Source of the DNA: Trueperaceae bacterium
GTDB lineage: Bacteria; Deinococcota; Deinococci; Deinococcales; Trueperaceae
Direction of reading: 5' to 3'
Length of the DNA stretch: 64,000 nucleotides
Assembly (NCBI GenBank): GCA_002707365.1
Contig: PAMQ01000018.1
Location: 1-64,000 of the forward strand
Shown: in pieces, positions 1-64,000 of the stretch
Layout of the letters: each line of letters starts with the position of its first letter
How positions within the stretch are numbered: position 1 is the first letter of the stretch
Made by a program: the position numbers and the translations under genes
The notes under the pieces: generated by a model
Seen by the model: only the letters and a program-made list of their open reading frames with translations
Databases searched by the model: none
What the model was told of the DNA's origin: nothing

Positions 1-555
1 AATAGCTAGTACTAGCACGGCACTAGCCATTGCAGTGAAGCGCCACCCGTACATGGTTAATGACCACGCTATTACTGGCGCAATGAGTCCACCCGCACTG
101 AGTGCAACTTGGAGTAATGCCAGTGCCATTGAGCGGTGTCTGATGAACCAATTTACTACTGCGGTGGTGGGCGCAAGGAAACCACCTAGACTGGCACCGA
201 AAGACGCAATTACAACAGCAGCAAAGAAAAGAGGGAGGCTGTTAACTTGACTGAGCATAACCAGCCCAATGGCGAATACAACGAGACCAATTCGGATTAT
301 TCTTTGGGGACCAAACCGCTGTAAAAGCCAACCTTGTAACGGCCCGAGAAAACCAGTAGCTTGATTAGCTGCGAAGGCAGCCGCAAAAATCGTGGCACTC
401 CATCCAAATTCGGTTTGCATAACAACCGCGTAAGCGCTGTAAGCATTAAATAACAGGCCAGCGGGAAGGATTTGCACAGCAATGGCTGCGCCTAAAACCC
501 ACCAGCCGGGGAACAGATTTTTGAGCCACACGCGAAGCTTGGTGGTTGCCAACAA
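1..555 (-). CDS. MFS transporter, N-terminal part (cut by window edge)
   Basis: The minus-strand frame stays open from tandem TTG codons (555-553 or 552-550) to base 1, about 185 residues, so the C-terminal half lies outside the window. Translation by eye gives a cytoplasmic start rich in Lys/Arg, a first helix beginning near PGWWVLGAA, and further hydrophobic helices. A loop reading LLQRFGPQRII resembles the major facilitator motif between helices 2 and 3. A GGGGG run lies 7-10 bases before the TTG codons. This fits the N-terminal six-helix bundle of an inner-membrane MFS permease, possibly of the organic-anion or monocarboxylate type, but the substrate cannot be read. It is divergent from the PhyH/sulfatase cluster, so it could import that cluster's substrate (inference). 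Confidence 0.75.
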   Translation of the reverse strand, partial: MLATTKLRVWLKNLFPGWWVLGAAIAVQILPAGLLFNAYSAYAVVMQTEFGWSATIFAAAFAANQATGFLGPLQGWLLQRFGPQRIIRIGLVVFAIGLVMLSQVNSLPLFFAAVVIASFGASLGGFLAPTTAVVNWFIRHRSMALALLQVALSAGGLIAPVIAWSLTMYGWRFTAMASAVLVLAI

Positions 556-762
556 AATCAAGCCCCCTTCTGGCTTGCTGACCTGAAGAGGGCAAGCACG
601 CGCCCTATTGTGACCTGTTTGTTCGTAAAATCACAGCCCCGAACAGGACTAGCAGCGGTTTTGGAAGTGTTAAAATCTTTGTTCAAGTTGCCTAAGTTAG
701 CGTAGTCAAAGTAGCGTTTAAGATTAATTCCAATCAGCCGTAAGGCGGGAGCTCTGATAGAT

Positions 763-1650
763 GTGAATCTAAGTATAGGTACTCGGGAGTTAGAACTCGG
801 CGGCAAGTACTTGGGTTCCTTAAGAGACGCTACACATTTAATGTCGGACTTGCCGGCACTTCGGGAACGTTTAGTCGAAGATGGGTATTTGCTTATTCGG
901 CAACTGCACGACCCAAGTAAAGTCAAGGAAGCACGCCGAGTGTTTCTCGAAAACCTTGCCGCTGCAGGGCAACTGGATTCTGGGCATCCGCTCGCTGACG
1001 GTGTTATTGCTGAGGGGAAACGCGGTAGATTTGACGGTGATTCAAAAAAAATAACCCACTCTCCCGAATTCCTCAATCTGGTTGAATCCCCAGAGCTCAT
1101 GCAGTTCTTCAGTGAGTTTTTGGGCGAGCCAGCCCTCACTTACGATTTCAAATGGCTTCGTGTTGTTGGTCATCGTGGCTTCACGGGCGCTCATTACGAC
1201 ATTGTTTATATGGGGCGGGGTACCGAAGAGGTTTACACTGTTTGGACTCCATTAGGTGACGTTAGGTACGAAGATGGTCCGCTAGCTATGTTGGTTGGTT
1301 CGCACCAGTTTGACCGGATCCGGCAAACTTACGGCAAGATGGATGTTGACCGAGACAAGGTAGATGGTTGGTTTTCAAATGATCCCGTCGAACTAGTTGA
1401 TTCTTACGGCGGTCAATGGCAAACAACTGAGTTCAAGGCGGGCGACGCACTGATTTTTGGTATGTACACCATGCATGGTTCTATCAGGAACATGACTAAC
1501 CGCTTCAGGTTAAGTGCAGACACTCGATACCAACGAGCTAGCGACCCGGTGGACGAACGTTGGATAGGGGAAAATCCGAAGGCACACTATGCCTGGCTAA
1601 AGGGCGAAACAGTACCGATGGAAGAAGCACGAAAGCGTTGGGGTGTCTAA
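763..1650 (+). CDS. PhyH-family Fe(II)/2-oxoglutarate dioxygenase (1)
   Basis: A 295-residue member of the phytanoyl-CoA dioxygenase (PhyH) family: cytoplasmic non-heme iron enzymes that hydroxylate a substrate using O2 and 2-oxoglutarate. The iron triad is visible as H144-x-D146 (GAHYDIVYM) and H238 (YTMHGSIRN), with Arg247/249 (NRFRLSADTRY) as the probable 2-oxoglutarate anchor. The central LVGSHQ matches the family's PGSH strand. The start is GTG at 763; the overlapping ATG at 761 is followed directly by a stop. A weak GGGAG lies upstream. It is the first gene of a same-strand cluster with a sulfatase and a PhzF-like gene. It differs from the other PhyH proteins here, lacking the WHQD motif, so it probably acts on another substrate. 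The substrate is unknown. Confidence 0.85.
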   Translation: MNLSIGTRELELGGKYLGSLRDATHLMSDLPALRERLVEDGYLLIRQLHDPSKVKEARRVFLENLAAAGQLDSGHPLADGVIAEGKRGRFDGDSKKITHSPEFLNLVESPELMQFFSEFLGEPALTYDFKWLRVVGHRGFTGAHYDIVYMGRGTEEVYTVWTPLGDVRYEDGPLAMLVGSHQFDRIRQTYGKMDVDRDKVDGWFSNDPVELVDSYGGQWQTTEFKAGDALIFGMYTMHGSIRNMTNRFRLSADTRYQRASDPVDERWIGENPKAHYAWLKGETVPMEEARKRWGV

Positions 1651-1658
1651 ATAACCAC

Positions 1659-1734
1659 CGAAAAAAAGTTTTTCAGGACGCTTAAACTAACGTACAAATA
1701 CCTTTGATAAAAAACTTTTTCGCTTCATTTTTTT
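1659..1734 (+). terminator. Possible AT-rich terminator after PhyH (1)
   Basis: Complementary arms at 1659-1674 and 1709-1722 (A-rich then T-rich, with a central G/C) could pair, and a run of seven T follows at 1728-1734. The stem is almost all A-T and the loop is long, so it may be only an AT-rich spacer before the sulfatase gene. Confidence 0.3.
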
Positions 1735-1779
1735 GATATGGTTCACTTAATTACCCGGTAGAGGAAACGGAACCATTTT

Positions 1780-3246
1780 ATGAGTACACGCCCGAATATC
1801 CTGTGGTACTGCACCGACCAACAGCGTTTTGACACTATCGGGGCGCTCAACAACCCGCATGTTCAAACCCCACGCCTTGATAGCTTCATGCGAGAGGCAG
1901 TCACTTTCACGCATACTTACTGCCAGAGCCCAGTATGCACGCCAAGTAGAGCCAGCTTTCTCACGGGAATGTACCCCAGTGCATTACACGTGAACGGTAA
2001 TGGAAGTGCAGATTTCCCAGTTGCGCTTGAGGATCACCTTGTGACTAATCGTTTGGCGAGAGAGGGGTACGACTGTGGCTTGATAGGTAAGCTTCATATT
2101 GCCTCGGCATACAACGGAATTGAAAATCGTGTTGATGATGGTTATCGGACCTTTCATTACAGCCACGGTAATCGGAAAGACGGACATGACTATTTCGATT
2201 GGATCCGCCAGCAAGGCGAGAATCCCGAAGTTCACCTCAAAAATCGGACTGAGAACCCATTAGTTAATGCCGCTGGTATTCCGAAACAGCTGCAGAAGGC
2301 GGGTTTGTACCTCCCAACAGAAGAATCAGATAATGTCCCACCTCACTTACACCAAAGTTTCTGGTGTACTGAGATGGCTGTGGATTTTTTGGAGGCTAAC
2401 GAAAGTAATGAACAGCCTTGGCTTCTGAGTATCAACCCATTCGATCCGCACCCCCCGTTCGATCCGCCTTGGGAGTACTACCGTCGTTATGATCCTGAAA
2501 GTTTGCCTGGTGCTCACTTCAAGGACAGTGACATTGCGCAACAAAAGAAACTAGCTAACGCGGGTGTTGATTTCCAGTCTGAGACACAACACCCAGAGGA
2601 ATTCGGTCACCAGGCCATGCAAGCAGCTTACTACGCTATGATTACGCAACTCGACCACCAGTTTGGTCGGTTACTTGATCACCTTGAAGAGATAGGGCAA
2701 CGCGACAACACCATAATTATTTTCACTAGTGACCATGGTGAAGCTCTTGGAGATCATGGTCTAAGTCAAAAGGGCTGCCGGTTTTACGAGGGGTCAGTGC
2801 GTGTACCGTTAATGATCTCTTGGCCTGGGCATTTTCGAGAGGGAATTACGAGCGACGCTCTGGTGGAACTTAGTGACTTAACACCTACCTTTTATGACCT
2901 TCTCAATATCGAACCGCCGTACGATGTTCAGGGCAAGTCGCTACTACCTGTTTTAACTGGGAAATCAGTCGAACACCGTGATTTTGTTCGTTCTGAGTTT
3001 TTAGGAGCACTTGCCCTGCCGGACCAGACTCATGCCACGATGTACCGCGATCGTAAATGGAAACTCATTACGTACCATGCGAAAAACATGTTTGAGCTTT
3101 TTGATTTAGAGAGCGACCCTTGGGAACATAATGACCTGTCGGGCGACCCTAATTATCAGGCCATAAAGTGGGACTTGGTACGCCGTAGTTTTGACGCCAC
3201 TATCGACGCACTCCCCAGAAGCACCCCCAGAGTTGGGCCTTACTAA
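1780..3246 (+). CDS. Type I sulfatase (formylglycine-dependent)
   Basis: A 488-residue arylsulfatase-family hydrolase that would cleave sulfate esters from an organic substrate. The signature CTPSRASFLTG at residues 53-63 contains Cys53, the residue converted to formylglycine by a maturase, and Arg57. Metal-site residues are visible near the N-terminus (TDQQR, D13/Q14) and at SDHGEALGDHG (D318, H319). The C-terminal part has the usual MYRDRKWKLI and FDLESDPWE patterns. No signal peptide is evident, so it is probably cytoplasmic, like many choline-sulfatase-like or small-molecule sulfatases. A GAGGAAACGGA stretch precedes ATG 1780. It is followed after 49 bases by the PhzF-like gene and lies between two PhyH genes. 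No maturase (FGE or anSME) is in the window. Confidence 0.93.
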   Translation: MSTRPNILWYCTDQQRFDTIGALNNPHVQTPRLDSFMREAVTFTHTYCQSPVCTPSRASFLTGMYPSALHVNGNGSADFPVALEDHLVTNRLAREGYDCGLIGKLHIASAYNGIENRVDDGYRTFHYSHGNRKDGHDYFDWIRQQGENPEVHLKNRTENPLVNAAGIPKQLQKAGLYLPTEESDNVPPHLHQSFWCTEMAVDFLEANESNEQPWLLSINPFDPHPPFDPPWEYYRRYDPESLPGAHFKDSDIAQQKKLANAGVDFQSETQHPEEFGHQAMQAAYYAMITQLDHQFGRLLDHLEEIGQRDNTIIIFTSDHGEALGDHGLSQKGCRFYEGSVRVPLMISWPGHFREGITSDALVELSDLTPTFYDLLNIEPPYDVQGKSLLPVLTGKSVEHRDFVRSEFLGALALPDQTHATMYRDRKWKLITYHAKNMFELFDLESDPWEHNDLSGDPNYQAIKWDLVRRSFDATIDALPRSTPRVGPY

Positions 3247-3295
3247 TGAGTTGGGGTAACACCAAGTTCGGTTACACCACCGGAATTAGGTTGGC

Positions 3296-4105
3296 ATGAC
3301 ATTAACTATTGTTCAGATTAATGCGTTTACTAACAAACCGTTTAGTGGTAATCCAGCTGCCGTGTGTTTGCTTCCCGAACCCGCATCTGAAAGTTGGATG
3401 CAAGCAGTAGCGAAAGAGATGAATCTCTCCGAAACTGCTTTCCTTGTGGCTCATCACGATGGTTATGACTTGCGTTGGTTCACTCCATCTGTAGAGGTTG
3501 ATTTGTGTGGTCACGCTACTTTAGCTAGTGCGCATCACTTGTGGGAAGTTGGTCACCTGTCAGTCGATGATACTGCTCAGTTCCACACCGCTAGTGGACT
3601 ATTGACCGTTGAACGTGAGGCCGACACGATGGTCATGAATTTCCCCGCTACTCCCCCAGTGTTGAGCGACCCACCAACAGAGTTACTCGAGGTTATTAAT
3701 GCTGACGTGAATTACGTTGGGAGGAGCTCTTTTGATTACCTCGTGGAAGTACCTTCCGAAAATGATGTTCGTAATCTCGACGCTCATGATTTTGCTGTGC
3801 TTACCCAACTCGATTCACGTGGAATCATTGTGACTGCTTCTAGTGATAGTGACTCATTTGATTTTGTGTCGCGCTTCTTTGGCTCAGGAGTGGGCATAGT
3901 TGAGGATCCAGTTACGGGATCAGCGCATTGTGCTTTGGGGCCGTACTGGGCTGAAAAACTAGGTAAATCCGACCTGATGGCTTTCCAGGTTTCTGCGAGA
4001 GGTGGACAAATCGGAATTCGTATGAAAAGGGATCGGGTTCTGCTGATTGGCCAAGCAGTAACGGTAATGCAGGGTGAACTCCTCACCCCACTCGAACGGC
4101 CGTAA
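3296..4105 (+). CDS. PhzF-family isomerase/epimerase-like protein
   Basis: A 269-residue PhzF/diaminopimelate-epimerase-fold protein. Visible family features are the N-terminal NAFTNKPFSGNPAAV, the probable catalytic Glu46 in LSETAFL, the DLCGHATLASAH motif and the C-terminal VEDPVTGSAHCALGPYW. Family members catalyse proton-shift isomerisations, as in phenazine biosynthesis, but most genomic copies have unknown substrates. There are no other phenazine genes here, so a phenazine role is not supported. The start ATG has an AGG a few bases upstream. The gene follows the sulfatase on the same strand and may process the same metabolite (inference). Confidence 0.88.
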   Translation: MTLTIVQINAFTNKPFSGNPAAVCLLPEPASESWMQAVAKEMNLSETAFLVAHHDGYDLRWFTPSVEVDLCGHATLASAHHLWEVGHLSVDDTAQFHTASGLLTVEREADTMVMNFPATPPVLSDPPTELLEVINADVNYVGRSSFDYLVEVPSENDVRNLDAHDFAVLTQLDSRGIIVTASSDSDSFDFVSRFFGSGVGIVEDPVTGSAHCALGPYWAEKLGKSDLMAFQVSARGGQIGIRMKRDRVLLIGQAVTVMQGELLTPLERP

Positions 4106-4181
4106 TGGAATTAGTAGGGTCAGGTAAGAATCAGAAATGCTTTGTTCACGACTAAGGATTGTTAATTAAAGGTGGGTTCTT

Positions 4182-5396
4182 ATGACGAGTGAACACAAGT
4201 TAAAAGTTCAGCAGGTCACGTGGGGCCCAAATCATCATTTCTTTGGTTACATTGGGCATGTTCAGAATATTCCTTGGAATTTGTCTGAACGTTACATTTT
4301 GGCGCTCGAGAGTAACTTCCATGATCATCTTCCCAGTGGGCATGAACCAGCTGGTGTTGTACTGATCGACACCCATGATAATTACTCAGTTAGTTTGGTT
4401 GATCAGTCACGCGGGTGGAATCCGCAGCAGGGCACAATGTTCTACTGGAATCCTGAGGCTCAGGAGAACCAGTTTTTTTTTAATGATCGGGATGCAGTAA
4501 CGAACGAGGTTTTTTGCGTGCTGTTTGACCGGTCTTTAGGTCCTGATGGTGAACGCGTCAGGGAGTACCGCTTTCAGGGACGACCGATTGGTAATTCCGG
4601 TGTTGCGCAGCAGGGTGGTTGGTTCTTAGGGATTAATTACGGTCGTCTTGGGCGGTTACGAGCCGTAACTGGTTACCATGGCGCAGCTGATTGGACTGAA
4701 GGGATTAAGCACCCCAAGGATGATGGGGTGTTCAAAGTTAATGTCGGGACGGGGGAATGCGATTTACTCGTTTCGTTCAACGAATTAGCAGAGGCTATCC
4801 GGCCGGCTGACCCTCAAGTTGATGAGCTTGATTTATTCATTAATCACACCCTCTGGAGTCGTGATGACACTCGTATCTTCTTTTTCGTTAGGGGAGGCTG
4901 GCAAGAGGGAGCCAGAAAATCAATTAATGCTGCTTTTGTGATGCGTCCCGACGGGAGAGAATTAACCCGGCTGGGCACTCACATTGGTGGTCATCCTGAA
5001 TGGGATTTTGGTGGCCGTATGATTGGAGCGTTAAGCGGCAGGCAAGTGGTGTTCGATGTTGATCGTCAGTTAGTAGTTGGGCAGCTTGGTGACACCAAAA
5101 TTTTTCCTGACGCTCAGGGCGACGTTGCACTCTCCCCTGAGGGCGACTGGCTAGTTAATGGCCATAAGGACTCTCAGGAGGCTCAGAATTATTTTACTTT
5201 CTACCGCCGATCGGACGGCACGCACGTACGATCACCGGGTTTCGACATTGGTTCGTGGGTTTCGGGTGATCTGCGTCAGGATCCATCCCCATGTTGGAAT
5301 CGAAGTGGAAGCAAAATACTGGTGCCTGGTTTGTCAGCACGGGATGATCATACAAGGCAGTTGTTCCTCATTTCTTTGTTGCCAGATCAACCTTAA
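4182..5396 (+). CDS. Beta-propeller protein of unknown function (oligogalacturonate-lyase-like fold)
   Basis: A 404-residue protein with no signal peptide or membrane segment. It shows repeated blade-like units: a DTHDNYSVSLVDQS strand pair, LFDRSLGPDGERV, VNVGTGECDLLVS, WSRDDTRIFFFVRG, FVMRPDGRELTRLG, GGHPEWDFGG, ALSPEGDWLVNGH and CWNRSGSKILVPG. The pattern of W-S-x-D-x-T and x-P-D-G-x-x turns suggests a TolB-like or oligogalacturonate-lyase-type propeller. Conserved-looking histidines in the HHFFGYIGH N-terminus and in GGHPEWD could bind a metal. A GGTGGG stretch precedes ATG 4182. It sits between the PhzF-like and PhyH (2) genes in one apparent unit, so a lyase or binding role for the cluster's substrate is possible. 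The exact family is not assigned. Confidence 0.6.
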   Translation: MTSEHKLKVQQVTWGPNHHFFGYIGHVQNIPWNLSERYILALESNFHDHLPSGHEPAGVVLIDTHDNYSVSLVDQSRGWNPQQGTMFYWNPEAQENQFFFNDRDAVTNEVFCVLFDRSLGPDGERVREYRFQGRPIGNSGVAQQGGWFLGINYGRLGRLRAVTGYHGAADWTEGIKHPKDDGVFKVNVGTGECDLLVSFNELAEAIRPADPQVDELDLFINHTLWSRDDTRIFFFVRGGWQEGARKSINAAFVMRPDGRELTRLGTHIGGHPEWDFGGRMIGALSGRQVVFDVDRQLVVGQLGDTKIFPDAQGDVALSPEGDWLVNGHKDSQEAQNYFTFYRRSDGTHVRSPGFDIGSWVSGDLRQDPSPCWNRSGSKILVPGLSARDDHTRQLFLISLLPDQP

Positions 5397-5454
5397 TTAA
5401 GTCGTTAATGTTGGTTGAGTACAGTAGAATGCTATTTACACAGGAGGGGACTTA

Positions 5455-6249
5455 ATGACGTCTGAGCAGGCAGTTGAAAAGCGTGAACAGATGCTGCGTG
5501 ATGGTTACTGCGTGATTGATAATGTGGTGCCTGAAGATTTTCTTGTTGAGTTGCGCAGTGAGACGGAACGACTTATTGAGAATCATGTGGAGCTTCCAGA
5601 GCACGTGTATCAGGGTCAGCATATTGGTGTGAAGCGAGATGATAATTCCGTCATTGCGAAGCTCCTGAGTTGGGCGCCCTCCTACGCGGCTCTTAAGGAG
5701 TTGGGTTTCGGGGATTTCGAGACTAATGCCGGTAGCGTAATTATCCTAACGAAAGAACCTAAAGGACCACCGCTTTACTGGCATCAGGATTGGATGAAAT
5801 GGGATGATCCTATGAGTGCCTCCCCTTGGCCGCAAACCATTTTTTTGAATTACTACCTTACTGACACGACGGTTGATAATGGGTGCTTGATGCTCATTCC
5901 TGGTTCGCATCGCAAGCGAATGCCTCTGCACGATAAGCTCGTGCCAGCGCATGAACAGGGCGCTAGGTTCATAGAGGAAGATGATCCCGTTATGTTCAGT
6001 GATGTTCCAGGTCAGATTGATGTTCCTGCGAAAGCCGGCTCGTTAGTGCTTGCAGACGCACGGATCCTACACGCCGCAAGACGAAATAAAACTGACCAAC
6101 GCAGGACACTCGTTCTTGCCTGGCACAGCCGACCTGTTAACACCATCCCGGACTATTGGGATGGTGACGTGCCCGACGTAATAGCTAATCGTGATCCTAA
6201 CGCCGAATACGACGCTTCACGCATTCCTGGGAAGTACCTGAAAAACTAA
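5455..6249 (+). CDS. PhyH-family dioxygenase (2), WHQD subtype
   Basis: A 264-residue PhyH-family Fe(II)/2-oxoglutarate oxygenase. The iron ligands are H110 and D112 in YWHQDWMKWDDP and H206 in ARILHAAR, followed by Arg216/217 (DQRRTLV) for 2-oxoglutarate. The middle holds NYYLTDTTVDNGCLMLIPGS, typical of the family core. A strong CAGGAGGGG ribosome site lies just before ATG 5455. It shares the WHQDW...NGCL...PGSH...LHD layout with the genes at 29004 and 32120, which look like paralogs. It ends the sulfatase/PhzF/propeller cluster. The substrate is unknown; small hydroxyl or acyl compounds are typical for the family. Confidence 0.9.
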   Translation: MTSEQAVEKREQMLRDGYCVIDNVVPEDFLVELRSETERLIENHVELPEHVYQGQHIGVKRDDNSVIAKLLSWAPSYAALKELGFGDFETNAGSVIILTKEPKGPPLYWHQDWMKWDDPMSASPWPQTIFLNYYLTDTTVDNGCLMLIPGSHRKRMPLHDKLVPAHEQGARFIEEDDPVMFSDVPGQIDVPAKAGSLVLADARILHAARRNKTDQRRTLVLAWHSRPVNTIPDYWDGDVPDVIANRDPNAEYDASRIPGKYLKN

Positions 6250-6350
6250 TTTCACTCACTAAGGCCCAAGAAATAATGCGGTTGGCATCGCAAAAAAACA
6301 AGTGTTGATTAGAAAAAGAAGTAGCCATTTGACCGCATGGTTCTATCCTC

Positions 6351-6518
6351 ATGGAAACCGCTAGTGTCGGCGGAAAAACCGATACATTTTACGTGCAGAC
6401 TCACTCCTATGGAACCGCTGTTATTTCTTATCTAAGTGTCACTGATTTTAATGACGCTAGGGTAGCTACACTCCAAGGTGACGATTTTCACCACATTGCT
6501 TTTGTCTACATTGACTGA
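6351..6518 (+). CDS. Small ORF, 55 residues, unknown (possible gene remnant)
   Basis: An ATG-initiated frame of 55 codons encodes a protein with alternating polar and hydrophobic stretches (TDTFYVQTHSYGTAVISYL, then DDFHHIAFVYID). The composition is protein-like rather than random. There is no ribosome site before the ATG, and an in-frame stop at 6330-6332 closes the frame upstream. It may be a small beta-strand protein or the tail of a decayed gene. I do not recognise it. Confidence 0.3.
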   Translation: METASVGGKTDTFYVQTHSYGTAVISYLSVTDFNDARVATLQGDDFHHIAFVYID

Positions 6519-6541
6519 GCATTAACTCCTGTAAATACAAC

Positions 6542-6572
6542 CCCCACCGCACTAATAAAGTTGGCGGTGGGG
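6542..6572 (+). terminator. GC-rich hairpin, possible terminator
   Basis: Nine-base arms CCCCACCGC (6542-6550) and GCGGTGGGG (6564-6572) pair perfectly around a 13-base loop. No clean T-run follows, so factor-independent termination is uncertain. Its position between the PhyH cluster and the molybdenum hydroxylase operon suits a transcript boundary. Confidence 0.45.
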
Positions 6573-6633
6573 CCGTTATAATTGATGGGCACTAACGCTG
6601 AAAACCAGAGACATAAACCGAAATCCAGGAGTC

Positions 6634-6669
6634 ATGATGAGCACTAGAAGTTACTCAGCAGCACGGTGA
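6634..6669 (+). CDS. 11-codon ORF with strong ribosome site, possible leader peptide
   Basis: CCAGGAG lies 3-4 bases before tandem ATG codons that open an 11-codon frame ending in TGA at 6667-6669. The predicted peptide is Ser/Arg-rich with no obvious regulatory run of a single amino acid. It sits about 140 bases before the Mo-hydroxylase operon and could be a translated leader, or chance. Confidence 0.25.
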   Translation: MMSTRSYSAAR

Positions 6670-6810
6670 TTTTGTTACTTGGTCTTCACGTCGCCCACAG
6701 CACCGCGATACAATAGATTAAATAGGACTATTGGGATGTACAATGCCGTTCTTTGATTCAGCTTTTTCAAGGCTACTTCACATCCCGAGTTTTTCTTAGG
6801 AGGTAACCCT

Positions 6811-7683
6811 TTGCAGGCCTTCGGATTTGCATCACCAAAAACCGTGGATGAGGCTGTCGCGCTCTTAACCGAAAGCGCAGGTAACGCTCGCGTACTCGGT
6901 GGCGGCACCGACCTGATTGCCCAGCTGGATGAAGGTCGGATCAAAACTGAACTCGTTATTGACGTGAAACGTATTCCTCAGCTGACCGACCTAAACTACT
7001 CACTCCAAACCGGTCTCGAGCTCGGCGCTGCCACACCATGCTACCGCCTCTACTCGAACCCAGAAATCACGAGTGCCTACCCAGGACTTATCGATAGTGC
7101 CGACCTGATCGGTGGAAGAGGCATCCAAGGTAGAGCATCATTCGGCGGTAACCTCTGCAATTCAGGACCCGCCGGGGATTCCATCCCCGCAATGATCGTT
7201 CATAACGCAATCTGCGTTATTGCTGGGCCAGACGGACAACGCGAAGTTCCCGTCGAAGAATTCTGCGTTGCTCCCGGAAAAAACATTCTGAAGACTGGCG
7301 AATTCCTAGTCTCCATAAAATTCCCAGCCCCCACCGCACATTTCGGAGCTCATTACCTCCGCTTCATCCCACGTAACGAAATGGATATTGCTGTTGTTGG
7401 TGCAGGCGCATCAGTTTCACTAGACGAGACGGGCCAAACAATAGAACAAGCCCGCATTGCGCTTGGTGCCGTAGCTCCCACACCATTACTAGTTGAGGAA
7501 GCAGGTGCTTCATTAATCGGCAAGCAAGTTTCAGATGCCACTATCAACGAAGCTGCCCAACTAGCTCAAGAAGCAGCAAAACCCATCAGTGACATGCGTG
7601 GCACTGTAGAGCAACGCAAACACCTCGCTGCCGTACTAACCCGCCGTGCCCTAAACAAGGCAATCGAGCGGGCCAGAGGCTGA
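6811..7683 (+). CDS. Molybdenum hydroxylase FAD subunit (CoxM/XdhB-like)
   Basis: A 290-residue FAD-binding subunit of a xanthine-dehydrogenase-family molybdenum hydroxylase. It passes electrons from the iron-sulfur subunit to the final acceptor. FAD-binding motifs are VLGGGTDLI (about residues 28-36) and GGRGIQGRASFGGNLCNSGP in the middle. The C-terminal third matches the CO-dehydrogenase flavoprotein C-domain (AVVGAGASVSLD, ARIALGAVAPTP). The start is TTG 6811, chosen because AGGAGG lies seven bases upstream. Only eight bases separate it from the 2Fe-2S subunit. It opens a four-gene operon. Confidence 0.92.
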   Translation: MQAFGFASPKTVDEAVALLTESAGNARVLGGGTDLIAQLDEGRIKTELVIDVKRIPQLTDLNYSLQTGLELGAATPCYRLYSNPEITSAYPGLIDSADLIGGRGIQGRASFGGNLCNSGPAGDSIPAMIVHNAICVIAGPDGQREVPVEEFCVAPGKNILKTGEFLVSIKFPAPTAHFGAHYLRFIPRNEMDIAVVGAGASVSLDETGQTIEQARIALGAVAPTPLLVEEAGASLIGKQVSDATINEAAQLAQEAAKPISDMRGTVEQRKHLAAVLTRRALNKAIERARG

Positions 7684-7691
7684 AAGGACCA

Positions 7692-8177
7692 ATGACCTTG
7701 TCGAATCACGCAATTGTTAACACAACCATTAACGGCGAAGAGAAGACATTCCTTTGTGAACCCCGCCAGACACTACTTCAGGTCCTACGTGAAAACCTCG
7801 GTATGACCGGCACCAAGGAAGGCTGCAGCAACGGCAATTGCGGCGCATGCAACATTCTCCTCGATGGCGTACTAGTGAATTCCTGCTTAGTCCTAGCACC
7901 AGAAATAGAAGGTCGTTCAGTCACCACTATCGAGGGTGTTGCACCGACCGAAGGGCTACACCCACTGCAACAGAAATTCCTTGAGCATGCGGCTTTACAA
8001 TGCGGAATTTGCACACCAGGATTCATTGTTTCCGCCATAGCACTATTAGAGAAAAACCCTAAACCCACCGAAGAGGAAGTCCGCTTTCATTTGTCCGGCA
8101 ACTTGTGCCGCTGCACCGGTTACGACAAGATCATCCGCGCTGTTCTCGACACCGCTGAGAGCATGGCTTCCGCGTGA
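7692..8177 (+). CDS. Molybdenum hydroxylase 2x[2Fe-2S] subunit (CoxS/XdhC-like)
   Basis: A 161-residue small subunit carrying two [2Fe-2S] clusters that link the Mo site to FAD. The plant-type cluster ligands are C45, C50, C53 and C65 (GCSNGNCGAC, then NSC). The second cluster uses C104, C107, C139 and C141 (CGICTPGF and NLCRCTGY). All eight cysteines are present and the length is normal. AAAGGA lies immediately before the ATG. It lies between the FAD and Mo subunit genes in the usual M-S-L order. Confidence 0.95.
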   Translation: MTLSNHAIVNTTINGEEKTFLCEPRQTLLQVLRENLGMTGTKEGCSNGNCGACNILLDGVLVNSCLVLAPEIEGRSVTTIEGVAPTEGLHPLQQKFLEHAALQCGICTPGFIVSAIALLEKNPKPTEEEVRFHLSGNLCRCTGYDKIIRAVLDTAESMASA

Positions 8178-8208
8178 AGGGCGCTAGCAGAATGAGAGGG
8201 GAAACCCC

Positions 8209-10461
8209 ATGGCAGTAAAGGAGAAAAAACCACCCGCTAGTGATCAAACCTACAAGATTATTGGTTCTCGACCAATAAGACCCGACGGGGTTGATAAGGT
8301 CACGGGTAAAGCAATTTATGCTGCTGACGTACGAGTAGCAAACCGCCTTTACGGCGCAATGGTGCGCAGTCCCCACGCACACGCCCGCATCATCTCGATT
8401 GACACCAGTAAAGCCGAAGCAATTGATGGCGTGAAGTCAGTTGTCACAGCAGCTGACCTGCCTAACGTCGAGGACGGCTTGTTGTGGAGCAGCTGGAAGA
8501 TCCTGGCGCGCAACAAAGTTCTATACGACGGTCATGCTATCGCCGCAGTTGCCGCCACGAGCCTTGCTATAGCTCAAGAAGCAGCCGACCAAATCCAGAT
8601 CGAATACGAAGTACTTCCACCAGTACTCGATGTTCTAGACGCAATGGCCGACGATCCCATAATCGTTCTTGAAGACCTACGTACCACTGAGATGGGCGCT
8701 AAACTCGAAGGACGTACGAACGTAGCGAGCCACCTTCAGCACAGCCGTGGTGATATTAACGCTGGTTTCGCAGCTGCCGATGAAGTTATAGAACGAGAAT
8801 TCCGAACCAGCACTGTTCACCAAGGTTACATAGAGCCTCACAGTACCGTTGTGCTGTACAACGGTGACGATCACCTCACCATTTGGTGCAGCACCCAATC
8901 TGCGTTCGGAGTTCGTAATCAAGTAGCGGGCTTACTGGACATTCCAGTTTCCAGTGTCACAGTAATTCCTACTGAAATTGGTGGTGGGTTTGGCGGCAAG
9001 CTAGATCCATACCTCGAGCCAGTAGCAGCCTTACTTTCTAAGAAAGCTGGTTCCCGACCAGTACAGATGACCATGAGTCGCACTGAAGTCTTGCGTGGTA
9101 CCGGACCGACATCCGGTACGTACATCCGGGTCAAAATGGGGGCCACTAAAGACGGAAATCTCACCGCTGCTGAGGTGTACATGGCCTACGAAGCCGGAGC
9201 TTTCCCAGGTTCTCCAGTAGGTGCTGGCGCTGTCACCATCCTTGCTCCTTATCTGCTTGATAATTTGCTCATAAATGGTTACGACGTCATTGTTAACAAA
9301 CCTAAAGCAGCTGCTTACAGGGCTCCCGGAGCTACCGTAGCTGCCTACGCTGCAGAAAGCGTCGTTGATGAATTAGCAGAGAAACTGGGTGTCGATCCGC
9401 TAGATTTCCGTCAACAAAATGCCACACAAGAGGGCGACCGTCGAGCTGACGGACCGGTATTCGCTCGCATTGGGAATAAAGAGACACTAACGGCCGCAGC
9501 AGAACATCCGCACTACACCGCGCCACTAGAAGGACGCAACAGGGGCCGGGGTGTCGCGAATGGCTACTGGCAGAACTGGGGTGGCAAGTCCAGCGTCTCG
9601 GCAAGCATCAACGATGATGGGTCTGTAAACCTTGTTGAGGGTTCAACAGACATTGGTGGTTCCCGCGCATCGATCGCCATGCAGCTAGCTGAAACCATGG
9701 ACATCCCCTACGAATCCGTCCGGCCGCAAGTCGTCGACACGGACTCAGTTGGGTATAACGACAGTACTGGCGGCAGCCGCGTTACCTTCGCTACAGGCTG
9801 GGCAGCGTACGAAGTTGGCCTGAAATTAATTGATGAGCTTACTCGCCGGGCAGCCACACTCCTAGAGAAAGATCCTGACGACGTTATTTACGAAGATGGA
9901 TTCTTCGCTAGTAACGGCAACCGAGTGAGCTTCAATGAGCTGGCTGGCCGCCTGGATGAGACTGGCAGTCCAGTGGTGGCCTCTGCTTCCGTCCACCCGC
10001 AGGGATTCGGTGGGGCTTTCGGCACTCATATTGTTGATGTTGAGGTAGATACAGAAACCGGCAAAGTAGAGATCCTTCGTTACACCGCCGTTCAGGACGT
10101 GGGTAAGGCCATCCACCCGAGTTACGTCGAAGGCCAGATGCACGGGGGTGCAGCCCAAGGTGTCGGCTGGGCACTAAATGAGGAGTACGTTTACGACGAT
10201 GACGGTCGTCTATTAAACGCAAGTTTCCTTGATTACCGGACTCCCACGGCCCTTGACCTACCAATGCTCGACACCGTCCTAGTTGAAGTGGCCAACCCAG
10301 GTCACCCCTACGGAGTACGTGGCGTCGGAGAGGTCCCCATCGTTCCTCCCGTAGCAGCCATAGCGAACGCAATTTACGACGCAATAGGTATACGCATGAG
10401 GTCCCTACCAATGTCGCCCGGAAAGATCCTCAAGGCAATATGGGACAAAGAGGGGAACTAA
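8209..10461 (+). CDS. Molybdenum hydroxylase large Mo-cofactor subunit (xanthine-dehydrogenase family)
   Basis: A 750-residue catalytic subunit that binds molybdopterin cytosine dinucleotide and hydroxylates an aldehyde or N-heterocycle with water as oxygen source. Family motifs include GKAIYAADV near the N-terminus, EIGGGFGGK, KAAAYRAPGATVAAYA and the C-terminal GVRGVGEVPIVPP, whose Glu matches the catalytic base of xanthine oxidase. The loop that reads AYRCSFR in true form I CO dehydrogenase reads AYRAPGA here, so this is not an aerobic CO dehydrogenase of that form. A GAGAGGGGAA ribosome site precedes ATG 8209. The substrate is unknown; the nearby amidase could act on a ring-derived product (inference). 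Confidence 0.92.
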   Translation: MAVKEKKPPASDQTYKIIGSRPIRPDGVDKVTGKAIYAADVRVANRLYGAMVRSPHAHARIISIDTSKAEAIDGVKSVVTAADLPNVEDGLLWSSWKILARNKVLYDGHAIAAVAATSLAIAQEAADQIQIEYEVLPPVLDVLDAMADDPIIVLEDLRTTEMGAKLEGRTNVASHLQHSRGDINAGFAAADEVIEREFRTSTVHQGYIEPHSTVVLYNGDDHLTIWCSTQSAFGVRNQVAGLLDIPVSSVTVIPTEIGGGFGGKLDPYLEPVAALLSKKAGSRPVQMTMSRTEVLRGTGPTSGTYIRVKMGATKDGNLTAAEVYMAYEAGAFPGSPVGAGAVTILAPYLLDNLLINGYDVIVNKPKAAAYRAPGATVAAYAAESVVDELAEKLGVDPLDFRQQNATQEGDRRADGPVFARIGNKETLTAAAEHPHYTAPLEGRNRGRGVANGYWQNWGGKSSVSASINDDGSVNLVEGSTDIGGSRASIAMQLAETMDIPYESVRPQVVDTDSVGYNDSTGGSRVTFATGWAAYEVGLKLIDELTRRAATLLEKDPDDVIYEDGFFASNGNRVSFNELAGRLDETGSPVVASASVHPQGFGGAFGTHIVDVEVDTETGKVEILRYTAVQDVGKAIHPSYVEGQMHGGAAQGVGWALNEEYVYDDDGRLLNASFLDYRTPTALDLPMLDTVLVEVANPGHPYGVRGVGEVPIVPPVAAIANAIYDAIGIRMRSLPMSPGKILKAIWDKEGN

Positions 10462-10479
10462 AAGGAAGGTAATTAATCA

Positions 10480-10746
10480 ATGGCAACAGTCTGGATTCCC
10501 CACCTGGTGCAAGCACTAACCGACGGAACGGCCGTGATTGAATCACCTGGGGACACCATCCAAGAGGTAATGGAAAACCTTGAGAACACCTACCCGGGTG
10601 TCACGGCACGTTTGTTTCGTGACCGCCGTCGACTTCAACCCGGCATAGCCATGTCTGTTGATGGAATCGTTAATAACGAAGGACAAACTCTTCCCATCGA
10701 CGTTAATAGCGAGATTCACTTCCTACCCGCCATCACCGGCGGTTAG
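10480..10746 (+). CDS. MoaD/ThiS-like sulfur carrier protein
   Basis: An 88-residue ubiquitin-fold protein ending in Gly-Gly (HFLPAITGG), the hallmark of sulfur carriers that are thiocarboxylated at the C-terminus. The VIESPGDTIQEVMENLENTY segment fits the MoaD beta-grasp helix. In molybdopterin synthesis MoaD donates the dithiolene sulfurs, so a copy placed 18 bases after the Mo-subunit gene may supply cofactor for this enzyme. AAGGAAGG lies before the ATG. It is the last gene of the operon and converges on the amidase gene. Such operon-borne MoaD-like proteins could also serve another sulfur-transfer reaction. Confidence 0.82.
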   Translation: MATVWIPHLVQALTDGTAVIESPGDTIQEVMENLENTYPGVTARLFRDRRRLQPGIAMSVDGIVNNEGQTLPIDVNSEIHFLPAITGG

Positions 10747-10774
10747 ATGCAGCTGTACTGACTTAGATCAAGAT

Positions 10775-12205
10775 TTAAACGAGCGGCGGGCGCTTCTGAA
10801 GGCCGCCGCTCGCTATTTCATAAGCATGAGCCACCTTAAGGACAGTAGCCTCATCAAAATACTTCCCACCAACATGCAGACCCAAGGGCATGCCATTAGA
10901 ATCAAAACCGCAAGGTACTGAAAGAGCAGGTAGGCCAGCCAGGCTAGCAAGGCGACTATGATGACCAGCTACAGCCCCAGCCCCAAACGTCCCATAAACA
11001 GCCTCCTCTTTAGTAGTGACTCGCTTACTATAAGTTAATGGCGGAGCACCCTCACCCGCAGCCGCCCCAACGAACACATCGACATCTTCGAATGCTTTAA
11101 GGGCGGCACGAGTAAACCCAATCCTCGCGCGATCAGCCTGCCCAATTATGCCGGCAGGTAAGGCAGCACCAATCATCAGACGGACGCGCGTGTTCACGTC
11201 ATAATCTTCGTAATTCTCAAGAAGCAACGGGCGGTGATACTGGACGGCATCAGGCAGCACCAAGGGCGAAGTAACGTACTTCGAATCCGCCATTTGTGGT
11301 AACTGAACTTTCCGAATCTCGGCACCTAAATCACGCAATACCTCAATAGCATCATCAACGATGACTCGCACACCAACGTTGGTTTCCGGTTCATTCATTA
11401 ATTCTTTAACTACCCCAACCCGGATGCCCTCAAGATTGTTCGTCAGGCCATCAGCATAATCTGCAACTGGCACACTGCTCGATGTTGGGTCTAATGGGTC
11501 GTGTCCTGCAAGGACCTGCAAAACAAGAGCAGCGTCCTGAGAAGTACGGGTTAATGGACCCACGCAATCCAGAGTCCATGCGAGTGGGAAAACCCCATCC
11601 CGACTCACTCTTGACCAAGTCGCCTTGAGGCCCACCGTACCGCAATAGGCTGCCGGTCCTCTGATTGATCCGGACGTATCGCCCCCCAACGAAAACGTAC
11701 AAAGACCAGCCGCGACAGCAGCAGCCGAACCGCTCGAGGAACCCCCAGTTGCCCGTTCCAAATTCCATGGGTTTCTGGGTGTACCGAACGGGAAGTCCCT
11801 AGTGGGACCCATGTGAAACTCGTGCGTGTTGAGCGTACCAAGCAGGATAGCACCAGCTTTTTTAAGGCGCGCTATTAAAGTCGCATCACGCTGGCCAATG
11901 TGGTCGCTTAAAACCTTAGAGCCACCAGTCACGCGAACACCTTTAATCAGAATCTGATCCTTCACCGCAAACGGAATCCCATGCAGAGCAGAACGGTAGT
12001 TACCAGCCTGAATTTCATCTTCAGCCGCCTTCGCTGCTGCCAGGGCTGCTTCCGCCTCAATAGTTATGAATGCCTTAAGGGAATCATCGTGACGCTCAAT
12101 TCTTCCTAAATACGCCTCCACTAACGTAACAGGTGACAGTTCACCTCTGTGGATAAGCTCTGCTTGCTCGTTCAAGGAGAGGAAAGCAAGATCGTTAGCA
12201 GTCAT
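10775..12205 (-). CDS. Amidase-signature family hydrolase (AtzE/GatA-like)
   Basis: A 476-residue amidase-signature enzyme hydrolysing a C-N amide bond. The Ser-cisSer-Lys triad is K82 (AVKDQ), S156 (TGGSSSGSA) and S180 (DTSGSIRGPA). I chose ATG at 12205-12203 because it overlaps the stop of the upstream small gene as ATGA, a classic coupling; an in-frame ATG 11 codons upstream would overlap that gene by 37 bases. The small AtzG-like partner suggests a GatCA-like or AtzEG-like complex, as in cyanurate (carboxybiuret) degradation and the oxalurate-linked HpxX/AtzG family. Substrate unproven. It converges on the Mo-hydroxylase operon, so a shared N-heterocycle route is plausible. Confidence 0.88.
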   Translation of the reverse strand: MTANDLAFLSLNEQAELIHRGELSPVTLVEAYLGRIERHDDSLKAFITIEAEAALAAAKAAEDEIQAGNYRSALHGIPFAVKDQILIKGVRVTGGSKVLSDHIGQRDATLIARLKKAGAILLGTLNTHEFHMGPTRDFPFGTPRNPWNLERATGGSSSGSAAAVAAGLCTFSLGGDTSGSIRGPAAYCGTVGLKATWSRVSRDGVFPLAWTLDCVGPLTRTSQDAALVLQVLAGHDPLDPTSSSVPVADYADGLTNNLEGIRVGVVKELMNEPETNVGVRVIVDDAIEVLRDLGAEIRKVQLPQMADSKYVTSPLVLPDAVQYHRPLLLENYEDYDVNTRVRLMIGAALPAGIIGQADRARIGFTRAALKAFEDVDVFVGAAAGEGAPPLTYSKRVTTKEEAVYGTFGAGAVAGHHSRLASLAGLPALSVPCGFDSNGMPLGLHVGGKYFDEATVLKVAHAYEIASGGLQKRPPLV

Positions 12206-12393
12206 TTTTGTTTGTTGAACGGAAATAATGTGGGCCAAGATTCACTGTCGTTGGTAGCTAAGCGGTCAAGCGCAGGTGCGCTCTCGAGTTCAGCGTTAAG
12301 CCGCGCAGTAATCTCTATAAGGTCCTCGTCTGGGACGGCATAACCCTGAGCGTCCAGTATGATGCTGACCTGATCTTTACTTAAATCCTTCAT
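12202..12393 (-). CDS. Small AtzG-like (DUF4089-type) amidase partner
   Basis: A 63-residue protein with an N-terminal acidic helix (LSKDQVSIILDAQGYAVPDE) and a second helix (LIEITARLNAELESAP), the layout of AtzG/GatC-type subunits that wrap around an amidase. The start at 12393-12391 is set by AGGAGG seven bases upstream; a longer in-frame extension to 12474 has no such site and would read as a hydrophobic stretch unlike the family. Its stop overlaps the amidase start by four bases. The partner role is inferred from context and size. Confidence 0.75.
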   Translation of the reverse strand: MKDLSKDQVSIILDAQGYAVPDEDLIEITARLNAELESAPALDRLATNDSESWPTLFPFNKQK

Positions 12394-12587
12394 GTACTTT
12401 CCTCCTAGCAACCAGATTAAAGCCTTAACGCCAACGACAAAAACTACATCACGAACTACATGGTAAGGGCGCATCGGGTAGAAACGTGTTTTGATGATTC
12501 TCTTTTCGTTTACGTATTAACGATGACCCAGCAGAACCTAGGGTAACCTACTTGTGCGGCCCAGACCTACTATGAGGAGGTACCGTT

Positions 12588-13067
12588 ATGTCGTTACTAG
12601 AACATTACCGCTATGGCGGCGCACGAGCCCTGGTGCTACTTCATGATCACCACTTACGCTCCTACCTGGTTATTTGGCAACAAGCAAACGCTGCTGGGGT
12701 TACTCTCCCAGAAACTAACAACAGTAACTACGCTTCATTAGAGACGCTGCACCACCACGTTCTGGCTTCAGCTCGAGGTTACATGAATTGGATTTGCGAG
12801 AATCTTCAGTTACCTGACCCGCAGATCAACGAGGCACCAGATTCAGAATCTATCGGCAATGAAGGCAAAGCCTACGTTGAACATATCCTCGAACGCTGGC
12901 GTCTCCCCCTTGCTGATACTGAACCACAACGCTTTCGAGAGATATATACTTCGACTTGGGGCATTGAGTTCTCCATTGATTCTATGCTCGAGCACGCTGT
13001 CATGCATCCAATTCGACACGAGTTCCAACTAGGTAACTTAATTGCGGGAGATCAACGTCAATCGTAA
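12588..13067 (+). CDS. DinB-like four-helix protein
   Basis: A 159-residue protein with histidines spaced as in DinB/YfiT-like metal-binding helical bundles: LLHDHHLRSYL near the N-terminus, LETLHHHVLASARGYMNWI in the middle and MLEHAVMHPIRHEFQLGNL near the end. Such proteins bind a divalent metal; many act in thiol-transfer or detoxification chemistry, while others are uncharacterised. A strong TGAGGAGGT ribosome site precedes ATG 12588. It stands alone, with ileS starting about 190 bases downstream. No promoter or thiol-cofactor gene nearby clarifies its role. Confidence 0.75.
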   Translation: MSLLEHYRYGGARALVLLHDHHLRSYLVIWQQANAAGVTLPETNNSNYASLETLHHHVLASARGYMNWICENLQLPDPQINEAPDSESIGNEGKAYVEHILERWRLPLADTEPQRFREIYTSTWGIEFSIDSMLEHAVMHPIRHEFQLGNLIAGDQRQS

Positions 13068-13259
13068 TGTGCCACGGTACCTAAAAGCACTCTTTAGGAA
13101 GGTCTTTAGAATAACCACTATCATGAACAATCGCGCTTCTGAATCACCAATAATAGAGTTCTTTGAGCACACCGTAGGGTCCCTGATCAGGACTGAAAAA
13201 ACATCGTGTACCAAATCATTCTCATTCTTGCAACGGAAAATCGGTCACACTAAATACCC

Positions 13260-16200
13260 ATGAAGGATCTACTCTCTTTTCTTCACCCTGTCGATCCAAA
13301 GATTGATTTTGCGTCTCTCGACTCCACAGTAAATGACCTATGGGAATTAGAAAACACTTTCCAGCAGAGTGTTGACAACCGTCCGGAAGAGAACAGTTAC
13401 GTCTTTTACGACGGCCCCCCTTTTGCTACAGGCCTACCGCACTACGGTCACATCATGACTAGCATCATCAAGGATGTTGTCCCGCGTTACCAGACAATGA
13501 AAGGGCGCCGTGTTGAACGTCGTTTCGGTTGGGATTGTCATGGTGTTCCAGTTGAGTACGAGATGGAGAAAGAACTTGGCCTGAATGGTCGAGTAGACAT
13601 AGAGGAAATGGGAGTCGCTAATTTCAATGAGGCGTGCCGTAGCATAGTCCTACGCTATACCCGTGAGTGGGAAACCGTGATTCGTCGCGTTGGGAGATGG
13701 GTCGACTTCGCTAACGACTACAAAACCATGGAACCCGCGTACATGGAGTCAGTATGGTGGGTATTCAAACGCCTCTGGGACCAGGATCTTATTTACCGAG
13801 ACCATAAAGTCGTCCATTACTCTTGGAGATTATCGACGCCTTACTCAAATTTCGAAGCAACCCTCGATGATGCTTATCGCGAGCGGCAGGATCCCTCGGT
13901 AGTAATTAGTTTCGAACTCGAGGGTGAGGATGCCCATCTACTTGCTTGGACGACCACACCATGGACACTACCTTCGAACATGGCGCTAGCTGTAAACCCA
14001 GATCTTACGTATGTCAAGGTAGCTGATGAGAGAGGTACTTTTATCCTCGCTCGCGATCAACTTGAAAATCACTTCGATCAAGACAACGTAACTATAATTA
14101 AAGAGGCACTAGGGTCAACCCTAATAGGTCGGCGTTACCAACCGATACTTCCGTATTTTGCAGATAAGGCGTCAGAAGGAGCGTTCAAAGTGCTTGGAGC
14201 TGATTTCGTTTCAGCTGAGGATGGCACTGGCATAGTGCACCTGGCACCAGCTTTCGGAGAGGATGATTTTGACGTAGCTCGCCGTGATGGCGTTCCTCTG
14301 GTTAACCCGGTTGACGACGAGGGAAACTTTACTTCAGAAGTGCCAGATTTCGTTGGGCAGAATGTGTTTGAAGCTAACCCAAACATCATCCGGCATCTTA
14401 AGCACCATGGCAGCTTATTTACCCAATCAACTGTGACACACAGTTACCCACACGATTGGCGTACTGATACTCCTCTCATATACCGGGCGATTCCCTCGTG
14501 GTTTGTACGAACAACTGAAATCAAAGAAAAAATCCTTTCAAATAATCAGAAGATGAACTGGTACCCGGGACACGTCAAGGATGGTGCTTTCGGAAACTGG
14601 CTCGACAACATTCGGGATTGGGCCATCTCACGTAACCGTTTTTGGGGCGCGCCAATCCCCCTTTGGGAATGCGAGAAGTGTAAACGACATCACGTCATAG
14701 GTAGTATTGCTGAACTCAAAGAACGCTCAGGAATTCAAGAGATAACCGACCTTCATAGTCACCATATTGACGCCATCACCATTCCCTGTGATGAATGCGG
14801 ATCCACAATGAACCGCATACCTGAAGTACTCGACTGCTGGTTCGAATCGGGCAGCATGCCGTACGCCCAAGTTCACTACCCCTTCAACAATGACGAATGG
14901 TTCGACACCAACTTCCCAGCCGACTTCATTGTTGAGTACATCGGACAAACTAGAGGTTGGTTCTACACCCTATTGGTGCTCAGTGCAGCTCTTTTTGACA
15001 AGCCTGTCGCCTTGAACTCTGTTGCGCACGGCATCCTCCTTGGTGATGACGGCCGCAAAATGAGCAAGCGGTTGAGGAACTACCCTGATGTGAACGAAAT
15101 GCTAGACAAATATGGTGCTGATGCCCTCCGACTTTACTTAGCTGGCCACCCCAGTATAGACGGGGTAGATAGCAGCGTCACGGAGGACGGTATTGCCGAA
15201 ATGCTACGTCGGTTCGTACTACCAGTCTGGAACGCTTTTAGTTTCTTCACTAGATACGCAGCCATTGACAACTGGCATCCGGGTGATAACTCCAGTGACT
15301 TTACTCCTACTAATCTGGATCGTTGGATACGTTCGCGTACCGCTGAACTATCTCACCGAGTGGATGAAGCGCTGGCTAGTTACCAGTTGCGCAACGCCGT
15401 CCAGCTTCTCCTTGACTACGTTGACGAACTGAACAACTGGTACATCAGACGGTCCCGTGATCGTTTCTGGCGGTCCGGTCGCGATGCTGATAAACTCGCG
15501 GCGTACGACACGCTTTACGAGGTGCTAGTGACACTGTCAGGAGTTGCTGCACCACTAGTACCTTTTCTAACTGAAGTTATGTACCGCAATCTCACTGGGA
15601 GCCAATCAATACACCTTGCTGACTGGCCTGCCGCAGAGCAGCTACACGTTGATACCGAACTTAATCACCGAATGGCTGCAGTTCGTGACATAGCCTCGCT
15701 TGGTTTAGCAGCAAGAGCCCGCACTGGTGTACGGGTACGTCAGCCACTCGCTCAGGTGAGTATTAGGACTTCGCAATCGTTAGAAGAAACCGACATCGAC
15801 CTACTCAAAGATGAATTGAACGTCCATAACATTGAGCTTTTAAGTGATGTCTCAAACTACGCTGAGGAAGTTTACCGACCCCAGGGACATCTGATTGGCT
15901 CGAGTTTCGGCAAGGCCACCTCACAAATCATTAAGGCCATTAAGAAGGGAGATTTCGAGATTACCCCAGAAGGTAGATACGTTGTGTCTGGTGATGCTGA
16001 ATGGATACTGGATCCACAGATGATAGACGTTCACTATGACGCCCGAGAGGGTTTCGCTTGCGAAACGAAAGCTGACCTGGTTGTAATTCTAGATCTCGAG
16101 CTGACCGAGGAACTGAAGCTAGAAGGACTAGCCCGAGAGATTATTCGCCACCTGCAGACCCTCCGTAAAGAAGCGGACTACCAGCTAGATGACCGCATTA

Positions 16201-16391
16201 ACGTGGGTGTCGTTACCAAGGATGAGCGCATCAAAGCAGCTCTTAACGCTTTCGGTAGCATCATTCAAGCTGAGGTTCTTGCCGAAACGCTTGACACGGA
16301 CAAATTGAATCCATCAGTGGAATGGGATCAGCGGAAATCCTTCGTTATTGACGAGGCGGAGATTCGGTTGGCCATAAGACGTACGGCGTAG
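13260..16391 (+). CDS. ileS: Isoleucyl-tRNA synthetase (eukaryote-like type)
   Basis: A 1043-residue class I synthetase that charges tRNA-Ile. The HIGH motif appears as HYGH (residues 61-64) within GPPFATGLPHYGHIM and the KMSKR motif at residues 600-604. GWDCHGVPVEYEMEKELG and AWTTTPWTLPSN mark the catalytic and editing (CP1) domains. Cysteine pairs in CEKCKRHH and CDECGS lie inside the catalytic region. Length and motif style match the archaeal/eukaryotic-like IleRS2 group, often less sensitive to mupirocin (family knowledge, not tested). No T-box (no AGGGTGG-type element) is visible in the 190 bases before it. No ribosome site is evident before ATG 13260. Confidence 0.97.
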   Translation: MKDLLSFLHPVDPKIDFASLDSTVNDLWELENTFQQSVDNRPEENSYVFYDGPPFATGLPHYGHIMTSIIKDVVPRYQTMKGRRVERRFGWDCHGVPVEYEMEKELGLNGRVDIEEMGVANFNEACRSIVLRYTREWETVIRRVGRWVDFANDYKTMEPAYMESVWWVFKRLWDQDLIYRDHKVVHYSWRLSTPYSNFEATLDDAYRERQDPSVVISFELEGEDAHLLAWTTTPWTLPSNMALAVNPDLTYVKVADERGTFILARDQLENHFDQDNVTIIKEALGSTLIGRRYQPILPYFADKASEGAFKVLGADFVSAEDGTGIVHLAPAFGEDDFDVARRDGVPLVNPVDDEGNFTSEVPDFVGQNVFEANPNIIRHLKHHGSLFTQSTVTHSYPHDWRTDTPLIYRAIPSWFVRTTEIKEKILSNNQKMNWYPGHVKDGAFGNWLDNIRDWAISRNRFWGAPIPLWECEKCKRHHVIGSIAELKERSGIQEITDLHSHHIDAITIPCDECGSTMNRIPEVLDCWFESGSMPYAQVHYPFNNDEWFDTNFPADFIVEYIGQTRGWFYTLLVLSAALFDKPVALNSVAHGILLGDDGRKMSKRLRNYPDVNEMLDKYGADALRLYLAGHPSIDGVDSSVTEDGIAEMLRRFVLPVWNAFSFFTRYAAIDNWHPGDNSSDFTPTNLDRWIRSRTAELSHRVDEALASYQLRNAVQLLLDYVDELNNWYIRRSRDRFWRSGRDADKLAAYDTLYEVLVTLSGVAAPLVPFLTEVMYRNLTGSQSIHLADWPAAEQLHVDTELNHRMAAVRDIASLGLAARARTGVRVRQPLAQVSIRTSQSLEETDIDLLKDELNVHNIELLSDVSNYAEEVYRPQGHLIGSSFGKATSQIIKAIKKGDFEITPEGRYVVSGDAEWILDPQMIDVHYDAREGFACETKADLVVILDLELTEELKLEGLAREIIRHLQTLRKEADYQLDDRINVGVVTKDERIKAALNAFGSIIQAEVLAETLDTDKLNPSVEWDQRKSFVIDEAEIRLAIRRTA

Positions 16392-16392
16392 C

Positions 16393-16581
16393 GTGACGTT
16401 CAGGTACGGCCAAATGTGGTGCCGCCCATACGATTACGAGAAAATTTCTCTCGTAGCTTTAAAGGGAATGACGACACGACAGCGACGACTCATGGGTGAC
16501 ATGGGCGCAGGTTACTCGCCAACCGATTATTACAAGCCCCAAGATCAACTCGAAAAGATACTCACAGGTCTAGATTGGTAG
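16393..16581 (+). CDS. Small hypothetical protein (62 residues)
   Basis: A GTG-initiated frame starts one base after the ileS stop. It encodes a polar protein rich in Arg, Tyr and Asp, ending in PQDQLEKILTGLDW. There is no signal peptide, membrane segment or known motif. Its tight spacing to ileS and protein-like composition argue for a real coupled gene; the absence of a clear ribosome site and of homologs I recognise argues against. Internal ATG codons offer shorter versions. Confidence 0.35.
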   Translation: MTFRYGQMWCRPYDYEKISLVALKGMTTRQRRLMGDMGAGYSPTDYYKPQDQLEKILTGLDW

Positions 16582-16661
16582 CTGAGCGTAAAGATCCGGC
16601 TGCATTGGTGTGCTTTCTCGGTTAAACTTTGGCTTGCGTAGGGGGTGGAAGTCTAACAATC

Positions 16662-18170
16662 ATGAATACTTTATCGATTCCAGAAATATGGTTTGTGTGC
16701 GGATCGCAACACCTGTATGGCCCAGGTCCGCTCCAAGAGGTAGCTTCTAATGCTGAAAAGGTTGCTGCAGCACTAGATGAATCTGAACACGTTGCTCTGC
16801 CGGTTCGCTATAAAGCTCTAGTTACAACGCCTGCTGAAGTCACGAAACTAATGCAAGAAGCTAGTGGTGATGAGGCATGCGCTGGCCTTATTTTATGGAT
16901 GCATACTTTTTCACCCGCCAAAATGTGGATCCGGGGTTTATCCGCACTAAATAAGCCATTTTGTCATCTGCACACACAATTTAATCGTGAATTGCCTTGG
17001 GCCGATATTGACATGGACTTCATGAACCTTAACCAGGCTGCCCATGGGGATCGAGAGGCTGGTTTTCTCCACACAAGAATGCGGTTGGAACGCAAGGTTG
17101 TTGTGGGCCACTGGTCCGACCCAGAGGTACAAGAAAGACTTGGCGTTTGGGCAAGGGCCGCACACGCTTGGCACGATCTACAAGGCGCAAAATTTGTTCG
17201 CTTCGGAGACAACATGCGGTACGTCGCTGTTACTGAGGGTGACAAAGTAGCTAGTGAACTGCGATTCGGTTTTGAGGTTAACACCCATGGAGTTGGGGAT
17301 CTTGTGGAGCACGTTCAAGCGACTGAAGAATCCCGCGTTTCATCCCTAATTTCAGAGTACGAGGATATCTACGAAATTAGCAAAGACCTCCGACCTGGCG
17401 GAGAGAGGCATGAAGAGTTGCGTTACGGCGCTAGGCTGGAGTTGGGTATGCGTTCGTTCCTTGAGGCCGGTAATTACAAGGGCTTTACGGACACTTTTGA
17501 AGATCTTCATGGCCTCAGGCAACTCCCTGGCTTGGCGACACAAAGATTGATGGCTGATGGTTACGGGTTTGGCGGTGAGGGAGATTGGAAGACTGCGGTA
17601 CTACTCAGGGCACTAAAAGTAATGTCTCAAGGTTTGAAGGGTGGCACCTCATTCATGGAAGACTACACGTACCACCTAGCTCCCGGGGACCATAAGGTTT
17701 TAGGTTCACACATGCTCGAAGTGTGCCCAAGTATCGCTTCAGGCGTACCTTCGGTGGAGATCCATCCTCTGGGCATCGGAGGTAAGGAGGATCCAGTGCG
17801 ATTGGTATTTGATGCCCCAGCAGGCGAAGCGATTCACGTTTCGCTCGTGCATCTCGGTAATCGCTTCCGTTTGATAGTAAGTGAAGTGGAGGCAGTAGAT
17901 TTCCCAGACCTACCGAAACTTCCTGTTGCTCGGGCAGTATGGCGCTGTAAGCCTGACTTCAAAACAGCAATTGCTGCGTGGATCTATTCAGGTGGCGCTC
18001 ATCACACTGTATATAGTTATTCCTTAAAAACCGAATTTCTTGAGGATTTCGCTAATTTGGCGGGTGTTGAACTTGTGGTGATCGACAACGACACAAAACT
18101 CCGAGAGCTTAAGAACGAATTACGACAAAACGACCTAACGTTCGCCCTTAATCAAGGTCTGCGCTTATAA
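16662..18170 (+). CDS. araA: L-arabinose isomerase
   Basis: A protein of about 502 residues converting L-arabinose to L-ribulose, a cytoplasmic Mn-dependent enzyme. The N-terminus [20 protein letters not shown] is diagnostic, and [36 protein letters not shown] and LGTHMLE-like [10 protein letters not shown] segments follow the family order. I placed the start at ATG 16662, after a GGGGGTGG ribosome site, rather than an in-frame codon 33 bases earlier, because it gives the usual length and N-terminus. No araB, araD or arabinose transporter lies beside it, so the pathway must be completed elsewhere. The family also has members acting on D-galactose. Confidence 0.95.
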
Positions 18171-18296
18171 AGTTACTAACGGATTTTTTGGCAGAGGAGA
18201 TCGAGTACCGTCAAAAGGCTTTAATTTTTCACGGAATAGGAACCATTTGAGGTTGTGGCACCGCTAGGATGCCGTTCGGTAGACTACGGTTCTTTT

Positions 18297-18371
18297 GGGC
18301 GGTTAGCTCAGCGGAAGAGCGCTCGCTTCACACGCGAGAGGTCGCTGGTTCAAACCCAGTACCGCCCACCA
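18297..18371 (+). tRNA. trnV: tRNA-Val (anticodon CAC)
   Basis: A complete cloverleaf: acceptor arms GGGCGGT (18297-18303) and ACCGCCC (18361-18367), D-arm GCTC/GAGC, anticodon stem CTCGC/GCGAG around loop TTCACAC, and T-arm with TTCAAAC. The anticodon is CAC, reading valine GUG codons. The discriminator A and CCA end (18368-18371) are encoded in the DNA. Confidence 0.97.
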
Positions 18372-18530
18372 AATCGATACCCCAACAGACTCTAAAGTGA
18401 ATCGAAGGATAACGTTGTACGAAGGTTAGATTAGGCCTTGAACAACAATCATTAAGGAACCAATTTTGTGTTTTTACTTTTGGCCCAAATAACGTTAGTT
18501 TAGAATGAGTCTATAGATATTAATGGAAAA

Positions 18531-19955
18531 GTGCTTAAGCAGATCCGGTATGTCCCTGCAGATATTCCGATTATGGACAGATACGACGTTGTCGTTTGCG
18601 GTGGTGGGCCTGCAGGTTTAGCAGCTGCCCTAACTGCAGCGAGAGAAGGAATGAAAACGCTGTTGATCGAGGCTCAAGGACAGCTTGGGGGAGTCGGAAC
18701 CTCCGGCATGGTGTCCCATTGGCTTGGAGGCCGAACACATAACTGCTCGCACTGGGTGATTGGCGGTGTTTTCCGTGAGCTCGCGACTGAAGCTACAGAT
18801 CGAGGTATTGCCCTGCTACCTAAGCCAGATAAGCGTGAGAAACACTCGCCCTTCGGCTGGGACAAAAGGCGCGGTGGTCTTATATCCGGGGTGCCGTTCG
18901 AACCGTTCGCCATGGCTGCATTACTTGATGAGAAGTTGTTAGCAGCCAAAGTGGACCTCCTATACTTCAGCCGGATTGTGGATGTAATGCAGTCCGATCA
19001 TCGCATCACTCACCTGATCATCCACAATAAGAGTGGGTTTTCGGCGGTACCAGCTCAATTAGTAATTGATGCAACTGGGGATGCAGATGTTGCTCACCTA
19101 TCGGGTTGTGAAACCAACATTGGGCGTGACGAGGATCGATTGATGACCCCGGTGACCCTACAAGTGCACATGGACGGTATTGACCAGGACGCCCTTACTG
19201 ACTACATCGACGAGCATGATTCGCCCCGGTTCCTCCGAGAAATAGAACAGCTCCGCGAACAAGGAGAATGGCCATTCTCGTACGATCGTTTTATTAGCGT
19301 GCAACTTACTGAGAAGGGCACCATGATGATAAACACTCCCAGGATCACTGGTATTGACGGCACTGACGGCGCATCAATAACACAGGGTGTAATCCAAGGT
19401 CGACGGGAGATCATGCAGCTGTTGGGCGTGATGAGGAAGCACTTTCCGGGCTGCAAGAATGCACGGTTGCGGTCGGTAGCATCTATGCTTGGAGTGCGGG
19501 AAACCCGTCGTATTGTCGGTAAATACCGATACACGGTAGAGGATGTGATTGTGGGACAGGAGCTCCCCGATACCATTGGCTTTACCTCCTACGGGTGGGA
19601 TCTGCCCGATCCTATTCGTCCCAGTCACGACCCGATGAAAACCAAGAAGATTCGGCGTAAGCGGCCGGTAACATCAATGCCGTACCGCATGATGCTGCCC
19701 CAGCCAATTGGTAATCTGATTTGTCCGGGGCGGGCAGTAAGTACCGAACGAGCACTGCTCGGCCCCCTACGGGTGCAGGCGCCGTGCATGGCAATGGGAC
19801 AAGCTGCCGGTGCAGCAACGGTCCTAATACCAGCAGATGGCGGGTTTGCCGATGTTGACTTGGAAGCGCTCCGTACTAGGTTGAGGTCACAAGGAGCGAT
19901 TGTTGACTACGATCCATCGTGGGACGACCAATCGTCGGGACATAGTCACTTTTGA
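18531..19955 (+). CDS. FAD-dependent oxidoreductase (FAD_oxidored type)
   Basis: A 474-residue flavoprotein with an N-terminal dinucleotide-binding motif VVCGGGPAGLAAALTAAREG (G24-G29) and the following LLIEAQGQLGG. GGVGTSGMVSHWLGG and VIDATGDADVAHLSGC are typical of the FAD_oxidored group, which includes secondary-metabolite and fumarate-reductase-like enzymes with mostly unknown substrates. The C-terminal LICPGRAVSTERALLGPLR and MAMGQAAGAATVL close the FAD site. The start is GTG 18531 after GGAAAA; an ATG (M15) just before the FAD motif is an alternative. It follows the tRNA and precedes a hydroxyacid dehydrogenase. No signal peptide, so cytoplasmic. Confidence 0.85.
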   Translation: MLKQIRYVPADIPIMDRYDVVVCGGGPAGLAAALTAAREGMKTLLIEAQGQLGGVGTSGMVSHWLGGRTHNCSHWVIGGVFRELATEATDRGIALLPKPDKREKHSPFGWDKRRGGLISGVPFEPFAMAALLDEKLLAAKVDLLYFSRIVDVMQSDHRITHLIIHNKSGFSAVPAQLVIDATGDADVAHLSGCETNIGRDEDRLMTPVTLQVHMDGIDQDALTDYIDEHDSPRFLREIEQLREQGEWPFSYDRFISVQLTEKGTMMINTPRITGIDGTDGASITQGVIQGRREIMQLLGVMRKHFPGCKNARLRSVASMLGVRETRRIVGKYRYTVEDVIVGQELPDTIGFTSYGWDLPDPIRPSHDPMKTKKIRRKRPVTSMPYRMMLPQPIGNLICPGRAVSTERALLGPLRVQAPCMAMGQAAGAATVLIPADGGFADVDLEALRTRLRSQGAIVDYDPSWDDQSSGHSHF

Positions 19956-20138
19956 AGTAGTCTCATAGCCAGAGCTAAAATGCTTTAGGCTGCAGAACAA
20001 TCAGGTCTAACTAAGCCACGTTTATAACCCTCACTGGAGAACGGTCCAAGATGCTTAGCCCCCAGCAAGATTCCGTCAGGTTGCTTATGATTTTCTGTTG
20101 TTAGGCTGCTTCTGCCTCTACATCCGGTAATATTGGTT

Positions 20139-21131
20139 ATGGAAGCACCTCGTATTTTCTCCTCTCGGCGGTTACTTGATGCGGCATTCACTCCGCTCGA
20201 GAATCTAGATGTTGATTGGAAAGTTCGTCAAGGTGATGACGACATACCTCGTCAGGAACTAATCGAACAGGTGTCAGGGTGTACCGCCTTGATCGTGTTT
20301 CATTCCGATCAGGTTAATGACGAACTGCTAGATGCTGCCGGCCCAGGATTACGCGTGGTTGCCAATTATGGAGTCGGGTACGACCATATAGACGTTGATG
20401 CTTGCACCAGCCGTGGCGTAGCAGTCGCCAACACCCCAGGAGTGCTAACAGATGCAACGGCTGATCTAACATGGGCACTCCTAATGTCCCTAGCTCGCCG
20501 CATCCCAGAAGGTCATCGTTTGGTCACTAGCGGCGACTGGGAGGGCTGGAAACCACTAGTTCTTCTGGGCGTAGAGCTGCGTGGCAAAGTGCTAGGTGTG
20601 GTTGGTATGGGGCGAATTGGCCGAGCTATAGCGAAACGGGCTCTAGGCTTTGGCATGGAAGTTATCTACCACAACCGAAAGCGTGATGAAGAGTCCGACC
20701 GAAATCTAGGTGTGACGTATTGTGCCGAATTACCTGAGTTACTCAGGCGCGCAGACATAATCACCATTAACGCCCCACTGACCATTGAAACACACCATTT
20801 AATTGGTGCTGAAGAACTCGAGCAAATGAAGTCGACTTCTATGTTGATTAATACTGCCAGAGGTCCCTTGGTTGATGAGGAGGCTTTAGTTACTGCTTTG
20901 AGTAATGGCAAGATCTGGGGAGCTGGCCTCGATGTGTTTGAACGGGAACCGGAAGTTCATCCGGGGCTGTTAGAGCTTGATAATGTGGTGTTAGCGCCAC
21001 ACCTTGGTTCTTCCACTCAAGAGGCAAGGTCAGCCATGGCTAGGCTTTGTGGCGAAGCAGTAGCCGCGGTTTTGCAAGGAAGAACAGTACCGCACATAAT
21101 CAATCCAGATGTAGTGTCCAGAACAACCTGA
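20139..21131 (+). CDS. D-2-hydroxyacid dehydrogenase (glyoxylate/hydroxypyruvate reductase-like)
   Basis: A protein of about 330 residues reducing a 2-keto acid with NAD(P)H. The Rossmann motif is VVGMGRIGRAIAKRALGFG, followed by the signature NTARGPLVDEEALVTAL (catalytic Arg), the GLDVFEREPEVHP segment (Glu) and LAPHLGSST (catalytic His). The GVGYDHIDVDACTSRGVAV region and length match glyoxylate/hydroxypyruvate/D-glycerate dehydrogenases. I start at ATG 20139 rather than TTG 20133. There is no Shine-Dalgarno; TAATAT at 20128-20133 lies five bases before the ATG, suggesting a leaderless message. It may take glyoxylate or hydroxypyruvate, but the exact substrate is not fixed by sequence. Confidence 0.9.
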   Translation: MEAPRIFSSRRLLDAAFTPLENLDVDWKVRQGDDDIPRQELIEQVSGCTALIVFHSDQVNDELLDAAGPGLRVVANYGVGYDHIDVDACTSRGVAVANTPGVLTDATADLTWALLMSLARRIPEGHRLVTSGDWEGWKPLVLLGVELRGKVLGVVGMGRIGRAIAKRALGFGMEVIYHNRKRDEESDRNLGVTYCAELPELLRRADIITINAPLTIETHHLIGAEELEQMKSTSMLINTARGPLVDEEALVTALSNGKIWGAGLDVFEREPEVHPGLLELDNVVLAPHLGSSTQEARSAMARLCGEAVAAVLQGRTVPHIINPDVVSRTT

Positions 21132-21162
21132 TTCCACCCCAAAGTATCTTTTGAGCTAAGGT

Positions 21163-23187
21163 TTACCAGCGCCTAAACACTTGCTCTATAAACCAAAGTA
21201 GACCACCGACGATAGCTAGTGCCAAAGTAATGTGCAATACCGGTTTTAACCAGCGAGGTGGACGACGGAGGACAATAACTTCCTGCATTTGTTCAGGCGC
21301 TTTTGGTACACCTGCTACCTCCGTGCCTATCGCAGCTTCTGGAATCAGCTCTCTTCCCATTACCTCCTTTAAAGCCTCTTCTTTGGATTCTTTTGGGTCT
21401 TCAGTGTTGATGTCGATGGTAATCGGCCCGAAGCCCGGTACGAACACCACGGTTTCTGGTAATTTGACGGGTTCAATATCGATTACGCATTCGACTGTTT
21501 TGTTTGAACCTTCAACGCCTATAGAAAAATACCCCGGTCCTGTGGGAGTCTCCTCTGGGATGGAGAAACTAACTAACGCTAATCCATCGCCGATTACAGA
21601 ATTCTCTACAGCCATTGCGGTACCCCCCAAAGCGACCGTAACCGCGCCATCGACGTTCAGTCCCTCTGCTCGCAAACTTACAGGTCCTCCTGGCCTCAGT
21701 ACCCCATAAGCCCGGCAGTACCCTAACTCGGATCTCGAGACCGTGAAGTCTACTCCGCTAGACAGGTCGCCTAGATGGTCAAGGACACTAAGTTGATCGT
21801 CGACAGTCATAAGCTGAAGTCGTATTTTATTAGGGACATTGTCCTTTATTGAGCGAGCGAACCTCGTGTTGCTAGTAAAACCCAGTTGAATTCCTTGTGA
21901 AATCGCGATTTTGTGATTGGGGAATGCCGACTCGTTTGCTTTTGGGTTCGGGTCGGGGAGACTGTACAGATCAGCCTCGAATGACACTTGGAAAGCGAAG
22001 GGTCCGACGATTTCGACAAGCTCTTGAGTGTCATCCGTTTCGAACACGATTAAATGGGGAAACGAATCGTTCTGTGTTGCTTTAGCAGAGAACACCAAGT
22101 CAATTCCTTCGAGCCCGGTTCTCGGTGCACCGATTGCTAAGAGCTCCTGATCACTCACCCCTAAACCTTCCCGATAATCTAAGAAGCCCCATACGGTAGT
22201 TGACTCCTCTGGTTGCAAAACCCCGTTGAGTTCTATGCGAAGATCGATAGGCGACCAGGGTAGGTCAGGGTGGTAACTTCCGCTAATCGTGGAAAAGGCC
22301 AAGGTAACTTCACCTAAGTCGTTATGCGGCTTTAGAGAGCGAGTCTCCTGTATAGGATCATGTATTCGTTTTGCCAGGAGAGCCGACGGTAGGTTGGCTC
22401 GTGGCCCCTGGATTGAGGCACCTGGGACAATTGCGGCTCCAGTACGCAGGAGTTCAACCTCCTGATCAACCAGTTCAATATTTCCCCATTCCGCATCGAC
22501 TCCCATCTGCTGTGCCTGCCACCTCATGAGTGCCCCTTCAGCATTGCGGAGAGGGAGAGATAGAGCCCGACCTACGGCGTGAGCCAAAAGAACCTCTGAT
22601 GGATCGAGGTAAGCAAGTTGGCCTAGAGGCAAATCAGCATATTTGTCTACAACAGCAATGCGACCGTCATAAGGCCGAACGCAATTGCCGCGGAACCTCC
22701 AGCAACCTGCCCAACTAATCACGGGTGTTTTCTCGCCAGATTCTTCGACAAACCGTCTTATATTTATGAGGGTGAGGCCCGTACTGGAATAGCCACTAGC
22801 AGCGTGAACAGCATCACAATGTTGTATTAGGGTGTGAAATTCTCTTCCCTGATCGGTACCATCACCTACCACGTCACCCGCCGTGCCCACACTGGGGTCA
22901 GGATCTAGAATTATAGGTAGTTTCAACTCGTTCTGTAGCTGACTGCTGTATGCGCTACGGAGTGTCACATCAGCTTGAGGAATGAACACAACCTCTGTAG
23001 AACGCCGGAGCCTTTCTCGAAGCTCTATACCTACTCTATTACCATCAAAACTCTGTTCAGTAGGACTGCCTTGCACGGCGCACCAAGTGACTGGCACCTG
23101 GACCGTCTGCCCGGTCGCCGTAATGCTTAAAGAGAGGATGACTAAGCCCACTACGACAGCGATATGTCGGAGATTAGTAAATTTCAT
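21163..23187 (-). CDS. Large secreted, C-terminally anchored protein with degenerate zincin motif
   Basis: A 674-residue protein with a signal peptide (residues 1-26, ending near TATGQ) and a single C-terminal hydrophobic helix (HITLALAIVGGLLWF) followed by Arg-Arg-Trp, so it is probably anchored with its bulk outside the cytoplasm. Residues about 30-220 resemble the layout of a matrixin-type metalloprotease, but the motif expected as HExGHALGL reads HAVGRALSL (H203, A204, R207). Glu and the second His are lost, so protease activity is not expected. The middle is beta-rich (LRIELNGVLQPEESTTVWGF and similar). A predicted stalk rich in Glu, Pro and Lys precedes the anchor. No family name is assigned. 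It converges on the hydroxyacid dehydrogenase gene. Confidence 0.7.
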   Translation of the reverse strand: MKFTNLRHIAVVVGLVILSLSITATGQTVQVPVTWCAVQGSPTEQSFDGNRVGIELRERLRRSTEVVFIPQADVTLRSAYSSQLQNELKLPIILDPDPSVGTAGDVVGDGTDQGREFHTLIQHCDAVHAASGYSSTGLTLINIRRFVEESGEKTPVISWAGCWRFRGNCVRPYDGRIAVVDKYADLPLGQLAYLDPSEVLLAHAVGRALSLPLRNAEGALMRWQAQQMGVDAEWGNIELVDQEVELLRTGAAIVPGASIQGPRANLPSALLAKRIHDPIQETRSLKPHNDLGEVTLAFSTISGSYHPDLPWSPIDLRIELNGVLQPEESTTVWGFLDYREGLGVSDQELLAIGAPRTGLEGIDLVFSAKATQNDSFPHLIVFETDDTQELVEIVGPFAFQVSFEADLYSLPDPNPKANESAFPNHKIAISQGIQLGFTSNTRFARSIKDNVPNKIRLQLMTVDDQLSVLDHLGDLSSGVDFTVSRSELGYCRAYGVLRPGGPVSLRAEGLNVDGAVTVALGGTAMAVENSVIGDGLALVSFSIPEETPTGPGYFSIGVEGSNKTVECVIDIEPVKLPETVVFVPGFGPITIDINTEDPKESKEEALKEVMGRELIPEAAIGTEVAGVPKAPEQMQEVIVLRRPPRWLKPVLHITLALAIVGGLLWFIEQVFRRW

Positions 23188-23338
23188 AGGTCGGACTTAA
23201 ACGTATCTCCAGGCGTTTCAACCATAGGGGATTTGTGTTCCACAGGAATCACTATAAATCTAGTGACTTACAAATACTGTGATAAAAGGTCCCGAGATTC
23301 GAAATGCCTGACCTTTGTTTTGCACAATTTGTCCTCTT

Positions 23339-23347
23339 GGGGGGGGG
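23339..23347. repeat. Run of nine G bases
   Basis: A poly-G tract in the divergent spacer between the secreted 674-residue protein and the interrupted PhyH gene. Such tracts can slip during replication or be miscounted in assembly. Confidence 0.8.
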
Positions 23348-23448
23348 TAGGGTGACCAGTAAATCCTATATTTATTCAGGAAAATTAATGCCATGTGTAC
23401 TGACGTCACGTTATGTCTAATAGGGGCCTGAGGTATAACGAAGTGACA

Positions 23449-24144
23449 ATGAAACTCACGCCACAAGAAACCCAATTGTTCCGTCATAATGGATTCATTA
23501 AATTCCCCACCAGGCTAACTAAAGAGCATGTGGACAGCCTAAAAGCACAATCCCTGAGTGACATGAAGGAAGAAATTGAACCCCTGGTTAGAAAAGACTG
23601 AAGGGCAATTCGTATTTCGAATGTTTGGGGTCGTGGTGGAATTTTTCGAGAAACCATCCAATGTAATGAGATCATGACACCCCTGGAGTCACTTTTAGGG
23701 CCCAATATTGAATTTCTTCTTAATCGACACAATCACGTGTATTTGCGTGATCAAGACTCAACGGCTTCCTTAAAATTGCACCGCGATGTAAGGCAGTGGT
23801 CACGTACAATAGTTACGATTTTGATTTATCTCGAAGATACTCATTTGGAGAACGGCTGCACCCGCATTATCCCAGGTTCGCATCTCTTAACGTCTTTGCC
23901 GAATGATATTGAAGCTGCACAGGACCAGGTAGCTGTAAGGCAGGCGATTCCACTCCCTATGCCTGCCGGTGGGTTATTAGCGATTGATAGCATGGTTCTC
24001 CATGCTGCAGGTGTGAATCGGACCGAAGGTACACGCCTAAGCATGACGCTTGGGTATCACAGCGTAGACGAATTTGCAGAACCCGATGAACAAAAGAGGG
24101 TTTTAGTTCGTGGAGAACGAGTTTACGACGGAAATGACCAGTAG
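23449..24144 (+). pseudogene. PhyH-family dioxygenase (3), interrupted by in-frame TGA
   Basis: One reading frame runs from an ATG at 23449 (or 23413) to 24144 but is broken by TGA at 23599-23601. Reading through gives KLTPQETQLFRHNGFIKFP, the stop, then RAIRISNVWGRGGIFRETI and a good PhyH core: LLGPNIEFLLNRHNHVYL, the iron pair LHRDVRQW, ENGCTRIIPGSHLL, and the distal His in MVLHAAGVNRTEGTRL. No frame change is needed, so a single base change from GGA or CGA would explain it. The downstream part has its own ATG at 23674 but lacks a ribosome site. It is most likely a recent nonsense pseudogene or a sequence error. Selenocysteine is unlikely, since no hairpin stands out after the TGA. Confidence 0.8.
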
Positions 24145-24238
24145 AGTCGAATCAAGGCTAGTTCCAATATCTATTACACGTAGATCTAGTTTTTCCTGCT
24201 CCTAAATCGGATCGGCAAGTTGATATCAACGTTTCTGA

Positions 24239-25396
24239 TCATCTGCATTCCTGAGTATTTCCGCCTGAATATGTGAAATGATCAATCTGTTGTCCCGAAT
24301 CATCAAACAGGAAAACTGTGTCCCCAGAGTTGTTCCATACTGCTTGCTTTGGGAAAATTACTTTCAATTCCTGATTTTCGGTAAGAGTAGAGTTCGGAAG
24401 GTATACCCGATGTCCTGCCTCGTCTTCGATATACCAAAGAGCGGTGTTCAATCGAGCTTTAGATCTTAATGTGATTACCTCATTTCCCGCGTCTTGACCC
24501 GCTGGATTGTACAAGACGCATTCCACCCGCAAGTCTATGGAATTGGTCATAGGTGAAGAGTTCAGAAAAAAGGTTTTCTCAGTTGTGACTGTGTAGGAAC
24601 CATCGAGTTTCGCCTTGACTACAATATGACCATGAAGATCGGTACGGAATACTTCTGCGTCAACAGAGTCGTATAACCTCAGGCTTGCCTGTTTAGGATG
24701 ACCATAGCTATTGCCTTTACCAACTCCAATAACAACTGTTTCTGGCATGAGCTTAATTAGTCCCGCGGTTGTATCACCGTTGGAACTGCCGTGATGACTT
24801 GCTTTATGAACTTCTACATCTACCAACAGGTCTGGGTGGTTGTGTAGCCACCAGTCGAATTGTTCTTGTTCTGCATCTCCTGTAAGACTCACTTGGAAAT
24901 CGCCGTAAGAGATTATTATTCCAACACTGTTGTTGTTCTGTCCCCAACTTTCGAATCCAGGGACGGGAAGAACCTGTAAATCCACAGCACCCAGGTTGAT
25001 AACCTGATTATTAGGTTTGACATTATGAATGCCGAACGCTGTGACAGCACGTTCCAGGTCCTCATAAACACGTGTGTCGTGAGGGAAGCTATTTCCCATG
25101 AAGAAACGTGGTTCGAGTTCTTCAACGATCTGAATGAGTCCACCTATGTGGTCAGCATGCATATGACTTGCGATAACTAGTGTGATGTCAGTAACGCCAA
25201 TTTTGTTTAAGTACTCGAAAGCATCGTGCGTATGTACTCCTCCGTCATAAATTACGGTTTCTCCACTCGGAACCTGGATGAGCACACTGTCACCTTGACC
25301 AACATCGATGAAATGGACTTCTAGTTCCTGCCCGAATGCTGCAGCTAGCAGGACGATGAAGGAAATAATTCTCAGATTCAAGGAGTTGTTATCCAA
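24239..25396 (-). CDS. Secreted ComEC-like metallo-beta-lactamase hydrolase with lamin-tail-like C-terminus
   Basis: A 385-residue protein with a signal peptide (residues 1-22, ending FGQ). The N-terminal MBL domain resembles the hydrolase part of ComEC/Rec2: VHFIDVGQGDSVLIQ, metal ligands H78, H80, D82 and H83 in ASHMHADHIGG, SLTGDAEQEQF, and HKASHHGSSNGD. The C-terminal 100 residues (ECVLYNPAGQDAGNEVITL, WYIEDEAGHRVYLPN, DTVFLFDDSGQQIDHFTY) look like a lamin-tail (LTD) beta-sandwich. Family logic suggests an extracytoplasmic nuclease or phosphodiesterase, with the LTD helping surface or nucleic-acid binding. The start is TTG 25396, with AAGG upstream. It ends convergently with the interrupted PhyH gene and follows a phosphoesterase gene. 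Confidence 0.85.
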   Translation of the reverse strand: MDNNSLNLRIISFIVLLAAAFGQELEVHFIDVGQGDSVLIQVPSGETVIYDGGVHTHDAFEYLNKIGVTDITLVIASHMHADHIGGLIQIVEELEPRFFMGNSFPHDTRVYEDLERAVTAFGIHNVKPNNQVINLGAVDLQVLPVPGFESWGQNNNSVGIIISYGDFQVSLTGDAEQEQFDWWLHNHPDLLVDVEVHKASHHGSSNGDTTAGLIKLMPETVVIGVGKGNSYGHPKQASLRLYDSVDAEVFRTDLHGHIVVKAKLDGSYTVTTEKTFFLNSSPMTNSIDLRVECVLYNPAGQDAGNEVITLRSKARLNTALWYIEDEAGHRVYLPNSTLTENQELKVIFPKQAVWNNSGDTVFLFDDSGQQIDHFTYSGGNTQECR

Positions 25397-25432
25397 TGCC
25401 TTATTGTGGACCTAGAAAATAAGACCGTAACA

Positions 25433-26041
25433 TCAATCATCAGGCAATTCGATCTCTAGTCCCCCTGGACCTGCATTTATGACGGGCACTTTGTCTAGTG
25501 ATGACCGTGTTCCAGAGCTAGGGTGAATGTGACCGCATACTACGAGGGCTGGGCAGGTACGTTCGACGGTTTCAAGCAGAGCCACGCTCCCGAGATGAGC
25601 TCCTGTTTCAGAAATATCACCTGCACCGAGTGGGGGAGAATGAGACACTAATACAGCTCCATTTGGGCACGCACGTAGGAGCTTCCTTGCTTCCTGTTCA
25701 GAAAAATCATAACTCCAAGAACCGAAGGGAGTTACTGGAATACCTCCCACGACACCATAGAAGTCTCTCCCCAGGAGGTGGATGCCCGATCCATGGATCA
25801 CACGTACGGCTGACCAATCTTCACAAGCTTTAGTGAGTTCACCTATTGATTCGTTGTTACCTGGAACCACCACTGTCGGAGTTGTTATTTCCCTAAGCGT
25901 TTCGATGCACGTTTGAAGGTTACGGCGCATAACTCCAAAATCTCCGGCACCAATAAGGACATCGTAATTCGAAGATTGTTCAACAATGTGCCGGGCAGCC
26001 TCGCTGTCGTTATGGATGTCGCTGAAAACTAGGAGTTTCAT
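25433..26041 (-). CDS. YfcE-like metallophosphoesterase
   Basis: A 202-residue calcineurin-like phosphoesterase. The dinuclear metal motif is complete: FSDIHND (D8, H10), GAGDFG (D34), VVPGNNES, VSHSPP and VCGHIHPSSG. The small size fits bacterial phosphodiesterases acting on small molecules rather than a protein phosphatase. No signal peptide, so cytoplasmic. There is no Shine-Dalgarno; TATCAT (26048-26053, read on the minus strand) lies six bases before the ATG, consistent with a leaderless transcript. The secreted MBL/LTD gene follows 36 bases downstream, so the two may be cotranscribed. Confidence 0.88.
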   Translation of the reverse strand: MKLLVFSDIHNDSEAARHIVEQSSNYDVLIGAGDFGVMRRNLQTCIETLREITTPTVVVPGNNESIGELTKACEDWSAVRVIHGSGIHLLGRDFYGVVGGIPVTPFGSWSYDFSEQEARKLLRACPNGAVLVSHSPPLGAGDISETGAHLGSVALLETVERTCPALVVCGHIHPSSGTRSSLDKVPVINAGPGGLEIELPDD

Positions 26042-26294
26042 CCTAAAATGATAGTAGATTGATGTTGTCTTATGGTGAAAATGGTAATCCTGTGCTGGCT
26101 AATAAGAATATTGAGTCTGTAATTTAAACCGGATTGTTTGAGTTCAATGCTTCTTCAAATCTTGATGTTTACCTTTTGATCTTCCTGCTTTAGAGGAAGT
26201 TTTTTGGTCGTTGAGGTGGTGAATTGAATCGTGACATTGATACTCAATCGCTGTGACGTAGATATCTGAACCTCTATTTGGTAAAAATGCGGTT

Positions 26295-28970
26295 ATGGCG
26301 GTGAACAAGATGGATAAACGATCAATATCGCGCCGGCCGGAATTCCTCTACCAAGGTGCAAAGACCCGAGAAATCTCCTTTCCCCTAGGAGGCCTTGGAA
26401 CGGGTTGCATTGGGCTGTCGGGAGATGGACGTCTTGTTGATTGGGAGATCTTTAACAAGCCAAATAAAGGCGGTATTAACGGTTATTCCCACTTTGCCAT
26501 AAAGGCTGAGAATTCGGGCATAGTACTTGATACGCGCCTTTTACACGGCGATCTATTGCCCCCCTATAGCGGTGAGGGTCAACAGTTTGGCTCGGGCCCT
26601 AACCGAGGTTACTTGGCTGGCCTTCCCCACTTCCGCACGTCGACATTTCGTGGTGAATTTCCTAAGGCAACGATTTCTTTGGAAGACCAGGCGTTCCCTG
26701 GGTCGATAGAGTTAACTGCATTCAACCCCTTCATACCGCAAGAGGATAAAGATTCCGGAATTCCCGGAGCCTTTTTTGAGATTGAAGTTCGTAATACTAC
26801 TGAGACCCCTATTGCGTACACCATTTGCTTTTCTGCTAAGAACCCACTTCCGGGAAAACCGAAAAACCATTTCCGTTACGATCCCCAACTCTCAACGATC
26901 CAAATGTCCTCATGTGACCTGCAACCCGATGACCCTAGATATGGTGACATTACTATTTCTACCGACGCGGAAGATGTAAGCCACTTAGAATATTGGGACA
27001 TGACTGCGTACAAAGGTGGTTGGGCTGATGACGTGAATGGCTATTGGAAAAAATTAGCAGCACCCGGAAGGTTTAATCAAGCTCCTGTCAAAAAGTGCGC
27101 GCGGAACACAGGGGCTAGCAAAAGTCATCATGCTAGTCTAGCTGCCCACATAGAAGTGAAGCCACGAGAAACAAGGACGATCCGGTTTCTGATTACTTGG
27201 AACTTCCCCTTATGTACTAACTATTGGAATCCGGTATTGATGGATGATGGGATTGAAGACCGAGTGGCTAACACCTGGAAGAATTATTACGCCACTTTGT
27301 GGGGCGACTCGACGGAATCAGCCCGTTACGCTTTCGAGTGTTGGGATGCGCTTCACAGCATGACTAACACTTTTCGGAATGCTCTTTTCTCATCTACTTT
27401 GCCTCCTGTCGTTATCGACGCTGTTTCCGCAAACCTTTCTGTTCTGAAAAGTCCGACCGTGCAACGGTTAGAAGACGGGACACTTTATGGATGGGAGGGT
27501 TGCCATCCGGATGAAGGTTGTTGCGAGGGCAGTTGTACACACGTTTGGAACTATGCATACGCCCTGCCATTTTTATTCCCAAAGCTAGAACGTGGGATGC
27601 GGGAGGTAGATTACCGACACAACATGGGTCCAGACGGAAGCATGAGCTTCCGTCTGCAATTACCTCTCGGAAGGCCGAGATGGGAATTCCGACCCTGTGT
27701 TGACGGCCAATTCGGTGGTGTTATACAAACCTACAGAGACTGGAAAATTTCTGGCGATACGGATTGGCTTCTCAGGCTCTGGCCATCAGTCGAAAAAAGC
27801 TTATCCTTTGCTTGGTCACCCGATAATGCGGATCAGTGGGACAGAAATCGAGATGGAGTATTAGAGGGATTGCAACATCACACCCTCGATGTGGAGCTTT
27901 TTGGTCCAAGCTCCTGGTTAAATGGTTTTTATCTAGCTGCGTTGAAAGCCGCTAGTGAAATGGCTAACCATCTCAATAAAGATGTTGCTGCTAACGAATA
28001 CAATGCCCTTTTTGAATCAGGGAAGCTATGGGTCGACGAACATCTATTTAATGGAGAGTATTACCACCAAGATATAGACCTGACCAATAAAGACATACTT
28101 GAAGAGTTCATGGGCCCTCGGTCGAGCACTAAACTCGATGGTCGCAGTGAAGCCGACATCTTTTGGGATGAGTACTGGGACGAGGAACACCAGCAGATTA
28201 GGTACCAGGTGGCGGAGGGTTGCGGTATTGATCAGGTTGTGGCTCAGTGGCACGCTAACCTTTGTGGATTGGGAGAGGTTTTTGATAAGACACAGACCTT
28301 GGTCGCCCTCAGGTCAATCTATAACCACAATTTTGTGAGGGAATTACGGAAGGTTAACAATCGCAATCGGCGAGTCTTCAGCATCAATGATGAAGCAGGA
28401 GTCCTTACTTGTTCCTACCCTCGTCACGAGCCTGAGGTGCCCCTATCTTTTGCTGCAGAGACAATGAGCGGATTTGAGTATCAGGTGGCTTGTCACATGG
28501 TTCAGGAGGGCATGATGAGCGAAGGGCTAGAGATTGTGAGTGCGATTAGGAAGAGGCACGATGGTGAAAAACGAAACCCGTGGAATGAGTTCGAATGCGG
28601 TAGCAACTATGCTCGTTCGATGGCTTCCTATGCTCTGTTGCCCGCTCTAAGTGGTTTCAAGTTTGACATGACCAAAGGTGTGATTGGTTTTGACCCGAAA
28701 CAAGATCTTCAGTCCCACCAGTATTTTTGGTCTATTAACGAAGGTTGGGGCATTGTGGAGATTAACGACAACAACATCAATCTTTCAGTTCTTCATGGCT
28801 CGCTGGTTCTCCGTGAGTACCATTCAAAACTGATTGCTGAGCGAGGAGTCCAAGGGGCGACCCTAGATGATCGAGGCATCACGTTTGCTGTATGTAGTAA
28901 TGCTGTGCTCTTTGATAACATGATTGATATACAAGCTGGTAAAAAGCTAAGGCTGGAATTCGATAAATAG
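26295..28970 (+). CDS. GH116-like glycoside hydrolase (non-lysosomal glucosylceramidase family)
   Basis: An 891-residue two-domain glycosidase. The N-terminal beta-sandwich begins REISFPLGGLGTGCIGLSGDGR, typical of GBA2/DUF608 proteins. The C-terminal (alpha/alpha)6 domain contains EGCCEGSCTHVWNYAYALP (about residues 405-425), RDGVLEGLQHHTLDVELFGPSSW with acidic residues in the active-site region, and NPWNEFECGSNYARSMASYA near the end. GH116 enzymes hydrolyse beta-glucosides, beta-xylosides or beta-GlcNAc. There is no signal peptide, so it is probably cytoplasmic and acts on imported glycosides. No ribosome site is seen before ATG 26295; M6 is an alternative. A PhyH gene follows after 33 bases, suggesting an operon. 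Confidence 0.88.
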   Translation: MAVNKMDKRSISRRPEFLYQGAKTREISFPLGGLGTGCIGLSGDGRLVDWEIFNKPNKGGINGYSHFAIKAENSGIVLDTRLLHGDLLPPYSGEGQQFGSGPNRGYLAGLPHFRTSTFRGEFPKATISLEDQAFPGSIELTAFNPFIPQEDKDSGIPGAFFEIEVRNTTETPIAYTICFSAKNPLPGKPKNHFRYDPQLSTIQMSSCDLQPDDPRYGDITISTDAEDVSHLEYWDMTAYKGGWADDVNGYWKKLAAPGRFNQAPVKKCARNTGASKSHHASLAAHIEVKPRETRTIRFLITWNFPLCTNYWNPVLMDDGIEDRVANTWKNYYATLWGDSTESARYAFECWDALHSMTNTFRNALFSSTLPPVVIDAVSANLSVLKSPTVQRLEDGTLYGWEGCHPDEGCCEGSCTHVWNYAYALPFLFPKLERGMREVDYRHNMGPDGSMSFRLQLPLGRPRWEFRPCVDGQFGGVIQTYRDWKISGDTDWLLRLWPSVEKSLSFAWSPDNADQWDRNRDGVLEGLQHHTLDVELFGPSSWLNGFYLAALKAASEMANHLNKDVAANEYNALFESGKLWVDEHLFNGEYYHQDIDLTNKDILEEFMGPRSSTKLDGRSEADIFWDEYWDEEHQQIRYQVAEGCGIDQVVAQWHANLCGLGEVFDKTQTLVALRSIYNHNFVRELRKVNNRNRRVFSINDEAGVLTCSYPRHEPEVPLSFAAETMSGFEYQVACHMVQEGMMSEGLEIVSAIRKRHDGEKRNPWNEFECGSNYARSMASYALLPALSGFKFDMTKGVIGFDPKQDLQSHQYFWSINEGWGIVEINDNNINLSVLHGSLVLREYHSKLIAERGVQGATLDDRGITFAVCSNAVLFDNMIDIQAGKKLRLEFDK

Positions 28971-29003
28971 CTAAGGAATATCTGCCATCAGGAGGTAGGG
29001 TCT

Positions 29004-29858
29004 TTGAATTCGATCAGTAGAGAGAAGTTCGAAAGCCAAGGGTTTTTCCTTTTCAAGCAACTACTAGATAAGGAACTCATTAGCCGACTTACTGGCTTCA
29101 GCGAAGAAGTACTAAGCCAGCAGGACTTAGAGCATTTTGAACAGCAGAAGGCGACCGGAAGCATGGTACTGATCGATTGGGAAATGGCTTATAGATACAG
29201 GGTTATTGCCGAGCTTATTGCGCACCCGAAAATCCTAAATGCCTTCCTTGAGCTCGGGTTTACAGAGCCGAAATTCGGGCATGGACGAATCATTAGCAAA
29301 CCACGACACAGCCCACCATTGTTTTGGCACGAGGACGGTCGGTTCTGGAACGATCCCGTTAGTTATACCCCTCAGCCTATACAGAGCTTCCTCATGATTT
29401 ATCTTACTGACACTACTCCTGAGAATGGTTGCCTGCGAGTCATCCCTGGTTCTCATCTCAAGCGACATTATCTACATGACCAGGTTCCTGAGAGGCACCA
29501 GGAGGAACTAAGGACCTACGCGACGCCAGAAGCAATTGGATTTCAAACTGCGGATGGCGAAATTGACGTCCCTGTGAAGGCTGGAGATGTGGTTATGGGT
29601 TATGCCTCAACCTTCCATGCTGCCCATGCGAACCAGAGTGACGCCAGCAGAACTGTACTGACAATGTGGTACTACCCAGACTTTGTGAACTTACCTGAAC
29701 GGAGTCAGGCAACCGTAGCTCTGCTTGAGAAAAAGGCAGGAACAGTGAAGGAAAGAAATGAGCAGGTGAGAGCCTTACTAAATCCGTTGAGAATAGTGTA
29801 CAACGGTGACGCTGAGCCGATTCCCACTGAGTGGACACCAGGGTCCAATCTAAAGTAG
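29004..29858 (+). CDS. PhyH-family dioxygenase (4), WHED subtype
   Basis: A 284-residue PhyH-family oxygenase with iron ligands H109 and D111 (FWHEDGRFWNDP) and H205 (STFHAAHAN), and Arg216 (ASRTVLTMWY) for 2-oxoglutarate. The core IYLTDTTPENGCLRVIPGSH and YLHDQVPERH closely parallel the proteins at 5455 and 32120. The start is TTG 29004, chosen because CAGGAGGTAGG precedes it. It follows the GH116 gene on the same strand, so the pair may handle one glycosylated compound (inference). A perfect palindrome lies 72 bases past its stop. Confidence 0.9.
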   Translation: MNSISREKFESQGFFLFKQLLDKELISRLTGFSEEVLSQQDLEHFEQQKATGSMVLIDWEMAYRYRVIAELIAHPKILNAFLELGFTEPKFGHGRIISKPRHSPPLFWHEDGRFWNDPVSYTPQPIQSFLMIYLTDTTPENGCLRVIPGSHLKRHYLHDQVPERHQEELRTYATPEAIGFQTADGEIDVPVKAGDVVMGYASTFHAAHANQSDASRTVLTMWYYPDFVNLPERSQATVALLEKKAGTVKERNEQVRALLNPLRIVYNGDAEPIPTEWTPGSNLK

Positions 29859-29930
29859 TGACAAGCGTTGGATAGGACGGGCCTCTCAGGACCATTAACG
29901 CCGTATCGCGTGAAGGACCAAACCCCAAAA

Positions 29931-29970
29931 ATTGAGGTGGGAAATGACTATAGTCATTTCCCACCTCAAT
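29931..29970. terminator. Perfect 40-bp palindrome, probable bidirectional terminator
   Basis: Bases 29931-29950 and 29951-29970 are exact reverse complements with no loop bases between. The element lies between the convergent PhyH (4) and Fasciclin genes. Read on the minus strand, it is followed by a T5 run (complement of 29926-29930), as expected for intrinsic termination of the Fasciclin gene. Confidence 0.85.
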
Positions 29971-29982
29971 AAGTGAAAGAAC

Positions 29983-30492
29983 CTAGTTTGATGGGGGTAG
30001 AATGACCGCGTCGATCACATGAACCACCCCGTTACCAGCTTCTAGGTCGGTTGAAATTACTGTGGCAGCACCATCGATGACCACGTTGCCGTCTACCACT
30101 TCGACTGTAATGGAGGCTCCGTTAACGGTCTCAACTAAGGCTGTTCCGTAACCAGCTTCGATTGCTGAGATAACATCGGCCGCCATTAATTTTCCAGCGA
30201 CAACATGGTAGGTGAGGATTCCACCTAGGTCAGGGCTGGCTAGTAGGTCTTCAGCAGTGATTCCCAGTGCCTCAAGTGCGGCCGCAAACGCGTCGTTTGT
30301 TGGTGCAAAGACAGTGAAAGGACCTTCCCCGGAGAGGGTTTCAGCTAGTTCAGCTTCTAATACGGCAGCAACAAGTGTTGAGAAGTTCTCGTTGCTGATC
30401 GCGACTTCCACCACGGTGGCAGGGGTTTGGGCGAAAGCTGCACTCCCGAAGAGTGCGAAGAGGGCGAAGGTAGAAAGGGCTAATTGTTTCAT
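29983..30492 (-). CDS. Secreted Fasciclin (FAS1) domain protein
   Basis: A 169-residue protein with a signal peptide (residues 1-21, cut after SAAFA) and one FAS1 domain. The diagnostic strings are FTVFAPTNDAFAAAL (H1 region), ILTYHVVAGKLMAADV (the YH motif) and NGVVHVIDAVILP. FAS1 domains mediate cell-surface or matrix adhesion, and single-domain secreted forms are common in aquatic bacteria. A TTGGAGGC ribosome site precedes ATG 30492. The product is strongly acidic. It is transcribed alone and ends 12 bases from the 40-bp palindrome. Confidence 0.93.
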   Translation of the reverse strand: MKQLALSTFALFALFGSAAFAQTPATVVEVAISNENFSTLVAAVLEAELAETLSGEGPFTVFAPTNDAFAAALEALGITAEDLLASPDLGGILTYHVVAGKLMAADVISAIEAGYGTALVETVNGASITVEVVDGNVVIDGAATVISTDLEAGNGVVHVIDAVILPPSN

Positions 30493-30823
30493 TGTGTTGC
30501 CTCCAATATCTATTTTTCTGCGGGTTTTGCATAGCGGCGGCCGTCGCTTAAAAAAAGTCTAGCTTGAAGTTTCGGTGGAGATTTGAGCGCATGATACAAA
30601 CTTTCTACAGACCCTGTACAGACATTGTTCAGAGAGGCTCAACAAATAAGCTATAGACCCTTTGGTAGCGCTGGGCCTGCACATCGCACAAACATCTGCT
30701 TCGCTCTGGCTCACTTGAGCGAGAGCCGAGAAAACCTAACCGACCGATACAAAGTCTTGGTGTTAGCCTCTGCTAAAATTTGATTCTAGGAAGAAAGAGC
30801 CTTTCTTTCAGGGAGGATGAAGT
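30493..30823. other. Divergent intergenic region
   Basis: 331 bases between the Fasciclin and zinc-ribbon start codons must hold two promoters. Apart from both ribosome sites and a short GGCTC/GAGCC hairpin near 30706-30725, I see no clear -35/-10 pair or repeat. Confidence 0.5.
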
Positions 30824-31045
30824 ATGACAGATCAAGAGCAATGGACTTGTACCAAATGCCAAGGCCAATCAGTAAAAACTGGGGTCATCCGCACCACCGG
30901 GGGAGGCCTCTCCCGCTTCCTTAATGTTCAGACCCACAAGTTCGAATACATTTCTTGCGTTAAATGCGGCTACACAGATTTATTTCGAGTGGCAGAAAAA
31001 GGTGCAGGTTGGCGTAATGTCCTCGATGCTGTAATCGACTCTTAA
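30824..31045 (+). CDS. Small zinc-ribbon protein
   Basis: A 73-residue protein with two Cys-x2-Cys knuckles: CTKC (residues 9-12) and CVKC (about 45-48), separated by a Gly-rich hairpin (RTTGGGLSRFLNVQ) and YIS. This matches the short bacterial zinc-ribbon family often labelled nucleic-acid-binding (zinc_ribbon_13-like). The function is not established. GGGAGGATGAAGT precedes ATG 30824. It is a single-gene unit. Confidence 0.8.
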   Translation: MTDQEQWTCTKCQGQSVKTGVIRTTGGGLSRFLNVQTHKFEYISCVKCGYTDLFRVAEKGAGWRNVLDAVIDS

Positions 31046-31127
31046 GTTCGCATGAAGGGGATACCGTGACTTACGACCTTAGGAAAAGCCACATTAGTTG
31101 CTGTTCCTTTTGTTCCTGTATTGGCTC

Positions 31128-32123
31128 CTAAGCACAAACGGATTCTGCACCTTTCCAGCGCACACCATGATGGTGACCAGCGGGATTGGGTTCAACGGCC
31201 AATCGTGCTCTTGCCTCGTGCCACAAGTGGGCCCACGCCATTGGGTCACGGAGTTCGCTCTTGGGGTTACGGCGACTACGTGCCACGAAATCCGGGAACC
31301 CTGCCCGCCCAGTTGGCTGGCCAGTCGGGTTATAGCGCAAGTCTAAGCTCCACCTCAAATGCTTGCTGACGTTAGGTAGAGAGCAGTGGCACGTGTGTTT
31401 GTCCATAATTATTACGTCACCGGGTTTCGTTGGTACAGCTGTCATGCGATCAAGCTCAAGTAGTTCATCTGGGATAGCGAATTCCGGGTGGATGCAGTGG
31501 GTTCGTAGTGCCTTCTTATGACTTCCTGGAATCAAATGAAGACATCCGCGGTCTACTGTCGCTTCGGAGAGAGATATCCACACTGTGATCATGTTCGTAT
31601 TGTCGGCGTCAGGATGCACAACACCGTTGTCCTGGTGCCAAGGGTTTGCTCGGGCTAAAACGTCCCGGCCTTCTGGCAACAAAATTTCGGGTGGCTTGAT
31701 GCGCACGTGCTGTGTAGGGTTGGACGTAATCTCGGGTCCTATGAGGGATTCGACTACGTCCAGAACATTCTTATCGGTGATTATTCGGAATGCAGCTGGG
31801 CCCGCCCAAAAAGGTGTTTCGGTCGTTACGCCACCGGTTGGGAGGCTCGGATCAAAATATCTTGAGTGATCCCGACCGGATTCCTGGTAGATTCGAATCA
31901 TCCGATCGCCGAAATCTAGATTACTGTAAATGGATGAAATCTCACCACGATCAAAGAGTTCGTTTGCCAGGCGGTCAAGCACGACCTCGTACTCGGCGAA
32001 CAGCGGTTCTATCACTTTTGTTGGGTCCAGTACGTTCTTGACAAGGAGATAGCCTTCGCGCTTGAACCGATTTAACTGATTTTCATTCAAACTGAATGTT
32101 TTGGCTTGCGGTGAGCGTTTCAA
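31128..32123 (-). CDS. PhyH-family dioxygenase (5)
   Basis: A 331-residue PhyH protein with iron ligands H163 and D165 (NPWHQDNGVVHPDADNT), a distal His246 (HTCHCSLPN) and Arg257 (KHLRWSLDLRY). The fold core VWISLSEATVDRGCLHLIPG is clear. The HPDAD and HCSLPN elements differ from the other PhyH genes here and resemble a separate branch with a longer N-terminus. The start is TTG at 32123-32121, overlapping the upstream PhyH stop as TTGA, so the two are translationally coupled. The C-terminus (PAGHHHGVRWKGAESVCA) is unusually His-rich. The substrate is unknown. Confidence 0.9.
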   Translation of the reverse strand: MKRSPQAKTFSLNENQLNRFKREGYLLVKNVLDPTKVIEPLFAEYEVVLDRLANELFDRGEISSIYSNLDFGDRMIRIYQESGRDHSRYFDPSLPTGGVTTETPFWAGPAAFRIITDKNVLDVVESLIGPEITSNPTQHVRIKPPEILLPEGRDVLARANPWHQDNGVVHPDADNTNMITVWISLSEATVDRGCLHLIPGSHKKALRTHCIHPEFAIPDELLELDRMTAVPTKPGDVIIMDKHTCHCSLPNVSKHLRWSLDLRYNPTGQPTGRAGFPDFVARSRRNPKSELRDPMAWAHLWHEARARLAVEPNPAGHHHGVRWKGAESVCA

Positions 32124-33034
32124 GACCTGCCTGTCCTTTCTTTGTTTGCGATCAAATAGTTGGGAACTCTATTCCAGCGTGCTGGTTTGGTGGTGCCTTC
32201 ATAATTAGGAAGCAATGCTTGAATCATGTCGCGTTCGGATGCTGGCAGGTCACTGGGTGGCGCAACATAGAGGCCTGGGGCCCCCCCATCTACCTTTGGC
32301 ATCTGGTACGCGGCCTTAAGGTTCTCAGGTAGGTCTTGGTAACGCGGTAGATACCACATTGTGATTACTGTTCGACGTTCATTGGTCACGTTAGCTTGGG
32401 TTGCATGAAGTAATCGAGCATCACCAATGACAAGATCACCAGCCTGGACTGGTACGTCAATCTCCTCTGGGTCAGTACTATAAGCCCTAGATTCCGCAGG
32501 ATTCTGGTGTCGAACATCGCCGGCGTGGCCTTCCCCAGCAAGATGGGCGTGCTTTTCGTGTAGATCAAGGGCACGGTGCGACTTAGGTAAAACCCGGAGG
32601 CAACCGTTAGCTGGAGTTGTGTCCGTAAGGTAGAACATTAAGAACAGCTGATGTGGTTGTGGATTGTAACTTACTGATTCCCCCCAAAAAGGCCAATCCT
32701 GGTGCCAATACGATTTCTCTGTCCGGGGTTCCCTAGAGATGATGTAAGCGCTCCAAAACCGGGAGTCTTCGAAACCAAGATTCCTTAAGGCACTGAGGCT
32801 TCCAGGCCAAGCAATAAGTTGCTGGAAGACGGTCTCTTGATAGGCCATGGTTATGATCTGACCTTGGTTACCGCTTCTTGACTGCTCTTCTTCGGTGTAC
32901 GAGTCTAAAAGCGGGTCAGTGGCAGCTCGAAGGCGATTAATCATGTCCTGATTCAGCACACGTTTGACTACTAGGAAGCCGTCATTGAGCAACTGGTTGT
33001 TAATTTGATTCTTCTGACGTTCGGGGTGTGACAT
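32120..33034 (-). CDS. PhyH-family dioxygenase (6), WHQD subtype
   Basis: A 304-residue PhyH-family oxygenase. Iron ligands are H111 and D113 (YWHQDWPFWGESVS) and H210 (ARLLHATQAN), with Arg220/221 (ERRTVITMWY). The segment FYLTDTTPANGCLRVLPKSH replaces the usual PGSH by PKSH. A GAGGAGGC ribosome site precedes ATG 33034. Its stop overlaps the start of PhyH (5) by four bases, so two divergent PhyH proteins are made from one message and may form a pathway or heteromer (inference). It is closest in pattern to the genes at 5455 and 29004. Confidence 0.9.
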   Translation of the reverse strand: MSHPERQKNQINNQLLNDGFLVVKRVLNQDMINRLRAATDPLLDSYTEEEQSRSGNQGQIITMAYQETVFQQLIAWPGSLSALRNLGFEDSRFWSAYIISREPRTEKSYWHQDWPFWGESVSYNPQPHQLFLMFYLTDTTPANGCLRVLPKSHRALDLHEKHAHLAGEGHAGDVRHQNPAESRAYSTDPEEIDVPVQAGDLVIGDARLLHATQANVTNERRTVITMWYLPRYQDLPENLKAAYQMPKVDGGAPGLYVAPPSDLPASERDMIQALLPNYEGTTKPARWNRVPNYLIANKERTGRS

Positions 33035-33164
33035 GGTTTCCCAGCCTCCTCGATTATGTCAAGTCGTTACTCGATAAACTTCTTAGCTTGTGACTCTTAA
33101 AGTACAATATTGAGTAGTAAATGGCCAGTTGATATTAGTGCGACATTTTGACCCTCGCTTAGTC

Positions 33165-35003
33165 TTAATTAGGTCCTTCGAGTAGCTGGCCAGGTTCCCG
33201 CTGATACTGGCTGTAGAACAAGTCTGCATAGAAACCGTCTTTAGCGAGGAGCACTTCGTGAGTACCTCTTTCAATGATTTTGCGGTCGTTCACTACTAGC
33301 ACTTGATCAGCCTTAAGAATTGTTCCGAGGCGGTGAGCAATGACGAATGAGGTGCGCCCCTTCATTAGTCTTAGGAGAGCCTCCTGGAGCTGTATTTCGG
33401 TGCGGGTGTCAACACTGCTTGTTGCTTCATCCAAGATGAGAATACGGGGGTTAGCGAGCAAAGCGCGAGCTATAGCGAGCAACTGACGTTGACCCTGACT
33501 GAAATTGTGACCTTGCTCTGAAACGAGGGTCCTATAGCCTTCCGGAAGTAGGCGGATAAAGCGGTCCGCGTTTGCCAGCTTCGCCGCTTCAATTACTTCT
33601 TCATCCGTGGCGTCTAATCGGCCGTAGCGAATGTTATCGAGCACGCTATTTGAAAACAGAAAGGTGTCTTGTAGGACGATTCCAAGCTGACGCCTAATAG
33701 AATACTGAGTGACAGAACGGATGTCGTGTCCGTCAATAAGTATCTGGCCGTCTGTTACGTCGTAGAAGCGGCTAAGGAGACTAATGATGGTTGTTTTTCC
33801 TGCTCCAGTAGGACCAACCAAGGCTATAGTTTCCCCAGGTTTAGCTTCTAGGGAGACGTTGCTTAAGACGGCCTCTCCCGGCTCGTAAGCAAAACTCACG
33901 TTTGCGAATACAACAGTGCCATCAATGTCTGGTAGGGGTTCCGCATCCGGGGAGTCCTGAATTGTTGGGGGTGTGTCAATGACTTCAAATATTCGTTCGG
34001 CACCCGCCAGGGCGGACTGTAGCTGGTTGTAGAGCATCGCAATGGACCGCATGGGTCGAAAGAAAAGCATGATGTAGATAACGAAGGTAGCAATTACACC
34101 AACCTGGACCTCCCCACGTAATGCGAGCCAGCCCCCCAGCAGGGCTGTGAGGGCAATGGTGATTGTCATCATAGTGGTGAACATTGGGCCCAGAGCAGCG
34201 GTGATGATGTCTGCACGTACGCCCACGCGCCGATAATCCATGGCTGTCGCTTCAAATCGGGCTTGGCTGGCTTTTTCTGCAGCGAAAGCTTGTAGGGTCC
34301 TTATTCCGCTTATGTCTTCCTCCATTGCGCCATTGAGCCTCCCAAGGTGGCGTTGGACTCCTCGGAACGCTGAGCGGGTCATGTTAGTAACCCGGGTGGT
34401 GAGAAAAACCATTATTGGTAGTACAGTTACCGTGCCCAACGCAAGTGGCCAGCTAAGGACGAACATGGCTATCATGATGCCGCCAAAAAGCAAGATGTTG
34501 GAAGTGAAGTCAATCAGCCCATTGGACAGCGTTTGATTGATCGCCTCCGTGTCGTTCGAGACGCGACTCATCAGATCACCTGTGCTGTGGTGATCATGGA
34601 AATCCAGGGACAGTTTTTGTAGGTGACCAAACAACTCTGAGCGTACGTCCTTTACTAGTTGCTGACCAATCCCAACCATCAGTACGCTCTGTACAATTCC
34701 GATAATGCCCGCGCCAACATAAACAGCTAGCATTGAGAGGAGTAGTTTTTTTAGGCCAGTGAGGTCCCCAGGAATTATGTGGCTATCGATTGCTCGACCA
34801 AAGAGCACTGGTCCTAGGAGCGTGAGTAAGGTGCTGAGAACAACAAATACTGCGACTACTACCAGTTTCGGTCGGTAAGGCGTCAGGTACCTCAGCAGTC
34901 TTTTAACTACCGACCCACTATCTCTAGCTTCTTCACCTGTTTGGCCTCTAGCGCCACCGATTCCCAATCGTGGTGCAGTGGCGCCAGTGGATTTCTGAGT
35001 CAT
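33165..35003 (-). CDS. ABC exporter subunit with canonical catalytic Glu
   Basis: A 612-residue half-transporter: an N-terminal six-helix transmembrane domain (about residues 40-350) and a C-terminal ATPase. Walker A is GPTGAGKTT (about residue 396 on), Walker B is ILILDEATSSVD with the catalytic Glu, and the ABC signature is the non-canonical FSQGQRQL. It overlaps its partner by four bases (ATGA). In heterodimeric exporters such as TM287/288, TmrAB and LmrCD, one subunit keeps the catalytic Glu while the other keeps the canonical LSGGQ, exactly the split seen here. Substrates of such pumps are drugs, lipids or peptides; this one is unknown. Confidence 0.93.
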   Translation of the reverse strand: MTQKSTGATAPRLGIGGARGQTGEEARDSGSVVKRLLRYLTPYRPKLVVVAVFVVLSTLLTLLGPVLFGRAIDSHIIPGDLTGLKKLLLSMLAVYVGAGIIGIVQSVLMVGIGQQLVKDVRSELFGHLQKLSLDFHDHHSTGDLMSRVSNDTEAINQTLSNGLIDFTSNILLFGGIMIAMFVLSWPLALGTVTVLPIMVFLTTRVTNMTRSAFRGVQRHLGRLNGAMEEDISGIRTLQAFAAEKASQARFEATAMDYRRVGVRADIITAALGPMFTTMMTITIALTALLGGWLALRGEVQVGVIATFVIYIMLFFRPMRSIAMLYNQLQSALAGAERIFEVIDTPPTIQDSPDAEPLPDIDGTVVFANVSFAYEPGEAVLSNVSLEAKPGETIALVGPTGAGKTTIISLLSRFYDVTDGQILIDGHDIRSVTQYSIRRQLGIVLQDTFLFSNSVLDNIRYGRLDATDEEVIEAAKLANADRFIRLLPEGYRTLVSEQGHNFSQGQRQLLAIARALLANPRILILDEATSSVDTRTEIQLQEALLRLMKGRTSFVIAHRLGTILKADQVLVVNDRKIIERGTHEVLLAKDGFYADLFYSQYQREPGQLLEGPN

Positions 35004-36814
35004 GCTTTACCCTCGACGGATCCGAGTTGCGAAGCGTAGATCTCCTGGTAAAGCGGGCTCGAAGTTAACAGTTCATTGTGAGTTCCTCTAGCAGCAATTC
35101 GTCCAGCATCCAAGAGATAGATCTGATCTGCTTTCAGGACACTACTTATTCGCTGAGCGACAATAAATGTTGTGCGTTTTGCCATCCAAACCGATAGGGC
35201 TTCCTGGATTCGCTCTTCAGTTTCGTAATCCACAGCGCTGGTGCTGTCGTCCAAAATGAGGATCGAAGGCGAGGCAAGTAACGCCCGAGCAATAGCAATC
35301 CTTTGCTTTTGGCCTCCCGAAAGATTAGCTCCGCGCGCTTCCACGCGACTGTCATAACCTAAAGGTAGGTCAGAAATGAATCCATGAGCCTGTGCGGCTT
35401 TAGCTGCTGCGATGACTTCCTCAAGAGGTGCTTCAGGTCGGCCGTACGAGATATTCTCCTGAACAGTTCCCTCGAACAGAGTAGGGTGCTGCATGACGAC
35501 ACCAATCTCTTTTCGAAGTGCTTCTATATTCCAATTGCGCACATCGATTCCGCCTACAGTTACGCTTCCCTCAGCTACATCGTAGAATCTTGAAATTAGG
35601 TGAACTAGGGTTGATTTACCTGATCCGGTAGAACCCATTAAAGCAATCTGCTGCCCAGCTGCAACTTCAAAACTGACCCCGCGTAAGACATTCCCATGGT
35701 CCACCTGAATGCCTTCCGAAGTCGCCTCCTCATCGCATCCTGGTTTGCTGGCTTCTTCTTCCCAGCCCTGTGGGTCACCGTAACTAAAAACTACATCCTT
35801 AAATGAGATTTCACCCTGACGCCTCTCGTTCCCAATCTTGGGATGCTTTGAGAGAATCAGGCTTGGTTTAGTGGCTAGGATCTCATGGACTCTGATTACC
35901 GAAACGCTGGCACGCGTGACCATTGTGAGGACGTTGCTTAGCATTAGTACTGGCGCCATGCCGATGAGTAGGTAGTTAGTAAATGCTATGAGCTCACCGG
36001 CAGTTAATCGCCCACTAACCGTGTCTAGGCCACCGCGCCAGAGCACAATGACTAGAGTAATGTTCGTAACCAGAGCTAAAGCAGGTAGCGCTAACGCCAA
36101 TAAACGTCCCACGCGAATGTTCTCTGCCATGTAGTCCCGGTTTCGAATTTCAAAACGATTATTTTCGAAGCGTTCCCTCACAAAGGCCTTGATTACCCTT
36201 ACTCCAGCGAGATTCTCCTGAAGCTGGGTGTTTAGTAGCCCCAGCTTTTTTTGTACAACACGAAATATTGGCTGGGTAATTCGGAGTAATACCCGGATCA
36301 CAAGCGCTGCTGTAGCTAATGCAACAAGAACAATCATGGTCAATTGAGCATCTGTGACGAACAGCATTATGACGCTACCGATGATCATTAGGATCATGCG
36401 GATTGTGACGGCGAGACCACCACCAAAGAAACCGTGGATTGTGGACACGTCGCTAGAGATGCGAGTCATTAGTTCGCCTGTGCGGATGCTATCGAAATTG
36501 AAAAACGATAGTGATTGTATGTGGGCAAAAAGGTCTCGGCGCAGATCGAACGCCAAGCCCTGTGATATCTGTGCCCGGCAAACTCCCTGAGCTATTGTCA
36601 TTAGCGCCCCGACGAAAGCTGCCCCCAGCATGATCAACGAGCCGCGCCAGACTGTAGATAGGTCTTCAGTAAGAATGCCTTTGTCTATGATGAGCTGTAA
36701 CATACGGGGGACTACTAGTTCCATAGCGACAGGTAGAACCACGGTGAAGAAGCCGAAAAATAAGTACCAGCGATAGGGCTGTAAGTAAGGGCCCATTCTG
36801 AATAATTCGTTCAT
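35000..36814 (-). CDS. ABC exporter subunit with degenerate Walker B
   Basis: A 604-residue half-transporter, partner of the downstream gene. It has a six-helix membrane domain, Walker A GSTGSGKST (about residue 393 on), the canonical signature LSGGQKQR, and a Walker B reading ILILDDSTSAVD, where Asp replaces the catalytic Glu. Its own nucleotide site is therefore predicted to bind but barely hydrolyse ATP. An acidic insert (EEEASKPGCDEEAT) lies just before the ATPase core. No Shine-Dalgarno precedes ATG 36814; GATAAT (36821-36826 on the minus strand) lies six bases upstream, suggesting a leaderless start. The pair forms a two-gene operon. Confidence 0.93.
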   Translation of the reverse strand: MNELFRMGPYLQPYRWYLFFGFFTVVLPVAMELVVPRMLQLIIDKGILTEDLSTVWRGSLIMLGAAFVGALMTIAQGVCRAQISQGLAFDLRRDLFAHIQSLSFFNFDSIRTGELMTRISSDVSTIHGFFGGGLAVTIRMILMIIGSVIMLFVTDAQLTMIVLVALATAALVIRVLLRITQPIFRVVQKKLGLLNTQLQENLAGVRVIKAFVRERFENNRFEIRNRDYMAENIRVGRLLALALPALALVTNITLVIVLWRGGLDTVSGRLTAGELIAFTNYLLIGMAPVLMLSNVLTMVTRASVSVIRVHEILATKPSLILSKHPKIGNERRQGEISFKDVVFSYGDPQGWEEEASKPGCDEEATSEGIQVDHGNVLRGVSFEVAAGQQIALMGSTGSGKSTLVHLISRFYDVAEGSVTVGGIDVRNWNIEALRKEIGVVMQHPTLFEGTVQENISYGRPEAPLEEVIAAAKAAQAHGFISDLPLGYDSRVEARGANLSGGQKQRIAIARALLASPSILILDDSTSAVDYETEERIQEALSVWMAKRTTFIVAQRISSVLKADQIYLLDAGRIAARGTHNELLTSSPLYQEIYASQLGSVEGKA

Positions 36815-37026
36815 GGATTGATTATCGAGACAGGTACTGAAGCCGAGAAGACTCTTGATAGTAAATGCTGAATGTCACGGAGAAGATGTAGGTTTATCAA
36901 CTTCTGAAGTTGAAGTTCGAAGATTAGTTTATTTGCTTCTTCTGGAACGTAAGTCACCCCCTAAATTTTGCCAACCCCATTAAAATGACTAGCTACGAAC
37001 TAGGAGCTCGGAAAAGCATGATACCT

Positions 37027-38631
37027 TCAATCCCGACCGGTATCACTCATGTAAGTCACTAACCACTTCTGATTTGAAGTGACGTTATGGTGCGTTTGAC
37101 GAGCTCCATCGGGCCACACTATTTCCACTCGCATTATGGCTCGTTCGCCCAGGCCAAAGTGTAGTGCTGTGTCGTTGCCTGCACCCAAACTCGACCCGAT
37201 TTTTACCTCTTGCATGAGGGTAGATCCATCGTCCAGATGTACGTAGACTCTGGAGCCTACAGCATCCCTATTGACGTTTCCGGAACCAGCAAGTTTGATA
37301 GTGATCCAATGGTTATCAGTTCCTGATAGGCCTAGATTTCGGTAGAGCACGTAGGATTCGTTCCAGTTGCCAATCACCATGTCGACATAGCCGTCGTTAT
37401 CGTAATCGGCGTAGGCGGTACCTAGTGACGCTTCAGGGTTTTGGCGCCAGTCAATTGGACTACTGTCTACGAAGGTACCGTCCCCCAAATTCTCAAAGAG
37501 AAAATTCGGGTAAGGGAACAACATGCCAACAGGTATCGTGTAAACCTTTTTGAATTCGGTAGTGGCAAGAAAGATATCGAGCCAGCCGTCATTGTTGAAG
37601 TCAAAGAAAGCAGTGCCCCAGCCAGTTGTACTGCCGGTAGCTGAAGCAACACCAGCCACGTCAGCTACATCTCGAAAACTACCACCCTGATTTTCAAGTA
37701 GCACCATCGATTCAACCATGTCCGAAAAATAGAGGTCCAAATCTAAATCATTGTCGTAATCGCCAACAGCTAAACCCATACCGTGCTTCAGAATGTTGCT
37801 TTTCGTTTGCCTGGAGGCATTAGTCCAGCACCAGCCCTTGCAACCCGCGCCATCATTACGCCACAAAACATTCCCTATGGGATTCTTGAGCTTATCGTTG
37901 ACGACATAGATATCCAGGTCACCATCTTCATCTATATCAGCGAAGCTCGTTGCGAAACCAGCACCCTGCAACATTTCACGGTCCAGTAGGTATGAAACCT
38001 CGGTAAAAGTACCGTTACCATTGTTGCGATACAGATTGTCACTAGCTAATTCATGACTCACCGGATCGCAATCCGGGAAGCACGACCAGTTAGTCACATA
38101 TAAATCCAGAAAACTATCACCATTGTAGTCGCCCCACGCTGCACCAGAACTCTTGCCCAGAGAACCAACACCTGCAACGGAGGTTACGTCACGAAATCCG
38201 TTCCCACCTTCGTTGTGAAAGAGTACGTTCGAGCCATTGGCAAGAACATAAAGATCTATCCAGCCGTCGTTATCGTAGTCCGCCCAGACAGCTCCGCCAG
38301 TCCACACTTCATGAAGGCCAACTGAAGCAGAAAACTCGGAAACATCGAAGGTGCCGTCACCCTGATTCTGGTAAAGAACGCTCTTGGTAAGACCACCCGT
38401 AACGTAAAGGTCGACCCAGCCGTCATTATCGAAATCCCCCCACGCCTGCCCCATCGCAAGATAACCGCGACTAAAGTCTTTCGCTTTGTACTCGTTCCAA
38501 CTACCCTCATGGTTAGCGTTAATCCCCGCACATTCACTAACTTCGCTGAAGCCCCCATTTTCGTTATGCTGCCCGAAGGAAACCCCAGGCATAACTAGGA
38601 GAAACAAAATCATGAGTCCCACTATTGCCAT
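37027..38631 (-). CDS. Secreted FG-GAP/VCBS repeat protein with ASPIC/UnbV domain
   Basis: A 534-residue protein with a signal peptide (residues 1-20, ending VSFGQ). Seven calcium-binding FG-GAP/VCBS-like blades are visible as DFDNDGWVDLYV, DYDNDGWIDLYV, DYNGDSFLDLYV, DIDEDGDLDIYV, DYDNDLDLDLYF, DFNNDGWLDIFL and DYDNDGYVDMVI, giving an integrin-like propeller. The C-terminal 70 residues (GSRVYVHLDDGSTLMQEV, SSLGAGNDTALHFGLG, VEIVWPDGARQTHHN) are an ASPIC/UnbV domain. It begins 12 bases after the second sugar permease gene, so it is the last gene of that importer operon. It may bind or display a glycan at the cell surface (inference). Confidence 0.9.
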   Translation of the reverse strand: MAIVGLMILFLLVMPGVSFGQHNENGGFSEVSECAGINANHEGSWNEYKAKDFSRGYLAMGQAWGDFDNDGWVDLYVTGGLTKSVLYQNQGDGTFDVSEFSASVGLHEVWTGGAVWADYDNDGWIDLYVLANGSNVLFHNEGGNGFRDVTSVAGVGSLGKSSGAAWGDYNGDSFLDLYVTNWSCFPDCDPVSHELASDNLYRNNGNGTFTEVSYLLDREMLQGAGFATSFADIDEDGDLDIYVVNDKLKNPIGNVLWRNDGAGCKGWCWTNASRQTKSNILKHGMGLAVGDYDNDLDLDLYFSDMVESMVLLENQGGSFRDVADVAGVASATGSTTGWGTAFFDFNNDGWLDIFLATTEFKKVYTIPVGMLFPYPNFLFENLGDGTFVDSSPIDWRQNPEASLGTAYADYDNDGYVDMVIGNWNESYVLYRNLGLSGTDNHWITIKLAGSGNVNRDAVGSRVYVHLDDGSTLMQEVKIGSSLGAGNDTALHFGLGERAIMRVEIVWPDGARQTHHNVTSNQKWLVTYMSDTGRD

Positions 38632-38643
38632 TTGGGTATCCGT

Positions 38644-39486
38644 TTAGTCCTTCACGGATCCGATTGTCAGTCCGGCTATAAAATAGCGTTGTAGCAGCAG
38701 AAACAGGACGATAATTGGAATAGATATGAGCGTTGCTGCTGCCATCATTTCACTATATGGAACTGCTTTGGCACCCGCCACAGAAGACGACATTTGGGCA
38801 AGACCAATTGGCAGAGTGATGACCTTTTCGCCACGCAAGACCAACAAGGGCCAAATGAAGCTGTTCCAGGAGCCGAGAAAAGTCAAGATTCCGAGCGTGA
38901 GAAGTCCCGGCCGTATGAGGGGCAGCACAATTTGCCAATAAATACGGAATTCTGAAGCGCCCTCCATTCGGGCTGCCTCGACCAATTCAGTGGGCACCGC
39001 CAGAATGAACTGTCGCATTAAGAAGATTCCTAAGGCCGGAGCTACCCAAGGAACAACCATCGAGTAAATAGAATTGTGCCAACCGTATTGAGACATTTGG
39101 ACAAAAAGAGGAATAAGGATAAGTTGGAAAGGGATCATCGTGGAGGCAATGAGAGTAACGAACAGGAAGTTCTTACCCACAAACTTGTACTTGGAGAAGG
39201 CAAAACCAGCGAGGGAACAGAAAAACAGCACGAACACCGTCACTATAGCTGCGTATCCTACGCTGTTGAGGTACCACCACTCGAACGCCCAACCCTGAAT
39301 CAAGGACACGTAACTATCGAAGTTCCAATTAGCAGGTGGACGCCAGGCCGGATAAGTAAAGATTTCGGTAGTTTTTTTGAATGACGCATAGATCATAAAG
39401 GCGATGGGCACCATTGTGATTAACGCACCTGTGATCACAACTATGTGCAGGACTATGACGCCGAGTAATGAGTTCTTCTTAGTCAT
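38644..39486 (-). CDS. Carbohydrate ABC transporter permease (MalG type)
   Basis: A 280-residue inner-membrane permease with six predicted helices and the EAA loop EAARMEGASEFRIYWQIVLP that contacts the ATPase. The start at 39486-39484 (MTKKNSLLG) overlaps the upstream permease stop by eight bases; an in-frame start eight codons earlier is less likely. ATRIP-like features of other families are absent. It pairs with the MalF-type gene. No ATPase gene is in this operon, so a shared sugar-importer ATPase encoded elsewhere must energise it. Confidence 0.94.
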   Translation of the reverse strand: MTKKNSLLGVIVLHIVVITGALITMVPIAFMIYASFKKTTEIFTYPAWRPPANWNFDSYVSLIQGWAFEWWYLNSVGYAAIVTVFVLFFCSLAGFAFSKYKFVGKNFLFVTLIASTMIPFQLILIPLFVQMSQYGWHNSIYSMVVPWVAPALGIFLMRQFILAVPTELVEAARMEGASEFRIYWQIVLPLIRPGLLTLGILTFLGSWNSFIWPLLVLRGEKVITLPIGLAQMSSSVAGAKAVPYSEMMAAATLISIPIIVLFLLLQRYFIAGLTIGSVKD

Positions 39487-40456
39487 TCGTATCACTTTGG
39501 AAAACCCCAAAACGTCGGAGTTGAACTAAAGAAATAACTAAGGTTGCTATGAACAATATGGTGCCTACGGCTGAGGCGAAACCGAGCTTTAGGCGGGTGA
39601 AGCCTTTTTGGTAGAGGTACTGCACAAGGCTGAGCGCCTCATTAGCGGGCCCACCTGTACCTCGGAAGAGAATATATATTTCATCGAAAGTTTGTATAGA
39701 ACCAAGCAAAACAATGACACTCACGAACAGAATGACCGGCCGGAGCATCGGGATAGTAATATGTCGGAACTGCTGAAAGGGGGTAGCGCCGTCAATAGAA
39801 GCCGCTTCGTAAAGGGTCGGGGAAATACTTTGCAAGCCTGCAAGGAAATACACTGTGAGCAATCCAGTAGATCGCCAAACAATCAAGATAATGACGGAAA
39901 TTTTAACCCAGAACCTATCCCCGAGCCAGTAGATTGGTTCTAATCCTAGGGCGATCAAGGGGGCGTTAATGAGGCCAGCGTCTCTGTTGAAAAGAATTTG
40001 GAAGACGAGAGTTATAGCTATTGTGGAAGTGACAATAGGCGTGATGTACATCGTTCGCCAAATGGGAGCAAGGCGGAGTGTTTTGGCGTTTAGGAGCACA
40101 GCTATTACTAAGGCTAGTGGTATGACAATGAAGAGGCTAGCGAGGGCGTAGGTCGCGGTGTTCTCTACTGCTTGCCAAAAGACCCTATCGCCAAACATGC
40201 GCTCGTAATTTCGCCAACCAAAGTAACGCGGTTCACCTATACCGTTCCAGCGGTAGAAACTGATGAATATGGCATAAAAGCTAGGCCAAAGAAAAAAGAG
40301 ACCAAAAAGAAGATAGAACGGCGAAATGAAAAAATATGGTGCAACCTTCTGTTGATTCAAGCGAAAGCGGCGGCGCTTTAAACCCCCACCGGCACCCTTC
40401 AGGTTTTTGTCATTCGCTTTTTTCACTTTAGTAGTACCTCTCGGCTTTTGCCCCAC
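39479..40456 (-). CDS. Carbohydrate ABC transporter permease (MalF type)
   Basis: A 325-residue permease with a basic cytoplasmic N-terminus, a first helix near PFYLLFGLFFLWPSFYAI, and the EAA loop EAASIDGATPFQQFRHITIP. Length and order (binding protein, MalF, MalG) match CUT1-type importers for oligosaccharides or glycerol-phosphate-like solutes. A hairpin separates it from the binding protein gene. The first 30 residues are very Lys/Arg-rich, and a later start is possible. It is cotranslated with the MalG-type gene. Confidence 0.94.
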   Translation of the reverse strand: MGQKPRGTTKVKKANDKNLKGAGGGLKRRRFRLNQQKVAPYFFISPFYLLFGLFFLWPSFYAIFISFYRWNGIGEPRYFGWRNYERMFGDRVFWQAVENTATYALASLFIVIPLALVIAVLLNAKTLRLAPIWRTMYITPIVTSTIAITLVFQILFNRDAGLINAPLIALGLEPIYWLGDRFWVKISVIILIVWRSTGLLTVYFLAGLQSISPTLYEAASIDGATPFQQFRHITIPMLRPVILFVSVIVLLGSIQTFDEIYILFRGTGGPANEALSLVQYLYQKGFTRLKLGFASAVGTILFIATLVISLVQLRRFGVFQSDTND

Positions 40457-40503
40457 GAGGCAGGGGAGGTTGAGGTGCTCTGTCGCCTCATTCTCCCCTG
40501 CTC
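40457..40503 (-). promoter_or_regulatory. Intercistronic hairpin between binding-protein and permease genes
   Basis: GAGGCAGGGGAG (40457-40468) and CTCCCCTGCTC (40493-40503) pair almost fully, and an inner GAGGTG/CGCCTC pairing extends the stem. Such hairpins after a binding-protein gene typically stabilise its mRNA and reduce permease expression. No T-run follows on the minus strand, arguing against full termination. Confidence 0.6.
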
Positions 40504-40549
40504 GTAAAAGTCCTGTGCTTATTAAGCCTTAGGACTTAGCGTGTTTAAC

Positions 40550-41845
40550 TTACTGGCTGAACTCAATCTCTTCTTCGACGTACTCAATTATCCCGTCGAG
40601 GAATTCTTCGGCACTAAGGGTACCGTCGTAGAAAAGCGGCATATCCGCTGCAGACTTATCTTGATAGGCTGGTCGGAATACACTCTGGTACCAGATGGGA
40701 ACGTCCGGTGATATATCGCGGAACACCGCACCGATTTTCTGGCCGCCAAAGTAAGGATCAGACAACTCTGCGACACGTGGGTCGTCGAAAGCAGCTGGCA
40801 TGGTTGGGAAGTAACCGATCTCCTCAAACCGCTTGAGTTGATTCTCTATCGTGTAGTAACCATTCAAGATGAATTCCGTGGCTAGTTCTGCGTTTTCGCT
40901 ACCAGCCCAAGCACCGAAGCCTGTGCCGCCCCACGTTGCAGTGGGTCCACCAGCACCGTCATCCCAGGAGGGCATCTGAGCAATACGCCAGTCTCCCGCC
41001 ATGTCTTCTGCTTGCAGCTTAAGGACGTAATCACCGTACCAGTCAGGCATAATGGATCCTGCCCCGGTTCCCTCACGGAAGTCCGTAATTGGTGAAGCGC
41101 CCCAGAAATCACCCCCAGCGAAGGTCTTGAACGTCCCATTATCGATGCCTTCTCTGAAGAGGTTCAAAACCTCGAGTGCACGCTGGTAGTTCTCCTCTTC
41201 GCCGAGAACGAAATTGCCGTTTACATCAAAGATGTGCGCACCACGTTGGTTGAAGTACGACATCATGTGATCCCCAGAATTAGGGATCAGAAACATATTC
41301 ACACCGTAATCCGCAAACATTTTCGCGCCGGTAGCCAACGCCTCATCCCAAGTTGTTGGTACGGTCTCGCCTAATAAGTCGAAAACCGCGGGTTGGTAGA
41401 AATAGACAAAAGCGGAGATGCTGCTGTCAACGCCAAAGACTTTGCCTTTGGAGGAGAAGGGCGTATGACGACCCTCGGTCACCATGTCGTACTTATCGCC
41501 AATAAGGGGCGTGAGATCGACCATCGTATCGTGAATTATGTCGTCTTGCATAAATCTCGGAAACCAACCCTGCTCGATTCCGATCATATCGCCAATTGGT
41601 TCACCGGCAGCTAGGTTAGCTAGCACTACCGTGGGTAAATCCGGAATTATCTGGAAATCAAACGTGAAATTGATGTCAGGGTGCATGGCTGCAAATTCTT
41701 CTTGGCGGTTAGTAAAGAACTCCACGTAAAGGCCATCATGGGTCCACAGGCTCAATGTGACATCACGCTTTTCTTGCGCCCCCGCAAATGAGGACACGAA
41801 AATTACTGAAGCCAGGGCTATTAATATAAGTAACCGTGTTTTCAT
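40550..41845 (-). CDS. Extracellular sugar-binding protein of ABC importer
   Basis: A 431-residue family 1 solute-binding protein with a signal peptide (residues 1-23, ending SFAGAQ). Typical strings are VTLSLWTHDGLYVEFFTNRQEEFAAMHP near the N-terminus, AVFDLLGETVPTTWDEALA, and GGTGFGAWAGSENAELATEF. There is no lipobox Cys, so it is probably a free periplasmic protein, consistent with an outer membrane. Acidic composition is typical of binding proteins. AAAGGACG precedes ATG 41845. It is the first gene of the importer operon and is followed by a hairpin before the permeases. The bound sugar cannot be read from sequence. Confidence 0.93.
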   Translation of the reverse strand: MKTRLLILIALASVIFVSSFAGAQEKRDVTLSLWTHDGLYVEFFTNRQEEFAAMHPDINFTFDFQIIPDLPTVVLANLAAGEPIGDMIGIEQGWFPRFMQDDIIHDTMVDLTPLIGDKYDMVTEGRHTPFSSKGKVFGVDSSISAFVYFYQPAVFDLLGETVPTTWDEALATGAKMFADYGVNMFLIPNSGDHMMSYFNQRGAHIFDVNGNFVLGEEENYQRALEVLNLFREGIDNGTFKTFAGGDFWGASPITDFREGTGAGSIMPDWYGDYVLKLQAEDMAGDWRIAQMPSWDDGAGGPTATWGGTGFGAWAGSENAELATEFILNGYYTIENQLKRFEEIGYFPTMPAAFDDPRVAELSDPYFGGQKIGAVFRDISPDVPIWYQSVFRPAYQDKSAADMPLFYDGTLSAEEFLDGIIEYVEEEIEFSQ

Positions 41846-42020
41846 TGGTTTCGCTACGTCCTTTCAGTACAAACTTTCTGAGAATAACAAAACTCTAAAT
41901 GCAGTTCTAACGACACCTATTCGTATACTGCATCGACCAGTAGTTGCGACCCCCTAAGGCAAATTTTTTTTGTGCCTCATTATGGCATAAGTCATTCAAC
42001 GGGTTCAAATGAGCGATTAT

Positions 42021-42962
42021 CTACGGATTTTTGAGGGTAGTTTGAGCATTTGGTGCGTTGATAAGGAAATCCAAAAATTCCCTTGCTGTGGCACTGAGAT
42101 TCCTTTTTCTACGACATATTAAGCCTACGGGGCGCATCAGATTGAAATTAGTTAGCCGTATCTCGGTAATAAGGCCACGTTCAATCTCTCGGAGTATGCT
42201 TGGTCGTGGCAAAATACTGACAGCCGAAGAAATATCCAAAGCTTGCTTGATGGTCTCGATGTTGTCAAACTGACTCATAATATTCACTTCTATTCGACTT
42301 TCCCTGAAATACCGGTCGATCTCTTTCCTGATGGTCAGATCTTGATCAAATGCAACAAAATTAATGCCAGCAAGGCTATCGATCCCAATTTCAACTTCGG
42401 TGCTTAACGGGTGATTGGATGAGCAGGCTAGCACCATCTCTTCGTCGATCCAAGGGATTACCTCAATGTGCCTATCTCCCTTCGGGTACGAGATTACGCC
42501 TACTTCTGCCTCATCGTTCAGTACGGCTTCATAGACTTTCAATGGGTGGTAATATTCTAACCGGACAGTCGATCCACTGCGCTCCTGCATGTATTTCCTA
42601 ACCAGGTCGTTAATAGTGTGTAAACCAACCGAATATATGGACACGACTCCCACCTGGCCTCCGACTAAATTGCGGTTACTTCGAATCTGATCAAGAGTCC
42701 TCTCGTGTAAGTTAAGAATTTGCAGGCATTCCTTATGATAGAGGTCACCCTCGTCAGTAATTTTTAGGGGTCGATAACTCCGATCAAATAGCTTCACTCC
42801 TAAGACTTCTTCTAAGTGGGCAACTTGTTGGCTAGCAGCAGATTGTGAGATAGAAAGCCTGTCAGCGCCTTTAGAAAAACTTCTGAACTTTGCAACCTCA
42901 CAAAAAACCTCGATAGCTTGCAAGCTCACGTTAGGTATCCGGTAATTTTGCGCGTTTTCCAT
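42021..42962 (-). CDS. LysR-family transcriptional regulator (divergent from gltBD)
   Basis: A 313-residue LysR regulator: an N-terminal winged helix (LQAIEVFCEVAKFRSFSKGA, then LSISQSAASQQVAHLEEVLG and LFDRSYRPLKITDEG) and a periplasmic-binding-fold effector domain. It is transcribed away from gltBD, the same arrangement as gltC in Bacillus, so it may control glutamate synthase (inference). The ATG has no ribosome site; a promoter TTGAAA-17-TATCTT (see 42971-42999) ends eight bases before it, implying a nearly leaderless message. The -35 lies in a palindrome, which suggests autoregulation. Confidence 0.93.
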   Translation of the reverse strand: MENAQNYRIPNVSLQAIEVFCEVAKFRSFSKGADRLSISQSAASQQVAHLEEVLGVKLFDRSYRPLKITDEGDLYHKECLQILNLHERTLDQIRSNRNLVGGQVGVVSIYSVGLHTINDLVRKYMQERSGSTVRLEYYHPLKVYEAVLNDEAEVGVISYPKGDRHIEVIPWIDEEMVLACSSNHPLSTEVEIGIDSLAGINFVAFDQDLTIRKEIDRYFRESRIEVNIMSQFDNIETIKQALDISSAVSILPRPSILREIERGLITEIRLTNFNLMRPVGLICRRKRNLSATAREFLDFLINAPNAQTTLKNP

Positions 42963-42970
42963 CTTAATAT

Positions 42971-42999
42971 AAGATAAACTAATATTGTGTTAATTTCAA
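42971..42999 (-). promoter_or_regulatory. Promoter of the LysR gene
   Basis: On the minus strand TTGAAA (42999-42994), a 17-base spacer and TATCTT (42976-42971) form a sigma-70-like promoter. The -10 ends eight bases before the LysR ATG, so transcription should begin at or very near the start codon. Confidence 0.6.
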
Positions 43000-43005
43000 A
43001 TTAAC
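42989..43005. promoter_or_regulatory. LysR-type operator palindrome
   Basis: GTTAATTT and AAATTAAC are perfect inverted arms around a central C, containing a T-N11-A core typical of LysR boxes. It lies between the regulator and gltB and overlaps the regulator's -35 element. TTGACT at 43006-43011 abuts it on the gltB side. Confidence 0.65.
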
Positions 43006-43137
43006 TTGACTTATTATATTGCTGTGTGCCAAGCTGTGCTGTTACCTGAGCCGCCAAAAGAGTTACAGATAACTACCCGAACCCAGGGTACCTTGGCAGC
43101 TTCTATCCTAAATTGAAATGGAACCAACTAACCTACT

Positions 43138-46100
43138 ATGACTCATCAGAGATTCCCACAAAAAATAGGGCTCTACGACCCTAGCAACGAAAAAGAAAGT
43201 TGTGGCGTAGGATTCGTAGCGGACATCAAGGGCCGCCGGAGTCACCAAATACTTCTCGACGCTAGAGAAATGCTTGACAATATGAGCCACAGAGGGGCCT
43301 GTGGCTGCGAACCCAACACCGGAGACGGGGCAGGATTCCTTACAGCACTACCCCACGAGTTCCTTTCCAAAGTAGCAATCAAGGACCTAGGAACTACACT
43401 ACCCTCCCCAGGTAAGTTTGCTGCCGGCAACATCTTTTTGCCTCGCAACAACGAATTTAGACAACAATGCAAAAACAAGGTAGCCGACATCATCGAAGCT
43501 CAGGGCCAAGAATTGATCGGTTGGCGTACGGTACCCACAAGACCCGACAAAGCTGATATTGGGCCAGCAGCGCGAAATAGCGAACCCGTGATCGAACAAC
43601 TATTCGTAGGTTCTTCAGCTGACCTTGAAGGCGATTCTTTCGAACGACAGCTGTACATAATAAGAAAACTTATCAGCCGTCAATTACGTACCTTAGACCA
43701 CGACGAAGCAAAAGATTTTTACGTTTGTAGTCTTTCTACTAACGTAATTATTTACAAGGGCCAGCTCATGAGCGAACAGGTGGTTCCATATTTTGCAGAC
43801 CTCGAGGACCCTGCCTACACCAGTCACCTGGCAATGGTTCATTCACGTTTCTCAACCAATACCTTCCCCTCTTGGGACCGAGCTCAACCCAATCGTTTCA
43901 TGTCTCACAATGGAGAGATCAATACCTTACGAGGAAACATGAATTGGATGGCCGCACGTGAGGGAGTAGCCCAGTCAGAGTTTTTTGGTGAAGACCTCGA
44001 AAAATGCTTCCCGATTTGCGAGCCTGATTGTTCCGACTCAGGAACTTTCGACAATGTCCTAGAATTTCTCCTCATGGCCGGAAGGACACTACCTGAGGCC
44101 ATCATGATGATGATCCCTGAAGCGTGGCAGGGTCATCAGGAAATGTACCAGGCAAAACGCGATTTCTACGAATACCACTCCGCCCTAATGGAACGCTGGG
44201 ACGGACCCGCATCAATAGCATTCACTGACGGTCACTACATAGGTGCAGTTCTAGATCGCAATGGACTCAGGCCAAGCCGATACTACGTAACGCATGACGA
44301 CAAAGTTGTAATGGCTTCTGAGGTTGGCGTCCTTAATATCCCGCCAGAAAACATCAAGCTTAAAGGCAGACTACAACCCGGTCGAATGTTTCTCGTAGAT
44401 TTCGAGCAAGGCAAAATAATTGACGATCACGAATTAAAACGAGATCTCTCTGACCGCAGGCCTTACGGAGGTTGGCTAAAGAATCAAACCCTCGAGCTTA
44501 AGAACTTCCCCATAGTAGAAGTACCAGAGCACCTTGAAGGCCCTGAGCTCATAAGCCTCATGCAGGCCTTCGGATATACGGTTGAGACCCTTTCTTTCAT
44601 GCTTGCCCCACTCGTAACGGAAAAACGCGACCCAGTTGGCTCCATGGGTAACGACTCGGCACTAGCTTGCCTATCGGACCAACCGAGAATGATTTACGAC
44701 TACTTCAAACAACTCTTTGCCCAAGTAACCAACCCTGCAATCGATTCTATTCGCGAAGAATCGGTCATGTCACTAGAATGTTTCATAGGACCCGAGGGCA
44801 ACCTCCTAGAGACCACCGAATTGCAAGCAGCCCGCCTCAGAATGCCCCACCCTATACTCACTAATGAAGAGCTCGCTGCTCTACAGGCAGAAAACAAAAG
44901 TAGCTGGCAGACTAAAACCATCGACATAACCTACCCATTAACAGATGGTAAAGCCGGTCTATCCTCGACACTAGAAAAAATATCTAAGGAGGCTGAAGAA
45001 GCAATTGATGCAGGTTTCAGCCTAGTTGTACTTTCGGACCGCACTGCCAATCAAGAACGCGTACCTATAAGCACTTTACTTGCCTGCGGCGCAGTGCATC
45101 ACCACTTAATTAAACAAGCAAAGCGCACCAGGATAGGCATTATTCTCGAAACTGCCGAGGCTCGCGAAGTCCACCATCACTGCCTTCTTATAGGCTACGG
45201 GGCCGACGGCATCAACCCATACCTGGCTTTCGACGCCTTAAGGAAATGCAGGGACGACAACGTCTTAACTGACGATATGAGCGACAAAGAAATCGTAGAA
45301 GGGTACCGAAAGGGCGTTGCCAAAGGATTACTTAAGGTAATGGCCAAAATGGGTATCTCTACCCTGCAGAGCTACAAGGGTGCACAAATTTTCGAAGCTG
45401 TAGGCATACGTGACGAGGTTATTAACCGGTGTTTTGAAGGCACGGCCAGCAGGATACAAGGCGTTGGTTTTGACGTCCTCGCTACCGAAGCCCTGCGGAG
45501 GCACAGTGTCGGCTTTCCCCCTAACAATCAAACCCAAACCCTTGTCCTTGATAACCCCGGTGAATACCACTGGCGTTCCCAGGGCGAGAGGCACATGTGG
45601 AACCCTGATAGCATAGCTGCCATCCAGGTCGCTGCTCGAGAAAACAGCACTGATGCCTACACGAAGTTTGCCAAACTAGTGAACGACAGTGACCGGAGTC
45701 GCTGCACACTACGTGGTCTACTCGAATTCAACTTCGAGGCGTCGGGTGACCCGATTCCCCTTGAGGAAGTAGAACCTGCTAGTGAGATTGTTAAGCGCTT
45801 CTGCACAGGAGCAATGAGTTTTGGATCTATTTCTGCGGAGGCGCACGAGACCCTAGCTGTTGCAATGAATAGGCTAGGAGGAAAGTCAAATACTGGCGAA
45901 GGAGGCGAAGACCCCAAACGCTTTATTACCATGCCAAATGGTGACTCACGACGGTCAGCCATCAAACAGGTTGCCTCCGGAAGGTTCGGCGTTACCATTT
46001 GGTACCTGACGAACGCAGACGAACTACAAATAAAGATTGCTCAGGGAGCTAAACCCGGCGAGGGCGGCGAGTTACCTGGCCACAAGGTAGATGAAGTTAT

Positions 46101-47712
46101 AGCCAAGACCCGATACTCGACACCAGGCGTTGGCCTAATTAGCCCGCCTCCTCACCACGACATTTATTCTATCGAGGACCTCAAACAACTCATCCATGAC
46201 CTCAAGAACGCTAACCGAGCTGCTCGAATAAGTGTAAAGCTCGTTTCAGAAGTGGGAGTCGGAACTGTTGCTGCTGGGGTCGCTAAAGCATACTCTGACC
46301 ACATACTCATCAGCGGGCATGATGGCGGTACGGGTGCATCGCCACTCACCAGCATCAAACATGCAGGACTTCCTTGGGAACTTGGTCTAGCAGAGACTCA
46401 CCAAACGCTTGTACTTAACGACCTAAGATCACGTGTGGTTCTTCAAACTGATGGCCAACTAAAGACTGGCCGCGATGTTACGATAGCTGCCCTTCTTGGT
46501 GCCGAGGAATTTGGTTTCGCTACTGCCCCACTGATTACACTCGGCTGCATCATGATGAGAAAGTGTCACCTGAACACATGTCCAGTCGGAATTGCTACTC
46601 AGGATCCTGAACTGAGAAAGAAATTCACTGGGCTTCCAGAACACGTGGTGAACTACCTCTTTATGGTCGCCGAAGATGCTAGGCAACATATGGCTTCTCT
46701 AGGCTTTAGGACTATTAACGAAATGGTAGGTCACGTCGAATGCTTGCGATCCGACGCCGCAATAGAACATTGGAAAGCCGATGGTTTAGATCTCACTCCG
46801 TTGCTTACACCAGCACAAAAACCCCACGAGGCGGTAGATGTTTACTGCACAACTGAACAAGACCACGGACTCGAAGCTGCTCTTGACCAGCAACTACTCA
46901 CCCTATGCAGCCCGGCGATTGAAAGGGGCGAGAAGGTCAATTTAGAACTTCCAATTGTGAATACAAACCGAACGGTGGGAACAATTCTAAGCAATGAAAT
47001 AGCCAAAGCACATGGCGAGAATTGCCTACCGGACGGCACTATCAACATACGGTTTAACGGCTCAGCAGGGCAGAGCTTCGGAGCTTTCCTCGCTAGGGGA
47101 GTCACTCTAGAACTAGAAGGCGATGCTAACGACTATGTTGGTAAGGGCCTATCGGGAGGTCGGATTGTTACCTACCCCCCACGAAACTCAACCTTTGTTG
47201 CTGAAGAAAACATCATCGTAGGTAATGTAGTGCTCTACGGAGCCACAGGAGGTGATGCTTTCTTCAGAGGCCGTGCCGCAGAAAGATTCTGCGTACGAAA
47301 CTCAGGTGCCAACGCGGTAATAGAGGGAGTTGGAGATCACGGTTGTGAATACATGACTGGTGGTCGGGTAGTCATCCTAGGTTCAACTGGAAGAAACTTT
47401 GCTGCCGGAATGAGTGGCGGAGTCGCCTATGTTCTAGACCACGAAGGTAATCTCGAGAAGAACTGCAACCTAGAGACGGTCGCCCTGGAAAAGGTTGAAG
47501 GTCCTGAAGAAATCATTGAATTGAAGAACCTAATTACTAAACACTGGCAGTTTACGCGGTCCTCAATCGCTTCACAAATCCTCGAAACTTGGGAAGATAC
47601 TCTGCCAAGTTTCGTCAAGGTAATGCCCATTGATTACAAACGGGTGCTGGAAGCCAGACAGATCAACGCAGCTTGTGCTGAAGAACAACCTTTAGCCGGA
47701 ATGGAAATCTGA
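43138..47712 (+). CDS. gltB: Glutamate synthase (GOGAT) large subunit
   Basis: A 1524-residue enzyme making two glutamates from glutamine and 2-oxoglutarate. The N-terminal glutamine amidotransferase nucleophile is Cys22 in [14 protein letters not shown], so a 21-residue propeptide should be removed. The synthase domain includes [39 protein letters not shown] and [13 protein letters not shown]. The [3Fe-4S] cluster motif is [17 protein letters not shown]. The C-terminal beta-helix has GLSGGRIV and GGRVVILG repeats. Only one base separates its stop from gltD. It is divergent from a LysR gene, the likely regulator. Full length, no damage seen. Confidence 0.98.
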
Positions 47713-47713
47713 A

Positions 47714-49177
47714 ATGGGAAAAGTAACAGGATTTAAAGAATTCGCTCGCCAGCCTGTGCCTTACACGGATCCGATGGAACGCCTCAAAAATTATGACGAG
47801 TTCCTAGCTAACGTTCCCGAGTCACACTTAAAAACCCAAGGAGCTCGGTGCATGGATTGTGGCGTTCCTTTTTGTCAATCGGATACTGGTTGCCCAGTTG
47901 ACAATCTCATTCCAGAATGGAATCACCTGGTTTACCAAGGCCGTTGGCGGGAGGCGCTTGAGCGGCTCCACAAAACTAATAATTTTCCTGAATTTACGGG
48001 AAGAGTATGCCCCGCCCCCTGCGAAGGCTCCTGCGTCCTGGGCATTACTGACCCTCCTGTCACCATTAAGAACATTGAGAACGCAATCGTTGATCGTGGT
48101 TTTGCTGAGGGTTGGATAACTGCTGAACCACCTGCGGAAAGATCAGGAAAAAAAGTTGCAGTTATAGGCTCGGGACCAGCTGGACTTGCCTGTGCTGCTC
48201 AACTGAACAAGGCCGGACATATAGTGACAGTCTATGAGAGGGCGAACCGAATCGGTGGTCTCCTCATGTACGGCATTCCTAACATGAAGCTAGACAAGAG
48301 TACAGTTGACCGCCGAGTGAATCTCCTCCGTGACGAGGGAATAGAGTTTGTTACCGACGCACATGTCGGTGTTAACGTCGATATTCAGGAACTACGTGAC
48401 ACTAATGACGCCATTGCTCTTTGTTGTGGAGCTACCTCACCCCGGGACCTGCCCATACCAGGACGGGATCTTTCTGGCGTTCATTTCGCTGTTGAATTCC
48501 TGACCCTTAATACAAATAGTTTGCTTAATTCTAATCTGCAAGATGGTAACTTCATTAGCGCCCGGAATAAGAATGTGATCGTCATTGGTGGTGGTGATAC
48601 AGGGACAGACTGTATCGGCACTTCAATGCGGCATGGTTGTTCTAGTCTGGTGAATTTTGAACTTCTACCCAAACCACCAGATAACCGTGGTTCCGACAAC
48701 CCCTGGCCAGAATGGCCGAGGATCTTCAGAGTCGACTACGGTCATGCTGAAGTGGAAGCAAAATTTGGTAACGACCCGAGAGAGTACTGCATTTTGAGTA
48801 AAGAGTTCATAGCTGATGGAAAAGGAAACGTGAAGGGTATACGAACCGTCCAAGTTGAGTGGAACAAAGATGATTCGGGACGTTTCCAGATGAGTGAGGT
48901 TCCCGGCAGCGAAAAGGAATTCAAAGCTGACCTAGTGCTCCTTGCCATGGGTTTCCTCGGTCCCGAGGAAACAATTGTTGAAAAGTTAGGCATGGAAACT
49001 GATGCTCGTAGTAATTTTAAAGCCGATTACGGTACGTATGCTACGAGTATCGATGGGGTTTTTGCTGCTGGAGATTGCCGCAGAGGACAATCTTTAGTTG
49101 TTTGGGCCATTAATGAAGGACGGGGAGCAGCTAAAGCAGTCGACAACTATCTTATGGGTTCAACGAATTTGCCCTGA
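47714..49177 (+). CDS. gltD: Glutamate synthase small subunit
   Basis: A 487-residue NADPH-dependent oxidoreductase subunit that feeds electrons to GltB. The N-terminal iron-sulfur region has [19 protein letters not shown] and [15 protein letters not shown] binds at [19 protein letters not shown] and NADPH at [15 protein letters not shown]. The C-terminal [18 protein letters not shown] closes the FAD site. It starts one base after the gltB stop, so the subunits are coupled. A hairpin at 49204-49234 lies just downstream. Confidence 0.98.
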
Positions 49178-49203
49178 TTGATATTTGAAGATTCTGTCAT
49201 ACC

Positions 49204-49234
49204 ACTGAAACACCACGATTCTTGGCGTTTCAGT
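49204..49234. terminator. Hairpin between convergent gltD and MATE-like genes
   Basis: ACTGAAAC (49204-49211) and GTTTCAGT (49227-49234) pair perfectly, with an inner CCA/TGG pair and a seven-base loop. There is no strong T-run on either side, but its place between two convergent stops supports a bidirectional terminator. Confidence 0.6.
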
Positions 49235-49249
49235 CCGTCGCTTTAGATA

Positions 49250-50608
49250 CTAATTTTGGGTGACGTTTGCGTCTCGACGTAAGATTTCTTGCCTAACTGA
49301 TCTTCCCGCGTACCAAAGCATCCCGCTCCTCAGAAAACCACCGATAGCTAAAGCTAATAAGCAAACAGTAATACCAGACCAGGAGCCTATCGCGATTCCA
49401 CCGATTATCAGTAAGAAGGCACATATCAGCGAAAGTAGAATTGCCAAGGTAATTCCGCGTGTTCGCCGTCCATTCATTAAAGTTCCAGATGATAACGAGT
49501 CAAACACCGCAAGTCCCGGCATCAATGACATTATCCACAGGCTTCGACGTGCCTCAACAACAAGATATTCCGGAAGGGCAAGAACATCTCGGAACCAATA
49601 AAGTGAGATGGGAGTTACATTGAAAAGAAAGAGAAAAACAATTAGAGCCAATCCTAATTTCATTGTGAAGCGGTGAAAGACACGAAGGGAACGAGGTTCA
49701 TCTAGAAGAACTACGACAACCTCTACATAGGCATGGGCTGCACTTGTGAAGACGGTAAGCATACCTATGATGATGGGCCATATCGCTAGTGATGAGACAG
49801 GGTCAGGCATGCGACTCAAAGCTGCAGCTACCATAGGTTGAACCGTTACCCCAATAAGAATGGTCAGTACGAGCGGAGTGAAGAAATCTAGTATAGGAGC
49901 TATTGTTAATGGGCTTTCAGGTGGAGGGGCATTACTGAGTTGATTGCGGAGGATAGGTTTCACTCTTAGGACGGCATAGATTGCTTCGCCGAAGACACCT
50001 GCTGTGAAAGTCGCACTCGCCAGGATGATACCCTCAACGTCAGGAAAGAACTGGAAGAAAATAACCAGAACTACTGCTTCTATCCCCAAGCGGATCCCCG
50101 AGCTTATAGTGACAGATCGCGAGAACCCAAAGCGGATAAGAACACCGTGAATCAACCGTCTTACGCCAACTGCTGCAATGAATGGAAGAAGAATACGAAG
50201 GCCAGTGCGGGCGGGTTCAAATAACTCATCAGGTATCCCAAGAAGCCCTTTAACGAGAATCCCGTAAAGAGGAGTAAAAGCGATCGCAGCATGAAGGCTC
50301 GTTAAGATTGCTACCAGCACTAAGGAGAAATTAAGGAGCTTCCGAAAAGAGTGTACGTCTTTACTAAAAGATGTAGAGGTTGGCAAGAGAGCTAGCGCCG
50401 GTGAACCTAAAAGTAAAACTATAGGGAATGCGATCCCCCATGCCGCTAGATTAATCTCAGGATTAGCAGTGCGGGCTATGAAAGCTGCTAGTAGAGGACC
50501 TTCGACTGTTATGAGTAACCAGCTCGCAGCAAGGGGCCACCAGGTGCTCAGAATACGTTTTTGGTTAAGCGGTAATTTGGCAGAAATTTTAATATCTCTA
50601 ACTGGCAT
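49250..50608 (-). CDS. Polytopic transporter, MATE/MOP-like
   Basis: A 452-residue inner-membrane protein with about twelve hydrophobic helices. The N-terminal half starts TWWPLAASWLLITVEGPLL and includes IHGVLIRFGFSRSVTISSGI. The C-terminal half repeats a related pattern (FTPLVLTILIGVTVQPMVAA). Two-fold repetition and few charged loops fit the MOP superfamily (MATE, MurJ or ANKH-like exporters). The ANKH-like branch is possible because of the TVEGP and GVTVQP motifs, but I cannot place it firmly. The substrate is unknown. It is followed upstream by an MFS gene on the same strand, 150 bases away. Confidence 0.65.
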   Translation of the reverse strand: MPVRDIKISAKLPLNQKRILSTWWPLAASWLLITVEGPLLAAFIARTANPEINLAAWGIAFPIVLLLGSPALALLPTSTSFSKDVHSFRKLLNFSLVLVAILTSLHAAIAFTPLYGILVKGLLGIPDELFEPARTGLRILLPFIAAVGVRRLIHGVLIRFGFSRSVTISSGIRLGIEAVVLVIFFQFFPDVEGIILASATFTAGVFGEAIYAVLRVKPILRNQLSNAPPPESPLTIAPILDFFTPLVLTILIGVTVQPMVAAALSRMPDPVSSLAIWPIIIGMLTVFTSAAHAYVEVVVVLLDEPRSLRVFHRFTMKLGLALIVFLFLFNVTPISLYWFRDVLALPEYLVVEARRSLWIMSLMPGLAVFDSLSSGTLMNGRRTRGITLAILLSLICAFLLIIGGIAIGSWSGITVCLLALAIGGFLRSGMLWYAGRSVRQEILRRDANVTQN

Positions 50609-50759
50609 TAAGCCTAAATTTGATTGGGGCGGTTACCTAATTCAAAACTCATTACGGGGTGATTATTACTCTGTTCTAGTTCGTGAAAATCAAACACGAC
50701 CCGAGCAGACTATCACGACAATCGAGAGTATGAGGCTAGGTGATTGTGATAGTCAATAT

Positions 50760-51971
50760 TTACGAGGTGTTTGTGGGACAAAAACTTGGAGCTAATCTTT
50801 GTGAGATTAGGAAAATAATTAATATCGTCGTGGCTATCAGCACCATCCCTAAACCCAGAGGAGTAGGTCCAATGGCAACATATTTACCAACGAGCGATCC
50901 TAAAAGCGTCCCGCCAATCATCTGTACAAATCCGAGAAGACCTGAGGCAACACCGGCACGGGTTTTGTGAGGATCTATGGCCAGAGTCGTGGCGTTAGTA
51001 AGAACTAAGGCAAAACAGAAGAAAAAGCTTGCAAGATTGATCGTTAGCGTAAACACCGTAGCCCAACCAAATGAAGTCTGCAAAAACATTACTACCCCAA
51101 CAACAAAGTTCAAGGCAAGGGCATAACCTAAAATACGAACGGGAGAATACTTTTTGAGAAGTAAGGCATTAATAATATTTCCGGGAAGAAGCAAACTGGC
51201 TATGGAAGCAAAGATTAGTGAAAACTGGACCTCGTTGACCTCGAAATAATTCATATAAATTCCTGGTGAAGAAACCAAATACGCGATAAGGCTGCCATGA
51301 AAAAGAGATATTATGAGAACCATTACGCTGGATTGTGGGTTTCGTAAAACACGCCACCCGTTCTGAAGAGTTACCCTCAAATCTAGTGCTCGCAAGTTCG
51401 GTTTAACAAGGGTTTCGGGTAAAGCGTAAAACACCCACAACGTTAGAGCGACAGCAACTAATGCTAAAAGCACAAAGATTGCCCGCCAGCTTACTTGGGT
51501 AAGCAGTAAAGTGCCGATCCCAGGAGCTAGTAGTGGCCCAACAGTGAACACCACCATACTGAATGAAAGGTATTGCCCAAGTTTAGCTCCTTGAAACAGG
51601 TCTCGTAATATAGCTCGAGCTAGGATAGGGCCCGTGGCAGATCCTAAACCCTGAACAAAGCGACCAATTAGTACCCAACTAAAGTTCGGAGCCGCTAAGC
51701 AAATTGCACCACCTAGACCAAAGATGACCAAGCCACCTATCAAAACCGGCCGACGACCGAAACGGTCAGCAACTGAACCTATGACTAAATGTGGAAGGGC
51801 ATGACCAAACATGAATGCAATGAGAATCAGCTGCACCTCAGATATACTGATTCCGAAACGATTTGCGATGCTAGGAAAAGCTGGGAGGACCATGTCGGTC
51901 GAAAGTGCAGCTAGCATCATCATTGAACCGATGAGTGCAACGAAAGCAAACTTTGGTTTAGAGCTATCCAT
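50760..51971 (-). CDS. Bcr/CflA-type MFS drug-efflux transporter
   Basis: A 403-residue major facilitator with twelve helices. Helix 1 reads LIGSMMMLAALSTDMVLPAFP, and the conserved loop after helix 2 is GSVADRFGRRPVLIGG (motif A). GFVQMIGGTLLGSL and the helix 5 motif GLGSATGPILARAILRDLF match Bcr/CflA exporters, which pump bicyclomycin, sulfonamides or cysteine out of cells. There is no ribosome site close to the ATG. TACACT lies 12 bases upstream. It sits next to another transporter gene; both could work in self-protection (inference). Confidence 0.9.
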   Translation of the reverse strand: MDSSKPKFAFVALIGSMMMLAALSTDMVLPAFPSIANRFGISISEVQLILIAFMFGHALPHLVIGSVADRFGRRPVLIGGLVIFGLGGAICLAAPNFSWVLIGRFVQGLGSATGPILARAILRDLFQGAKLGQYLSFSMVVFTVGPLLAPGIGTLLLTQVSWRAIFVLLALVAVALTLWVFYALPETLVKPNLRALDLRVTLQNGWRVLRNPQSSVMVLIISLFHGSLIAYLVSSPGIYMNYFEVNEVQFSLIFASIASLLLPGNIINALLLKKYSPVRILGYALALNFVVGVVMFLQTSFGWATVFTLTINLASFFFCFALVLTNATTLAIDPHKTRAGVASGLLGFVQMIGGTLLGSLVGKYVAIGPTPLGLGMVLIATTILIIFLISQRLAPSFCPTNTS

Positions 51972-52249
51972 AAGTCCGTTAAGAGTGTAACTGTTTGTTG
52001 ATACACGGTGCTCTCACGTTGTATCTGGATGAGTTAAGTTGCACCCATGCTGACAGGGAGTTAGCAGCTTAGTTTCCAGTATTCCTGCGAGCAGCTCACG
52101 TGTTGGGGAAAAGTTCTTGAGTAAGACTCAACGGTACTGGTAGTCTCTTGCAAGGTTGTTGGACCAAAGCCAAAGATATTTTGGATTTCCCAAAAAGGTT
52201 CAAATGGACATTTATGGGAAAGACCGAAACTAATTAAGGGAGGCTATCC

Positions 52250-53188
52250 ATGACTACTACTGTTCCTAGCCTGAGCTATGAAAATGGGCTAATTCGGCTT
52301 GTGGATATTGAAGTTGCTGATCCAGGTGAAGGCGAGCTCCAGGTTACAGCTGCTGTCTGTGGAATCTGTTCCTGGGATATTGCTACATGTAAACTCGGTG
52401 ATGATTTTGCCTTTCCGGCACCAGCGGGTCATGAAGGCGTCGGTTATGTGTCTAAGATCGGTCCTGGCGTAACTGGTTTCCTTGAAGGGGACCGAGTTGC
52501 CTTCGGAGGTTTCGCTAAACTCCGAAACGCTGCGGCTTCTAGAGTCCACAAAATTCCTGAATCCAAAATCCTTGATGAGCACTGGTTAGTTGAGCCTGTC
52601 TCGTGCGTAGTTACTGGGATTGATCATTGTCATATTAAACCTGGCGACCGCCTTGTTCTCATTGGTTGTGGTTTCATGGGTCAGCTTTTTCTCCAGGGTC
52701 TCCAACATACATCTGCTGAACAGGTTGTTGCTTTAGACGTGGATTCAACTCGAGTTGATCAGGCCCGGGCCCTTGGCGCTACAGAGGTATTTGACCTAAC
52801 TGAACATGACTCTTCAAGTTTGGCCGGCGAGTTAAAAGATCGCGGTGTTGATGTGGTGATCGATACTACTGGTAGCCAGCAAGGCCTCGATCTAGCAACC
52901 GATATCGTGCGAAGAGGTGGAGTTATCAATCTCTTCGGGTGGATAAAGGGAGAACGCGCAAGCTTTGATCCTAGCCGGTGGCACTTGGGTGGATTTACAG
53001 TAATTAACAGTGCACCAGCGAGCCAGATCCGTGATCCGTTCCCCGCTGCCATCCGGTTGCTTCAAAAGGGTGTTTTTGATCTTAGTCAGTTGGTGACTCA
53101 TGTTGTTCCCGTATCGGATTACCCTGCCTTGATGTCCAAGATCTTAGCCGGCGAAAAAGGCTACCTAAAAGGGGTCGTGAAGTTATGA
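52250..53188 (+). CDS. Zinc-type medium-chain dehydrogenase lacking the structural zinc loop
   Basis: A 312-residue medium-chain dehydrogenase/reductase. The catalytic metal residues are C37 (AVCGICSWD) and H61-E62 (AGHEGVGYVSKIGPG); the NAD(P) motif is VLIGCGFMGQLFLQGLQ. The four-cysteine structural-zinc loop is missing, and the protein is some 30 residues shorter than classical members. The segment DTTGSQQGLDLATDIVRRGG is typical of sorbitol/threonine-dehydrogenase relatives. AAGGGAGG precedes ATG 52250. It probably oxidises a sugar alcohol or polyol, but the substrate is not certain. Confidence 0.88.
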   Translation: MTTTVPSLSYENGLIRLVDIEVADPGEGELQVTAAVCGICSWDIATCKLGDDFAFPAPAGHEGVGYVSKIGPGVTGFLEGDRVAFGGFAKLRNAAASRVHKIPESKILDEHWLVEPVSCVVTGIDHCHIKPGDRLVLIGCGFMGQLFLQGLQHTSAEQVVALDVDSTRVDQARALGATEVFDLTEHDSSSLAGELKDRGVDVVIDTTGSQQGLDLATDIVRRGGVINLFGWIKGERASFDPSRWHLGGFTVINSAPASQIRDPFPAAIRLLQKGVFDLSQLVTHVVPVSDYPALMSKILAGEKGYLKGVVKL

Positions 53189-53335
53189 GTCAATTAACAT
53201 CATAATTAGTTTACTTGCCTCGTTAAGCATATCGATTTTTAAAACATTAATAACTAGTTGTTTTTACGTGCATGATGAACGCAAGTTTCGCGTTTCAGAC
53301 AGCAGTCATATCGGACTCTGGTTGACCGTTGCGAA

Positions 53336-54304
53336 TTATGCTGGCATGTCAACTATGATCTTTACGGCGCCATCCTCACGTGTATGAGCTAGGTTATAGG
53401 CTTCACTAACGCGGTTAAAAGGGAACCGGTGAGTGAGGATAGGTTTTACATCGACGATTCCATTTTCGATGTAAGAGAGGGCGATTTTTGTTGAGCGCTG
53501 GTCTTGTTCTCTGGAGGCATGTACGATTGCCTTAGCTGTAAGGCACTTCATGAAGAAGTTGCTGTACCGAAAGCTAAGTGTTTCCGAACGGGGTACACCG
53601 AAGAACAAAAGGAATCCGTAATCCCTGAGCAGGTCGATACCCAGATTAACAGTTTCATCCTCTCCGGCGGCCTCAATAACTACATCCGCTATCGAGCCAC
53701 CTGTGATTTCACGAATTATTTCTGCAGGTTCGGTAGTTGGCCCTAATATCGTGTGAGTAGCTCCGTACTGGCGGCTTAGTTCGAGACGATTTGGTTCAAG
53801 GTCAATAGCTATAACTCGGTTGGCTCCGAGTCGGCGAGTCATGAAGTTGAACCATAGGCCCGCTGACCCTTGGCCAATTACTACTACGTTTTTGCCTAGT
53901 AAGTTTGGTAATGCTCTGCATGCGTAGATAACGGTGCCAAGTTGTTGGGCCTGTAGAAATTCCTCTGGGGTTCGGTTTTTGGGGAGTACCAGCACGTGTT
54001 CGTATGGTGCGGAGTAGTACTCAGCCATCGCGTAATGGTCTGGTGCGAGAGTAAGAGCAACGTCACCTACTTTGATGGGTGCATTAGGATTAGCTACCGC
54101 CTCAACGATACCTATCATCTCGTGACCAGTTGCCCCAGGTGCGATTGGGTATTTCTCAGCAGGAAGATTATGAAGGTGACGCAGATCGCTCCCACAAAGT
54201 GACAACATTCTCGTTCGTATTAACGCTTTCCCTGGTTTCAGATCTGGTATAGGAGTCTCAATGATGGTTGACACTCCCGGTGCGGTGATATGAACTGCCT
54301 TCAT
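53336..54304 (-). CDS. Zinc-dependent alcohol dehydrogenase-like protein
   Basis: A 322-residue medium-chain dehydrogenase. Catalytic residues are visible as LCGSDLRHLHN (Cys and neighbouring Asp) and ATGHEMIGIVEAV; the coenzyme motif is VVVIGQGSAGLWFNFMTRRLG. Again no structural-zinc cysteines are seen. AGGAGGGAC lies directly before ATG 54304. It converges on the dehydrogenase at 52250 and is divergent from the SDR gene at 54539. The two MDR proteins here resemble each other in lacking the structural zinc and may catalyse related steps. Confidence 0.87.
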   Translation of the reverse strand: MKAVHITAPGVSTIIETPIPDLKPGKALIRTRMLSLCGSDLRHLHNLPAEKYPIAPGATGHEMIGIVEAVANPNAPIKVGDVALTLAPDHYAMAEYYSAPYEHVLVLPKNRTPEEFLQAQQLGTVIYACRALPNLLGKNVVVIGQGSAGLWFNFMTRRLGANRVIAIDLEPNRLELSRQYGATHTILGPTTEPAEIIREITGGSIADVVIEAAGEDETVNLGIDLLRDYGFLLFFGVPRSETLSFRYSNFFMKCLTAKAIVHASREQDQRSTKIALSYIENGIVDVKPILTHRFPFNRVSEAYNLAHTREDGAVKIIVDMPA

Positions 54305-54538
54305 GTCCCTCCTTGCTCAGTAAGTCTAACGACACTCTTCATAAGAACAGTAGCCTAATTGACTTGTAGTCCCAAAACGTTCCCTTGATCCTATACCTTC
54401 CGCCATAGGATATACACTGAATCTGAATTGAGTCGAAGGATTATAGTGAGGTTTTGATAATAAGCTCCCTGATGTTTACTGATTTAATACAATTCGTTAA
54501 TACGGTGGGCTGACAAATAAATTCAGGGAGGTATCAAT

Positions 54539-55327
54539 ATGGCGGGTCCTTTGCAGAACAAGTTGGCAATAGTAACTGGTGGAGGTCGTGGCATTGGTCG
54601 TGAGATAGCGTCCCGGCTAGCCACAGAAGGGGCTGATTGTATGCTAGTTGCCAGGACCACCAGCCAACTTCAGGATGCTGCTGAGGAAATCTCAAGACAG
54701 ACTGGTCAGCGTGTCGAAATTTGCCCGACAGACCTCCGTACTTCTGAAGGTAGTTGTTGTGTTCTAGAGGCAGTAAAGACGAATTTTCATAAGGTCGACA
54801 TATTAGTAAACAGTGCAGGTGCTACCCAGGTGGGAAATTTTCTCGAACTTAGTGACGATGTTTGGCAAGACGGGTTCGCCCTTAAATTTTTTGGAGCTGT
54901 GCGAGTCACGAGATTATTGTGGCCCATGCTTAAAGACAGTCACGGGGTTGTAATCAATATTATCGGTGGATATGCCCGGACGCCAACCTCCCAAGCCATG
55001 ATCCCTGGCTCCGTTAACGCGGCCCTGACTAACTTTAGTAAGGCATTAGCAGAGTTGGGAATCGAGGATAACGTTAACGTAAACGCTGTCCATCCTGGTC
55101 TTACTGTAACCAAACGATTGACGAAACGGATTGATTCCCAAGCAAAGTTGAACGGGACCACAGTAGCGGAGGAGATGCAGGCAGCGACGGATCGAGCCGG
55201 GATTCGCCGGCTCGGTATGACTGAGGACGTTGCGAATCTCGTTGCCTTCTTATGTTCCCCTGAAGCTCGTCATGTTCACGGTGCTGCTATCGCGGTAGAT
55301 GGGGGTGCTACTAAAGGAATGCACTGA
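54539..55327 (+). CDS. Short-chain dehydrogenase-like protein lacking the YxxxK motif
   Basis: A 262-residue Rossmann protein of the SDR family. The cofactor motif TGGGRGIG (residues 13-20) and NSAG (91-94) are intact, and the C-terminal HPGLTVTKRL and RRLGMTEDVANLVAFL follow the family. Where the catalytic Ser and Tyr-x3-Lys should be, the sequence reads INIIGGYAR and MIPGSVNAALTNFSKAL (about residues 154-170), so Tyr is replaced by Pro and Lys by Asn. This fits an atypical SDR branch with GNAAL-type motifs. It may be a non-catalytic or differently acting enzyme. CAGGGAGG precedes ATG 54539. It converges on the amidase gene. Confidence 0.88.
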   Translation: MAGPLQNKLAIVTGGGRGIGREIASRLATEGADCMLVARTTSQLQDAAEEISRQTGQRVEICPTDLRTSEGSCCVLEAVKTNFHKVDILVNSAGATQVGNFLELSDDVWQDGFALKFFGAVRVTRLLWPMLKDSHGVVINIIGGYARTPTSQAMIPGSVNAALTNFSKALAELGIEDNVNVNAVHPGLTVTKRLTKRIDSQAKLNGTTVAEEMQAATDRAGIRRLGMTEDVANLVAFLCSPEARHVHGAAIAVDGGATKGMH

Positions 55328-55371
55328 ATTGTAATCTATTGAGATTATGATTAAGGCGATCTAACTGGTAA

Positions 55372-56814
55372 TTAAGGATTAGTTTCTTTACTCAATTTCG
55401 GCCAGTTACGCTGGCCCTTAGCTTGTTCAAAAGCATGAGCAATTTGAAGTACTCCCAGATCATCCTGGTGACGACCGACGATTTGTAGGCCAATCGGCAG
55501 GCCTTGAGGCGTGAAACCGGCAGGCACCGAAATTGCAGGATTACCCGTAACAGACACGTAGTAACACGATTTCATCCAATCGATGTATGTTTGCATCGGA
55601 ACACCATTTATTTCCCTCACGTATTGTTCAGTCACATTGAATGGTGGGACCTGAGCTACAGGTAGAAGCAAGAAAGAGTAAGGCTTCATAAACTTACGGA
55701 GCCGGTGATATAACTCAGCTTGCTTTTCTAGAGAATCAGCAACTTGAGAGCCTGTTATTTTTGCCCCTTCCTCAACGTTCCAGATAATCGTTTCCTTGAT
55801 TTGGTCGCGATGTTGTTTTACGAGGTCACCGTAAGAATGATGAAAAATCCACGCCCTCTGGACTTTGAAGATCTCATCGGCATCCGAGAAGTCGAAATCG
55901 ACTTCCTCCACGACGCACCCTAACTCTTCGAACACAGTTCGTTGGGCTTCCAGTACTGCAGTAACACGACAATCAACAGGTAAATTGCCTAAGTTAGGGC
56001 TCCAGGCTACCCTGACACCCGAAAAATCTTTATCGAGAGGCTGGGCAAAAACCTCTCCACCCTCCCTTATTGCAATAGGTGATCTATCATCCGGGCCAGA
56101 CAGGACGCTAAGAAGTAGGGCAACATCGGCAACGTTTCGGGCCATCGGTCCCTGAACAGAAAGAGTCGACCACGGAAATTTGTTAGGCCACACAGGAACT
56201 CTACCAGGCGAGGTACGAAAACCAACAACGTTACAAAAACTTGCAGGGTTACGGAGGCTACCACCGGTATCGCTACCATCTGCAAGCGGAAGCATGCCAC
56301 AGGCTAAGGCTACCGCTGCGCCCCCGCTACTGCCACCACAAGTCTTGGTCAAATCATAAGGATTGAGAGTCGCTCCAAATACCTTGTTGAAAGTTTGCGA
56401 ACCTGCTCCGAACTCCGGTGTGTTGGTTTTACCGATAGAGATTCCACCGGCTTTCTTCATCCTTTCGACAATGAGTTCGTCACGATTCGGGATCCAATCA
56501 CGAAAGATTGGCGACCCTTTCGTCGTTCGGATACCCTTAGTTTCAACTAGATCCTTGTGAGCAATCGGGAGTCCAAACAATGGTCCAGGATTTCTTCTCT
56601 GAGCCAAAATCCTATCAGCCTCTCGGGCTTCCTTAAGAGCTTGATCAGGAAGCAGTGTCACGATAGCATTCACTACCGGATTCACCTTTTCGATCAAATC
56701 AAGGTGGGCTAACATAACTTCCTCAACTGATACCTTACGGCGACGTATCAAGCTAGCCAGATCGACTGCACTAGAACTGACGAGGTTATCGCGCATGGCT
56801 GTGGAGTTTACCAC
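55372..56814 (-). CDS. Amidase-signature family hydrolase (2)
   Basis: A 480-residue amidase with a complete triad: K87 (IAHKDLVE), S162 (CGGSSGGAAVA) and S186 (SDTGGSLRNPA). The C-terminal PAISVPAGFTPQGLPIGLQI is typical. It resembles aryl- or fatty-acid-type amidases more than GatA. There is no AtzG-like partner gene. ATG 56814 has no clear ribosome site, and a later ATG (M7) is possible. It runs in the same direction as, and 39 bases after, the MDR gene at 56854, so the two are probably one operon. The substrate is unknown. Confidence 0.9.
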   Translation of the reverse strand: MVNSTAMRDNLVSSSAVDLASLIRRRKVSVEEVMLAHLDLIEKVNPVVNAIVTLLPDQALKEAREADRILAQRRNPGPLFGLPIAHKDLVETKGIRTTKGSPIFRDWIPNRDELIVERMKKAGGISIGKTNTPEFGAGSQTFNKVFGATLNPYDLTKTCGGSSGGAAVALACGMLPLADGSDTGGSLRNPASFCNVVGFRTSPGRVPVWPNKFPWSTLSVQGPMARNVADVALLLSVLSGPDDRSPIAIREGGEVFAQPLDKDFSGVRVAWSPNLGNLPVDCRVTAVLEAQRTVFEELGCVVEEVDFDFSDADEIFKVQRAWIFHHSYGDLVKQHRDQIKETIIWNVEEGAKITGSQVADSLEKQAELYHRLRKFMKPYSFLLLPVAQVPPFNVTEQYVREINGVPMQTYIDWMKSCYYVSVTGNPAISVPAGFTPQGLPIGLQIVGRHQDDLGVLQIAHAFEQAKGQRNWPKLSKETNP

Positions 56815-56853
56815 CCGCCTGAATTTATTCCCAGCAAATTAGGTGTAGCAAGG

Positions 56854-57876
56854 TCATTCCCAAGGATGTAAGATCACTTTGCCTGTCTCTTGGGTGGCTA
56901 TGGTCTCGAATGCCCTTTGGATCTCATTAAGAGGGAATGTGTGGCTGACAAGTGCATCAAGACGCTTTGAACGTCTTATAACTTGCATGAGTTCGGGATA
57001 CAAATTTAGATTGTAGTGCCATGAACCCATAACGGTAAGACCATTCTGAAGTAGATCACGACTCGGGTGCACCTCTATCGGAGTGGGCGTTTGACCTACA
57101 TAAGCAACCTTTCCCCGTCTCCGCACAGCCTCTAAACAGAGTCGCTGAGCTACATTATTACCAGAGCAATCGATTGCAGCATCAACCCCGCCTTCCGACC
57201 AATCAAGGATGTCATCAAGCAGGGTACCTGAGGTCCCATCTAGGACAAGCTCGGCACCAAGTTCTATTGCTTTATCCCGTCGCCACGGAACTAGGTCAAC
57301 CGCTATAACTCGAGCACCACGAAATGAAGCGTTCAGCACTCCCCCTAAGCCAACTGGTCCGAGGCCAGTGACAAGCAACGTATCAAAAGTATCAAGGCCA
57401 ATAGACGTCATCGCTCCGAAGGTTGGACCTAGGGCACAAAGAGCCAGAGAAGCATGATCGAAGGAGACGTCCTGGGGGATTTGAGAGAGCAGACGAGCAG
57501 GTTTGAGAATGTATTGAGCCATGGTGCCATTACCATCCTCATTGCCAGTGACCGCCTGGTAGTTGTAATCGTTTTCACAGTAAACATAATCTCCAGCAAT
57601 ACAGAGATTGCAACGACCACAAGATAGCTTTGGTTGGACCACTACCCTGTCACCAACTTGAACGACACCTGGTTGTCCAACAGCAACTATTTCACCAGCC
57701 GCTTCGTGGCCCATGCCTTGAATCTGGCGACCAGAAAGCCAGTTTTTATATTCAGTGCACATGGGAATCGCTTGGATCTTAACCAACACCCAATCCTCTT
57801 TAGGTTCCGGGATTGGTACGTCAACGAGCCTGGCTTGCTGTTTCCCGTGAATGGCTGCGATCTTCATAGTTTCCAT
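56854..57876 (-). CDS. Zinc-dependent alcohol dehydrogenase with structural zinc site
   Basis: A 340-residue medium-chain dehydrogenase. It has a four-cysteine structural-zinc loop in CGRCNLCIAGDYVYC, the catalytic GHEAAGEIVAVG and the coenzyme motif LVTGLGPVGLGGVLNASFRG. The cysteine of the first catalytic position is in MCTEYKNWLSG. Overall layout is that of threonine/sorbitol-dehydrogenase-type MDRs. ATG 57876 is preceded by a strong CCAGGAGGTACC. Unlike the two MDRs at 52250 and 53336 it keeps the structural zinc. It is followed by the amidase gene. Confidence 0.9.
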   Translation of the reverse strand: METMKIAAIHGKQQARLVDVPIPEPKEDWVLVKIQAIPMCTEYKNWLSGRQIQGMGHEAAGEIVAVGQPGVVQVGDRVVVQPKLSCGRCNLCIAGDYVYCENDYNYQAVTGNEDGNGTMAQYILKPARLLSQIPQDVSFDHASLALCALGPTFGAMTSIGLDTFDTLLVTGLGPVGLGGVLNASFRGARVIAVDLVPWRRDKAIELGAELVLDGTSGTLLDDILDWSEGGVDAAIDCSGNNVAQRLCLEAVRRRGKVAYVGQTPTPIEVHPSRDLLQNGLTVMGSWHYNLNLYPELMQVIRRSKRLDALVSHTFPLNEIQRAFETIATQETGKVILHPWE

Positions 57877-58179
57877 GAGCTAGGTACCTCCTGGAATGTA
57901 GGGCAAGGTTTTTCTTTGCCTTAAACGATACCACTGGGTGTGCAGGTATGCGCCCGGTAGAATGTAAGAGCGCCACGAATAGGTTGACGTTTGTGATTCT
58001 GGAAGTTGGTGAGAGTTAACTCTGGCCTCAAAAATTCATGGCTTAACGAGCGTAGAAGACATTGAGTAATTTCCATGGTACTGAACAGACTGTCCTAGCA
58101 GTCCAAGATTCAAGCCCAAGGGTTGGTTTTTTGTCCTTCACCTACGAAACGTTGTTCTAAAATGTCTAGGTCCAATCTA
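57877..58179. other. Intergenic region between MDR and outer-membrane protein genes
   Basis: About 303 bases, holding the MDR ribosome site (near 57887-57893) and presumably the end of the envelope operon transcript. I see no strong hairpin-plus-T-run and no ORF with coding character. Confidence 0.5.
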
Positions 58180-59487
58180 TCAAAATGATTGACTGATTTT
58201 AATGCTGAGGCCTAGAGAGTTGCTTGGACCAATAACGCTGTACTCGGCACCTGTCGGGCCGTAAAAGTTTCGATAGTCAAGATTAACCGTGATGAATTCG
58301 ATTCCAGAGTATGCCAATCCAGCCGTTATCAGGCCTGAGCCATCACTCAAGTTAGATAACCAAAAAAACGACGGGGTTACATCAGTACCGCCTATGTCCC
58401 GGGAACTGAGACTGAGAGCAGCATTGTGATGACCACGATCCAAAAGATCACTTGGGTTCATATTCCCTAAAGCAACCTGGCCAAGGAGAAACGATAATGC
58501 ACTAGGATCTTCTGAAAATAATCGTGGGTTGTCATAACCGAGGCCATTAAATAGGTACTGGGCCGCAGCATTGATATTGAAGCGATCGTTATCGGTGTTG
58601 TACGAAAAACGACCACCTACTGTTCCAGAGGCAAACAAACCGTCTGACGTGGAGGTTAGGTATCCACCGGCGTCATCCTCAATTACAAATATTCGGTCAA
58701 TATTTCCCTGTGCAACTGCCTCAGCGAATACTGTGATATCTTTGACGGCTCCGGTGATTGTCGTCATCACCGCCCAGGGTCCGTCAATCTGGTAGATCAG
58801 ACCGGTGGTGATCTCTGACCGGCGGAACAAGAATTCATAACGTGCGGCAGCAGTAAAATTCCTTCCGTCCTCAAGGTCCTCCATGAGGAGATAACTAGTT
58901 AGGTTACTAGTGCCGATGGGTAACTGACCTTTAAGAGAGACTGGGCCAGCAAGCTCCTCATCCGTGTTCTCAGGGTCAATCCTCTCAATATTGATGAGGT
59001 TAGCCGGACTAAAAAAGAGGCCAACTCCCCAGTTAATAGCTTGTTTGCCTGCCCTTAAGAAAATGGTGTCAAAAACAGTTATGTCTGCAAACATTTCTCG
59101 TAAGCTCACACTGAGTCCTGTTTCCGTATTGTAGTTACCATCGAATTTAAGGAAAGCTCGGAAATCACTGGTTGGTCTAGCGTCTAGAAACAGCCGGGTG
59201 CTTAGATTTGCAAGGCCGCTACTAACAACTCTTTCATCACCCGCATCAAGGTCAAGATTAATGGTGCTAGAAACGGAAAAGCGTCCCCCAATAGAGATAG
59301 TTTCGCTTTTCAGAATGTCATCAAAAGGAGTGGCATCCTCATTTTCATCAACTTCAGTTACGAGCCCGGAATCGCTAAAGAGATCATCACCAAATGTGAC
59401 CTGTCCGAGCGCCGTCGCCCCAAATAGACACATGAAAGCGACGGAAGCAATCTTGATCACGGTCCTGTTACCTATTGACACGTTCAA
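58180..59487 (-). CDS. Outer-membrane beta-barrel protein (DUF1302-like)
   Basis: A 435-residue protein with a signal peptide (hydrophobic VIKIASVAFMCLFGATALGQ). The rest shows alternating strands with turns, for example FRAFLKFDGNYNTETGLSVS, LRAGKQAINWGVGLFFSPAN (a family-like motif) and FITVNLDYRNFYGPTGAEYS, and it ends SLGLSIKISQSF. A terminal Phe after an amphipathic strand is the BAM recognition signal, so an outer-membrane location is likely. TTG 59487 overlaps the upstream gene by 20 bases; GTG 59460, preceded by AGGTAACAGGA, is an equally good start. It is the last gene of the LolD/FtsX/LolA-like operon, probably the outer-membrane partner of that export system (inference). Confidence 0.8.
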   Translation of the reverse strand: MNVSIGNRTVIKIASVAFMCLFGATALGQVTFGDDLFSDSGLVTEVDENEDATPFDDILKSETISIGGRFSVSSTINLDLDAGDERVVSSGLANLSTRLFLDARPTSDFRAFLKFDGNYNTETGLSVSLREMFADITVFDTIFLRAGKQAINWGVGLFFSPANLINIERIDPENTDEELAGPVSLKGQLPIGTSNLTSYLLMEDLEDGRNFTAAARYEFLFRRSEITTGLIYQIDGPWAVMTTITGAVKDITVFAEAVAQGNIDRIFVIEDDAGGYLTSTSDGLFASGTVGGRFSYNTDNDRFNINAAAQYLFNGLGYDNPRLFSEDPSALSFLLGQVALGNMNPSDLLDRGHHNAALSLSSRDIGGTDVTPSFFWLSNLSDGSGLITAGLAYSGIEFITVNLDYRNFYGPTGAEYSVIGPSNSLGLSIKISQSF

Positions 59488-60238
59488 CGTACGCTTTGGT
59501 GAAAACGTTGTTGGGGATTTCGGCGGTGGTGATTTCGGTAATGTTCACCTCAGTCATTTTGCCTTCTAGCAGAGCATCAACAAAGATCATTCGGTCTGCA
59601 ATAAAGCTCTCACCAACCTTTGCGTAGCTCGGGTAAAACGAAGTTCTTAATAACCGTTTGGTTAAGCTATATTCCTCGCTTTTCAGCACTAAACCCTGTT
59701 CCCTGGTAACCCAAATCGTGAGGAATGGGTAGGTTACTTCATCGTTAATAGCTTCGAGCTCTAGGATCCAAACGTCAAAGTTGCCGAGGGTATCTTCAGT
59801 CGCTAGGGCTACGTCGTAATCGGGGGCTAAATTTGAGGCACCAAAGTCGTCGTTATTAGCGTCACTACCTTCGAAACTCTCACTTAGGGAGGTGTAAGTA
59901 AATTGGCGGCTCTCTGGATCGTAGAACCAAAGACCATCCTCGATGTTTAGGTAACCCTGTCCAAGTTGAGTCTCCGGTTTTAGGATTAAAAGTAGAAATT
60001 TGTCTTCATCGTCACGCCGGAAGAACCGCACCTGATTGGTCTCAGTACCCTCGTCAGGATCCTTGGATTCAAGAGTGAACGTTGCTGAGAAATCGCCAGT
60101 GAAATTACTACGATTATCGATTTCTACCAGTAGTTCTTCGAAATCTGGTGTCTGTGCATAAACAAGGGGAATTAAAACCAAAAGCCCCGTGATAATTATG
60201 GCGGTGAAGGCAAAATTGAGACGGATCTTAGGTAACAA
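59468..60238 (-). CDS. LolA-like outer-membrane lipoprotein-sorting-type protein
   Basis: A protein of about 256 residues with a signal peptide (hydrophobic FAFTAIIITGLLVLIPLVYAQ). The mature part has the curved-sheet pattern of LolA-like lipid carriers: FSATFTLESKDPDEG, FRRDDEDKFLLLILKPETQL, GQGYLNIEDGLWFYDPESR and ADRMIFVDALLEGKMTEVNI. The start is TTG 60238, set by AAGGAG six bases upstream; a longer in-frame ATG at 60340 would add an unlikely basic tail. It lies between the FtsX permeases and the barrel gene, so it may shuttle a lipid or lipoprotein across the periplasm (inference). Confidence 0.85.
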   Translation of the reverse strand: MLPKIRLNFAFTAIIITGLLVLIPLVYAQTPDFEELLVEIDNRSNFTGDFSATFTLESKDPDEGTETNQVRFFRRDDEDKFLLLILKPETQLGQGYLNIEDGLWFYDPESRQFTYTSLSESFEGSDANNDDFGASNLAPDYDVALATEDTLGNFDVWILELEAINDEVTYPFLTIWVTREQGLVLKSEEYSLTKRLLRTSFYPSYAKVGESFIADRMIFVDALLEGKMTEVNITEITTAEIPNNVFTKAYVERVNR

Positions 60239-60326
60239 CGGAGTCTCCTTCTTTAATGGCCTAACACGATTAATTAGTTGAAGCCTGGTCATGTGAGTAA
60301 TAAAGCATTGCCTGCTTTGCCTATGT

Positions 60327-61652
60327 TCAGTGGGTCGCACGGAGAGCCTCCGCAGGTTTGAGTCGAGCTGCAGCAGTAGCAGGAATTAGTACCGAAGCTA
60401 CGCTCATAAAGCAGATAAGTAAAAGGTTAAACACTGTACTAGAGGGAGTGATGGAGAAATTAATACTACCTTGTCTTAAAAAGAAGCTAAAGTCGTTTGG
60501 GCCAAAATTTACGAGGCTAATACCGACCATGGCAAGCAGCGCAAATACCAAACCAACAATCGCGCCGCTGAAGGCGATGAAGAAAGCTTCCCAGATAAAG
60601 ATGTTCCGGATTCCAGCACGATGGACTCCCATTGCACGCATAGTTCCTATTTCCGAAGTACGCTCGATCATCCCCATCCGATAGGAGTTTATGACACCGA
60701 CCATAATTATCACAATGATCACTAGAAAAATTACCAGGGCGATGGTATTCATGGTGCGTACGAGATCGTTTAGACCTTCGAGCGCTTCATTAACGTTAGT
60801 GATTTCGAACTTAGTACCCCCCCAACGCTCTTCCTCATCAATTGTCGTGAGGCCTCCTATTTCAAACCATTCCGCAAAATCAGGTCCCCTTTCTTGTTGA
60901 CCACGTGCTACGGTAGGCGCTGTTTTCCCAATTTCATTGAAAAGAGTTTCTGTTAAGGAATCTATTTCTGTTAAATCATTTAGATAGAGACTAAGCGTCT
61001 GGTATTGGTCGGGGGCCATGTCCAGAAGGTTGTTTAGGCCCTCGATGCGGGCGTATCCATAAGAGAAACCAAAGTCCTCATTACCTTGGATAGCTCCGGT
61101 AACTATGAAATCGCCAACGTTAATTTGACCATTGACAGTAGTTGCCTTAACGATGACACTTTCACCAACCTCAAGACCTAATTTGGTTACTGTTTCCTGC
61201 GGAAGTAGAAGACCCGTCTCAATTGCCAGAAAATCACTGGGAGCACCTTCAACAAAAGCGAGACTATCCAACAAACTTTCTTCCTGGGTTATGTCAACAC
61301 CGACAAGCCATTCGGTCTCTTCATTACCACCGAAAATTAATGTGCCATTAGCTTGAGATCGATAGCTTAGTGTTTCAACTTTGTTCCCAAGAACCGCAAC
61401 AGCTTCTTCAACTACGGTGGTATCACGGATTACTGTAATTTCACTTCCTAGATCACTCACCTCGCTGCCTTCAACGTAAATATGCCCACCCGCGGCATCA
61501 GCAACGTTAACCTCAACAGTGTTGATTAGGCCGCCGGTAAAGCCATTAATGAGCGTAAAGATGAAAAACCCAAATGCTACAGCCCCACCGAGCAACAGAG
61601 AGCGTTTGAGTTGTCGTACTACGTTCCGAAAGGCAATAAGCATGATTTGCAT
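60327..61652 (-). CDS. FtsX-type ABC permease (LolC/MacB-like) 1
   Basis: A 441-residue inner-membrane protein with an N-terminal helix (SLLLGGAVAFGFFIFTLING), a large periplasmic domain (about residues 40-275) and three C-terminal helices. The FtsX core MGMIERTSEIGTMRAMGVHR is the coupling segment that contacts the ATPase. A GGGGGGG run precedes ATG 61652. It is 11 bases downstream of the second permease gene. The two permeases probably form a heterodimer, as LolC/LolE do. Confidence 0.92.
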   Translation of the reverse strand: MQIMLIAFRNVVRQLKRSLLLGGAVAFGFFIFTLINGFTGGLINTVEVNVADAAGGHIYVEGSEVSDLGSEITVIRDTTVVEEAVAVLGNKVETLSYRSQANGTLIFGGNEETEWLVGVDITQEESLLDSLAFVEGAPSDFLAIETGLLLPQETVTKLGLEVGESVIVKATTVNGQINVGDFIVTGAIQGNEDFGFSYGYARIEGLNNLLDMAPDQYQTLSLYLNDLTEIDSLTETLFNEIGKTAPTVARGQQERGPDFAEWFEIGGLTTIDEEERWGGTKFEITNVNEALEGLNDLVRTMNTIALVIFLVIIVIIMVGVINSYRMGMIERTSEIGTMRAMGVHRAGIRNIFIWEAFFIAFSGAIVGLVFALLAMVGISLVNFGPNDFSFFLRQGSINFSITPSSTVFNLLLICFMSVASVLIPATAAARLKPAEALRATH

Positions 61653-61663
61653 GGCGGACCCCC

Positions 61664-63118
61664 CTACTTTCTCTGCATTGCCTGGACAGGCGCGATACCA
61701 AGCGCGACTGAGGCAGGATAGAGGCTAGCGATAACTCCTATGACAGCTACAACACCCAACGATGTGAACAGCGACGTAATTGAAAGTACTGGGTTTAGGG
61801 TGTCGCCACCAAAAAGGATTTTTAGGAACAGACTGCTAGTCTGTATTCCTACGGCATTGAAGACTGCTACTATGGCTGTTCCCAATCCCATTCCGACCAC
61901 ACCAAAAACCACGGTAATCATAAGAACTTCTATCGTTATCATGCCACGCACAAATGATTTCTGACCGCCAATTGCTCGGACCGTACCGATCTCAGCGATC
62001 CTTTCAGTAACGGAAATTACAAGGGTATTCATAATGATAATGATCGCGACGACAGAAATTACAATGATGATGACGTTGAGAATAGTTCTGATGCCGAAGG
62101 CAATATTAGCGATAAACCCGGCAGCCCAACGCCAGTTTTCTATAACTATCGTGTTATTTAAGCGATCGGCTAGTTGTTCTCGGAGCGAGACCAGCGAAAC
62201 TCCGTCGGCAACATCAAGTAGCAAAAAATGCCAGGCGTTATTGTCAACGGCGAGAAATTTTTCGCGGACTGAGGTGTCACCAAGGATGTTATCAAAGTCG
62301 AGTGTGCCGCTATCGTCAGAACTGGATTCAGCAGATAAAGATTCGCTAAACAATGTGTCGGAGCCACCACCAAACAACGAGTTTTCAGATATAGGTTCAA
62401 TTGTTGTTGAGGAGTCAAGCTCAGCACTATTTCGAATAGCTGTAAGGCCAGTTAATGTCCGTAAGGTATTAGCATCGACGAATGAAATCCGGTCAAGTAA
62501 ACCAGCAGCGTTCTCGTAATAGCCGATACCTTCAATTGTGACTTCGCGGATCTTAGTTCCTGTTACATTGTTGCGTCCGGAAAGCAGGATTGTATCACCC
62601 ACCACTAGTTCAACCCCATTTTCTTCAAGGACGTCGTCAATAATAGTTTGTGATAAAAGTACGCCCTCTTGCCCATCTTTGAGAAAACTACCTGCAGTGA
62701 GGATAAACCGGTCTGGAAACATCTCGAAGTAACTACTTGGTTCAATTCCCCAAAGCAACGCAAAGGAGAGTGACCTGTCATCTTTACTTATTCCTGCAGC
62801 ACTTGAAAGGATCGGTGTGAACTTTGTTATCCCCTCCATAGTTTGCAGATAGGTAACGAGATTTTTGTAGTCCTCTAGGGGTTTAGGCACCCCGCCGAAA
62901 CCCCCTATGAAAGCAATATCTTCCTCATTCGTGGTGCGGAGGATCAGATCGCCAGTAAAGTTATGCTTGAAGCTGGACTCCATGCCCTGGGTAATGGTTC
63001 CCATTACCGAGTTACCCAGAACCAAGAAAGCTATTCCAATAGCTATAAGAGTACCGATTATGAGAGTCTTTATTTTGTGTTCTCGAAGGTTACGAAAAGC
63101 AATCTTTAGGAGAATCAT
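61664..63118 (-). CDS. FtsX-type ABC permease (LolE/MacB-like) 2
   Basis: A 484-residue FtsX-family permease: N-terminal helix (LIIGTLIAIGIAFLVLGN), long periplasmic domain with a Ser/Asp-rich insert (about residues 240-270: SDTLFSESLSAESSSDDSG), then three helices. The coupling segment reads TERIAEIGTVRAIGGQKSFV. Its ATG overlaps the ATPase stop by four bases (ATGA), so they are coupled. It is related to, but clearly different from, the next permease. Confidence 0.92.
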   Translation of the reverse strand: MILLKIAFRNLREHKIKTLIIGTLIAIGIAFLVLGNSVMGTITQGMESSFKHNFTGDLILRTTNEEDIAFIGGFGGVPKPLEDYKNLVTYLQTMEGITKFTPILSSAAGISKDDRSLSFALLWGIEPSSYFEMFPDRFILTAGSFLKDGQEGVLLSQTIIDDVLEENGVELVVGDTILLSGRNNVTGTKIREVTIEGIGYYENAAGLLDRISFVDANTLRTLTGLTAIRNSAELDSSTTIEPISENSLFGGGSDTLFSESLSAESSSDDSGTLDFDNILGDTSVREKFLAVDNNAWHFLLLDVADGVSLVSLREQLADRLNNTIVIENWRWAAGFIANIAFGIRTILNVIIIVISVVAIIIIMNTLVISVTERIAEIGTVRAIGGQKSFVRGMITIEVLMITVVFGVVGMGLGTAIVAVFNAVGIQTSSLFLKILFGGDTLNPVLSITSLFTSLGVVAVIGVIASLYPASVALGIAPVQAMQRK

Positions 63119-63861
63119 GGTTGTGTTGGGTCAGTTTGAGCGACTGGTTCTGTCGCTTTATGGTTATCAGTAGAAGATTTGTAATCTTCAACTATCTCAC
63201 CGTCTCGTAGTCGGATCACGTGATCCGCGATCTTCACGATGTCTGGGTCATGAGTACTGAAGATGAAGGTGGTATCTAGTTCCCTATTCATCTTCTTCAT
63301 GAGTTCAATTATTCCCTCGCTCGTTTCAGTGTCCAGATTTGCGGTTGGTTCATCTGCCATAACGATGCTCGGCTTTGTAGCCAGAGCTCGAGCTATGGCT
63401 ACCCGTTGACGCTGGCCGCCAGACAGTTCGTTGGATTTGTGGGTTCGCCAATCACTAAGTCCAACCTCATCAATAAGGTGGTTCACCCAACTAGCTCGTT
63501 CTTCTTTAGTAGAAGTACGTTTTCCAAGAAGTAGTGGAAACTCGACGTTTTCAAACACATTTAAGACCGGAATTAAGTTGAAGCTCTGAAAAATAAAACC
63601 GAGTACGTCGTGACGAAGCTTGGTAATCTGTTTGTCTTTAAGTGTGGAAGTCTCTACGTTGTCAATAAAGACGTTGCCTGACGTAGCGGTGTCTATGCAA
63701 CCAATAAGATTAAGGATAGTTGACTTGCCGGACCCCGAAGGTCCGGAGATGGAAGCGAAGTCACCTTTCTCGATGTTAAAGGTAATATCCTTGAGTGCAT
63801 GGACCTCAGTCTTTCCCAGAGGATAGATTTTGTTAACGTCGGTTAGCTGGACGATGGCCAT
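63115..63861 (-). CDS. LolD/MacB-type ABC ATPase
   Basis: A 248-residue ATPase that powers the two FtsX permeases. Walker A is GPSGSGKST (residues 40-48), the Q-loop FIFQSFNLIPVL, the signature NELSGGQRQRVAIARAL, Walker B IVMADEPTANLD and the switch STHDPDIV. The ATP-binding core is complete. A polar tail of about 25 residues (DNHKATEPVAQTDPTQP) follows. AAGGGGAC precedes ATG 63861. It is the first gene of a five-gene envelope operon. Confidence 0.96.
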   Translation of the reverse strand: MAIVQLTDVNKIYPLGKTEVHALKDITFNIEKGDFASISGPSGSGKSTILNLIGCIDTATSGNVFIDNVETSTLKDKQITKLRHDVLGFIFQSFNLIPVLNVFENVEFPLLLGKRTSTKEERASWVNHLIDEVGLSDWRTHKSNELSGGQRQRVAIARALATKPSIVMADEPTANLDTETSEGIIELMKKMNRELDTTFIFSTHDPDIVKIADHVIRLRDGEIVEDYKSSTDNHKATEPVAQTDPTQP

Positions 63862-63940
63862 GGTAAGTCCCCTTGCGTGAATTAGAAATCATACATCTTA
63901 GACTCGCCTCCCAGAAGATCTAATGTGGTGTTAATGGGCG

Positions 63941-63969
63941 AGTATCAAAGGACATTATGCGATTTTCAA
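63941..63969 (-). promoter_or_regulatory. Sigma-70-like promoter for the envelope export operon
   Basis: On the minus strand TTGAAA (63969-63964), a 17-base spacer, then GATACT (63946-63941). This lies about 80 bases before the LolD-like start codon, the first gene of the operon. Confidence 0.55.
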
Positions 63970-64000
63970 AGTGATGTAACAGTATCCTGTCCCCGAATTT

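Follow-up and report, generated by a model that had tools for sequence, protein, structure and literature searches.

At the start of the window, by which we mean the whole 64-kb stretch of DNA analyzed, five open reading frames lie on the + strand in the order PhyH, S1 sulfatase, PhzF, beta-propeller and PhyH, next to a divergent MFS permease. The first-pass annotation had called five same-strand genes and a permease here, and the open reading frames, strands and Pfam families were all borne out. The features are as follows.

1..561, - strand: MFS permease, divergent; a 561-bp frame with its 3' part lost at the contig start (Pfam MFS_1, 56.1 bits)
763..1650, + strand: PhyH1, putative Fe(II)/2-oxoglutarate oxygenase of 295 aa (Pfam PhyH and H144-x-D146...H238)
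1780..3246, + strand: S1-type sulfatase of 488 aa (Pfam Sulfatase and C53-T-P-S-R)
1936..1950, + strand: formylglycine motif CTPSR within the sulfatase, on which FGE would act (residue 53, coordinates from the ORF start)
3296..4105, + strand: PhzF-family protein of 269 aa (PhzC-PhzF domain; E46/H73/D204)
4182..5396, + strand: oligogalacturonate lyase (OGL)-like beta-propeller of 404 aa (predicted fold; no meaningful Pfam or NCBIfam match)
5455..6249, + strand: PhyH2, putative Fe(II)/2-oxoglutarate oxygenase of 264 aa (Pfam PhyH and H110-x-D112...H206)
6364..6385, + strand: terminator-like stem-loop, 115 bp 3' of PhyH2 (pattern scan, weak)
6477-6492, beyond PhyH2: second terminator-like stem-loop (pattern scan)

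With Pfam E-values of 5.5e-18 to 8.4e-62, the four assigned frames cannot be due to chance. The gaps across the block are 129, 49, 76 and 58 bp, and the pattern scan, whose counts fell below those of shuffles, found no terminator-like site within it. Because they share one strand, with short gaps and no internal terminator-like site, the five genes probably form a single transcription unit. The stem-loops are weak as evidence, since the region has 4 such sites compared to a mean of 7.5 in its shuffles. A promoter-like match at 3105-3132, within the sulfatase gene and from the same kind of scan with counts below shuffle counts, could drive PhzF separately.

Both oxygenases carry a PhyH domain above the cut-off of 22 (66.5 bits for PhyH1 and 96.8 bits for PhyH2). 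The PhyH1 triad (H144-x-D146, H238) aligns with the His, Asp and His of its nearest solved relative, 1-deoxypentalenic acid 11-beta-hydroxylase (2rdn, 36.6 bits), and that of PhyH2 (H110-x-D112, H206) with the triad of ectoine hydroxylase, to which PhyH2 bears a weak likeness, as it does to EvdO2 and SnoK, presumably antibiotic-pathway enzymes. Matches of PhyH2 to ETV6 were discarded as sums of weak repeats. PhyH2 has six paralogues in the same genome (37 to 41% identity) and one relative in the phylum (34% identity), and no relative of PhyH1 was found in the phylum at an E value of 1e-35. For the permease, the top NCBIfam models were lactate and oxalate/formate MFS carriers, every one far below its cut-off.

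The sulfatase matched Pfam Sulfatase with 162.1 bits (cut-off 25) and has the C-x-P-x-R motif as C53-T-P-S-R. Inspection by eye of the first 35 residues revealed no signal-peptide-like start in either the sulfatase or the propeller. By family and motif, this is an S1 formylglycine sulfatase, of the cytoplasmic type that had been called from the sequence, and an FGE-family gene is found elsewhere in the genome (G000:C10:77186, E value of 4.9e-87). Three relatives in the phylum are 51% identical over the matched part (502 to 518 bits). Eleven plasmid records also matched, and six of their neighborhoods were examined. In three of these, from alphaproteobacterial plasmids (Chelativorans, Salipiger and Falsirhodobacter), sugar ABC or tripartite transporters adjoin sulfatases 42 to 46% identical to that of the window, with an FGE gene also near in two; no named sugar transporter was found in the other three. 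The alphaproteobacterial clusters share with the window this type of sulfatase, but a search of 6 kb around it found no homologue of PhyH, PhzF or the propeller, whereas the window block has no adjoining ABC system.

The PhzF protein scored 209.6 bits against Pfam PhzC-PhzF (cut-off 27) and 136.8 against NCBIfam (cut-off 76.2). It has E46, H73 and D204, matching the active-site residues E45, H74 and D208 of PhzF, and its SETAF, CGHATL and EDPVTGS stretches align with 4dun and 1s7j. These two are its closest solved relatives (173 and 167 bits), followed by YddE (80) and, far below, by true PhzF (46 to 47), so that phenazine synthesis was rejected as its role. Its relatives include twelve full-length proteins in the phylum (41 to 63% identity), and 65 plasmid records matched. 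To our knowledge, no reaction on sugars has been established for PhzF proteins.

The propeller resembles OGL in its fold. Its predicted model (pLDDT of 93.7) retrieved the two OGL structures 3c5m and 3pe7, which presumably represent CAZy family PL22, at PDB ranks 1 and 2 (Z of 28.3 and 28.2), while the next structure was a non-OGL propeller with a Z of 23.4. The superposition with OGL covered 327 residues, nearly the whole length, at an rmsd of 3.4, and Foldseek also ranked OGL first (E value of 1.4e-11). The resemblance proposed from the sequence is thus confirmed at the level of the predicted structure. However, the two share just 12 to 16% identity, and no OGL family model matches the propeller. 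The Pfam search, extended to an E value of 5, gave only CvfB_1st (0.12), with no OGL model among the results. The NCBIfam search likewise returned no OGL model, only spore_SleB at 0.0012 and far below its cut-off, and an NCBIfam scan of seven homologues found no OGL model either. A profile of 70 propeller relatives run against PDB sequences to an E value of 10 found no OGL chain, and profiles from both of our propeller alignments retrieved none. Since the sequence profiles found no OGL chain, identification as OGL by sequence was dropped and the link to OGL rests on the fold.

The two alignments allowed a comparison of conserved positions. The larger one has 70 rows, namely, the window protein and 69 of 80 loci (11 loci were left out, L109 among them), with start codons of the relatives picked near 403 aa, and contains 55 invariant columns. 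For plasmid homologues, 6 of 14 records were used, and a split Halocatena protein was left out of the alignments. In OGL, Mn is held by three His and one Gln. H222 of the window propeller is common to the intermediate plasmid homologues, while two His invariant in five plasmid homologues correspond to Asp314 (70/70) and Ala/Ser369 (68/70) in the family of the window propeller, Asp314 and Ser369 in the window protein itself. H271 is invariant (70/70) and is aligned with a histidine of the plasmid homologues by hhalign but not in the 6-row MAFFT alignment.

Homologues of the propeller came from a genome scan in which 80 of 156 loci were kept and belong by record title to seven phyla, but there is none in the 110 other genomes of the phylum at an E value of 0.01. 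The closest full-length relatives among these 80 loci are carried by Opitutales (60 to 62% identity), and in a quick tree the window propeller is sister to five Opitutales rows (SH-aLRT of 99). Of 79 loci, 9 have a sulfatase immediately upstream of the propeller, where the remaining genes in these loci would predict 3.8 (P = 0.005), although the test ignores common descent, five of the nine being one clade of the tree; L109 (64% identity, absent from the tree) is probably a sixth member. With sulfatases on either side within 1.3 kb, the excess was not significant (13 of 79 versus 9.5, P = 0.08). The propeller is weakly associated with sulfatases elsewhere. The sulfatases directly upstream belong to other subfamilies, scoring 31 to 107 bits against that of the window, in contrast to the 502 to 518 bits of its phylum relatives. 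A census of 74 of the 148 propeller-neighbor proteins (E value of 1e-10) gave 11 sulfatases, 6 PfkB kinases, 5 pectic acid lyases, 5 gamma-glutamyltranspeptidases and 4 ROK proteins; neither PhyH nor PhzF was among the 25 of 34 neighbor families listed. The Opitutales loci, from five genomes with at least 124 to 128 sulfatase matches each, are like the window in having a sulfatase upstream of the propeller, within 1.2 kb in 5/5. They differ in the subfamily of those sulfatases, in the presence of an esterase-type gene next in 2 of 4 downstream genes scanned and in the absence of PhzF and PhyH1, with one weak PhyH2-like match (25 bits, L040).

Conservation of the five-gene order in related genomes, which the first-pass annotation had named beforehand as the test of its proposal, was not found in the sequences searched. 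No PhzF gene occurred within 5 kb of the propeller in any of the 80 loci, where flank was available (5 kb on both sides in 31 of them). Neither the 12 PhzF nor the 3 sulfatase neighborhoods from the phylum contained a second cluster member (4 of these 15 stretches spanned just 3 to 5 kb), and none of the others was found, checked by sequence, in six plasmid neighborhoods of sulfatase relatives or in one of a PhyH1 relative (1 of 10 records). The complete set was absent from all 13 plasmid loci. The only pairs seen elsewhere were the propeller with other sulfatases and with the weak PhyH2-like match in L040. In none of the material searched does the five-gene set form a conserved pathway, and the open-license literature yielded no paper on this cluster or this propeller.

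The genome, of 2.08 Mb, has 53 PhyH matches. In a count across the phylum with capped scoring, which lists 24 of them for this genome, the next value is 20 among the matches listed. Enrichment of PhyH beside sulfatases was expected but not seen. Two of the 17 genomic sulfatases lie within 1 kb of a PhyH gene (2.9 expected by random placement) and six within 3 kb (4.9 expected), by a rough null in which random placements may land on other genes. Given the 53 matches and sulfatases no closer than random, little can be read into the PhyH genes on either flank, and it is doubtful, with so many PhyH genes in the genome, that the combination exceeds chance.

A chance neighborhood, in which five catabolic genes on one strand of a compact genome each act alone, is a real but lesser possibility. 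It agrees with the random sulfatase-PhyH distances, with the scarcity of pairs elsewhere and with the long same-strand runs usual in the window (8 genes, the first five being this block, then 5, 10 and 7), but less easily accommodates four successive gaps of 49 to 129 bp on one strand, with no terminator-like site inside and two beyond the block, or the adjacency, if weak, of propeller and sulfatase in other genomes. The first-pass annotation had instead suggested one undescribed route in which a single sulfated metabolite is imported, desulfated, hydroxylated and isomerized. As a dedicated route, it would be present in organisms beyond those searched. The domain complement and operon-like spacing would allow it, and another PhyH-sulfatase-PhyH triplet, unlike this one in sequence, exists at G000:C11:1194-4321 (5 of 11 own-genome stretches examined). 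Nevertheless, the absence of the propeller from the other phylum genomes and of PhzF from the propeller loci, the lack of a common neighborhood in phylum stretches or plasmid loci and the missing phylum relative of PhyH1 make such a dedicated route unlikely. Import and desulfation retain some support from the transporters in three of six plasmid neighborhoods, the FGE gene and the weak propeller-sulfatase adjacency.

Still less probable is a biosynthetic cluster, with the PhyH and PhzF enzymes tailoring a natural product and the sulfatase-fold enzyme serving for tailoring or resistance. The relatives of PhyH1 (1-deoxypentalenic acid hydroxylase) and PhyH2 (EvdO2 and SnoK, besides ectoine hydroxylase) would fit, as would the naming of PhzF for phenazine synthesis. 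Against this, Pfam and NCBIfam scans of the first 12 kb, with ten genes, reveal none that would build a scaffold, the PhzF protein is nearer to 4dun, 1s7j and YddE than to true PhzF, and three sulfatase relatives sit in sugar-uptake clusters.

The reading that we favor, with about even confidence, is a lineage-specific patchwork catabolic cluster for sulfated carbohydrate-like compounds; local assembly is preferred over a new pathway because the gene set is together in no other genome examined. A small compound that bears sulfate and probably derives from a carbohydrate would enter through the permease. Once matured by the FGE found in this genome, the cytoplasmic-type S1 sulfatase would remove the sulfate, as its family and motif suggest, and the OGL-like propeller, judging by its fold, would bind or rearrange the sugar or uronide part. 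The PhyH oxygenases and PhzF would, going by family, oxidize and isomerize the products, and hydroxylation and isomerization may act on the same molecule. It appears that the genes do not share one history: the propeller groups with Opitutales, relatives of PhzF and the sulfatase are scattered through the phylum, and both PhyH genes are part of this genome's large set. A bolder version, which we regard as speculative and rather improbable, is that the propeller represents a new carbohydrate-active family, spread over the seven phyla, with an OGL fold and a changed active site, cytoplasmic and acting on sulfated uronides that are released with sulfatases, recruited into a PhyH/PhzF oxidative desulfation cassette of the PhyH expansion.

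In SAR202, according to two reports, one oxidative enzyme family has grown to dozens of copies, flavin monooxygenases, enolases or ring-hydroxylating dioxygenases being the expanded families, which is read as a wider substrate range (PMC6946804, PMC5395668); the latter also reports a phytanoyl-CoA dioxygenase for branched alkanes in SAR202 (PMC5395668). This paralogue expansion parallels the PhyH set described here, although in another phylum and in oxidative families other than PhyH. If the same holds for this genome, the PhyH expansion would widen the range of recalcitrant compounds usable by the cell. The pathway itself matters little unless it is repeated in other genomes. Worth more are a strongly conserved OGL-like propeller family that Pfam and NCBIfam leave unnamed, some members of which lie among sulfatases, and a small genome so rich in PhyH, much as SAR202 is proposed to have expanded its oxidative paralogues.

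The contig (101,542 bp, in a genome of 2,076,724 bases) opens, at the first base of the window, with a divergent MFS gene truncated by the contig start, followed by five genes on one strand.

763-1650, plus strand, PhyH oxygenase gene (PhyH1)
1780-3246, plus strand, sulfatase gene
3296-4105, plus strand, PhzF gene
4182-5396, plus strand, propeller gene
5455-6249, plus strand, PhyH oxygenase gene (PhyH2)
6364-6385 and 6477-6492, two weak terminator-like hairpins in the gap after PhyH2
6811-10461, three-subunit molybdenum hydroxylase, with an amidase gene next

The intergenic gaps are 129, 49, 76 and 58 bp, and the five genes are probably co-transcribed. A 561-bp gap lies 3' of PhyH2, and the molybdenum hydroxylase and amidase genes beyond it were treated as separate from the block. 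In a pattern scan, one promoter-like match fell at 3105-3132, within the sulfatase gene; promoter-like and terminator-like sites were both below shuffle counts (3 versus 7.5 and 4 versus 7.5). Because the GC3 of the five genes (0.42 to 0.50) is within about 1.2 standard deviations of the window mean (0.469, SD 0.041), composition gives no sign of recent transfer.

The sulfatase gene encodes an S1 enzyme of the formylglycine type (162.1 bits), with its CTPSR motif at residue 53, and a gene for the sulfatase-maturing enzyme (FGE) is present in the same genome. The PhzF protein carries the family residues, and both PhyH proteins have their metal triads. Pfam and NCBIfam searches assigned the propeller protein to no meaningful family. 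Its structure prediction was confident, with oligogalacturonate lyase (OGL) as the top match both by Foldseek and by re-alignment of Foldseek's hits, and by this model the family represents a variant OGL fold that has no name in the libraries searched. Relatives are encoded at 156 loci in GTDB genomes, of which the best 80 (48 to 64% identity) were retained; an alignment of 70 sequences has 55 invariant columns. Remoter plasmid homologues (21 to 26% identity) were related by hhalign (E value of 1.2e-32), among them a Halocatena one (L012, 1660-2934) annotated as two pieces, the second an NCBI "oligogalacturonate lyase family protein."

The propeller was not found in the 110 other genomes of the phylum (E value of 0.01), most of them at least 90% complete. 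In a quick tree it was sister to five Opitutales sequences (SH-aLRT of 99), on a long branch of its own (0.51), within a 19-row set whose other 18 rows are Verrucomicrobiota (SH-aLRT of 97). The Opitutales placement, together with the absence from its own phylum, suggests that the gene may have been transferred between phyla, in either direction.

The first-pass annotation had proposed one undescribed route for a small sulfated metabolite (import, desulfation, hydroxylation and isomerization). Conservation gave this no backing, as the same five-gene neighborhood occurred at none of the propeller, PhzF or sulfatase relatives' loci examined. Within 5 kb of the 80 propellers, only 31 of which have 5 kb on both sides, there were sulfatases at 22 loci, a PhyH2-like gene at one (L040, 25 bits) and PhzF, PhyH1 or MFS genes at none. 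None of the other set members was found near the 12 full-length PhzF relatives of the phylum (41 to 63% identity; stretches of 3 to 16 kb). Sulfatase relatives in three other phylum genomes (51% identity over the matched part, E value of 1e-60) have unrelated neighbors, judged by eye to be Cas-like in two. Plasmid relatives at the same E value numbered 11 records, and in the six neighborhoods examined no homologue of PhyH1, PhzF, the propeller or PhyH2 lay within 6 kb. Transporters of the sugar ABC or tripartite kind were present in three, accompanied by an FGE in two; the remaining three had glycosidase genes, further sulfatase genes, or a dioxygenase of the TauD type alongside an ABC system of unspecified kind.

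A chance neighborhood of the five genes is a less likely reading than a shared catabolic unit, to be weighed against a propeller-sulfatase association that is itself weak across loci. With kinship ignored, a sulfatase lay directly upstream at 9 of the 79 loci with controls (3.8 expected, P = 0.005) and on either side within 1.3 kb at 13 (9.5 expected, P = 0.08). One Opitutales clade, with at least 124 to 128 sulfatase matches per genome, supplies five of those nine. A sulfatase also lies some 3.4 kb from the distant Halocatena homologue, and the five other plasmid loci have none nearby.

The genome has 53 PhyH hits in 2.08 Mb, a lineage-specific oxygenase expansion; any PhyH was present in 16 of the 111 phylum genomes, and the runner-up count was 20. 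The hits are clustered, 32 of the 53 lying less than 5 kb from another PhyH. Sulfatases scoring above the cut-off number 17 and were no closer to PhyH genes than under random placement. Another PhyH-sulfatase-PhyH triplet, on one strand and of different sequence, is found on contig C11 (1194-4321); the gene after it was judged by eye to encode an oxidoreductase of the Gfo/Idh type. The PhyH hits in the window are at 763-1650, 5455-6249, 23479-24036, 29004-29858, 31128-32123 and 32120-33034. The third of these and C10:172644-173222 have an in-frame TGA and are apparently decaying paralogues. At 26295-29858, a GH116 glycosidase gene is followed 33 bp on by a PhyH gene, and at 31128-36814 an adjacent pair of minus-strand PhyH genes adjoins two genes for ABC transporters in which the membrane and ATPase domains are fused. 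A 674-aa protein at 21163-23187 (minus strand) had no Pfam match at the thresholds applied.

Each component family is known, and the five-gene arrangement was seen once. We put at about even the case that the five genes form a catabolic unit assembled as a patchwork and directed at some carbohydrate-like, sulfated compound, in which the substrate, the order of steps and the roles of PhzF and of each PhyH would be putative ones, read from the gene content.
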